Below are positions 1-58,193 of a DNA stretch of 58,193 bases, piece after piece. How positions within the stretch are numbered: the stretch's first letter is position 1; each line of letters begins with the position of its first letter. Source of the stretch: Zygnema cylindricum (lineage: Eukaryota > Streptophyta > Zygnematophyceae > Zygnematales > Zygnemataceae). Both the position numbers and the translations under genes were made by a program. The DNA lies in contig JBBHKE010001685.1 of the NCBI GenBank assembly GCA_037447655.1, forward strand, positions 108,008-166,200. Direction: 5' to 3'. The notes under the pieces are model-generated. The model saw only the letters and a program-made list of their open reading frames with translations, was not told the DNA's origin and did not search any database.

Positions 1-670
1 GAGGTATTCAGGAGTCTCACTTGTCGAAGTTCTTTGGAGAATCTATTGAGACCGGGGAAACACAAAGTCGTTCTTTTTGGCGGTGGGACCGTCTGTTTTT
101 TGAGATTGGTGGAAGTGGGGACACTTCCGTTCTGAGGGGACTCAGTTATCGTTTTTCTTAGAGACTTAAACGAGGGGACTCGTCATTCAAAACCTCCCAG
201 TTTCAACTGTAAAACATGTCTTCGAGAGACCTTCTCAGAGAGTGTCTGAGATAGATGACTATATGCTTCGTTTAGTAAAAAGGTGAAAGCATGTGTTTTC
301 ATGTCTACGGCCAGTCGACATTTAGGCCATGTTGTACAATATCCGTACAAAAAGTACACCGGCATCTGTACTTTTGTGTACGAAAGTGGAAAAATGATTT
401 GCTTCGTATATCAGTAGATAGAGTCTGTGAGAGACTCTTCCAGAGAGCTTCTGTACAAAATGTCAACTTTGACCCTCCAAAACTTACTGCTCAGGGGAGC
501 AAATTCAGAGATTCTTTTTGCTATTGACTCAGGGGAGTCTTGCCTTCACAGGGGTGAAGGTGGTTAGAGTTTTTTGTCTGCCAGGGTGGCGGTTTTTCTT
601 GCTGAAACACAAAGGGGCCAGAGTTATCTAAGAGGTTTCTTGAAGCTGTTCACTCTGAGGACTTATGGAG
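1..670. repeat. Perfect 313-base mirror repeat (reverse, not complement)
   Basis: Base i equals base 671-i for every i from 1 to 313, so 1-313 read backwards is identical to 358-670 without complementing. The centre, 314-357, is not mirrored except for a 10-base self-mirror at 328-337. The arms are mixed sequence, not purine or pyrimidine tracts. The arm reaches base 1, so the true length may be greater. The right arm is the natural-looking one: its reverse complement resembles 3735-3890. No gene is supported here. Confidence 0.97.
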
Positions 671-1349
671 GTCTCATAGTTTCAGTATATGTCTGAAGGC
701 GCGTGGCAAATGTCCGATGGCGCGCGGCTCGTACGTGACCTTTCCACTGGTAAACGATTTACACGTCCGGTGATTGTCTAGTGTCCTCCTTGAGGACACT
801 AGCGAATCACTGGACGAAGTGACCTTTTGCTTCGAAAACTCATAATCGGATGGTGTACGTTGTCGCCCAAAAGTTTGGAACATCTCCTGTAATCATGTTT
901 TATATAATAAAAAAAACAGTACGTCCGTGTACGACAATGAGCTGGATCTGTACGGCAATGCATTTTTTCAAGTAAACAACCTCACTTTTTGCGTGATGGA
1001 GGTTCACCCTTAAAAACATATTTTCTCGAGCACAATTGTTAGATTAAAAGATTTTATATCCACTTTCCGATTGGTGGACGCCAATCAAATATCAGGCATG
1101 TCCTGCAAGGGGAAATTATGTATGAAATTGCGAAGATAAAATCAACAATAATAGCGGTGCATGGTGTTGTTAACACTTAACACAACGGAATTCCGCACGT
1201 GGTCGTTCATATCTCTAGGTGCGAATAGTTCACCTTAGCCAATGTACGACATTGTTTGGAGTGATTCAGGTTCATAGGGATTCGTGTCAATTTTAGGGCA
1301 AATCGTACAGTCAACCGCGAGTCCACAAAAGACTTTGCTCTCGAAAATC
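671..1349. other. Gene-free AT-rich stretch with an imperfect inverted repeat
   Basis: I see no coding region. At 765-788 and 792-815 there is an ordinary inverted repeat with 24-base arms, three mismatches and a 3-base loop. The rest resembles the GTAC-rich relic sequence common elsewhere in the window. Confidence 0.6.
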
Positions 1350-3734
1350 CCTTAGGGGTGTCCCCGTGTAATCAGTACTTTGATAAAATATTTTTGGACT
1401 GTAGTGATGATTCTCCTTACTACTTTGAAGAGGGTCTCAATGTGCGAAAATGCAATCGGAACTTTGAAATATGACGGTTGTAGACGTAGGTACAACTTGT
1501 GCCCATTGAAGACGGGTGAAAATTTCGACGATTGGGTGACGCCAACAAAAACAGCGAGAGTTGTAGACGTCTCGATTTTTGTAAAATTGTAGATGTTTAG
1601 GGTTTGGTGACATTGTGACGTCATGCTCACTTGTGAGAACGTCGATGTCACTGATTCAAAAACTTTCCGCCATGGTTTCCCGATTTTTATCACTTGACTT
1701 GCCATTAAAGCCAAAAATTTGGCAAAAAAATATTTTTCAAAGGTCTTTCAATTTATATCAATATTACTGTATCTCATTCTAAAAAGTGCGAGATAAAAAC
1801 GATAGTGTGAGAGGGAGAGGGGAGTGGCAAGGACGACGAAAAATTATGCAAAGGACCCATGAATGAAAGTGGAGGTCCGAGACCCCTGCAATTTTTTTCT
1901 GTACATGCGCGTGATAGGCATGGATAAAAATAGCGATACTCTCCCTCATCCAAATTTTTTACCACTCGTATGGCCCGTGCGTGGATCATTTTTCATTCGC
2001 TGTTTGGGTGGTACCTTAACTAAAACACCCCCTCAAGGTGATTTTGGATGAAGTTTTTTGATGGGCTAGATTCTCTTGCCCTGGGGTTGAAAAGAAGAAA
2101 ACGCCAAAACGCGTTCACATGACGACAAACATGCTGTACATTCAGAGTATAAAATTGACTTTCATTGTACTTTGGTTAAAATGATTTTCTCGTACGGTTG
2201 AAGTTTTTCTCAGAGTTCCCTAAATTTTTAGGGATACTTTAATACATATGGACACCCCTTTAGCTCCTGCAAGTTAGTGGCAAGGATCGTACATTGTGTC
2301 AGATTGGCACTCGTGTGCATGTGGCTAAGGGTGTGTCCCCGTTTCCCCATCATAACTTAATGAAATAGTAAAGCGTCTTCATTACAAAAAATTTCTATGG
2401 TAAAACCACCTGTGTACAAAAGGGGTAAAACTAAAAAAGACATTTGGAGACTACAAGGGTCACGGGAAAGCAATTTAAATATAAAAAATAAAACGAAACA
2501 AAGCAAAAAAGAAAAAAACCTTAACGAGTCTACCTGCAAACAAGCTAAGGTCCACAACCACAAAGATCATGGATGTGGACCGAGTCCCTTGGTAGAAGGT
2601 CTGGAAGACCACGCTTGTCATCGACCAATGTGTTACAATGAAGGAGAGCCACACTTTCGCTCTCTGAAGGGCAATTGAGACACGTTGATGGTAGAACGCA
2701 GTCAAAAGACTCTGTGGATGACTCCCTCGACCTCTAGATTCAAACGTTTTTCGTGCACATTGGCTAAGGAAGTCGTCGAACGACTTGTCCGAAGATTAAA
2801 AATCCCCACTGCAAATCGGACAAACTAGTCCAACATGTCTTTGGTGAGCGTAGTCTCTTTCTTTTTTAGCCCCTGCGTCCCGAGCCGCCACACTTATATG
2901 CAAAGTCGCGCAAGATGAAATGTGTGTCCCAATCGGCTTTGTAAGGACCACATCACCAAGCGTCCTCCCAGTACCATGGAGAAAAACTAAGGCTATGTGC
3001 CAATGTAACCGAAAATTTAGAATGCTACTTTGGATTTTAGCGCAAATTTTCCGATGTACTTTTCAAAGTGTTCCTTTTGGGTCTTCGGTACTTTAAATAT
3101 GTTACAATTGCAGTCGTCTACAAAATGTGCGACACTGTACGAAACATCCTAAAATTGGTGACATGTACAAAAATGGTGACGATTGTAGATGTCGAGTTTT
3201 TTGTGACGTTGTAGATGCTTATGGTTTTGTGGCATTGCGAGGTCACGCTACCTTGTGACCTCATTAATACATCAAGTTTTTGCCACAACTTCCCGATTTT
3301 TATTTTTTTTTATCTTTCATCATTCGATATGCCAACAAAATACGACCAAAGATATAAAAAAAAAACAAAAAAAGAAAAAAAAGACTCTTTAATTTTATAC
3401 CATTATTGTTGTATTTGATTTAGAGAAGAGAGAAAGAGGAAAGGTCAAGTGAGAAAGAGGGGGAGAGCCGAGGACGACGTAAAACTTTGGAAAGGGCACA
3501 TGAATGAAAGTGGAGGTCTAAGACCCTTGCGATTTTTTTCCGTACATGCTCGTCATTTTAATGCGTACATGCGCGTGACGAGCATGGAAAAAAATAGCGT
3601 GTACTATCCTCCGTGCAAAAAAAATCGAAGACATTTGACCCGTGCAATAACGTTTTCCTATTCGTCAATTGGCTATTACTTGTATTAGTATCACCTCGCG
3701 AGTCGTGCAATTCTGTGTCCTCCATTGAACTACA

Positions 3735-3890
3735 AAATTCAAGAAGCCTCTAGATAGTTGTTAACTAACCCACTTTCAATGGCAACCACTGCTGCCCAAG
3801 CAAACAAGTTGGCAATCTGACTGCTCCCCTGTGCAGCTTAGACTCCTCTGAGTCCGTAGGAAAAATAATCTTTGAAAACGCCCAACCAGG
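3735..3890 (+). repeat. Non-mirrored relative of the mirror-repeat arm
   Basis: This stretch resembles the reverse complement of the right arm of the 1-670 mirror repeat. Shared phrases include TTCAAGAA.CCTCT, TAGATA and CCCCTGTG, followed by AGACTC.CCTGAGTC. It shows that the arm belongs to a repeat that also exists in ordinary orientation. Confidence 0.6.
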
Positions 3891-4563
3891 CGATTAGTTA
3901 TAAGGTGGCAAAAATGCCAAGTTTATACAAACTCTTAAAGGGAGAGAGATCACTAGCTATCGAATTCCCTAAGTCCTAAACCCCTCTCACAACCCCTATC
4001 TACTAACGTACGAACCAATCAAATAAATGTAGGGTACGAAAAGGTACTACGACCGATGTACTTTCTGTACGGCCTGTGTACGGCAAGGCCATTGAGTGGA
4101 CGTGTGTCCACTTTTTACTGGTCCTTATGTTCCCCGGAATTCCTGCGACCAAATGTTATCCCTCCACGTGGCGCCACGTCATGCCACGTCCATAAACACC
4201 GAAGTGACCATTTCGCGATCTCGACAGTGATATACGCCGTCGGATTAAATCCGAGACTAAATGTCGACTGTCGAAACAAATGTCCAATTCATTTGTTTCG
4301 TGCGAAATAATGTTCGCACTATATAACACTTGGTTCTATGTCTTTTCGTTCGTCATTCCGTTAATCAAATTCATGGTCTTAACACTATTTAAATAATTAT
4401 CAAACCTAATGTATCCTAACAGACTTCTACGACAGACTGGATAGAGCTAACGGCTACGCGGCACTTTGCCAGTCAGAGGTCCGAGTCCTGCCGGACTCAA
4501 CGTTTTGTTGAGAGAACCTTTTGTTGAGAGTGACATAAGTCACTCTTTAGTCCTGCCTGCTTA

Positions 4564-4639
4564 GCTAGGACAGCCATCGCTCAACCATCCTCTCTATCCC
4601 TGCTAGGACAGCCATCGCTCAACCATCCTCTCTATCCCT
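4564..4639 (+). repeat. Two tandem 38-bp copies
   Basis: A 38-base unit starting GCTAGGACAGCC occurs twice back to back (4564-4601 and 4602-4639) with no differences seen. No function is apparent. Confidence 0.9.
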
Positions 4640-5039
4640 AAGTGACTACAACAAGTATTGGGTAGAGAGAGGAGGTGGAGGCAGGCTGTCTGCTTTTTCT
4701 TTTCCTATTTGCATTGAACTATCTAGACCTAGAAAATACCATATAAATCTAGTAATTTCAACAAGTCGCTTTTATTAAAATGTGTGAAGGTGAGCTGGCG
4801 TGATGTGGGAGTGGGTCAATAAGATAATAATGCCAAATTGGAGTACTTCAAAGGTAAAAGAGGACGCAAACGGTATATTTGACATGTATTTTGTTTTTGT
4901 ATGTTCTTGCCCATTTTTCGTACGACGTAATATTTTCTCGTTGCAAGTCCCATTTTTCTGAGAAAACGACGGGAATAAACCCTTACTTTAACACATGGGC
5001 ACACCGCCTAAGTCAACCCGAATGCTTTGACAACCCTTA

Positions 5040-6916
5040 GACTGGGGCCGAGGTGGAAGTATATTAAAAACCTTTCGTTTGACGGTGTAGGCGGTCTCCC
5101 CTCCAATGGCAGCAATGGTATCTCACACCAAATCATGTGCGAGAGTACGTTCTCCACCATGCGAAGTAAATGGATTCCCTCAACATCAATAGGTTGGTTG
5201 CAAACACACTGGGGCCCTTTCTAAAAGCGGAGGGTGAGGCAAACTCAACAACAAGCGTAGAGCAGATGCAAACTTGTCAAATGATAAACATAGTGTCAAA
5301 AGTTTTGGTGTTGTTTGTAGCTATCAGCCTTAAGCCAAGAACACGAACATAAACGAGCACGCGTTTCAGCGTAAGGTGGCGCCTCTAAGAGGTTGGCAAA
5401 ATCAACAACGACCACTTGCCTAGATATGGATTGTTGTAGTTAGAAGTAATTGTCGGCAATGAGTGATTAAAAAGGTGGAACTAAGTTTTGAGCGTCCGAA
5501 AAAAGTAGTGTAGGTGAAATGGAAAGAGACCGTCCTCAACCTTAGGGACAACTTTCCCTAGAATAGGGACATCATCCACAATGAAATGAGAAGTGATGGT
5601 AGGCGCCACCAAAGCTGAACTACCCAAATACGCCTTTGGGGCAATGTTGGCCACGGTTATTAAACCTAAACCGCCAATTGAAACTAGGAGGTAGACTTGT
5701 TCAAGAGCAAGCAACCCTTCCGAATGATAAAAAATCCCTTGACCAAGGAGGTGGTGAAGCACACCAAAAAGATTGTCGTCAAAATCCTTAAGGGAAGACG
5801 AAAAATAATCCGTTGGTTGTAAAGCTCGGGCAAGATAGAGAGGCAGCCGAGCAAAATAACGGATCAAAACTGCAAAAGCCAACTGTGAGTTTGACAGTTT
5901 GGGAAGGTTGTCGCTATAGGAAAGGTCTTCCAACAATGCATCAGCAACTACTAGCTTGACAAAAAAAGTCGCGCCGATAGGGTAACTTAAAGCCTTAATA
6001 CCCTCGTTTGGGGATGCTAGACGAAAACAAATAGGGAGGGGCAAACCAACGGCAAACCCCGTGGGCACCTAGTCACACACTTACATGGTTTAAGTGAGAG
6101 CCTGATACGATAAAGCTGGTTCGCAATATGAGAGAAAGCAGAAAAAACTTGTTCGCACGGACCCACGATATGCGTGTTATCCGCGAATAAAAGAAATTAA
6201 CAACCAAGAATGGTTGTAGCTAATGCTCGTAAAGCTTGAAGGTGGGCTAAAGCAAAAAGAAGTGCCCCTAAAGGCTCACCTTGGCGAGTGCCAGTTGCAG
6301 ATTCCAAAGTGGCAACATCACCCAAGGGACCCGTGAGAGGAAAGACTAGCGAGCCAAGCCGAGAATAAAAATCCCGAACAAAAGCGAAGAGTTGGTTTAT
6401 AGGTGAAGGTGCAGGTCGTAGTTCTCGGCAGAAAGCATTACGATCAACTTTATTGAAGGTGTTACTACATCCTCTTGAATGACCACCCAATCCCGATGAA
6501 TATCTAAAACAACTTGCAAGCCATGGACACCCGCCCTTTTGTAGCAACACCAAATTGATGCGGCGAAAATTGGTCGTGAAACGCTCTTGGAGTTGGATGC
6601 AAATAGCGCGAGCTACCAATCAATACAATACTTCACCAATAGCAATGGGACGAATTCCCCTAGTAGGCTTAAAAACAGCCACAAGTCAAGGAGTAGAAAG
6701 AAGCGGGATTACACTATGGGGAATGTTTCCACAAGCCATCTCGAACGCTACCTTAGGCAGGAGGTCGAATTTTAGGGATGGGGTCTCAAGAGGAAAGATA
6801 TTGCGAAGTAATTCATAAACCATCCCAGAGGGACGACCCGCAGAAAGGTGAGGGGGCTTGATGAGGGCCATGGTAAAGGCTTCACGATCCAAATCGAGGA
6901 TCATGCCATTCAACAA
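5040..6916 (-). mobile_element. Decayed non-LTR (LINE-type) reverse transcriptase
   Basis: Broken frames on the minus strand follow each other in the order expected for a non-LTR reverse transcriptase. 6916-6686 is an upstream part. 6619-6197 holds the fingers/palm region with RQGEPLGALLFAL, where families usually have RQGDPLG. 6196-6069 (another frame) holds FADNTHIVGP, where the catalytic motif is normally [FY]ADD. 6068-5481 is the C-terminal region with GIKALSYPIG and VSIGGLGL. A weaker continuation may run to about 5040. Frameshifts, stops and the altered catalytic aspartate mean it is dead. No poly(A) tail or target-site duplication could be placed. The upstream side is cut by a transposon relic near 6918. 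Confidence 0.8.
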
Positions 6917-6917
6917 T

Positions 6918-7611
6918 AGGGAGGATTTCGTCGGGTGCCGAATATTTCTTTATATTGTAGAGAAGGTACTACGTACACAATTTTCAAGTGTCTCAATGCG
7001 TAAAAACGAATCCTTTATTAAGTTTATGACGGTTGTATACGTCGACAAAGTCTGTGACGGTTGTCAATGTCTACAATCTATGTTGTCGCACCTTATTCTT
7101 TGAAACTGCTTGTGACGTCGCATGTCTTTGCTTGACATTGTAGACTTACAACCTTTCGGTTCTGTGTTGTTCATGGTTGAAGAAGATGCATTTGCCTTTG
7201 TGCCTCTTGTCCGGTCGCCGGGAAATGACATTGAATTCTTGAGACCCCTGAAAAATAAAAATTTGTACCGGATGCAAACGGACAAAAACAAAAAAAGAAG
7301 TGTACCTCTCCCCGTCGAAAACTTTTGAAACCCTCTTAAACTTGCAAAATTGTTTTCTTATTTGTGAAGCAGTGATACTTTAAAACACATCTCTGATATG
7401 TTTAAAGGTAAAGTTTGAATATGACGTGGCATGACGTGGCCGAAAATCGCAAGACGACCACATGTAGTGCATTCAATGATTTAAGATAACGCAAATTGTA
7501 CTTCAATTTATTCACTTTCTTCATCCTACTGTAATTTAATTGGTACTGTGTCATTTTGAGGAAAATGACAAAAAAAAAATCCCTTACTTTGGCACATGGG
7601 GACACACCATA
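6918..7611. mobile_element. Family C TIR transposon fragment
   Basis: The right end (CCTTACTTTGGCACATGGGG followed by ACACACC, about 7582-7609) matches the family C terminus seen at 4981-5005 and 33998-34025. The interior shares the phrase GACGGTTGTATACGTCGAC, and a related stretch with GTCTACAATCT, with the copy at 32520-32590. The left end was not found; the element appears to abut or interrupt the reverse transcriptase relic. Confidence 0.6.
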
Positions 7612-9075
7612 ATTCGTGTAGAGGAGCTTCTGTCTTCGTATACTTAAATATGCACTTATGGTATTAAAAAACGATATGCCCTCCGAAACAAGTGTGCATT
7701 TATGCTAAAACTACCGTAGTGGAAACATGGCTTATCTAATTAGTTCGTAGTAACTCCCTTCACTTCGGCAGAGTTAGCAAGGGTATTGTTGGACTAGGCA
7801 TTAAACCACTTGTTTTGGATTTTTTCTGTCGAACTTTCCTCCAGAAAACATGTATCATACTTTTGAATTTGAAGTCTAAACAGTGTGTTGTTAAGGTACA
7901 CCATGATTCGCTAGTATAGTTAAGAACTGTACACCATGGTGTTTTATTTTAGTGTTATTTACCACTTTACAAGAGAATATTTGCAGCATGCTAATACTCA
8001 CTTCCGCCTCCCAACAGAAAGAAACGATAACAAATAACAAAAAGAGAAAAGAAAACATTCCAATGCATTTATGTAATGCTTTTGATCTTTGATCTTAACG
8101 TGGCTTTCCCTATGGATGAGTTTGCCATCTTTATTTTCACCATAGTACAATTGTATTTAAGAAGTATTTTCCAAAGGCAGGGAGAAATCACACTTGCTAT
8201 TATTTGTCAGTCGTTTCTTCTGCAGTGTTGTCCATTTTTGGTTTCTTTCATTCTGTGTGATTTTTTTCCATTAAGTTTCGGAGTTTCGTTCCTTTCGTTT
8301 CCATGTACTCAGATGGTTTACCATCACGCCAGTTTAACAAGTCTTATTATCATTATAGAGTCCTCGGAGGAGGAAAAAGGCATAATATGGCCTCGGCTTT
8401 TACTTTTCATTTTATGGCATATTCACTAAGTGCAAAAAATGAGGGCACCTTTTAGTTCAAAATTTCGTCGCGAAAATGTCATACAAAAAGGTAAGATACA
8501 CAGCTTTCCCTACTTTATAAATACGATATATGGGCAGGACATTCGTACAACATAAAAAGATTCCCCTGTTTACACAGAAACTCTTTTAGTTACTTTCTCT
8601 TTAAGAACCAAAAAGTCGCTGAGAGCTCATAAAATTTGGTATATAGGGCACATTATCGATTTGTACTCTAACAATCTTAAGTCAGGAATTAGTGATGATA
8701 AAAACCTCAACATGAGAGCAAAAATCAATTTTCCCACAGTATTACTGGACAAAATTCAGTCCTTATTACGACTATACGTGGAAAGTACAAAGTACGGTAG
8801 GTTTTATAATCATCCTTTTACCATCGTTCAGGGTTTTCCTACTCTGTACAAAACCGTACTCTGTCACGAAATCCTTTCCAACATATAATGAAGTAAGGAT
8901 GAGCTCAATCCGAACCAACTTGTCACATAACTAACTTTCTCCACTAACACTCCTAAAGTAAACGACAATCTACCAAGAAATTCCACATTCATCTAACACT
9001 TTTTTTATCATCTAGCACAAGAATCCCCTCACCCTTGCCCCCTCTCCCTCTCCCTCTCCCTCTCCCCTCTCCCAT
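7612..9075. other. No gene recognised; 3' flank of the synthetase-HAT gene
   Basis: AT-rich DNA downstream of the minus-strand gene. A hydrophobic open frame on the plus strand (8076-8429) has skewed composition and no recognisable motif, so it is not called. A CT-rich tract (CCCTCT iterations) lies at 9034-9070 just beyond the stop codon. No other feature is visible. Confidence 0.6.
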
Positions 9076-12000
9076 TTAGAGCTTTAGGTTTCCTAATTGT
9101 TTCTCAATCTGTTTATGTTCTTTTGTACCAGAAGTAGGTGATCTCCAACTCATACTTTTTCGTTTCTGAAACATATCTCGTCGTTGTCGACTAATATTTC
9201 GATCAGCCACTCCGGCCTTCACAAATAGTTCCTTTGCGGAATTCAAATTTCCAAACTCCTCCTCTATTTCCCCAGCTTGCTGCATAAAAACAGGGACAAA
9301 AAAACCGGAAGTACATCAGCTACGCCTTACGGAAATACCACAAAAGATAGTCCCAACTTTACCGTCATGGTGTCCCTACTACTACTGTTATTACTATTGT
9401 TACCATTTTAACTATTATTACCGTTATTCCTATTACTACACCGTAAATCGCTATTTGCGTTAAAAAATAAGTAATATGAGGACTGTTGATGTTAATATTT
9501 ATGTTTCCGGTCCAAATGTCGTGGACGATTGTGAACCGCTAAAAGAATGACCGTTAAGAAAAAAACTAGCATTTAACAAAGCTAATTCTTATTTAGAGAG
9601 CAAAAAAAATGGAATGAAATTAGTGTTCTTAGCGTTAACAGCGATTCACAGTGTACTATGATTACTATTCTTATTCTTGTTTTCACTATTCTTCCTGTTA
9701 TTACACAACTATTATTCATGCTCATATATGCCAGTAAAAAAAACAACATATATTTGTTGAATAAATTAAGCCCCAATCCATCAAACATTTTTATTGTTCC
9801 TTCAACACTCTTAAACAAACCTTTAGAGCAAGCAAACAAGAATGGTCTAAACTTTTCTTCGTGCCAAATGACAACAAATAAAGCAATGTGCATTTTCTTA
9901 AATAAGTTGTTACGCCCCCATCGACACTTGACTCAAGGATATCCCGAATTTTTGCTTACCGTCTCAAACAACAAGGAAATTGATTCGACAACATTATAGA
10001 ACCCAGTTTCATACTTTAAAATGATTCATATACCATCACTGATTTGAAACAATAAGACTAACCAACATGGAAACATGACTCTAAATGAACTTGCTTCCTA
10101 TCTAAGCTCATAGACCATGCGTTTCCCGTTTACAACTTCTCTAGATAATTAGACAAATCATACGGGTCCATAAAAAACCTAAAAAACCTCATAAAACCTA
10201 ATTATCACTTTACAAAATCGTAAACCCTAGATGAACAACAAGGTTCTTGCTATTATAATAAGGGTTTTTTACCCTCTCATCTCACCTGGAGAACCGCGGG
10301 GTTGTTTGGTTCAGTAACCAAAGCCAAAGTCAAAGCATTTTTAGCCAACTCATGTTTTCCACATTGTCGTTCCAACCGAGCGTAAGCCTGTGGTAAAAAC
10401 ATAATCTCTAAGGTTTTTTAAGGGTTTTTTTCTGGGTATCTTTTCTGAGGGAGAGGGGCGGGGGAGGTTTGGGTAACCTTTTCTAGGTAGTATTTTATTT
10501 GTTGAGTATTTCTTTCTTTGTGGTAATTTTCTTTTAGGAGAGTTTTTTTAGTTCTAATAGAGCATAAACATATGGTAAAAAACACCCATTTTTTTTTATC
10601 GCTAAAATATAGTGTAGTTTGGTACCACAAAGTCAAATGTTATCGCAAACAAAAACCATCTGGTCTCACTTTCATTGAGATTAAAAACAAATATAGAAGA
10701 CAAGTACAAAAAAAAAGAAAGAACGAAGAAAGAAAAGCCTACAAGTTTCCTGCAATGCCTTCAAGTTTCAGGGAAGGGAGGGAGGGAGGGAAGAAGGGGG
10801 GGAGGGGGGGGAGGGAGGAGGGAAGGGAGGGAGGGAGGGCTGGAGTGAAATACTAAAAAAATGATCGGTGGGACAGTACCCAAAACTGAAACCAATAAAG
10901 TGGTATAATACCCAAATAGAAAAAAAAATGGCATATTACCGGCGAATGACAATTGGCAAAAAAAAAAAAAAGGGTACCTTAACCAAAAAAAAGAAAAAAA
11001 AAGACAATTGGGGGAAAAAAATACCTGCAAACAGGCAACATCAGTTGGAGAAGTTTCGAGTCCTTTTTCAAACAAACGCCGCGATTCGTCCAAATTTCCC
11101 GCCTTTTGTTCCATTACTGCCCACGACTGCAAATCCCATAAAATAAACCAACTTTAATTATCACCTCCAAAACTGCCAAAAAAACTTCAGCTCATCGCTA
11201 ATTTTCAAATTGCATATTGTTTGTCTCACTATTTACATAAGTTTCTCCCATTAGGAGCACAACCATCACAACCATTAGGAGCAATAGTTTGTAAGTGCAA
11301 AAAATGAGGCCATATTACACATTTTTTACTCAGAAATTATTTGAAGTAACATGCAGTTAAGAGAATTGTTACGAATTTAAACACGAACAACGATTTGAAA
11401 TTGAAAACGCATAGAGTATGGAACAAACCGGACTCATAATAAACAGATTTAAAAGACACGATCACCAAACATGCTTGATTCATCTCATGTCTGTAGGTAC
11501 CAAGATAACTGCTCAAAAATTCAATCCCTTTCATATGATAGAAAGTACAATCAGTTATTCAAATTCTTTGCTAGTACAGAATGTAAATCAAATATTTGCG
11601 GATCTCTCAAGGAGGATTTACTCACCTGCCACACATAAACAGCCTGAGGAGCAAAACTTAAACACCTTTGATAAAGTTCCCGAGCTTTTTGCAAACTTCC
11701 GGAAGTATTTAGTCGAGCTTCATGGTGTGCCCAAGCCTGACAAAAATCGTCCAATGAAAAAAATATCCACAGTTTTTACTTTTTCTTATTTATCGCCAAA
11801 TAAGTAATCGCTGAATTAATTATTTGCTGATTTTGTAAGCTGCTTTTCTTACAATCTCTCTTCCTTACCCCCTCCCTCTTTATCCTCTCTTCTCCTTATC
11901 CTCTCTCGTCCTTCCCCTCTCACTTCCTTACCCTCTTTCTTCCTTACCTGTAAGGTGTAAATGCTTTTTTAAACCTCAAAGTTTGTGAGTTGCTTTCTTA

Positions 12001-15000
12001 CCCTCTCTTTTCCTTCCCCTCTTTCTATCTTATTCTCTCTTCCTTATCCTCTATCTTCCTTACCTGTAATGCTTTTTTGGTTCCACCTGTCGACTAAATT
12101 TTGTAAGTTGCTTTCCTTACCCTCTATCATCCTTACCCTATCACTTCCTTAACGTCTCTCTTCCTTCCTACCTGTAATGTGTGAATGTTTTTTGGTTCCA
12201 CCTCTAAACCTCGGTGGAAAAGTTCCCTCATTCGTTTCACATTCCCGAGCTCCGCTTCCATTACTCCCCAAGCCTGGGGAGGGAGAGGGGGAGGGGGAGT
12301 GGGTGAGGGGAAAGAGAGAGGGTGGGGGAGAGGGAGAGGGAGAGGGAGAGGGAGAGGGAGAAAGGCCACAAATAACTGGTTAACTCTAACAGCGAAGAAT
12401 GGTGCACAGAGTACAACATGCAGACGACAAAGAACAACACAAAGTACAAAATAAAAAGTTATACTACAAAGACATTACAAAGCACAGAATACAACATTAA
12501 GCACAAAGTACAAACTACAAAGTAAAACACAACAAATGCAGTATAAAGTACAGAATATAAAGCAGAAACTAAGGCAAAATAACAAAAAGTATTAAGTACA
12601 AAGCAATACCACATATCAAGTACAATACAAAGTACAGAATAAGCACAAAATACAAGGCACGACAAACAAAAAGTAGAAAGTACATGGCAGTACCTGCCAG
12701 CACATCGCATCCAATGGGCCTGCCTTTGCTGCACGACGAAAATAACGCCTTGCGAGTCCCCAATTGTGTGCGCTTTTTTCCAATAATGCCCTTGTGTGAA
12801 GAACAACTGCATTTCCCGGTTGAACTCCCTCGGCCCTCACGAGGAGTTCCCGACAACTCGCCCATCTACCTCTCTTTTTCTCCAGTACAGCCCAAGCATG
12901 GAGTCCCACCACCTCAGCCTCGACAACTGTGGACCTCTCCTCTCCCTCTGCCTACATTCCCAAAAAACTCCAAAATCTTACAATTAGAGGAATCCCACCA
13001 GCTCTGCCATGACCACAACCTACATTTGCAAAAAGTAGAGTTGCATATTGAGGGAAGAAAAGCGATATCGATACAAGAACGATCCTCGATATTCCATACA
13101 TTCAAACATACGTGTCTTACCATACAATGCGATAATTAAGTTACTGAAATTGTTAGGGTGCAGAAGCACAACTCCGACCAAAATGTCGGTAAACCATAGC
13201 ATTTCACGTTAAATTCAATGAAATATCAATCTTTAATGTACAAATTATACCTGTGGATAACTTATCGTAAACAGGTATAGTATAAGTGTATAAAATATCG
13301 AGATACATATCGTGTATCACAACAAAATATTTTTGATACACTGCACCGCATATCGTTATTAGCGTCAATGACAATATATTGGTGCCACTAAATTTTATCC
13401 CTCGAACCTAGAATAATGTCAATGACACTAATTGTTTTTTTCTTAATAATTCTTTAAACGGTTCAAAACCAGGCACATCATGTGGAACAGAATTAGAATT
13501 AACAGGAATACTAACCCCACGCTGGTAAGATTCACGGTGTACTATCCTACAATGTGATACACTACAGTCCTGTAGTGTATCAGAAAAAAATATTGTAAGT
13601 TTTGCGATATGATATGTGAATATACCAAAAAGACTCCAGACATTTAGTATTGCAAGAACGCCCCACTACCTCTGGCTCGACCTCTCCTCTTTCTCTAACT
13701 AGATTCTCAAAAAGACTCCAAGAACTTAGTAGTGGAAGAAACGCATTATCTCTGTCTCTACCACTACTCACTCACTAACTTTGCGCCTAACAAGACCAGA
13801 TAAAAGTCAAAAACATACCATGGATATACAAAGACATGAGAAGAAATGACAGAACAAACCACAAAATAAGGCTTACTTACGTTTTTTTTTTTTTTTGTAA
13901 TTCCTGCTAACAATCAGCACCAAGCGAATCAACTGAACACTAAACTTTGCAAAAAAAAAAAACCTTAAACAAAAAATGCTCAAACACTTTCCATCTCTCC
14001 AGCAACGAATCATAAAGAAAATCAAACTTTTTAAACAAAAAGAAGGAAAGACCAAGTTTTCATCTCACATAAAAACCGTACCATTTGACCAATTTTGAGA
14101 GCTTTTTTAAAAAGTCGACTCGCCACGTCCCATTTTCCATCCTGGACTTCCAGAGTCGCCCAGGCTTGTAAAGCTCTCATAAATTGGGCTCCTCCCTCTT
14201 GCCAATATTCAAATGCCCGAATGCTTTGCTCATATCGACTACGTGCATCCACAATATTTCCTGTTTCCTCCCACCACTCTCATTTTTATTTATATTTTTT
14301 CCCTCACAATCCCCTCATATTTATTGTTTATGACCCCCCCCATCAATCCCATTTTTATTCTTTTTCTCTCATTTCAGACCTCCGGCAACCCTTTAAAATC
14401 AAAATTTCCACCTACAATTAAAGACAAAAGGATTGGCAATCTAATCAATGATCTCTATACTGTCCCATGACTCTTATTTTCATCTATTCAGACACGGGCC
14501 CGCAAATATAAAATCAAAATATTCACCAATGGAAATATGAATAATCAGGTACTGGATGTTCTCTATTCCATCCCACCACTCACATTTCCATGTCTATGTC
14601 TCCAAATTCCCAGCTGCCAGTTTCAAATCCAATGGCCAGAAACTGACAAAATTCTTATCGTATAGCCGACAGGAAAATCTCATGGTGCAGATCATGTATC
14701 GCAGGAAAAGGATCGGCGTTGACACCAGTTATCCACTTAAAGCATATTTTAGCTTTTCTTATGGTAGATGCAAAACTATCAGTAAAAATCCAGAATCGGA
14801 ATAGTCCACAATAATTAATTGACAAGGAGTACACCGTGACTCTTTTAAAAAACCCTAAATAAATTAAGACTGTGAGGACCATTTAAGTATTATTAATTTA
14901 ATTTAGGTAGTGATGTGTACCGTAGATTGGCAGTAACCGATGTCTAAACCAATTTGATTAAAACAGCCGGCATTAAAAAAAAATCCCAATGTGGAAATGG

Positions 15001-18000
15001 GATGCGATACTATACACTTTCAATTCGACACAATACCGGATGCGATATATCCCAATTCAAATATTGATTCTACTGATCAATATTGCATTCATATCAATGA
15101 CATGGCAACTGACGTAGAATGACAGGAAGAAAATTGCTGGCTGCAAGCATCGTGACAAGTCACCTATCTGAGTTCAATTCCAGCCTATAGGCGTTTAACA
15201 ACTGATGCCTTGTCCCGTGGTGGTGTGTGTAAAACTGTGAGCTAGAATATTATTGATTAAGAACCACCACTGTAAAAACCTGAAGAAATGCATATAAACA
15301 GTTTCATGTCGAACTGCGCTACAACATACAACAACAATATGCGGTATCAGTTACCGCATCTATCACAACGGAACTACCGAAAGAACCTCATTTCGCATCG
15401 GCGCATCGTATCGACTTCCACCAATGCCCATTGGAAAGTCATATCGGTAAACCGGTCAATCAGATACGATGTTGACACGATACACATCTTTAAATTTAGG
15501 TCCAAATGACGTGGGCAATTAATGACCACGTACATAAATAATGGTATACTGTAATTATAAGCATTATTAACGCTATTTTATGGTCAGAATCCAAAACAAG
15601 TGCTGAAATAGTATTTTTTATCTAATGACAATTCACGGTATATGCTGACTCACCTGTTTTCCGCTCCAGCTGTGCATAATGAACCCATAAACTGGCATTT
15701 AATGGATGCTCCTTCACTAGCTGCCAACAGATTCCATTGCCAAAACCATACCATCAGCAATTGTATTGTAACCACTGAACACTCCCACTTCAAAAACAGC
15801 ATAAATTATTAGAAATGAAATGGCAGAAAAGAAATGATTAGCGATAGAAAGGGATGAAACAGATGGACAAATGAGGTGCATCGCCTAAGCTTAAAAGGTA
15901 TTCAGCCTCGCATGCAAGTGTGGATTGTGTTAGCTACACAGTCTACCAAGATTTGAGTTAATAACACATATAGGTGCCCCTAAATTCTAGACCTTGAACC
16001 TAAAAAGGTATTAAGAACACTATTTGTTAACGCTAAATATTTAAACGGTTCAGAGTCAGCCACGTCATTCGGAACAGAATCATAATTAATAACACTAATA
16101 TAAACCTCACGATAATAATTTCTTTACTCTAATAACGATACATAGCAGCATTTGCTATTGTGCTACAATCATTGGTACAAGTTTTCCATTTGGGTTCAAT
16201 CCACACTAACTCATGTTTTGCACAAGTTAAAATTGCGTAATTCACCTCATAAACCCGAAACTGAAAAATATCGTTCAAAAAAGCATGGACTACTGTAATG
16301 GTAGGGAGAAGTGATTTTTAGTTATGAACAAGCAAACATCTCTCCATGTCCATGTCCATGACATCCATTCCTCTCTCCTTACTCTCTCCTTTCACTCTCT
16401 CTCTCTCGCTCTCATCTTTTCCTTTCCCTCCTCCCTCTACCCTCTCCATACTCAAGCATTCTCTCACCTGTTGTAACAGCTCCCGTGCTTGACTTAAGCC
16501 CTTGCCCCTATGCTTCATCATCTCCCGAGCCTTCTTCAACTGTTTTTCAATTTCAGGTTTACTATTGTCCTCCTTTCTCTTCATCATATATGACGGTACC
16601 CTCAAAGCTTCCCGAGCAAGTTCCAATTCTTGTACTAAAGTGGGTTGTGACATTTGAGAAGGTCTCGGGCTTCGTAAGAGAGAAAGCCGACTACCACTTG
16701 TTGAATCAACATCAACTGTTTCGGAACTACCATAGTTATCCGATTGACTGGAGGTTTCAGAGGTACTAGAGCTTCCGGATGTACTAGAGCTATCGTAGTC
16801 GTAAGAGTTACCATATCTGTTAGTTAAGAAGGTGTTCCCTCCTACTCTGCCCTCGATATCATCCTCTACAATTTGTAAGTCAGAACCCCAATCAACTGAT
16901 GTGACAGTGACACTATTTTCTAAGCTTGCTAGACTTTCATTTGCAACATATGCCTCTATTGGAACATTGTTATCAAAGTACTTCACTGTTCCATTGTCGA
17001 TCTTCACTGATGTAGTTAAATTATCAGGAGGTCTTGACAAGTCCACCAAGGATGACTTGTCATAGATCTCAACTGTCTCTCCCTCCTGGGAAAAATAAGT
17101 TGACGTATGCCCATCAATACCATTCCCAACTTCCATTAGCTCGGTCGGCTCAGTTTCCCTTACTTCAAAATTCGCTTTATTGGCACTAAAGTCTTCTCTG
17201 TTCGAGGACTGATCCGCTATTAATCCATTCCCAGAGTCAACTTTTGCCTCGAATAAGCATTTCTGCTCTGTTCCTGTTGAAATTTGCGTTAAATGTGTTT
17301 TTTTTTTATTCCTAGATTTAGTTCCATGTTGTAAGCAATCATCGAGCTCTTTCCAATATTGAAGATCAACTCCCGGCAAATCCTGCAATATCCTTACCTG
17401 CAAAAAAAAAAACACACACACACACACACACAAACAAAAAAAAAAAACTCTCGCAGAATAGATGTTACCAGAAACCCAAACACGAGACAAAAACAAAAAC
17501 CGCATACCAAAATAAAGCCCATATTCCTGTTCCAGAAATCAACGTCAGATAGAACTCCAACAACTCAAAACCATCATGCCTGAATTCAGTTCCATTCTTT
17601 GCAGAGACCACCGTGAATCTCTATTAGCGTTAATAACACTCATTCAGTGCCGGGTTTCCTTGGCCCCTGAACAAAAAATAGCGTTAATAATACAAATTGT
17701 TTTTTTTCTAAATAGCGGTTGAAAATCGTTCACGTAACTCGAACCTAAATTAGAAACAATAACGCTAAAATAAACCCCACGCTATACATTTCTTAACGAT
17801 AATAGCAATTCACGGTGTCATTTGACATAATCAAAAACTCACTTGTCGACGAAACTCGGCAAATTCTGAGGCACTGATACTCCCATCCTTATTAGAATCC
17901 AGCAACACCATAAGTTCTCTCGCATCTTCTGGAGCATGAGGTGTTTCCATTGCCACCTCAGACATGACGGTATGGACCTCTTCCATGCTGATACTTCCGT

Positions 18001-20994
18001 CTCCGTTAAGATCAAACATAGCAAACATGTGATCCGTATCAGTGTTCTCCTCCTCCTCCCGTCCCCTATCCTCTGATATTTTACCAAGTCTTTCATATCG
18101 AGTACTTGCCATTTCTGTCATAGCCTCCATAATAGTCTTCAGCTGCTTCACCTGCTCTGACCGCCCCATTCCCCACCACCCCCAAACCAAGCAGTCGTAT
18201 CAATCTCATTCCTGTTTATTTCTGCTTTTTCGAATCTCCTTCCCTCCTGCTTTTTCTTAATCCAATTCCTGCTTTCTTTCATTTTCATTCTTGCCTTTTC
18301 TTAACTTCATTCCTGTCGTTTTTCAATCACATTCCTGTCAATTCCTGCCTCCTTTCAAATGCATTCCTACTTTTTTTCAATCTTATTGCTGCCTTTTCCA
18401 ATCTCCTTCGCGTCTTTCTCAAACTCATTTCTGCTTTCCTTCAATTACTAACTGATGATACCGCAACACAGACTGGATTAGTCTGGACCGCAAAAGTTCA
18501 GGTGTCGATTATTTGAGGTTTACACATAATAAGCATAGACCAGAATTATAAAATTCATACAACAGACTTCCATGCACACGCTTTGCTTTTGAGTAAACAA
18601 ACAAGTACCAATGTCTTAAACAAATTTACAATGAAAAATTTGCAAAATCTCGGTTTAGCTGCATCAGACAGATGGTTTATTACCGATATTTTTATTTTTT
18701 TCTATTTCGTGACAAAGATAGTAATGATTCAATCATTAAAACTGTTGCAAAAGGCTATTTTCTCTGCAACAAGCATTTCAAGTTCATTTGCACGCTGCCA
18801 AATGCAACTCTTGCCACCATATCAGCGTGTAATTATCAATTGAATTCTGAAAAACCTGGACTTCAAACGCCGAGAACAAATGCTGAAACAAAATTTCCAG
18901 ACGTGTGCACTCACAAACGGGAACCCTTGCTTCAAATATTTCACTCAGACGACTCACCGTAGCTCATAGGTTTCTCGTGATTCTTGCAATTCTTACAATT
19001 TTTACAGTTTTTGCAGTTTTTACAATTCTTGCAAATCTTACAATTCCTACAATTCTTACACCCACCTGCTCAGGATCGGTGAGACCACTCTTATAAGCGT
19101 TGTGTGCTGCTGCCCCATGTACTGCCAAAGCATCCATTTCTGCTGTCCGTATTTGTAACTCCAAAGTAGGAGTGTTTTTTCCCTCACTCACATGTACAGC
19201 AAGATGCAAACTTTGGTAATTGTTTTTCTTCGGTTTAGCAATATAGTCTTTAAAACGCTCAGGAACTTCCTGCCAAAGCCTGGCAGCAACTTCTCGCACT
19301 AAATAACAAGCTTCTACTCCTCTTGCCTCGTCTTCTTCCGGCAATCCTTTACGTTTAGGTGTAACAACGACTCTGAGCCCTAAAAGATCATAAACCTCAT
19401 GACGACTCCGTCCATCTCTTAGCAGTTTTTTCATCGTGCTATATAAGCTTTTACACCTCCCTCGAACACTCACTCCCTCCAGTAATTCCATTATCTTTTC
19501 ATCTTCCAAAACAGCAGCTTCTAGTTTTCGAGCACATGCCTCCACTGCACTCTCCCCATCCGGCCAATGACCTTGCAACCAATCAGCCATGGATTGGTAC
19601 GATTGTGGAAAAAGTACTCGAAAAGCAGAATCTTCCAGTTCCCACATAAGTGGCCCGGTTCCGAGTGCATGAGCCAAAGGAGCCCAAACCTGCATTGTCT
19701 CCAAAGAAACCATTTGCTGTCGCCATTTCGGCAAGTCTTCCAAATGCCTCATGGTATGCAAACTGACCGCGAGCTCTATAATTATCGCTCGAGGGTCGTG
19801 GAAAGCGAGGCAAAACTGTCGTAAAGCTCGAGCGCTGGAATCGTCCAATCCCTCTGCTCTTTGAGGAGCTTTCCGTACTCTTTGGCTGTCATATAAGACA
19901 CGTGTCACGCCCTCTCCCAACGCAGCCTCCACAGCTCCATGGCTGAGAGCTCCTCTCTCCACCGCATCCCTTACCAGTCCGGCAGCTATGGTCTCAGCAT
20001 CCATCTGCACCACAGTAGTCAAGATAGCATCATGAGCCAATGTTGATAGACAACTCACACAAATAGAAAGAATTTCAAAAACTCAAGGAAAATTCACCGT
20101 ACATACTCGGCAGTAGTAACTCTGTAACTCAGCCACACCACTCCATGAATGAATACACTAACCAGCCCAGACTCAACATTTGTGTAGCGTTTTAGGTGTT
20201 TTAAGACTTATTCTGGTAGTGAAATTTGCACCTAAGATGGATAATCCATTGTGAATTGTGCAATAAAGAATTCATCAAACTCAGCAATCATCAGCTGTCT
20301 AAATTGCAAATTGCAGACAAATTCTTACCCTAAGGTCCGCCAAAGTGGCAGCTACAGCCAGAGCCTTGGCTGTCGGTGAGCACCCTCCTTCCCTGACCAT
20401 GGCTCCCTTCTGCATGGCAGCCATCGCCAGCTTCAAAGCCTGAATCAAAAGACGAGCAGCTTTCCCTCCCTCCGGCAAACGCGGAGCCAAAGCTTCCCAT
20501 GCAGCGAGAAGCTCTGTCACACGGCGTCCTCCTGCACGTTCCAAAGCCACCAATCCTCCGCCAGGCTGACAAGTGTCATCCTGCAATACGCTCAGCCTCT
20601 CTCCTCTCTCCACAGCCTCCTCTTCGCCGAGAGTCTCCTCCCGGTTCCTCACATTGGCCCCTCTGGCGAAAACTATGGAGCCAGAGGAGCCCCTCGGTGA
20701 CGAAGAAGGTAGATGTCGGTCTGAAAGTGTGCCTCTGGAGAAGCACAATACTTGGCCATTGCGGAGAGCAGGCGCAAGGAGTGGCCGCCAATTATGTGAA
20801 GAGGAACCGCCGGTTGTGGCGGACGAACGTACGGATGGGCTGGGCAGGAGGGCGCCATGGACGCAAGCGGGCGGTGACGTGGCCCGCATGGGAAGGGGAA
20901 AGCCAAGGATGCGCCACGTGGCGGATGGACATCCGCAGCCTTTGGGTGGGGATGACAAGATTGTCTTTCTAAAAACCTGAGATCCACGTGGCAT
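9076..20994 (-). CDS. CRSH: Plastid ppGpp synthetase (CRSH/RSH4) with EF-hands fused to HAT/TPR repeats
   Basis: Twelve exons: 20994-20329, 20004-19066, 18151-17843, 17397-16468, 15720-15654, 14260-14069, 12926-12694, 12273-12172, 11736-11626, 11126-11025, 10387-10286, 9279-9076. All phases agree and give about 1318 aa. Residues 1-100 are rich in S, R and P, like a plastid transit peptide. About 150-400 resembles the plant CRSH N-terminal region, with no catalytic HD motif. About 403-522 is the (p)ppGpp synthetase (LLGLRVVV, FKDYIAKPKKNNYQSLH, LELQIRT). EF-hands lie at 582-593 and 620-631 with intact acidic ligands. Exon 4 starts with the usual CRSH tail (GVDLQYWKELDD) and continues in the same frame through a Ser/Thr-rich linker into ARELLQQ. 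Exon 5 continues it as LVKEHPLNASLWVHYAQLE, a good HAT repeat. About 935-1285 carries HAT/TPR-like units as in HCF107 and MBB1, which bind plastid mRNA. By family, it makes (p)ppGpp in chloroplasts under calcium control; a role of the HAT part is inferred. The exon 6/7 junction is least certain. Intron retention after exon 4 would stop at 16318. Confidence 0.85.
9437..9655. mobile_element. Family A TIR element in intron 11
   Basis: Starts TACACCGTAAATCGCTATTT and ends AACAGCGATTCACAGTGTA, an imperfect terminal inverted repeat flanked by TA. About 219 bp, with no coding capacity. It sits in the last intron of the synthetase-HAT gene. Confidence 0.7.
10776..10850. repeat. GGGA purine tract in intron 10
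   Basis: Runs of GGGAGGGA/GGAGGGGG on the plus strand, which are polypyrimidine on the transcribed strand. It lies inside an intron of the minus-strand gene. Short open frames over it are low-complexity artefacts. Confidence 0.9.
11850..12172 (-). repeat. Tandem copies of the exon 8 donor junction in intron 8
   Basis: On the coding strand, the intron following exon 8 repeats a GGTAAGGAAG-type unit many times. Two degenerate copies of the exon 8 end plus its donor (TTACAGGTAAGGAAG) lie at about 11947 and 12062, downstream of the genuine junction at 12172. Each copy keeps a plausible GT donor. Confidence 0.8.
12274..12362. repeat. GA-rich microsatellite next to the exon 8 acceptor
   Basis: GGGAGA iterations on the plus strand form the polypyrimidine tract (coding strand CTCCCT) immediately upstream of the exon 8 acceptor at 12273/12274. 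Confidence 0.85.
12460..12693 (-). repeat. GTAC-type donor-like iterations in intron 7
   Basis: The intron opens GTACTGCC and then carries many loosely repeated TGTACTTTGT-like units on the coding strand, so that donor-like GTACT recurs along about 230 bp. Iterations are degenerate. Confidence 0.65.
13342..13541. mobile_element. Family A TIR element in intron 6
   Basis: Left end TGCACCGCATATCGTTATTA followed by GCGTCAA; right end GATTCACGGTGTA-like. About 200 bp, non-coding, within the synthetase-HAT gene. Confidence 0.6.
13600..13770 (-). repeat. Degenerate copies of the exon 7 acceptor region
   Basis: About 13672-13725 resembles the true acceptor and start of exon 7 (12926-12990). Both share, on the plus strand, GACCTCTCCTCT, then CTC followed by CAAAAA.ACTCCAA. 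A shorter third copy lies near 13625. No intact exon is formed. Confidence 0.6.
15543..15642. mobile_element. Short family A relic in intron 4
   Basis: About 100 bp beginning near GTATACTGTAATTATAAGC and ending ACAATTCACGGTATA, with internal ATTAACGCTATTTTATGG typical of the family. The left end is weak. Confidence 0.45.
17608..17819. mobile_element. Family A TIR element in intron 3
   Basis: Begins ACCACCGTGAATCTCTATTA and ends ATAGCAATTCACGGTGT. The roughly 210-bp element has internal AGCGTTAATAA motifs and no coding capacity. Confidence 0.7.
18205..18450. repeat. Degenerate CT-rich tandem repeat in intron 2
   Basis: Loose 25-35 bp iterations around CATTCCTG plus CTTTTTC occur on the plus strand upstream (in gene sense) of exon 3. 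No other signal is seen. Confidence 0.6.
18966..19066 (-). repeat. Ten-base donor-like tandem array at the start of intron 2
   Basis: On the coding strand, intron 2 opens GTGGGTGTAAGAATTGTAGG and continues as about nine degenerate 10-base units (GTAAGAATTG, GTAAGATTTG, GTAAAAACTG and similar). Several match the donor consensus GTAAGA, so multiple potential U1 sites lie within 100 bases of the chosen exon 2 donor. Confidence 0.85.
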
Positions 20995-21001
20995 CTCAGG
21001 T
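20975..21001 (-). promoter_or_regulatory. Palindrome with a G-box spanning the synthetase start codon
   Basis: Nine-base perfect arms (ACCTGAGAT / ATCTCAGGT) flank a nine-base core containing CACGTG (20985-20990). The chosen ATG (20994-20992) lies inside. As DNA it resembles a G-box bZIP/bHLH site; as RNA it would fold into a hairpin over the start codon. The role is inferred. Confidence 0.6.
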
Positions 21002-21550
21002 GCTTTTGGAAGTTTCAAAAGTTTGCAAAAGTCTCAAAAGTTTCTAAAGGTTTTTGAATTTTTCTGACGTTTTTTTTTTTTTTTTGCTTTCACAAGTTGT
21101 GAAATTTGGCGTCTCTTTTCGCTGTTTGCATTCCTAGTCACAGCTCTCTCCGCTTATCTCTCTTCCATTCTTAAATCGCACTCGTACTGTGCTTCTTCTT
21201 GCCTCTTTTGTCAGTTCTACCCTCAGTTTTCTTCTCACTGTCTTTTTTTCAGTTTTTTTTTTTTTTTGTTTAAATCACCTAGCGCTTCTGCTCGCTTTTC
21301 TCCTCTCCTGTTTCTGTTCTCCCTCATTTTCCTTTCTTAAATTATACCTTATAGTTTGTAACCAACATTATCAATTGTGTTCATCCAAATGGTTTTGAGC
21401 AGTTGCACCTTAATTAGTGGAGGAATCGTAGAACATTCGGAATGCTTGATTCATTAGTTTCTGCTCGTTGTTCCCTCTATTCATTATAGAATTTTGAAAT
21501 TGAACAACGAATAAAGCCAGGGTATTCAGATCAAGTCCACATTTAACACC
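20995..21550. promoter_or_regulatory. Shared divergent promoter region
   Basis: 556 bp separate the start codons of the minus-strand synthetase-HAT gene and plus-strand TADA. The region has poly(T) tracts near 21069-21085 and 21250-21268 and CT-rich stretches common near plant transcription starts. No TATA box could be assigned with confidence. Confidence 0.6.
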
Positions 21551-24449
<2,899 letters not shown>

Positions 24450-24469
24450 AATGCGATCGGGTATCTAAT

Positions 24470-25035
24470 AGAAGAGGGGGGAGAGGAAGAGAAGGAGGTG
24501 GAAGGGAAGAGGACATTCTTTGTGAGGTAGAATGGGATTCGGTATTTAATGAAGGATCGACGAGGAGAAGAGGAGGAGGGTGAGGAGGAGGAGGAGGTGG
24601 GGGACGAGGAGGAGGTGGGGGACGAGGAGGAGGTTGAGGAGGAAAAGACGACTTCCTTTGTTGAAGAATACAGAGGTAGCAGGAAAGGCTTACACATTTT
24701 AAAACCTGTAAGGAAAAACTAGGTGTAGCCAATAACCAAGCTCCAGAACCAAGGACCCCGCAAGAGAAAGAGGAAATGGAGGAAGATGAAACGGAGAAAG
24801 AGGAAATGGAGAAAGAGGAAATGGAGGAAGGGGAAACGGAGGAAGAGAAACGGAGGAAGAGGAGACGGAGACGGAGGAAGAGGAAACGGAGGAAGAGGAA
24901 ACAGAGAGAGGAAACGGAGGAAGGGGAAACGGAGGAAGGGGAAACGGAGGAAGAGAAACGGAGGAAGAGAAACGGAGGAAGAGGAGATGGAGGAAGGGTA
25001 AATGGAGAAAGAGGAAACAGAGGAAGAGGAAACGT
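24470..25035. repeat. GA-rich minisatellite downstream of TADA
   Basis: GAGGAAGAGGAAACGGAGG-like units are repeated with variation, especially 24775-25030. Open frames of Glu/Lys/Arg on one strand and Phe/Leu/Pro/Ser on the other are by-products of the repeat. It lies just after the TADA stop and may overlap its 3' UTR. Confidence 0.9.
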
Positions 25036-26158
25036 GCTTGCATACAATCAGAAGTGTGTCTTGAAAGTTTGGATTGGAGTGTTACGTCAACCTTATCCAG
25101 AATTAATTTTTGAACGCATGTCCGTAATTCAAAGGCTCTTAAGACTAAATAAGTATATGTGCTCTTTGTAGATGTAGGAAAAACAATTGACAACATGTTT
25201 GACTGTTTCTAGATGATTCAGAGTTTGGTTTTTAAAAAACCATACAAAACCAATAATATTACAACAATAGTTCATTTGCACTTTTGAAAACCCTTGCAAA
25301 CTCATTGTTAGTCGGCGCTTTTCCATACATCCCTTTAATAGCATTCTACCATAACTAGGTGCTAACTATTAGAGCCAGTAGATTTTTTTGTGTAAAAATA
25401 ATTGGTAACAGTCTGTTGTCAACCCGCACAAAAAACATACTATGCAGATATTCTGCATACAGCACGCACGTTGGGTAGAGAAAAAACGTTCCCAATTTTT
25501 GTCACATTCTATGCTTATTGTTAGATTAAAATTACACGCCACACGGTTATAAAGAAAGATGGGCTAAAATGTCCATTTAATGTCTTCAATATTTCCAATT
25601 ATTCTACGAATTACCTTTTTCGTTAGGACACTATACACATTACGCATCAGATGTCAAAGAAAAAGAGTCCATCTGACAACTTCAAGACCATAGAATACAT
25701 ATCCTTCACGCCTTGTTTTGACTATTGGAATATTACAGATTCCTAAACAGGTACCTTAATGCCAAAACGCGTTGAACCATCCTGACATGTTTAAAACCTA
25801 CACAGTCCTTCATGTGGGCTATTATACCTGTTCATTTCCTTTACCTACTGAGATAGATACCATAGTGCGTTTTCGGTTACGGAGAAGAAAAACATCATCA
25901 CCAGATCTCTCATTGTTTGCGTTACATATATAAACTCTTTACCCGCTTTTTGATATTTTTCATATTAACTAAATACAAAGAGCAACACTCTTTCATAATA
26001 ATTATATATACAATATCAAACGTGCGGATATAGAACATACATTTTATTTTTTTTCTACATAAAATCTGAGTTCAAATCCAATCCAAAAAGCTCTGGAACC
26101 TTCCCAAATGCGATTCATTATCGCCATTTCCTTTTCTTAGTCGCATTGAATACAACAT
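25036..26158. other. Convergent intergenic region, no gene seen
   Basis: AT-rich spacer between the 3' ends of TADA (+) and FES1 (-). It must contain both 3' UTRs and polyadenylation sites, which cannot be placed by eye. No coding region or clear repeat is visible. Confidence 0.6.
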
Positions 26159-29100
26159 TTACGAACCTCTCGTATTATTATTACCTATTGAAGACAAAGA
26201 AGGAGAAGGTGAAGGAGAAGGACCACCGAGCAAAAGCACGGGAGTTTGAGCTTGTGATTCCGTACTACTAATAATTCTCCCTCTTCCTTCTCCCACGACA
26301 TTTGATGTGCTTCTCTCCCTCCCTTCACGACTCTCTAACAACTCACTTTCTATCCCTCCACTACTCCCCTTTTTGACCGATCCACTCCCAAAACACCGAT
26401 CCCAAAGTTCGTCTAAAAGACTTCTTTCCTCGATCAACGTTTCCATGTCTTGACCCTCGAGTGTTTGTAAATCGTCTAGCCTTTTCCTCAATATTTCTTT
26501 AAAAGATTTCCCACTATCATTATCATTATTGTTTCCTTCTTCCTTTGGACGAACCAACTCCTCTACCTCTTTTGGCCCTTGAATCGCTATTTCGATAAGA
26601 GCTTGTAACGCCGCGTGACGAACATCCGAATCCGAATCTGAAATAAGAGAAGTTAAGAGAGAACCGTATCCCGTCTCGAGAGCCTTTTTTCGATCCGAAG
26701 GATTTTCTTGCATGAGATATTGCAAAACATACAAAGCTTTCCTGAACCAAAGGAAAAAGAGAAGAAGAAGTCACACGATGAGCACTAAAATTAGAGAGAT
26801 AACCGAGAAAATTAAGGAAATAGAGAAAATCAATACTCCTGCCAAAATAAATAATTGTACTTTACGCCAATAGTGCAAATGTCGTGAATTAAAGCATTAG
26901 AGATAGCAAAAGAAAATGCAAGACATTCACAGTCATGAGAAAGAACCCATCGAAATCGAAAACGAAATAAAAAACGATACATATCGTAACATCGGTATAT
27001 GGTAATATACAGAAGTTCAAATCAGACAAATATTGTAATCAACATAAACACAAACTATCGCTGATAATTCAACAGATATTTTTCCTAAAGGTATTCCATA
27101 TTTACGAAATGTACGAAATTTGCAATGTGTACGTACTGCAAAGTGTACAGACTGTATGAATTGTACAGATTTTACCTCCATATCGTTGGTGTTACGATAT
27201 CAATATCACAATATCTCAATTATCAGTCGTTCAACATATCGCATTGATACACCAATTATCAAGACCACTAAAGATACTCAATTATCATCAAACTCGTTCA
27301 ACATGAAGCATTAACAGAACTCCTTGAGAAATAATGTCGAATTAACATGCATTATATTATCAAACTCAGTACACTAATGTTAAGAATTACCAAGGACAAT
27401 CGACATAGTAAAAGAAAATCCTGCCCGGGACACAATCTACTCTCACTAGACTAATAATATCTTCCATGACAGAGAGCTTTGATTATTTGCCAGCGTAATT
27501 TCTAAAACAGAAGGAAATTACAAGATTAGGCTATATCCTGTTTATGCTGACTGCAGGTCAACATGTAATCCTAAATAAGATTCCAAATTCGTTCCTTTTC
27601 AGGAATTCATAAATTCAAACACTATCTAGACTTGCAAGACCTATGGCATCGTGGTATACAGCCCATGGCTATTATAGAGAAAACCACTCTAATTCAAGTG
27701 AACACTTTTCGGCCCGAAATCATAAACCCATGTTGAAACACTATTTAGTATTATGGCCAGTAATATGCCACGTGCCAGGTTGAATTTTCGCTTAGTTAAT
27801 TCTAATAAAGTCTTATTGCTAATAATTCACACACTCTAGTAACCATGGGCGAGTGTAGCATGACAGAGACCTGGAGGCCCCTTAAAGGTCTCTCAAACTC
27901 TAAAAGTTTTAAACCGTAAAAGTAAAGAGTTCCCATGCAAGATAAAAGCATAAAAGCTAAAAGTTCCCATACAAGGATCAATGTCATACAATGTTAGTTT
28001 GATTAACCTCAAATGTGGTAGACAGTGCCCCATTCATACATTTACAAATGTGATCTCCCAATACTGGCACTTGTTAATGTGTTCACACGATTTTCAGACC
28101 ATTCTAAAATGAAATATGGGGCAAAAAATACTTGAACTCACCTCTGGAATCGTGGCTCATCACTTTTTAAAGCTTCTTTTAATGCTGAAAAACCGCCAGC
28201 TTTCCTGAATTCATCAACTCCAGGCTTGTTATGCCTGATAAGAGCTGTCCATCCAAAGCAAAAGCAAACCAGACATATATTTTGACATATATGTTAGCAA
28301 TATGTTACATGCTATAAAGCCACACATAATAACTGTGAGAAAATGAGCATAAATGATGGTAAATGAGGAGGAAAAAACCGTCAACACCTATCAGCATTAA
28401 GGAATGTATATTGCGGAATGTATTTTATTGCTATTAAGTCTCTTTTAGGTTAAGCAACTTGGACGATTCGAACCGCTTACCAAATTAGCATTAAAAAAAA
28501 AATAGCATTATTAAAGCTATTTTATGTTTAGGGGCTCAAAAAAAAAATCGGCACTGAAATAATGTTATTAAAATTATTAGTTTCCAACTTCACGATGAGC
28601 TGAACTACATTTAATACCAATAATAATACAAACCAGGAGGCAGGTGTTAAAAATCTCGATTAAAAGAATAAATTAAAACTAGTTCGTAAAATCTAAACCT
28701 TAACAAAAACTGTACAGAGTAAAGGAATCAAACAGAGCGTATATAAACGGATTATGAAACAAAAATTGGTATACATACGAGCTAAAAGCAAATCAGCAGC
28801 TTGACTGTTCCCCAAGTGACATAAAGATGTCGTACAAGTCATAGTAACTCCAAAACTATAATCCTTACACATTTTCAATTGCTGGTCACAAACTGGCCAA
28901 AAGCACAATCATGTCCCGATTCTGTAACAAGTGAACAAATTACCATTTTTTCATACGAATCAATTTCTATGCCAAATTCAATACAGAGTTTCCTGCGACA
29001 TTTTGACTTTCCGGACATTTTTCAGTTTTGTGAGATTTTCAAAACATTGATTTCCATGACTTACAAGAAATTGCTCCCAATGCTTTTGTTCGAACTTTGA

Positions 29101-31893
29101 TATCTGGACCAGAAATGAAGTTTTCGAGGAGTAGAGGGAGACCTCCGACCTCCATTACATTTTGTTGGGCTTTTGAGTTATTTTGAACGACTGTCGTTAC
29201 CACATCTGCGGCTCTCCATCTTAAAGAAGAATGGCGACTCTTCAGAAAGGCAAGAAGAGGAACTAAACCACCAATGGCCTTTAAATCTACAGGAGACAAA
29301 TAAAATTAAAATGGAGTTATTGTTCGTTATAAATTACTAATTATAATCGTGATCAATAGAAAACATATCGTTCTTTTAACATATTATTATTTAACAATTT
29401 TATTGTTAAAACAAATAATAATTATTATAAATGCTTGATTATGATCACATTAGTATTAAAAATAATAATATTGTTATCAGATAGACAGATAAAGACCCAG
29501 TCCAATGTATCTTTTGTCATATCCAGCATTTGGGCAGGCATAAAAATCAACACCAGGCGAAATTGTATTTAACCTTATGCTAGTTCCGCATTTCATTTAA
29601 TAAAACGAGAACTAGAAACATACAATATAACCTCGTTTTTCACAATTTAAAACTACAACTGTATCATAAGTTTGTCATCAAAAGGCAACTTAAAACTAGA
29701 AAGTCCTGCATTTAAGAGAATGTCCACCAAGATGTAAAACTTGGTTTATTCCTAACACGATGGATTTCACATAAGATCATAATAGACTAAAAAACTGTAT
29801 TTTTTTATACAATTCCATGCTGCTAATTTTAAGCTTTCCGTAAGGAGGCGGGGGAGAAAAAAATGTTACCGCCCCAAAAAAGATCACATATTCAAAGAAG
29901 CACAAAACTCACAAATTCAGAAAAAGACAAAACTTATATGGGAGGATAGGAACTCTTACCGTTTGCCATATCAATCGATTCGACATGCTCTTGTAACTCC
30001 TCCAATAAACCTGTCAACTCAAAGAAGGAAAATCAGCTCACAATAACAGCCTCAACTGTCCTTCATGTACTATTATTTTAGTTTCCATAGACAATTTAGA
30101 AATTGGTATTTCAAATATATGTCATAATTTTCAATGTTGTAGGCCTGGATTCTCCTTAGTTGTGTTCGAGGGCATAAACTACCAGCTCAAAAGTGTGTAA
30201 AAAAATAAAAAACATCCATATGCTAATGAATATATCAACTAATTATGACTAATAAAAACCTGTTTCTTGAGGCACACAAAAGTTATGACCAGTGCCTAAC
30301 AGGAAAACATAGCCGTGTATGAGGTGCTGCAAATGAAAATGAAGGTTCATATTGGAAGAAGATATTATTGCATAACTCGCAATGAGTATATCATTTGGGT
30401 ACAAAACATGATTGAGGAGAAACGTCTTTTACGACCATTAAAGGCTAAAGATGACCATTTTTACGAACTATAAGCAAGAGATATTGAGATGCAAACACAA
30501 GAATGTGTCATCAACTCGATTTCTGAACTGAAAGTAAGATTGTTCCTCTCTAAGAACAATCAAGTACTAATATGACAACTGAAAAATAATTACAATCATG
30601 TTCCTATTCGAAAGTTTCAAGGCAAATAAAACTAGGTAGTTATAGGAGCTCTCTTGACTTTCAGAACTTTTCATGTGGCGTCGAAATTTCAAAATTGATG
30701 CAGTTAGGTTTATATTTCTAAGTTTTCCCCATACATAATCCTCAAATTGATATATTTTACAGTGTGTCAATTCTTTTAAATAGAAAGGACTTCAGCAGTG
30801 AAGTCACTCACTTCAATATAAGAACCACGCAATCCCATATCCACGGAACTCAAATGCCATTAAAGAGCAATAATCATATCAATAATAGTTCTCAGCATTC
30901 GTAGAAATTAAACACTCACGCTTATAAATCTAAACAGTAAGTAGCCATCATGCACTTCACAATTCTGCATGCTTTCTAAAAATCTTATCTTCAAGATCTT
31001 CGACAGTTAAAAAATTCTTACCTTCAAGCTTTTCGACAATAAAAAAACCTACCTTCAAGCTCTTCGACAGTTACACCGGACTCTTCTAATTGCCGTTCAC
31101 TCAGTTGCATCACTGTCGCAATTTGCTTCATGCGCTGAATTATATTCAATTGACTCGACATCACCGCCTCCGAAAACCACTTCCTCTCTTCTTCACTGCA
31201 TTCATACAGTATAACAAAGTCAACCAATTTATTCATTATGTTTAACAGGACTGCATAGTCTTAAAAGACTTCCTCTCTTCTTAAAACAGTCATATAACAC
31301 AACAACTTCTTTATGTTCAACAGGACCGCATACACTAAAACATGGAAAACATCTCTTCAACATGACATTACTGCTCAGTAATCCTATATATATATATATA
31401 TTTTTTTTCTTTTTGTCTCAGCCTCAAAGGCAACACATGCCAATACATTAGCACCAAACCCGTCTAAGTTCCATAACTTAGACGGAGACATTAGCCTTTA
31501 TCAGATTGTTGCAGTAATTACAGCAGAAACTACACTAATTATGAACGAATCACATTGGCACTAGATCTCGCGGAAGAAAAACAGTAAAAAATTAGAAATA
31601 AAGGTCACGAGGCATTTCATAAAATAAAATATTTCAAATAATAAAATATTTCAAATGTCATCCCACCGTATTTAACAAGTGTTTTTCTTACGCCAAAAGT
31701 GCGGCAAAATGATAAAACTAACAAGTAGTAAGAGACCGAAGTCAGTGCGGATAAATGACTTTTAAATTCAAACTAAATAACTAAATAGCAATTTGAGCTT
31801 ATTATTAAACCTAATTTGACGAGTTGGTCCCGTGCCATCAGATTGCGAGAGACTCCATTTAAGAATAGCCTCCCAATTCGAGGGTGTCTCCAT
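26159..31893 (-). CDS. FES1: Fes1/HspBP1-type Hsp70 nucleotide exchange factor
   Basis: Six exons: 31893-31811, 31195-31053, 30010-29960, 29286-29065, 28244-28142 and 26741-26159. Phases agree and give about 394 aa. The N-terminus (NWEAILKWSLSQSDG, then SEEERKWFSEA) is the hallmark Fes1 domain, and ELQEHVESIDMAND leads into armadillo repeats (IGGLVPLLAFL, RWRAADVVTTVVQNN, VRTKALGAISSLIRHNKPG, RFQRKALYVLQYLMQE, VRHAALQALIEIA). In the family this fold binds the Hsp70 ATPase domain and promotes ADP release in the cytosol, aiding heat tolerance. The last ~130 residues are a low-complexity Ser/Gly-rich tail with no known motif. It is convergent with TADA and divergent from PDK1. The exon 2 donor lies in a tandem triplication. 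Confidence 0.9.
30985..31077 (-). repeat. Tandem triplication of the FES1 exon 2 donor junction
   Basis: Three ~31-33 bp copies, on the coding strand of the form AC/ATTGTCGAA.A.CTTGAAG followed by GTAGGTTT (genuine, exon end 31053), GTAAGAATT (second) and ATAAGATTT (third). The second copy has a stronger donor than the first, but using it would add an in-frame stop. The third has lost GT. Confidence 0.9.
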
Positions 31894-32409
31894 GTTTACG
31901 ACAAAGTTAAGAAAATAAACTACAAATACAGACAAACAATTGTAATCTCTCTTCCCGAAATCTTAGAAATATGGCAGGAAAAGCTGCACCAAAAAGGGCT
32001 GCTTGTTTACTTCTTCCAAGTACAAATTCAAAAAAGACTTTTTAAATCCGTGTCTAGTATTTCACTAAAAGTTTTCTTGATAATACAGTGGACTGCTCGA
32101 GAGTATTATGATTTCCTGAAAAGATTTACCAAAAAAAATGAACTGCCAAGCTTAAGTAGAGATATTCTTACTCCAGAATTACCAGATGGAAGCTGCTAGT
32201 ATTTCTTGGCGTCTGAATACTTGAGACACTCCTCCAAGCTTCTAGAAGCCTAAAGTTTTCTTAGGGTGACCGTCCATGCGGAGTAAAATCGTCACCTAAG
32301 TTACTATCTTAGGGCAGTACCACATGCACCGAACAACGTATAAATTGCTTTGCTGCACACGTGCGAAACGGCTAAAACTTATGTGGGGCGTATACACGTT
32401 AAGCATGAC
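31894..32409. other. FES1 upstream region, no gene seen
   Basis: AT-rich at first, then GC-richer relic-like DNA. It probably holds the FES1 5' UTR and promoter, but no motif could be assigned. Confidence 0.5.
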
Positions 32410-33152
32410 AGGGTAGTCTCCATGTACTTGTAATTTAGCGAACTTCCTTTGTTTCTTAACGTAGATCCGGCGGACCCGGATTTCAGGTGTCCGTATGTGT
32501 AACAACGAAATTGTTACTTTTAATGGTGTGACGATTGTATACGTCGACAATGCGCTTGACGGCCGTCAGCGTCTACAATCTGTGATGACGCACGTTATTT
32601 TTTGTAACTGCTTGTGACGTCGCATGTTTTGCCGTGACATTGTAGACGTACCGCCGTCCAGCCTGTGCCGTTTCATGGATGAAGAAGATTCTCTTTGCCT
32701 TTGCGTCTCCTGTCCGGTCGACGTCAAATGGCATCGGAATCTTGAAACCCCTACGAAAAAAATACGTACTGGACGAAAACGGACAAAACAAAACAAATTG
32801 TGTACTTTTACTCGTCGTATTGAACGCAAACGGACAAAACATAGCTAATCGTGTACTTTTCGTCGTCGCTTCAATTCGTTTAATTTTTTTTTAAACAAAT
32901 TGACACGTGCAAATATGTTTTTTTATTTGTTTAGCAAAAATACTTTGTTTCTAAAAACATCGTCCGTCTATTATAAAATAAAGGTTGAAGGTGACGTTTC
33001 TTGTCGTAGCCCTGGGTCGAAAAACACAAGACGACAACATATAGTACATTGTAACATAGTTCAAAAGTAGGCGTTTTATGGTAGGCCTTTGGTAGGCGCA
33101 AGTTGTGTTATGGGCTTTTCATGTGATCTTCTTAGATCGCTACTTTGATCGC

Positions 33153-33640
33153 TACACCGCGAATCGTAATTAGAGTAATGAAAAAATTAGAGTACAAAAA
33201 CTAAAAAAAAAAAATTAGAGTAATTAACGCTAATTTATGTGATAGAGCTGTTTCAACTATGAAGTTTACTCTAATTTATTTAAGTACTCTAATTTGGCAC
33301 GCTAATATCCTCTACTGTAAATAAGGTATTCGTACAGAATTTGGCAAAACGTACAGTTTGCACTACGCGGTTTGTTAAAACGCAGTTACATGATAACGGC
33401 CTGTATTAAATCAATATTTGTACTTTTTTACTTAATAAAGTACAATTTTGCACGGTCGGAGGTCGTCCGTACTCCACACTATTTAAAACGAACCTATATT
33501 AGAATTAAAAACGCTAATTAAACTTTACCTTAAATAGAATAATGAAAAAATTAGAATCATTTACTCTATTTCATGTGATAGAGTCAAAATTTCGAGCGAC
33601 CGAATTAGAGTAATTTACTCTATTTACGATTCGCGGTGTA
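33153..33640. mobile_element. Family A TIR element (nested)
   Basis: TACACCGCGAATCGTAATTA at the left and ACGATTCGCGGTGTA at the right are matching terminal inverted repeats 488 bp apart. Internal AATTAGAGTAAT motifs recur near both ends. Confidence 0.8.
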
Positions 33641-33642
33641 CT

Positions 33643-33742
33643 GTACTTTGATCAGCGACCTTCCGATGACGTTTATTTCTCTATCGAACGATGTACTTTG
33701 ATCAGCGACCTTCCGATGACGTTTATTTCTCTATCGAACGAT
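33643..33742 (+). repeat. Two tandem 50-bp copies
   Basis: A 50-base unit starting GTACTTTGATCAGCGACC is present twice in a row (33643-33692 and 33693-33742) without differences, immediately beside the nested family A element. Confidence 0.92.
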
Positions 33743-34025
33743 GTGCAACTCAACCCTGTTACTTTTCTTTTTCGTTTTGCGACCAATACAATATGGGTCT
33801 TAACGTCATATTGTATGTTTTTCGTACAATAGGCATAATTGTATGGGCCTACTTTCACCTACTTTTGAACTATGCATTGTAACTTTGTAAGCTCGACGAT
33901 GACGCAAAATATACTTTCTCCTTTTTTCGTTTTTATGTACGGTTGAAACTTACGCGGTACGGCGCTAAGATTTAGAAGAAAACGACAGAAAAAAACCCTT
34001 ACTTTGGCACATGGAGACACACCCT

Positions 34026-35209
34026 GAGTCTGCATTTTCGCCTGTACGAATTGGCTTTGTATCAAGCGTGCAACTGGCCACCTGCGTGAGCTTGGAAAAG
34101 TAAAAGTATTCCACACGTGTTGAAGATACGGTAGAATCTCCGAAAGGTGCACTATTGCGCTTCTACTGGATCCCGTACCTGAAAATTTTTTTTTTTTCAA
34201 TGTTCCCAAATGTTGCTCGAGAAAAGGAGAGCCAAATTTGAAATTTCGACGAAATCTAACGTTTTCGACAAAAAGTAATGTTTCGGCATCGAGTCACAGT
34301 CACTGTACGGACATTGGTGTACTTACGCGTGCGATAGCAGTGTTTTCCACACACGTGCTACTGTACTGTACCGCCATTAGGTCGTCCATGCGTGTTTTCG
34401 CTGCAGTACAGTTACTGTAATTAGGGTTACGAATTTTGCCATCACTGCGGAAGCCTAGTCATCGCCTTTTCGCGTTGTTCACGACTCTATTTTTTTCCTT
34501 TCCAAAAAATTACGGCGGAGCCGTTTCCTGTCGTCATTTGCTGACAAGTGGGCGTGTGTGTACAAGATTTTATGTCAGAGGATGTAAGGTACAAGTGTAC
34601 CGTGCTATGTATCTTGTATCTGTACAAATATTCTGTCATAGAAGAATGCCGCCTAGGAAGTTGCCGTCCGTCATCCAAATGGTACACGCCGATTCGCTCA
34701 ATTTGTTTCCTCGACGCAACTGCAGATCAAAACATGGACGTTCGTAAAAAATGCCCGCAGCTTTTAAACTAAACGACAAATATCGAAAAAATGTCTACAG
34801 TAATGTAGCTCCAAAAAGACAAAAACAGAAACACCAATACGGAAACCTAATTTAGAATTGAGAACGTAAAGTGCGAAACTTTGAACTTCTGTGTTTCAAA
34901 ACGTCCGAAACAAAAACGTGCGGATTCCGCACGTTTGGATGCAGTTTGACATTCATACGAATTGTCGGCCATTCTCAAACACAATCATCAACGGTTTGAT
35001 TAAACTGCCACGGCCACCTGGGAGAAGGGCATAGTTGTCACAACTCGCACTTTATGTAATAAAGTTTTCTTTCAACGATTTTGCTTTTACAATTCTCCGC
35101 CATTTCCGTTCCTCGTTGGAAATTCAGAATCATCTCCATGTCATCATAAGAAATCTACATGGGATCCGCATTCCCTTTGTAACCTCATGAGACACGTGTA
35201 GACAAAGTA
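34026..35209. other. No gene recognised
   Basis: Mixed-composition DNA with scattered GTAC-rich phrases like those in the transposon relics. Short open frames exist but none has a domain, splice context or sensible composition. Confidence 0.5.
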
Positions 35210-35710
35210 CTAATGACGAGCTCCCCTTTCGGCTGACCAATAATCGGCCATACTCTGCAGAATCTTGTTATCGTACACACTTGCATAGCGGTTGGTTAAA
35301 TACCTGTTGAGCAGCACTCTCCGGGCTAATGCAACAAGATTCATTGTCAAAACAAATAAAAATAAATACTTCTCAAAAGTAATTGGATAAGGGTCAACTG
35401 GATTTGAGCGTACTTCATCTAAATAGTCCCTATTTTGTTTTATGTCTCCTAGTTCTTCAGTAGCATCTTCGTTCACCATCAAAACTTTCCTGAACAATAT
35501 ACTGTACCGTACAGTAAAAATTACATAAAAAAACGCATATAAAGTACAGATATATGTACGATATAGATACTTATGTGTACTTTTTATAAGTTTTCCATGA
35601 ATAGCAAATTCCGCCTCTTCTGCTACTGTGATGCTGCCCGAAATGATTTGAAAATTGTGATTCCATGCCTTGGCGAAGTTTTGTAGTAGAGAGCGAAGTA
35701 AAATTTTTAT
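35210..35710 (-). CDS. Unassigned open frame with hydrophobic segments
   Basis: The frame is open for 166 codons, from after a stop at 35713-35711 to the stop at 35210. It has no ATG near its start, so it would need an upstream exon or an internal acceptor. Acceptor-like sites occur at about 35491 (TTGTTCAG) and near 35640 (TTTCGGGCAG). The C-terminal part has a hydrophobic stretch (KYLFLFVLTMNLVALARR) that could span a membrane, preceded by an acidic segment (VNEDATEELGDIKQN). A second hydrophobic stretch lies upstream (YAFFYVIF). Composition looks protein-like, but I do not recognise a family. It could be a small membrane-protein exon, a pseudogene or chance. It lies between FES1 and PDK1. 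Confidence 0.35.
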   Translation of the reverse strand: MKILLRSLLQNFAKAWNHNFQIISGSITVAEEAEFAIHGKLIKSTHKYLYRTYICTLYAFFYVIFTVRYSILFRKVLMVNEDATEELGDIKQNRDYLDEVRSNPVDPYPITFEKYLFLFVLTMNLVALARRVLLNRYLTNRYASVYDNKILQSMADYWSAERGARH

Positions 35711-36091
35711 TTATAAAATTTCTGTAGCTTCCACCTTGCTTGTTTTGATAAACTATTTTATTTAATTTGCATTAGCTCTTACAACGGCTTTCATTATGCG
35801 TTGTACACAATTTTATATAAGTGGTTTTTACCACTAATGAAAAACAACAAGGGAACTTCTTTAGTATGTATACTGTCAAAGCAAAACTAGATAATTGATT
35901 AGTTTTTTATAATTGTCTTATAAGCTTTTGTTTACATGTTAAATTGTATCTCTTGCATATTCTCTTTTATTTCTCTTGCATATTGCTTCGGAAATACCTT
36001 AGTTGCGTTGCAAATAATTTCTTAACAGCTTAATTTTAAATAACAATCTCTCACAGGCTACTTTCAGAATAACTCTTGTTAAGCTGTCAAT
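35711..36091. promoter_or_regulatory. PDK1 upstream region
   Basis: AT-rich 380 bp before the PDK1 start codon. It presumably contains the promoter and 5' UTR. No TATA box or other element could be assigned with confidence. Confidence 0.4.
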
Positions 36092-39000
36092 ATGCTTAAA
36101 AAAAATGTTATCCTTCCTGTAATAAATACCGCTGCGACAGTCGAAGAAAACGATGAATCAAAGAGAAGCAATAATGAAGGCAGCAATCAAACATTGTCAC
36201 CAGCTCCTAGAAGGGCTCGTGATTTCATGTACGGAAAAATTTTAGGAATGGGATCTTTCTCTAAGGTGAGAGTTTATAGAATATTTGTGCAATTCTCATA
36301 CTCACTCAAACTCGGATGCGAGCAACCGAATAATAACACGTTTAGTCTATTCGATACTTGTTTCACGTTCTAGGTTCATACATTTTTGTGCTGTTGGCGT
36401 ATTTCTTGGCTATAAGTAAAAAAAGTATTGCTGAAGAGATTGCGGTTTTTGTCTTTCACACGGAAACAATCAAAGTTACTGTTCAGCATAACCTGCCTGT
36501 GGAAAGGCATTTGAATTTCACTTATCTTTTGAGAATTGATGATAGTGATGGTTTTGTTTACTTGTGGAAAGGTTCAGCTTTTGGTATATAAGAGGAATGA
36601 TAACCTATCATTGAATTTGAATCTAATGCCATAGAGGAATGATAACCTATCACTGAATTTGAATCTAATGCCAATGTACTTTTGCTATAATATACTTTAA
36701 GTAGTACTTTTCGTATTACCTTTTGCAATTTGGTAAGTCCATCAGGTTATCACTGTCCACACTAGCGCTCATGGAGTGATTTAGGGTCTGATTTGATTTT
36801 TTTTTACTGCAGGTGATTTTAGCGACTTTAAAGCGGACAGGAGAGGAGTTTGCCTTGAAGGTGATGGATAAGAGACACATTATTCGTGAAGGAAAAGTGG
36901 AATATGTAAAATTGGAGCGTCTCATTTTGGACGAATTGGACCATCCGGGCATCATTCAACTCCACTTCACCTTTCAAGACGACCGTTCCCTTTGTACCTT
37001 CGCATATCCATGGAACCCATTGTGCAATCTTTTCAAAAAGCCATTTGAAGTTGACTTTATGGACGGTTTTGGTACTCGAAAATGTTTATGATTTTCTGCA
37101 GCTCTCATGCAGTCCCTTTGTTTGCCTTCTGTGCTTCAGACATGGGAATGGAGTGCTGCTACGGCGGAGAGCTTTTTCATCAAATCAAGGAGGTGTGGCC
37201 ATCATCACGCGGATGTCCAGTTATCCATTTTGTGATGTTATTCGTTTTGTAATGTTATTTAATCTGTGATTTGATTCATGTTGAGGTTCTGCTCGTTTTA
37301 AATAAGCAAAGAAATGCCCCTGGATAAGTTCTTTTGTGTTTAGAAAACAATTGCATCGTTGATGTACTTGCAATTGTTCTCCTTAATGGAAATGTTTGGA
37401 CCGTGGAAAGGCAATTCTAACTAAGCTTCATTAGGTGGAAAATTGTGTTTTCTTTGTTGGCACTTTACTCAAATAAAATCTCTTATGTAGATAAGAATGA
37501 CATTTTAAATTTTTGTTTTTCATTTGTCCATTGAAATGCGAGGATGCTGCATGGAACTCAAACCATCTCTCTCGTATTACTTTCACATTTATCGCATATG
37601 GTTATTGCAGAGAGGCCGTATTCCATTTGAGCATGTCCAATTCTACGCTGCTGAGGTTTTGGATATTCTTGAATACATTCACAATCATGGAATTATCCAT
37701 AGGGATATCAAGGTAATGTTCTCAACATCTGTATAACCAACCATTGTATTTTAGGTGTTGATATTCATTTATCCATTGTTTCTACAGTTTATATTTGAGG
37801 AGCTTCTGTCATATTTCAGTAGCATGTGTTCCTGAAGGATTTTTTTAGAAAGGGTGTTAAAATTTCTTTGCAGATTTGCCATTCTTTTTGCTGTTACAAG
37901 CTTGTCTTTTGTTGTTCGAAAAAAGTATAATAAATGTTAGTTTCAGCAGTCAATTAAAGTCTTTTAAGACATGTTCGTCCTTAAGATTTGTCCTTTTAAC
38001 TGCAGCCAGAAAACCTTCTCCTGAGCAATGCTGGTCACATCAAATTGATTGACTTTGGAAGTGCAAAATTGCTTCGTCCTCTAGATGGTGCAAATTTTGA
38101 TAAGCTACAAGGTCAGTTTTTCACTCTCTTTTTACCCGTCCCCTGTCCCCCTTACCTTTTGAATTTTGACAATTTGTAAGGTCAGTTTTTTACGCTCTTT
38201 TAACCCTTCCCTTGTCCTCCTTACTTTATGAATTTACAATTTGTGAGGTCATTTTTCACGATAATTTTGCTCGTCCCTCCCTGTTTTTTTTTTCCACCCT
38301 CCAGTCCCTTCTCCTCTCTCTTTTCCCATATCTCTTCCCTTTTAACAATTTTTTTTCTCTTCCCTCTGAGCACTTTTCTCTCTGACTGTAATATCCCATT
38401 TTTCTACACTGCCCATCGTTATTAGTGTTAATAACACTAGTTCGGTCGCACCTTTTTCTGACCAAAAATCAGAAAATAGTGTTAATAACACTTTCTAAGG
38501 TACTGGACTACTATCCGCCACATCTCCTCGCACTTATGTAGTTTTATACATTCTAATTTTGCATGTACGCTGATAATTCATTTACACTAATAACTATTGC
38601 AGTGTAGTTCTTCTCTATATATATAATTCTGTGTCCCTTCCCGCTCGCTCTCTCTCTCCGCTTCGTTTTTTATTGCAGATGAGAGAAATTGTTCCTTTGT
38701 TGGGACAGCTGAATATGTCTCTCCGGAAGTTTTAAACAGCCAGCCGGTTACTTTTGGGTGAGACTATTCATCTGAAACCTTTTACAGACTAGATAAAGCT
38801 AAAGAGGCACTCAAGTTGTTATGTCTCTTCACTTTTCCCCTTTTTTTTTCAGTACATTTGTTCAGGCTAAGTGAATCTGGTCTCGGTTGAACCAGCCGGT
38901 CAAATTGTGAAATTAAAAACACTTCAAAGGCAAACAGTTGTTTTAGAATCCGCTCTTACCTTTTTTTTTTTAGTCTATTAACAAGACGAGTGTTTTGGAG

Positions 39001-40137
39001 TGAATTTGTGAGGGACTTCATTGCTGAACCCGAGGAATGGGAAATAAATTTCAAACTCTTTATTCAGGAAAATCTGCAGAGACACATATCAGTTTCAAAC
39101 ACAGTCGATGATGATATTTATATATTTCTTTGCAGGATCTTGCTCTCCTCTATATTCAACTGAACCAATGTCACGACGGTCTGTTTGTTCTCTCTTTCCT
39201 TTTCTCTTTTTTGTCATTCTTTTCTTCTTTTTTTCCCTTTGCAGGGCGGATATGTGGGCTCTTGGTTGTGTGATTTACTTTATGTTGGAAGGAAGACCCC
39301 CATTTAAGGCCGCGAGTGAATATTTGTGTTTCCAAAAGGTCATGGCGCGAGATTTTCTGATGCCGGATCATTTTTCTGAAGAGGCCCAAAGTCTTATTAA
39401 CCAGTTGTTGGTAAGAGATAAAGGTCAAACCTTAAGCTGGTTTTGTAGAGGCACAGAGTGCCGGTAACCAGTTGTTGGGGAGGGAGGTAGGGAGAGGGGG
39501 AGGGGGAGGGAGGGAAAGGGAAAGGGAAAGGGAAGGGGGAGAGAGAGGGAGGGGGAGACCTTTTGATTTTTTTGAAATCGATTTCGTTGTATAAGACCAT
39601 ACCTGTTGATATTTTGGAAACCAGTGGTCTTACCGTTTGGGAAGACTTCATTTCTTATTTACTCTTCTTGTATCAGCATTACAGGAAGGTTTCTGTTTTG
39701 AAAGTAGTAGATCATTTTTTGCATTAGCTCTCCTTTTAAAGTGAGGCAATCTTGTTAAATTGTCTCCTTTTTTGCTCTCCCAGGATATGGACCCGAAAAA
39801 GAGGCTCGGGACGGGACCAAACGGGCATAAAGAATTGAAAAAACATCCTTTTTTTCAAGGCATAAACTGGGATAATTTATGGGAGTCTGAGGCACCACCT
39901 TCGGTGGTTATTCTGTCAGACAGTAGTGAGGATGAGGAAGGTGACTCCGACGAAATAGACGAGGAATGCGAGTTTAACCAAATGGTGGCAAAGTTTTCAA
40001 GAGTTGTGGATGTAGAAACACAATCTGAGAGAAGTACAATACCTTCCTCTCAAAATCCTATCTCTCCTAAATCAAAGCCCTTGCTTTTATCTCCCCCAAA
40101 TATGCGGAAGTTTGTCGATTACTCGGTATACAAGTGA
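36092..40137 (+). CDS. PDK1: 3-phosphoinositide-dependent protein kinase 1 (no PH domain)
   Basis: Eight exons: 36092-36265, 36813-36993, 37140-37192, 37611-37712, 38006-38111, 38679-38757, 39245-39410 and 39784-40137. Phases agree and give about 404 aa. It is an AGC-family Ser/Thr kinase that phosphorylates the activation loops of other AGC kinases. Visible landmarks are the glycine loop [11 protein letters not shown] (48-58), ATP lysine K74 in FALKVMDK, catalytic H166-R-D168, D186-F-G, and the activation segment [16 protein letters not shown]211 aligns with the autophosphorylated serine of human PDK1 (S241). The C-lobe has [19 protein letters not shown] and DMDPKKRLG. The ~80 residues after the kinase are acidic ([17 protein letters not shown]) and Ser-rich. 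There is no PH domain, unlike flowering-plant and animal PDK1 but as reported for the moss Physcomitrium, so membrane recruitment through phosphoinositides would differ. Confidence 0.93.
36592..36676 (+). repeat. Tandem duplication in PDK1 intron 1
   Basis: A ~43-base unit starting GAGGAATGATAACCTATCA occurs twice in succession with one visible difference (ATTGAA versus ACTGAA). Confidence 0.9.
38105..38260 (+). repeat. Donor-junction tandem copies in PDK1 intron 5
   Basis: The end of exon 5 plus donor (ACAAGGTCAGTTTTTCACTC) is followed by a second copy at about 38174 (GTAAGGTCAGTTTTTTACGC) and a shorter third at about 38243 (GTGAGGTCATTTTTCACG). Each unit is ~67-70 bp and keeps the AGGTCA donor. 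Confidence 0.88.
39475..39560. repeat. GA-rich tract in PDK1 intron 7
   Basis: GGGAGG/GGGAAA iterations follow a copy of the exon 7 end (TAACCAGTTGTTGG at 39465-39478; original at 39398-39411). Confidence 0.85.
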
Positions 40138-40781
40138 GGTGTAAGGACTGGAGATAAAATACAATTCGAAACTTCTGTAAGTTAATTTCTTGACTTCTTG
40201 TAACCTTTGTGGTGGTTCAAATGCTCGACTGATCTGTTTCTTTCTTTTTTTAAATGGATATCGGTTTGTTATGGTTGTCTTTCTGAGGGAGTATCTTCTG
40301 AAGGTCTCAGGGTGGAAAACATGTCATCTTATCTTGATGAGTCATGACAATGGGATTTACATTGAGGGAGAAATAAAAATAATTGATAACCGCTGATTTT
40401 AGAAAGCCCGATAGTTGATTATTGGCTTGATATACATATTGAGATGAATTTCGATACGAAAAACAAAAACTACTTTATCGAAACCAATATGCTACAAATT
40501 CGTGACCAAAAGCCATTGTTAGTGGATGAAAGGACAAATTCAACGGGTCTGCAAAATCCGTTTATCGATTCTTTTCGGCTGTTATAGTTATAGCATACGT
40601 CCACGATCACCTCTTTGTACTGTTTGGACTCTACTGTAAATATGGAAATAGCGAAACTTTGAAACGATCAGTAACTGATAAGTATCATTATTTCTGATTT
40701 TAGGTTGTACAAGCGATACGATATGGATCCCTAGAGGTGACCCTAAAAAACCCTAAAAAACTTCAAAAAACCCTTAAAAAC
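40138..40781. other. PDK1 3' flank
   Basis: AT-rich sequence expected to include the PDK1 3' UTR. Short CCCTAAAAAA iterations occur at 40741-40765. No gene is seen. Confidence 0.5.
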
Positions 40782-41190
40782 TAGTGTTGTGTATCGGTAG
40801 CCATTTGCTGATAACCGATATGTACCTTTTTGACCTATCGATAATCGATATATTGGCTCGATAACGCAAGTATCGGGGAAAAGAAACCGATATATCGTTA
40901 TGAGTTACCGATAAATATCGGGCATGATAATTATCGGCGATAATGTACGGTTCAGACCGTACACTTGTACTGTTTTGGTGCGGACGCCATGACGTGGCAT
41001 GCTATAGTGTAAAATATAATACAGTATAGTATAAAGTACTATAATATAGTATACTATATTTTTACACTTATCGGCGATAAAAAATTTGCTGGTTTCGGAG
41101 CGATATATCAGGACCCCTCACCGTTTGATAACCGATAATTATCGTTATCGGTTTTATTGCAATAAGTTTTTCCCGGATACACAACACTAT
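40782..41190. mobile_element. Family D TIR element (GTGTTGTGTATC ends)
   Basis: Left end TAGTGTTGTGTATCGG and right end CCGGATACACAACACTA are inverted copies 409 bp apart and flanked by TA. The interior is rich in CGATAA/TATCGG words in both orientations. There is no coding capacity. Related pieces flank a family A element at 47012-48110. Confidence 0.8.
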
Positions 41191-43013
41191 TGAATTTTTT
41201 CATGTAGTTTCTTCTCCTCTTCCCAAATTGTTATTGAGATACTCTTGAAGTTTATTTTCTGCTCTGAAAAATTTCGTGCATTGCCACTTTGGTTCCATTT
41301 AAAACCATTTTCTATTTTTTAAACGCTTCAAAAAATCAGTCAACTATCGGCCATTGACCATAAACGCCACAAAACTGCAAAACCATCGACTGCTTTTTTC
41401 TTTTTTAAATGTATTTTTTGATTTTTTGCATTTAATTGCCGGTAAGAAGTGGCAAAGCCAAAGATAAAATCACATAATGTTTGACAAAGTTTTTTAATTC
41501 AAGAAAATAAAAAATGTTTTTATAATGAAAATGAAGTATTATAAGTATGGGCCAACCCTACGCTGTAAAAATTGTTTGTAAATCTGACAGGTGATGCTTA
41601 TTTCTGAAACAATTATGTGTTTTTTTTGAAATAATTTGGTCTTTTTTTATCTTTGCGAAGTGTGAAAATGCTGCGGAGGCTGTAACTTCAAATCTTGTAA
41701 GAATGTTTGTTATCATTTGTTAACAATTTTGTTTTTTTTTTTTTTTTTTTTCTGCCCAAAAACAGGAGGAAAAAACCGCCTTTTTTTTTCTTACCCTTTT
41801 CCTCTTTCATCTCTCAAGGGAACCTTTCCTTTCAAAATTTTCAAGGGAGGATGGAAAAAGAAGAATTTGAATGGTTGGATTGTCTACTCCTCGGTCATAA
41901 AAAAGAAAAAGAAAAAGAAAAAAACAAAAAAGCAATCAAGTGTTAGATCTTTGGCCACACATCTATTCTTTAATTTTTTATTATTTTTATTGTGACTTGT
42001 GAATATGAAGCTTGTTTTTGAAGGTTTTTCGAGGTTTCGATGTCTACACTTTTTTATCAAATGTAATAAATATTTTATTAGACCAAGTTTTAGTTTACGT
42101 AGTTGTTATAGATTGGAGAGGCTCCTTGTAGGGAAAAAAAAAAAAATATGTTTTTTGGAAAAATGTGTGTGATAACTATTTTTTTTTGGGCAGAAATTTG
42201 CCTAATAGGATATATATAGTCTTTTCTTTAAGGAAATATAGGTGCTGAAGTAATTTTGATTTATGGCATACCCATTGGGTTTGCCTCAATTTATTATAAT
42301 TTGTTTCAATTGTCGTTTTTGTAATGTTTCAATTGCCTTTTTTTACATAAATTGTTGATTCAAATTTATGCATTGTGCCTATAACAACCGGCAGAGAGGA
42401 GAGAGAGAGGAGGGAGAGAGAAAAAGAGGAATGAGGAAAGAGACGAGAGAAGAAAAGATTAGAGAGAAGCTTAGAAGCGAGAGGAGAGGGAAGAGGGAGG
42501 AAAGGGAGGAGAGAAGAGAAATAATCTTTCAATTTTCATCAGAGCAGCTCCTTCGCTGACACACCATTACTATTCAACCCAGTATTTAAATTTTTGATGA
42601 TGACCTCTTAAAAAAGTACAACAAATGTTGTTTCAGGAAAGACACATGTCAGTTGTAATCTAATATGGAACCAAAAAAAGTACAGATTTCAGTCCCCCTT
42701 TATTGTTCGCCAAAATTTTGTAAGCCGATGGTTATGACATTACAAGCCTCTCATAATAAAATTACATATATTACCTTTTTCCTTATAAAGTATGTATATA
42801 CGACTATTCAAACTTACAAAAGGGATAGTATCTAATGGTGCTGGAAATCCAATGTTGAGAAAAAACATGCCCAAAAAACTAAAAAAGGGAATCCAGACTG
42901 CAAGACTCTACTATACTGCATATCGATTCGAATCGGGACACCTTCAAAAAATCCCGACAGAATATCTGTGTTATACACGTCCTTCAATTGACCGAAACGG
43001 GCGGACAGGACGC
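41191..43013. other. No gene recognised
   Basis: AT-rich DNA with a poly(T) tract at 41732-41751, A-rich runs near 41900 and a GA-rich tract at 42390-42520. Open frames here are low-complexity. Confidence 0.6.
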
Positions 43014-43233
43014 TACACCGTGTATCGCTATTAGGGTTAATAGTTTTTTTGCCACTTAAAATATATTTTCTCAGTACACACTTGTCCAATTCTCAATTTA
43101 AGACCGTAACTGGAAGCTGAGAATCTTATCTTTTAATCGCAACCGTCAGATCTAAAAATCGACATGTGTGTACGGAGAAAAGATGTTTAAAGAGACGAAA
43201 AAAACATTAACACTAATAGCGATTCACGGTGTA
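43014..43233. mobile_element. Family A TIR element
   Basis: TACACCGTGTATCGCTATTA at the left and TAATAGCGATTCACGGTGTA at the right. The ~220-bp element contains internal GTACACACTTGTC and ATGTGTGTACGGAGAAAAGA, themselves inverted. It is non-coding and MITE-like. Confidence 0.85.
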
Positions 43234-43500
43234 CAATACCACGTGACTAAACTTCCTGCGGTTACGATCATTTCGTACAATCGGCTGGCGTACGGCTCTA
43301 TATATATCGCAAACACAAGACAACAATTCCACAGTACTGTAGTAGTACGGAAAGTCTCGAACGTTACGATCATTTTGAAGTTTGAACGATCGCGGGGCGT
43401 ACGGTTCTATATGTATCACAGACATACGACAATGTTTCCGATGTAGTACGAAAAGTCGTACGAAAAGTTTTATAAATAAATAACTTATTATTTAAAATAG

Positions 43501-44470
43501 TTAGGGTATTTTCGCATGTAACCGAAACTTAGTCTTGTTACTTTGTTTTTTAGCGAAGATTCTCCGTACAATTTTCAGAGCATTCGTATGTAAAGAAATG
43601 AAATCGTAACTTTAAATTGTGACGGATGTAGACGTGGGTGTAATTTGTGACGATTGTACACGAGTACAAAACTCGCGACAATCGATGACGTTTACAAAAT
43701 AGAGACAGTTGTAGACGTCTACCTACTTGTGACATTGTAGATGTTTAGGGTTTGTGACATTTTGACGTCACGCGTACTTATGATAGCGTCGACGTCACTA
43801 ATTCCAAAACATTCCGCCATGGTTTCCCGATTTTGTTTTTTCGTCCGTTCTCACTCTACTTGCCATCAAATTAAGCTAAAAGACAGCCAAAACAAATATT
43901 TTTCATAGATCTTTCATTTGATACCTTTCTTGCCTTTTTTCATTGCAAGAATTGTGAGATAGACGCGTTAGGTGGAGAGGGAGAGAAAGAGAGGCGCTTT
44001 CACCATCTTCGCTTTTGCGAAATGGCGTCAGTTGGTCGAAACCCCCCTCCACGGGCCCTGTACGGAAAAAAGCGCACGGAAAAAAGTCACGCATAGGTTG
44101 GAAACGTGCAGTGGGTTTTTTTTTTGGTACTCCGCGGACAAAAATTGTCAAAAAATCTGACATGTGCGACAACATCTTCCTATTCGCTCTCCTTTTTGGA
44201 CTATATTTAAAATCACCTCGCGAGGTGATTTGACGTAAAGTTTGAACGTGTGATGAACGGACGCGAAAATGGGTCGAAATGCGCTAAACGACAAATTGCA
44301 TCGCGCTAGTCGACAAACTTACGTACGTCTAAAGTTTCACTGTAATGTAACTTGTACGGTGCTAATTTCAATTTTTTGGTACGGCTGCAGATTTTCTCGT
44401 TTTTTTCTAAGTTATGAAGGAAAACGACACGAAATAACTGTAACTTTACCACATGCGAAAATACCCTTAG
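43501..44470 (+). mobile_element. Family B TIR element, copy 1
   Basis: Ends TTAGGGTATTTTCGCATGT and ACATGCGAAAATACCCTTAG are inverted repeats about 970 bp apart. The interior matches the copy at 55262-56187 in opposite orientation over its whole length. It carries a perfect 22-base palindrome (AAATCACCTCGCGAGGTGATTT, about 44207-44229). No transposase is seen. Confidence 0.8.
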
Positions 44471-44574
44471 CGAATTCACCGGGCAAACTACAGTAGCGCT
44501 TGCCTGTAACCCTAGCGGGAGTAGCGAGGCAGGAGTTTCGCACATCTGGTGGGGCCCATGTCGCCGTGTAGATG

Positions 44575-44640
44575 GTTACCGTGCCCCAAATTGGGGGACT
44601 GCAAAGCTCCCGCCCCAAATTGGGGGGACGGCAAAGCTGC
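44575..44640 (+). repeat. Repeated CCCCAAATTGGGG motif
   Basis: Two copies of GCCCCAAATTGGGGG, each followed by a GCAAAGCT-containing segment, lie about 29 bp apart in an unusually GC-rich patch. Confidence 0.85.
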
Positions 44641-44758
44641 GACGTCGCAGGGCGTCGCATCCTGGTCATTAGGGGCAGGGGGAACCGCGCGAGGTGGGAA
44701 AACCGAGCAGCGAAAACCTGTCGCCCCCAGTACATCGCCAATCGTTAATAGTGTGTAA

Positions 44759-45305
44759 TACACTGCCAATCGTTAATAGTGTGTAAGTTTTTTTTAGCGT
44801 ATAAAAATAATTACCGTGGTGTACTTATTTAAGAATTTGAAAATTTTGGAAAAAATCATACATTCTAATTGTTTGGTACTTATGGTAATTTGGATCTTTG
44901 AAAAAAAAAAATGTCGGTCGCAAACATGCTTACACTAATATAGGTCTCCGTACAAAATCTGACAAATCGTACACAAATCGTACATTCACACGGTCGAATA
45001 GCGGCTGTCGGACGAATATGTGCGAGCGGGATTTTTTACGACCTGGTTTTTTTTCCTTTTTAGAACGCACATTCTCATGCGTCCGCGGTTACTAAAACTA
45101 ATTTATTGTACTTTTTAACTTAAAAAGGTACATTTATGTACGGTCTGACACTGACCGTACACCACTCTATTTAAGAGACAACGTACTGAAAATAACCCTA
45201 AATAGAATAAAGAAAAAAATAGAATGAACTACACTAATGGAGAATAAAATAAAAAAAAAGCGGGACGGAATTAGCGTACACAACGCTAATAACGATTGGC
45301 GGTGT
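44759..45305. mobile_element. Family A TIR element
   Basis: TACACTGCCAATCGTTAATA at the left and AATAACGATTGGCGGTGTA at the right, 547 bp apart. An extra copy of the left end lies just outside (from 44731). The right end abuts the assembly gap. Confidence 0.75.
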
Positions 45306-45312
45306 ACTGTAC

Positions 45313-45984
45313 NNNNNNNNNNNNNNNNNNNNNNNNNNNNNNNNNNNNNNNNNNNNNNNNNNNNNNNNNNNNNNNNNNNNNNNNNNNNNNNNNNNNNNNN
45401 NNNNNNNNNNNNNNNNNNNNNNNNNNNNNNNNNNNNNNNNNNNNNNNNNNNNNNNNNNNNNNNNNNNNNNNNNNNNNNNNNNNNNNNNNNNNNNNNNNNN
45501 NNNNNNNNNNNNNNNNNNNNNNNNNNNNNNNNNNNNNNNNNNNNNNNNNNNNNNNNNNNNNNNNNNNNNNNNNNNNNNNNNNNNNNNNNNNNNNNNNNNN
45601 NNNNNNNNNNNNNNNNNNNNNNNNNNNNNNNNNNNNNNNNNNNNNNNNNNNNNNNNNNNNNNNNNNNNNNNNNNNNNNNNNNNNNNNNNNNNNNNNNNNN
45701 NNNNNNNNNNNNNNNNNNNNNNNNNNNNNNNNNNNNNNNNNNNNNNNNNNNNNNNNNNNNNNNNNNNNNNNNNNNNNNNNNNNNNNNNNNNNNNNNNNNN
45801 NNNNNNNNNNNNNNNNNNNNNNNNNNNNNNNNNNNNNNNNNNNNNNNNNNNNNNNNNNNNNNNNNNNNNNNNNNNNNNNNNNNNNNNNNNNNNNNNNNNN
45901 NNNNNNNNNNNNNNNNNNNNNNNNNNNNNNNNNNNNNNNNNNNNNNNNNNNNNNNNNNNNNNNNNNNNNNNNNNNNNNNNNNNN
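45313..45984. other. Assembly gap (672 N)
   Basis: Unresolved bases. Long open frames that cross it are meaningless. Confidence 1.
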
Positions 45985-46787
45985 CTGCAGTGCGGTTTTA
46001 CAGCACAATAGTTATGGCCATTTCATTGCATGTCATAGCATGCAATTTAAACAAGCGCACTGTAAGGCATGTAGTGCGGCTAAACAGCGAAACAGTTAGA
46101 TGTACGGAATGTCACGCGAACAAATTTAACGTACGATACTGTACGTTACTTTACCGGTATTGATAACACGACATTTTGGCGTGACGTCGATTTTGTCTGG
46201 ACATTTATCATACCACTACAACCACTTGAAATACAACAAATAAGATTGTACCACGTGTCTCTTTCCTTTGTCACCAAAGACGCCAATCCTGACTCAAAAT
46301 CCTCAACGGCTCAAGATCTTACACAAAAGACATCGACGGTCAATTCTCGTTGTCACCAGAGACGAAGGCGACTACAATGCTTTTCCCTTTTAGAAAAAGG
46401 GCAAAGCAAAAATAAAATACCACAATGCCATAAAAATTACCAAAACCTACGTATCAACCCCGTTGGTGGCTTTTCTGCCGGAATGTCATCCTACGCCGTG
46501 TCAGTTCGCTGAAAAATTTCGTCCGGCGGCGTGGGCTGTACTTTGATCTTTCGTCAGATTAGGACGTTCGTACAGGAGTGTGCACGACGCACACACATGG
46601 AGTATGCCTACGTTGCGCGAGTTTTGTGCAAAGTTTTGTGCTCCTACCAAAGGAGTATTATAAGAAAACCTACTTTTAAACTATGTTTCAAATGGTTACT
46701 CCTAGGGTTCGCATGGGTTACCCGGATATTTTCAAGACCGCGGTTCGAGACCCAGCATACTCAATACGTATTTGCATTGCACTACAT
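45985..46787. other. No gene recognised
   Basis: GTAC-rich relic-like DNA between the gap and a family A element. Short open frames have no recognisable features. Confidence 0.5.
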
Positions 46788-47008
46788 TACACTCTGTATC
46801 GCTATTACTGTTAATGTTTTGTTCGCGACTTAAAACATCTTTTCTCCGTACACACTTGTCGGATTTTCAATTTGAGACCGCCAATTGGAAGTTGGGAATC
46901 TTACCTTTCAATCGAAGCCGTCAGATTGACAATCCTACAAGTGTGTACGGATAAAAGATGTTTTACACGACGAAGAAAGCATTAACACTAATAGCGATTC
47001 ACGGTGTA
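46788..47008. mobile_element. Family A TIR element
   Basis: TACACTCTGTATCGCTATTA at the left and TAATAGCGATTCACGGTGTA at the right. About 220 bp, closely related to 43014-43233. Confidence 0.85.
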
Positions 47009-47011
47009 CTG

Positions 47012-48110
47012 TAGCCTTTTTAGTTTATACCGATAATCGATATATTGGTTCCGTATCGTATACGTACGTTTTCGTCCTTCATACTGTAGTTGCGTACTTC
47101 AACCTACGGGCTGAATTGTGAAAATCTATGTTGTGCCCGTTTTTCCGTACAATATTTTTCCGAAGGAAGTTCAACAGCAATGTCAACCGATGGAATAGAT
47201 ACCGCCCGGGCACCTCGGATTTTTAGGGTTAGATGTTTAGGGTTTTATTGGTTGTGTTTTTTTTTTTTATATCAAAAAAACACAAACGAGACAAAAACCC
47301 TAAACATATTTATACACACGACGTCCGCGCAGGAAATCAACCGAATCGTCATGCGGTATAAATGGAAGTGTCACCACTCATACCTCCTTGTCTGTTTATC
47401 AATTAGGGAAACTTTATTAATTCAAACTTTCACGTCCGTGAAAATGCTTATTTAGTACACCGCTTATCATTATTAGCGTTGACAACGATAATTTTGTCAC
47501 GGCTTTTCTAGGCCCAAAATTATAAGATAGTGCTATTAACATTAAAATAGAAATAAACGCTAATATGGAATGTATTTTTTTAGTGTTAACCATTTTATAT
47601 TGCGTTCGTTGAAATTAGTGTGATGTACGAGAAGCTCGTTTACGTACGTCGCGTCCACGTGACATCTCATTTCTACAACATTAAGTGCGCTACGCATGTA
47701 AATTAAATTGCAGTACCAGTTAACCGCCGGAAAGAGCGGAACATTACAAAATATAAAGCATAAAATAGCGAAAATTTTCGTACGATTTCCAAACCGCACA
47801 AGTACGTTTGTCGACAAAAGCTGTCAAGATAGTACACTTGCAGCTGAAATAGTATCGACGGCAGCTCAGCGTACACGCTACGAAGTCGACACACAAATTG
47901 GCATCAAGTGCCAAGCTAATGTTAATGCTATTTTTTTTGGACACAAAATCACAAATTAGCGTTTTTGACACTAAATTAGCGTTTACGCTAAAAAATAATT
48001 AACACTAATAACGATTAGCGGTGTAGTGTTGTGTTTCGCTGAGTTTCCTATCGGCGATAAGTACGAAAACCGATCGGTTATTGTTATCAGTATGGGGACC
48101 GATAGAAACC
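47012..48110. mobile_element. Family D relic interrupted by family A
   Basis: TACCGATAATCGATATATTG near 47030 and TAGTGTTGTGTTTC plus TATCGGCGATAAG at 48024-48065 resemble the family D element at 40782-41190. A family A element (47456-48025) lies between them. Confidence 0.5.
47456..48025. mobile_element. Family A TIR element (long form)
   Basis: TACACCGCTTATCATTATTA at the left and CTAATAACGATTAGCGGTGTA-like right end, 570 bp apart. No protein frame is recognised. Confidence 0.75.
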
Positions 48111-48663
48111 TTTAAGGGTTTCAGGGTTTAGGGTTTTTTGCCTGCACTTTATGACGCCAGTCCCTCGATCTATTTCAGCTAAATGACAAACCAACCCAGG
48201 ACCTAATATTCAAAATTTGGTCACACCATCATTGAGAATAAAAAACAAACATCTACACAAATATCAGTATAGAGCTAATACACTCTTCTTCCCAAGTACT
48301 CCAAAATGATACATGCAAAGTAATACACTATGTATTCATAAGCATTACATTGCTACTCAGTCTATAAACTTGATTCTCGTCTATCTTGGGAGAAACCATT
48401 TGATGCAAATTCACTTGCTTGTCTAATGCCTTTCCTTTCTATGTTCCAACAGTATGAAGACCTACACATACTTTGTCAACCATTATTTCTATCGAAAGAA
48501 CTATTCCTTCCTAATTGGTGAACTCAAAACGTTTCCAAAACCGCAAACGGGCCTGAAAAAGTTTCCCCTGTCAAATCATTACAATAAAAAACTAGTCTTT
48601 TGATTCTCTATAATCTGCAGTACTTATGAAGAGTGTGTATCGCAAACTCTTTCATCTCCGCCA
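48111..48663. other. 3' flank of the RING gene
   Basis: AT-rich sequence downstream of the minus-strand stop at 48664. It likely includes the 3' UTR. Nothing else is recognised. Confidence 0.5.
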
Positions 48664-50311
48664 CTAAAAATTAAAATTCCGTGCTTCTCTCTCTACAATA
48701 TGATGTTGTTCATCTATCAATGATTTATAAACCCTCAAATTCCTCTCCAAAAACCTCCTCTTGCCCATTCCTATTTCACTTTCTCCATTCCGATTGTCCC
48801 TCATTTGCTCTCTCTCGCCTCTAACCTCATCATCCATCCTCAAATTCCTATCCCATAGTCTTTTTTGACCGGTACTTTTTGTAGTTCTTTTTTCAGTTCT
48901 CTGAATCCTAGTATCTTCTGTTTGTAATGACATTCCATCTTTAAATTCAACAATCCTCGTATTACTCTCCTGAGACCTATCCCTGTTTCCTTGTCTTTCC
49001 ATTTCCCCATTTATGCCATTTCCAGTCTCTCTTTCCAAACATTTATAAACCCTTGTATTCCTTTTCAAAAACCCCCTCTTGCCCATTCCTGTTTCACTTT
49101 CTCCATTCGGACTGTCCCTTGCTTTCTCTCTCTCGCCTCTACTAATCTCCTCATCCATCGTCCTATCCCATGGTATTTTTTCTTTTCTTATTTCAGTTCT
49201 CCCAATCCTAGTAACTTGCTTCCCTTCATTAAATTCAACATTCCTCGTATTCCTCTCCCAAGACCTATCCAAGGTTCCTTGCTTACTTTCTGTTTCCCCA
49301 TTTATACCATTTCTGGTCTCTCTTTCCAACAAGCTATAAACCCCCGTATTTATCTTCAATCGCCTCCTCTTGCCCATTCGTGATTCAGTTTCTCCATTCC
49401 GAGTGTCCCGTGCTTGCTCCCTCTCCCCTCTACTAACCTCATCATCCATCCTCAAATTCCTATCCCATGGTCTTTTTTCATCAGTACTTGTTTCAGTTTT
49501 ACCAATCCTAGTATCTTCTGTTTGTGCTTGATTCCCTTCACGAGATTGTCCAATCCTCGTAGACCTCTCCCGGGATCTACCCGTGTTTCCTTGTCTTTCG
49601 TTTTCCCCGTATATACCATTTCTGGTCTCTCTTCCAGACAAAGATTGGATACTAGGACAAGGTTGGATATGAGAAGAAGATTGGATACAAGGAGAAGAAT
49701 GAATATGAGGAGAAAATTGGGTATGAGAAGAAAATTGATTAGGAGGAGAAGATTGGATATGAGTAGGAGATTGGATGCGAGGAGAAGAATTTATATCAGA
49801 CCTGTTAATATTTTGAAAAGAAATAGGCTCCTGACTGGCCGGAAAGTCACTCGATTGTTGTTCATTGAAAGGAATATAACGTACAACAGAATCATAAGCT
49901 TGCATAGTAAATGGATTCTCCGCAAAATTCCTGCCACAAATTCAACCTTATCAGATTTCGAATCAATAAATGAAACCCGGTGAAGCAAAAATCCCACAAA
50001 ATTCAAATTAAAAGGAAAACATATTCTCATTATAACGTCTACATTGGATTTGCCTAGCTATGCCATCAGACATCACATCCAGACAATGTGCATCTCCAAC
50101 AAACTGGAAGTCAATAACTCGCCTGTTTTCATAAAATCGCTTTACAAAAAGTCAATATTTCACCAGTATTTATCGCACAAGAGTAAGATTTTCATGCCGG
50201 ATAAAATCGTGTATATGTCAAGATCCTTTTGCTAAAAAACAAATTCTAACATGAAGCATGCACTAAACACACACACACACACAGACACACACACACACAC
50301 ACACACGCACG

Positions 50312-50351
<40 letters not shown>

Positions 50352-53300
50352 CGTGTGTGTGTGTGTGTGTGTGTGTACATCATTCTGATTTGTCATCATT
50401 CATTATTCTAATTCACCATTTTCTTACCAGATCCTCTTCATCCATAAAACTTCAGTATAAGAAAAGGTATGATTTCCTCTAGGAGCTTGATCGGACAGTC
50501 TGCAGAGCCTACCTGAACTCATGCCAAAAAGTCGAAGCATTACTGCCCAAGAATTTATCAAGTTCACGCATGGCTCCTTCGTCAGTCACTTTTTGTTCCT
50601 CTACCCGTCGAATATTTCTTAACAAAAAAGGTCGATTTTGTGTGGAAGGCCCCTGTCTCAAAGAACCTGTCTGTCCGGAAAATGCGAACCAAAGGCCAAA
50701 AATAACATGAATAATAATTGAATGGTCGGATTCACCGAGAAGAACCTGCATTCCCCAAATCCAAAAACATGGTTCAATAAGATACCAACAACATAACATG
50801 GTTCATAATTTGCTTTTGAGGGTAAATTACTCATGGTTACATGTCACATAATCAAGTATATGTAAGTTATTTTTGCATATCTTAGCTTGTTTACAACGTC
50901 TATTTTGGGTTTAGCATGAAGTCCTAACGCAATGCAGGTACATGAAGGTGGTGCAATATATCCCAAATTCAGTCCAACAACTTTCCACAAAATATGGAAC
51001 TTACAAACAGCTACCAACAATTTTTGAAAACATAAAACACCGAACAGAAAGAAAAAACAAAGACATTCTCTCTCGAATGAGAGTACTGTGATTTCTTCCT
51101 AGGTCTTTCTCACCATATCTTGACTAACAACTCTTCTTTTTTCCTTTTCACTTATACACCCTGTACGATAAAAAAAAAATCTTAAATAAAAAAACAGAAG
51201 AGAAACGTTAATGACTGTCTGTACCTTGAGCTCTCTTTGAATCCAAGGCTCCAGTCGCCGTCTCTCTCTTGCCTCTCCCTCCACATCTTCTCGAGCTAAG
51301 ACCTGTCATAGACCACAACCCTTAAGTTTTTGAAAAGAAAAAAAGAGACAAACAAAAGAACGAAGGGCTGGAATTTCTTCCAAAATTTTGGATGACTTAG
51401 TGCCACTACCGTAACTGCTGTTTTTGATTCATAAAAATTCTGTTCATACACAAAAACTATGTTACTTTTGACCCTGTCCAAGAGTAAATGAACAGTCGCA
51501 GAGGAAACTTTGATTCAGTATATGGCCCATTGCCATACGTGTCTAATATTTTTCGGGCACTTGAGCATATTTAACATTATTTTCAATCGTTGGGCTTATG
51601 TACTTGAATGGAGCGATCCGAAGGTAAGACCATCGCCTTTCAACTACTTGCCTCAAAAAGAAAATCCAACGGCTGCAAATAGAGTTAAAAACGTTTGAGT
51701 GCCCAAAAAATGTTTAATCTTTGAAACTCCTTCGACTTGAAAATTGACACACTTTGACGCACACAGCTCCTTAAACATTTGTAGCACAACATACAAAAAC
51801 AATCTTCGAACTATTCCGAACAAAAACGATGATCGCCTATCCGGATTCCCCCTCACCTGGCTCGCTCTATGAAGGCGAGCTGATTCCACTGGTAGGGACC
51901 GTAGATTCTGTTCATAAACACTGCATTGAAATTGACAAACACACGCATATATAAAGACCGAGCTATTCTCACAAATAAGACTTCGTTTGACGCACGCGGA
52001 ACACCCTTACCGACATTAATTTCTACTTATTGCACAAGTGATAAACACATTAAACAGGACCTTTGTTGGTCTTGCAGTTCAAGTGAATCACATCAAACAA
52101 GCACAGTGTATTTCTAGCATGCGAATCAGATATACAAGCAATTTGTGTTTATTGCAGTTCAAGAAAATTTCTAGAAGAAGATATACCGTCGTCGCCGTTC
52201 AAATGCTTGGGCGAATCCTCTATGTGCATGTTGATGTTCATCTCGAAATCGGCCACTACTGCTCCCAATTCCAGCAAAAGCCGTTTGTGCGTTATGTCGA
52301 TCAGGGCGAAAAGAGCTCCAATCTTGCTCAGATACTCTATCATCAGTAGAACGCAGTCCTCGTTGAAGTCGGTAAAAATATGGCCGAGGGCCTGGCGGAG
52401 GTTGCTCTGGTCTGTTTGAACAAATACAAACAAAAACGAAATTTGACACCTCTCTTCTATGCAAAAACATTAAGTGCAACAGAAAAGGTGTAAGACAATA
52501 ATAACTTGAAAACCTCAAAAACCAGAAACCAGAAAAAATCCAGAAAAAAAACCTCAAAATCGTTTACACCAATTGAGTAGGTAAGACAGGTTGACTTTAA
52601 TGCGGGCGTCAATTATTGTCAACTTTTTTTGACAGTAGTCAGAATCTAAATTAATAGCATGGAATTACAATAAAAAAATAAACAACATGGAGTTAGAACC
52701 TAAATAAATAACATAGAGTTAGAATCTCTAATCCAACCTTAGCTGGACATACAAACTTGGTAGGCTATGTACTACTATGCCTTTCAAACAACGATGAGAA
52801 TATGTAACAGAGGTTTAAATGAAAAATGATGTTTTTGGTGGTCTAATTGAAAATCAATTGTTTTATCCAACCAAGTGCCTCCAACAACGAAAAATCACCT
52901 ATTTGAAATATCAAATTCTCGCGATAACGAAGTAATACTTCAACAGCTCAGCAACACAAAAAATGAAACTATTCGGAACATGCGTTCAAACTCTCCTTTA
53001 AAAAAAATAAAGGCCAAAAAAAAAAAAAAAGGGAAAAAGAAACAGAGGCCGAACCTGCGAAGTTGCTGCTGTCGTGGTCCCCTCCGAGGTCTCCACTCAA
53101 CCCTCCATGGTCCTCTTGCCGTCAAAGCCCATTCTGGTGCTCCTTCAGAAGTTCCTTGTTGGCCAGTTTCCTGACAGAGACTAGGCAAGTCCTGTTCGTC
53201 GTACTTTGCATCATTTTGTACGTTATACCACCACCCTACAAAGTCTCCTTTGCAAAGAGGACAAAAGCGACGAATTGTACTCCATCGATTAATACAACCG

Positions 53301-54016
53301 ACACAAAAGGTATGGAGACAGAATTTCAAAATTGCTTTCGATTCCGGTGCAATGGCCGTTAAACAAATTGGACAAGGGCCAGAGTCATTTCTATCTGGAT
53401 CTTCAAATTTTGGCAGTGAGCAAGATCCTACTTTTTCCACTGCAGCATCAGGAGATTGTTCGCATCCTGTGAAGGCGTTTTCAATACACGTTCCAGTTAC
53501 GTCTTCGGCTAAACTGTTTTGATTTTTTAAAAATGAACTGGATGGAACAGAGGAGGGAGAACCTAAGGTTTCTAAGTTATTGCTATTTTCAACTGCAAAA
53601 GAAGACAATTCTTGCTGACGTGGCAAATCACAAGCTGACTCAGAAACAGGGTGAAAGTCACGAATATCGTGATTCGGTGTACCAAAATTCTCCCTCTGTC
53701 TATGAATAGAGTTTCCTTGTGAAATATCAGAAGTAGAGAAATTAGAGAACTCTCTTCTCGTTCCAACATCATCATGAATTTGAGTTTGTTCTTGCAAAGA
53801 AAAGCCTCTGTCTCCTTGTTCGTCAGTTTTGCTACAAGAAGCCCCAGGGTTCTTATTCAAAGAGATGTCATCTTCTTTTTTATAAGTTTTATTATTACTC
53901 ATAGCGGAGGGAAGCATAGCCCAAACGCCAAGATTCGGTAACCACACTTGTTTATAAGGAGGAATGTGAACAGATGAAAATTGAAAAGATTTACGGAGGT
54001 CACTTTCTCTTTCCAT
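48664..54016 (-). CDS. RING-type E3 ubiquitin ligase, TOPORS-like, with tandem C-terminal repeats
   Basis: Six exons: 54016-53055, 52411-52187, 51920-51857, 51302-51225, 50745-50513 and 49930-48664. Phases agree and give about 942 aa. A C3HC4 RING finger occupies 215-255 (C215, C218, C233, H235, C238, C241, C252, C255), followed by WWYNVQNDAKYDEQDLP. Further on, RRRRVYEQNLRSLP, RRRLEPWIQRELK, FLGSNASTFWHEFRNFAENP and FTMQAYDSVVRY match the conserved C-terminal region of TOPORS-like plant RING proteins. By family it would transfer ubiquitin, probably in the nucleus. After residue ~565 there is an IQSS-type short-repeat segment. Then come three charged repeats of ~97-106 residues (622-926) with RETRNGINGE, PWDRNLRMDDE and MGKRRFL motifs, whose function is unknown. 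The first ATG of the exon 1 frame is used as start. Confidence 0.87.
48715..49629 (-). repeat. Three coding tandem repeats of about 300 bp
   Basis: These encode the three charged ~100-residue repeats of the RING protein. All three remain in frame and differ by small codon-multiple indels and many substitutions, consistent with selection on the protein. Confidence 0.9.
50266..50376. repeat. (AC)n(AT)n(GT)n palindromic microsatellite
   Basis: An AC tract with a few GCAC interruptions runs into an AT tract and then GTGC/GT. The two sides are reverse complements, so the ~110 bp forms a near-perfect hairpin. It lies in RING gene intron 5. Confidence 0.95.
52130..52187 (-). repeat. Degenerate donor-junction duplication in RING intron 2
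   Basis: The intron opens GTATATCTTCTTCTAGAAAT. About 50 bases later, GTATATCT and CTAGAAAT recur with a different spacer. CTTGAACTGCAA also occurs twice further in. Confidence 0.55.
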
Positions 54017-54125
54017 TTCCAGAATGAAATAACGCAGGGAAATTTTACTTTAAAGGGTGGAATAAAGAGTGAGAAAAAAGGAACCATGAAGGAACCTGGA
54101 AACCCTAATGGAGCTGACTACTGAG

Positions 54126-55230
54126 AGTTGTGAAGGGAGCACTGCCAAACACTAACCACGTATGCTTTGAAATGCTTATATCGTACAATCAAAAGTAAGA
54201 AAAGGACACGTACAGCGAGAATGTACGAATTGTGTCGTCACAGCGCTTCTACTTCGAAGGTACAGTACACCGTGAATCGTTATTAGCGTTAATGTTTTTT
54301 TCGTCGGTTACAACATCATTTCTCCGTACACACATGTCGGATTGTGGGGATCCGAGGGTTGCGGTTGAAAGATAAGATTCTCAGCTTTCGATTGGCTGTC
54401 TTAAATTGAAAATCGGACAAGTGTGTACGGATAAAGTATGTTTTAAGTGGCGAAAAAATTATTAACACTTAAGGGTACACGTACTGCGAGCATGTACGAA
54501 TTGTGCGGTACACTTTTAGTTCGAAGGTACAGTACACTGTGATTCGTTATTAGTGTTAATGTTTTTTTCGTCGATTATAACATCCTTTCTCCGTACACAC
54601 ATGTCGGATTGGAGTTGTGAAGGGAGCACTGCCAAACACTAACCACGTATGCTCTGAAATGCTTTTATGTTAGAATCAAAAGTAAGAAAAGGACACGTAC
54701 TGCGAGCATGTAAAAATTGTGCGGTACGCTTTTAGTTCGAAAATACACTGGTACAGTACACTGTGATTCGTTATTAGCGTTGATGTTTTTTTCGTCGGTT
54801 ATAACATCTTTTATCCGTACATACGTGTCGGATTCTGGATCCGAGGGTTGGGGTTGAAAGATAAGACTCTCAGCTTCCGATTGGCTGTCTGAAGTTGAAA
54901 ATTGGACAAGTGTGTACGGATAAAATATGTTTTAAGTGGCGAAAAAATTATTAACACTTAAGGGTACACGTACTGCAAGCATGTACGAATTGTGTTGTAC
55001 ACTTTTAGTTCGAAGGTACAGTACACCGTGAATCGTTATTAGCGCTAATGTTTTTTTCGTCGCTTATAACATCTTTTCTCCGTACACACATGTCGGATTG
55101 TGGGGATCCGAGGGTTACGGTTGAAAGATAAGATTCTCAGCTTTCGATTGGCTGTCTGAATTTGAAAATCGGACAAGTGTGTACGGATAAAATATGCTTT
55201 AGGTGGCGAAAAAATTATTAACACTTAACT
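54126..55230. mobile_element. Tandem array of family A elements and flanks
   Basis: Four family A left ends occur in the same orientation at about 54266, 54533, 54756 and 55022 (TACACCGTGAATCGTTATTA or close variants), each with the internal CCGTACACACATGTCGGATT. Host flank is duplicated too: GAAGGGAGCACTGCCAAACA occurs at about 54132 and 54616. The second copy is truncated. It lies upstream of the RING gene. Confidence 0.8.
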
Positions 55231-55237
55231 GTAGTTT

Positions 55238-55285
55238 AGCACATGCGAAAGTACCCTAAAGGGTAAGGGTACTTTCGCATGTGCT
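55238..55285. repeat. Head-to-head family B ends
   Basis: AGCACATGCGAAAGTACCCT and its exact reverse complement are separated by eight bases, giving a 48-bp palindrome. The right half is the end of family B copy 2; the left half is a solitary end. Confidence 0.92.
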
Positions 55286-56187
55286 AAAGTTACAATTATC
55301 CACAGCCGTACCAAAAAAAATGAAATTGACACCGTACAAGTTGCGTTAACTTACAACCTTAATGTACTGCAAATTGTCGTCTAGCGTGAAGCAGTTTGTC
55401 ATCTAGCGCATTTCGACCCAATTTCGCCTCCTTCCAGCTCATCTTCAAACTTTATATAAAATCACCTCCCGACGTGATTTTAAATATAGTTCCATGAGGT
55501 AAACGAATAGGCAGATGCTGTCGCACTTGCCGGAAGTTTTTTACAATTTTTGAGCGCGGAGTACCAAAAAAAAAACATACTGCACGTTTCCAGCCTATGC
55601 GAGACTTTTTTCCGTGTGCTTTTTCCCGTAGAGTAAACGTGGAGGGGGTTTCGACCAACGGACGCCATTTCGCAAAAGCGAAGTTCGTGAAAGCGCCTCT
55701 CTCTCTCCCCCTCTCCCACTAACGCGTCAATATCACAATTCTTGCAATGAAAAAAGGCAAGAAAGGTATCAGATGAAAGATCTATACAAAATATTTCTTT
55801 TGGCTGTCTTTTAGCTTGTTTTGGTGGCAAGTAGAGTGAGAACGGACGAAAAAACAAAATCGGTAAACATGGCGGAATGTTTTGGAATTTGTGACGCCGA
55901 CGTTATCATAAGTACGCGTGACGTCAAAATGTCATAAACCCTAAACATCTACAATGTCACAAGTAGGTAGACGTCTACAGTCGTCTCTATTTTGTAAACG
56001 TCATCAATTGCCGCGAGTTTTTTACGCGTCTACAATCGTCACAAATTACACCCACGTCTACATCCGTCACAATCTAAAGTTACTATTTCATTTCTTTACA
56101 TACAAATGCTCTAAATATGTACGTGGAATCTTCGCTAAAAAACAAAGTAACAAGACTAAGTTTCGGTAACATGCGAAAGTACCCTTA
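55262..56187 (-). mobile_element. Family B TIR element, copy 2
   Basis: This is the inverted relative of 43501-44470, aligning over essentially its whole length, with termini GGGTACTTTCGCATGTG and ACATGCGAAAGTACCC. The internal 22-base palindrome of copy 1 is degenerate here. It is non-coding. Confidence 0.8.
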
Positions 56188-57175
56188 GGGTATGTCCCCA
56201 TGTACTTGTAACTTAACGATGTTACAGTGTCATTTCACGCAAAGTTGAAAAAATTGCGAAGGTGAAAAATTTGCGAAGTCATGGGGGACGGACAGGCGAG
56301 GTTTACGCAAACGCATGTCGTACAGCCACGGCTGCAAGGCTCTACGTCTACGATGTCACGCAATGACACGCGACATGCCAAACCGTTCCAAAAATTACGA
56401 TGTGTCTTGCGACCCTAGTTGTTCAATACGCACGATTTGTTCCTTTTTTCCAGTTTCTACGTATTGTACGTGACTTTTCAAAAAAATTGCAAAAAAACAT
56501 CTACTGTAAAATGAAACTGAAAAATTAAAGAAACCTATAGAAAAATTACGGTAATTGTACGAATATTTACGAAAACTGTACGGAAATTGACGAAAAGATT
56601 CGATGCACGTATCGGTACTTCCTGTTAAATAAACTGATCAAAATGTACACAAAAATGTACGGAAATGTATCATCACCTCTACGGACATTTCCAAAGAGAG
56701 ACGTTGAGGCGTCACACTATTTAAACGACGTAAGTTCAAAATGTGTACGAGCGTCTTCTTTAAATTTTCGAAAGGATCCTCCATAAATACTTCAACAGTT
56801 GAAAGCGAAAATTCAAGGATGACGTCATTACCGACGCCACGGCACATGTACTTTGTTTTTCTAAAGTTGCATGCTCTCGGAGAGGTAGAGAGAGAAGGCC
56901 ATGGCTGCCTGTCTGTGAACGACAGACAAGTTTATTCTGACCAAAATTGAGTGTTTCGCAGAAGTTGAACTTGAGCCTACGTATGCCCCCACTAACCGTT
57001 GACAGAGTTGACCGCAACCAGTTGATGTAAATGTTCGATAAAAATATTCGTTGTGATAATTATATAAATGCATGTTATTTTTTGGGAATTGATCATGACA
57101 GTGTTCGACTTCGAGGAAACTCTTTTATTGGTGCCGTGTCTGTCTCGATTTTTTTTTGTCACACGGCTGTACCGC
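56188..57175. other. Relic DNA beginning with a family C end; no gene
   Basis: A family C-type terminus (AGGGTATGTCCCCATGTACT) begins at about 56186, directly after family B copy 2. Its partner end was not found. No coding region is recognised. Confidence 0.5.
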
Positions 57176-57179
57176 GGGC

Positions 57180-57785
57180 ACGATGTAGCGTTGCCGCCCG
57201 TCGTGGTACAAACCGCAGTACCGTGGCACAATTCAATGTTGTCGCCCACCCGCTGGCGAAATTCTACGCTGCCGCCCGCCCGCTGGCATAATTCAACGCT
57301 ACCGCCGGCCAGCATAATTCTACGTTGCCGTCGGATGGCGTGATTCTACGCTGCTGCTCGGTGACGTAATTCTACGCTGCCGCTTGGTGGCGTAGTTTTA
57401 CGTTGCCGCTCGGTGTCGTAATTTTACGCTGCCGCTCTGTGGCGTAATTCTACGTTGCCGCTCGGTGGCGTAATTCCACGCCGCCTCCCGCCCTAGCGTA
57501 GTTCTACGGCGCCGCCGGCCGGCATAATTATGCGTTACTGCCAGCTGGCAAGATTTTACGCTGCCGCTCGGTGGCGTAATTTTACGCCGCCGCTCGGTTG
57601 CATGATTCTACGCTGCCGCTCGGTGGCGTAGTTTTACGTTGACGCTCGGTGGCATAATTCTACGTTGCCGCTCGGTGACGTAATTCTACGCTGCCGCTCG
57701 GTGGCATAATTTTACGCTTGTGGCGTGATTCTATGCTGCCGCCAGCTGGCGTTGTTCTACGCTGCCCCCCGCTGGCGTAATTCTA
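57180..57785 (+). repeat. GC-rich 26-bp minisatellite
   Basis: More than 20 tandem units of about 26 bp resemble GTAATTCTACGCTGCCGCTC followed by GGTGGC, with unit-to-unit substitutions and a few length variants. The tract is much richer in GC than its surroundings. Confidence 0.93.
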
Positions 57786-58193
57786 TGTCGGCGCCCGTCA
57801 GCAGTACATATCGTCGTACATAGCACAATACAACGTTGCCGTGCGACCGTCCGCAATACGGACCGCCGTACTGATGGCGTAATGCAACGTTGCCGCTCGC
57901 CAGTGTCTACGAATGACCACCAGCAGTATCGTGAAAAAAACACTTTAAGCTGATCATATCACCCTATGGTTTTGTTCCCATTAAGAGTGTATTACTATTG
58001 TCAAGAGAAAAAATACAAAATTAAAAATTGGTTTTTTCGATTAAAAATTATAGACCTTTGGCTGCCGTGTTGAAAACCTTAAATAGGCGATATCTTTGTG
58101 CGCGCGCAGCGGTGTCTGTACGTCCGCGCGACCTAAAACGTGAATGTCCCTTACGAGCATGACCCATGTTCCCATGTGCCGTCGGTGCAAAAT
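57786..58193. other. Window end, no gene recognised
   Basis: Decayed satellite-like sequence to about 57900, then AT-rich DNA. GACCCATGTTCCCATGTGCC near the end faintly resembles a family C terminus. Confidence 0.4.

Follow-up and report, generated by a model that had tools for sequence, protein, structure and literature searches.

The window, a 58,193-nucleotide stretch of DNA from Zygnema cylindricum, carries on its minus strand a gene of 12 exons (20994-9076) that spans 11.9 kb and yields a single 1322-amino-acid reading frame. As the initial annotation proposed, all junctions are compatible in phase: each of the 11 introns is of the GT-AG type and leaves the frame unbroken (10 are in phase 0, and intron 5 is in phase 1), and the sole stop lies at the end of the frame (9076). 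Pfam searches and alignment place a degenerate HD domain, a RelA_SpoT domain, two canonical EF-hands, a linker and about ten HAT/TPR repeats in that order.

According to the gene model and Pfam, exon 1 (20329..20994; this and all other features of the gene are on the minus strand) encodes a Ser/Arg-rich, acid-free N-terminus that resembles a transit peptide, together with the start of the degenerate HD domain (amino acids 1-222). Exon 2 (19066..20004, amino acids 223-535) encodes the remaining HD and the RelA_SpoT synthetase, which itself lies at 19084..19461 (amino acids 404-529; Pfam, E 2.2e-29). The EF-hand pair is in exon 3 (17843..18151, amino acids 536-638; also supported by alignment), with loops DLNGDGSISMEE (17978..18013) and DSNKDGSISASE (17864..17899). 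Exon 4 occupies exactly 17397-16468 (930 bp, amino acids 639-948), and, as had been claimed, its single open frame includes the CRSH tail (VRILQDLPGVDLQYWKELDD) as well as the start of the HAT repeats, on either side of the linker (16654..17316, amino acids 666-886). The repeats continue through exons 5 (15654..15720), 6 (14082..14260) and 7 (12694..12951). Exons 8 to 11 (12273-10286) are in phase 0 and encode one HAT repeat apiece, of 34 (12172..12273), 37 (11626..11736), 34 (11025..11126) and 34 amino acids (10286..10387). The final repeat, a basic C-terminus and the stop are in exon 12 (9076..9279).

A MITE-like inverted-repeat element of ~210 bases, with ends like CACCGTGAATCGCTATTA, is present at 9439-9653, 17609-17817, 43016-43231 and 46790-47006, and two of these copies sit in introns 11 and 3 of the gene. 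Such ends match 17 times in the window with at most 3 mismatches, versus 0.01 expected. By eye, a divergent upstream frame (21515-22003, plus strand) resembles a TadA-like tRNA adenosine deaminase, and minus-strand frames resemble a piece of a Fes1/HspBP1-like repeat (26159-26770) and a RING-finger protein (52940-54049). A run of undetermined bases is found at about 45300-45980. No tRNA was detected in the window, nor any RNA family that reached its gathering score.

Continuity of the reading frame

None of 20000 first-order Markov simulations of exon 4 stays open in its frame. The splice to exon 5 (ARELLQQ|LVKEHPLN), which the initial annotation read as a good HAT repeat, is gapless, and the sequence is likewise unbroken at this site in P0001 (LLQQLVKEHPIN), a protein of a relative, and in P0010 (LLQQLVKDHPLN), a paralogue that stands alone. 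P0001 has 1216 amino acids (source lgn; two contigs, the longest of 3800 bases) and aligns to the window protein without gaps over 11 of 11 junctions, with identities of 97% in HD, 90% in the synthetase, 95% in the EF-hands and 91% in the HAT repeats. In the linker, 154 of 213 residues are identical (72%), and 8 further residues are unaligned. The P0001 contig is likely to be cDNA, since it is less than one third as long as the gene span and yet contains nearly the whole reading frame. P0001 begins downstream of the transit-like N-terminus and so lends no support to that part of the model. P0006, whose name (c5349_g1_i1 orf=443-4852) follows a style that we take to be that of a de novo transcript, is one continuous frame as well.

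Two neighbouring genes might have been misjoined, such that CRSH ends near 16318 and a HAT gene starts inside exon 4. Read-through of intron 4 does lead to a stop at 16318, the transcript-like support comes from P0001 and P0006, which belong to relatives rather than to the species of the window, and the linker has a low coding score. In its true frame the linker scores -0.031 per codon (the other frames score -0.239 and -0.724), which is above the best frames of all 11 introns (-0.154 to -0.572) and lower than the score of any whole exon (0.046 to 0.427, with exon 4 lowest), most exons having belonged to the training set; by itself, this score is weak evidence that the linker is coding. However, P0001 spans every junction, fused orthologues occur across many genera, and internal Met codons (amino acids 726, 887 and on) appear by eye to lack a following transit-like stretch. 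Two separate genes are highly improbable, and P0001 and the fused orthologues lead us to reject them in favour of the one CRSH-type and HAT protein originally proposed. The gapless alignment with P0001 across all 11 junctions makes it almost certain that the fused mRNA exists.

Enzyme half and repeat arm

HD_4 (amino acids 186-338) and RelA_SpoT (404-529) both score above the Pfam cut-off, and are followed by EF-hands (575-635) whose two 12-residue loops are canonical. TGS and ACT domains were absent from the protein in Pfam searches (E <= 0.001). The nearest solved structure to the catalytic half is Thermus thermophilus Rel, and in alignment with that protein the hydrolase motif is altered to RDAVER from HDTLED, so that the His and the last Asp are replaced. 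The synthetase motifs GRCKS (at 404), NNYQSLH (at 483) and LELQIRT (at 503) are kept, and we take their residues to have the usual roles in synthesis. The window protein also keeps the Gly equivalent to RelSeq G240. By eye, this position is Ala or Ser in the early-branching or algal proteins P0007, P0029, P0013, P0030, P0031 and P0039, as is also described for diatom RSH4s (PMC6881373). The resemblance of the N-terminus to a transit peptide is one of composition: the first 90 residues contain 10 Lys or Arg, no Asp or Glu and 19 Ser or Thr.

The enzyme half shares its altered HD, RelA_SpoT domain, two C-terminal EF-hands and short tail with the RSH4/CRSH proteins of land plants (Arabidopsis At3g17470 and OsCRSH1). 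Plastid location and Ca2+-dependent synthesis have been reported for CRSH of Arabidopsis and rice. Whereas the CRSH proteins of wheat, Wolffia and Diphasiastrum stop no more than 80 residues after the second EF loop begins, the window protein extends ~660 residues beyond the EF tail and includes the HAT/TPR arm. Bacterial long RSHs (Rel/RelA/SpoT) have the same catalytic half, but the window protein carries EF-hands and a HAT arm in place of their TGS/ACT half, and its hydrolase motif is altered.

Pfam finds TPR/HAT families at amino acids 939-1253, as a tandem array C-terminal to the RSH4-type enzyme. The initial annotation likened this arm to HCF107/MBB1. The likeness holds at the level of fold, in that both comprise ~10-11 HAT repeats and are basic overall, with a plastid setting presumed, but it does not extend to orthology. 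Among the selected loci of the genome that were compared with a presumed Arabidopsis HCF107 sequence, a separate gene on contig C498 (7960-3633, minus strand) is collinear over several exons, with up to 64% identity in one exon. The C498 gene ends in the HCF107 C-terminal motif RNLxxQQxTEVVD, which by eye is missing from the fused C-terminus. In a HAT tree, HCF107 and C498 pair (100/100) and are separated from every fused arm (84/86, moderate support). Orthology of the arm to HCF107 is therefore rejected; the C498 gene is likely the alga's true HCF107/MBB1 orthologue, and the arm most likely represents another HAT subfamily.

A search of the genome (353 Mb, 2689 contigs) yields RelA_SpoT matches at three loci, namely the fused gene and contigs C267 and C1170. 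The latter two match the window protein in short exons only (32-53% identity) and by eye resemble RSHs of other families. A stand-alone HAT gene is present on C2035 (7810-401) and C716 (7719-196), on the minus strand of each and with approximate ends; these are probably two haplotype copies. It has its own transit-like first exon, followed by eight HAT exons that correspond to fused exons 5-12, and no RelA_SpoT was detected on either contig. It is the orthologue of P0010, and in the HAT tree the two form the sister group of the arms of the window protein and P0001 (100/99). This position implies that the fused gene likely gave rise to the stand-alone one, as its daughter, within this lineage.

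Distribution and age of the fusion

Two protein searches, in which scoring was confined to the 7991 and 7989 candidates with most shared words, such that absences are no proof, returned 28 and 108 proteins (one common, 135 distinct). Precomputed Pfam columns assign RelA_SpoT, EF-hand and TPR/HAT to 17 of these: P0001-P0009 and P0013 from the smaller set, and P0029, P0030, P0031, P0033, P0034, P0035 and P0038 from the larger. Relatives with both RelA_SpoT and HAT/TPR domains, which the initial annotation had suggested looking for, therefore exist, and orthologues are not always encoded by two genes. Named fused proteins come from three mosses (Ceratodon, Sphagnum fallax and Physcomitrium patens), two Closterium strains, Cymbomonas and Micractinium; others are, by their portal prefixes, presumably from Chlorokybus and Mesostigma. 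The protein of a third Closterium (P0012) has no RelA_SpoT in its precomputed Pfam list, and that of Sphagnum magellanicum (P0011) contains, by eye, only the beginning of the arm. CRSH proteins that lack the arm occur in Diphasiastrum, Triticum, Wolffia and Volvox africanus (two models), and Volvox reticuliferus has an arm-less, partial protein for which EF-hands are not listed. An additional FHA domain is found in the trebouxiophyte-type fused RSH4 proteins P0033, P0034, P0035 and P0038, where its presence suggests a phosphopeptide input; in P0033, whose domain order was checked, it lies between the EF-hands and the arm. A search with the arm alone (HAT-only, E <= 1e-30, 7997 candidates scored) gave nine proteins with 23-33% identity, none plant-named, and does not tell whether vascular plants retain the arm as a separate gene.

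Trees of the CRSH half (23 rows, with Thermus-type RSH as outgroup) and of the HAT half (25 rows) both broadly match the accepted relationships of green plants. The window sits beside Closterium in each (93/89 and 94/90, respectively), a position that points to a zygnematophyte, and in the CRSH tree belongs to an 11-row group with Closterium, mosses, Diphasiastrum, Triticum and Wolffia (85/85, moderate support). For 17 fused rows, consisting of the window and 16 of the 17 fused proteins (P0009, which is near P0008, was left out), the two halves have 11 of 14 splits in common, and their distances correlate at 0.849, a value reached in none of 9999 permutations. Where the halves conflict, the splits involve P0013, P0030 and P0031, and the positions of the trebouxiophyte-type and Mesostigma/Chlorokybus rows. 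The congruence is consistent with a single ancient fusion passed on intact. This fusion likely goes back to the ancestor of green plants, and the arm was likely lost later in the sampled vascular plants and Volvox; matching fused proteins in other green algae and mosses indicate that the arm-less wheat form is likely the later one. Because the fused proteins P0004 and P0006 fall within the land-plant side of both trees, we do not propose loss in all vascular plants.

Any two co-inherited genes would be congruent, and so the trees are uninformative on function. They are equally expected if the halves work independently, with the arm as an RNA factor that rides on the transit peptide of the synthetase and shares only its import and expression. 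The long linker, whose equivalent in the Chlorokybus model has pLDDT < 50, the arm-less enzymes of Triticum, Wolffia and Diphasiastrum, and the arm that stands alone on C2035/C716 are compatible with such independence. However, the halves are still joined from prasinophyte-type algae to mosses, which suggests, without proving, that linkage is beneficial, and independent halves seem to us unlikely.

The initial annotation knew of no RelA/SpoT protein with this architecture, but RSH4 proteins with tetratricopeptide repeats at the C-terminus were reported from some green algae by Ito et al. 2017 and seen again (cited in PMC6881373), and the architecture is therefore not new. Those proteins, with their tetratricopeptide-like array, are very likely of the same kind as the window protein. 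The account in PMC6881373 does not mention HAT identity, streptophyte or moss members, or ancestral status, on which Ito et al. may say more. The same source names a forkhead domain in Chlorella variabilis RSH4, which may be the FHA domain found here, and novel domains are described as frequent in algal RSH4 (PMC10107265). Among the matches listed in our literature search, with most subscription papers beyond reach, only PMC6881373 concerned tetratricopeptide RSH4, and no further title or beginning of an abstract described the fusion. The breadth, age and HAT identity of the fusion may be new, as are, as far as literature listings tell, the separateness of the arm from HCF107 and the daughter gene.

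Possible functions of the arm

We tentatively favour, at somewhat less than even confidence, a fused RSH4/CRSH-type (p)ppGpp synthetase that is switched by calcium and whose HAT arm docks the enzyme on plastid RNA. On a rise in calcium, the EF-hand-controlled synthetase would make (p)ppGpp, and the arm would cause the alarmone to be made at the RNA. This proposal presupposes that the fused protein is imported into the plastid and that the ligand of the arm is RNA, not protein. It further supposes that the arm addresses or gates the synthetase and so stands in for the TGS/ACT half, with which bacterial RSHs act on the ribosome.

The principal alternative, a possibility of some substance that we place second, is that the arm serves as a TPR scaffold for protein binding, by which the Ca2+-dependent synthetase would be attached to a protein or complex of the plastid. 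TPR arms act as protein hooks in O-GlcNAc transferase and SPINDLY. The arm forms a superhelix in the predicted model of a relative, and its best fold matches by Z are protein-handling superhelices, although the fold match does not decide between RNA and protein partners. TPR_14 outscores the HAT models in the window protein and matches 18 of 22 rows, and the early-branching fused arms P0013 and P0029 are near neutral. On the other hand, HAT_PRP39_C matches 15 of the 22 rows, four of which have no arm, and each of the 17 fused rows tested has a groove of net positive charge. Groove charge is suggestive of RNA binding but no proof of it; together with the fold comparison, it is compatible with the RNA tethering or gating that the initial annotation proposed, without deciding the matter. 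The plastid HAT proteins HCF107, MBB1, NAC2 and MAC1 are described as acting on RNA (PMC8635915, PMC3555233), whereas for the HAT motifs of Mbb1 protein contact is favoured (PMC3555233). RNA docking would be the likeliest function of the arm, with a protein partner as a close rival.

A broader and more doubtful proposal is that green plants began with a calcium-switched synthetase that read a specific chloroplast transcript through its HAT arm, as a eukaryotic counterpart to RelA, which reads the ribosome. Streptophyte algae and mosses would have kept this reader, and the vascular plants in which CRSH has been studied would have lost it. Should the arm direct or gate the synthetase, research on the arm-less CRSH proteins of Arabidopsis and rice would have dealt with a reduced form. 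The ancestral connection of plastid calcium and RNA to the stringent response could then be probed in moss, given the fused protein of Physcomitrium patens, and the fusion would show, for a eukaryote, how an RSH that has lost its ribosome-reading half can sense gene expression.
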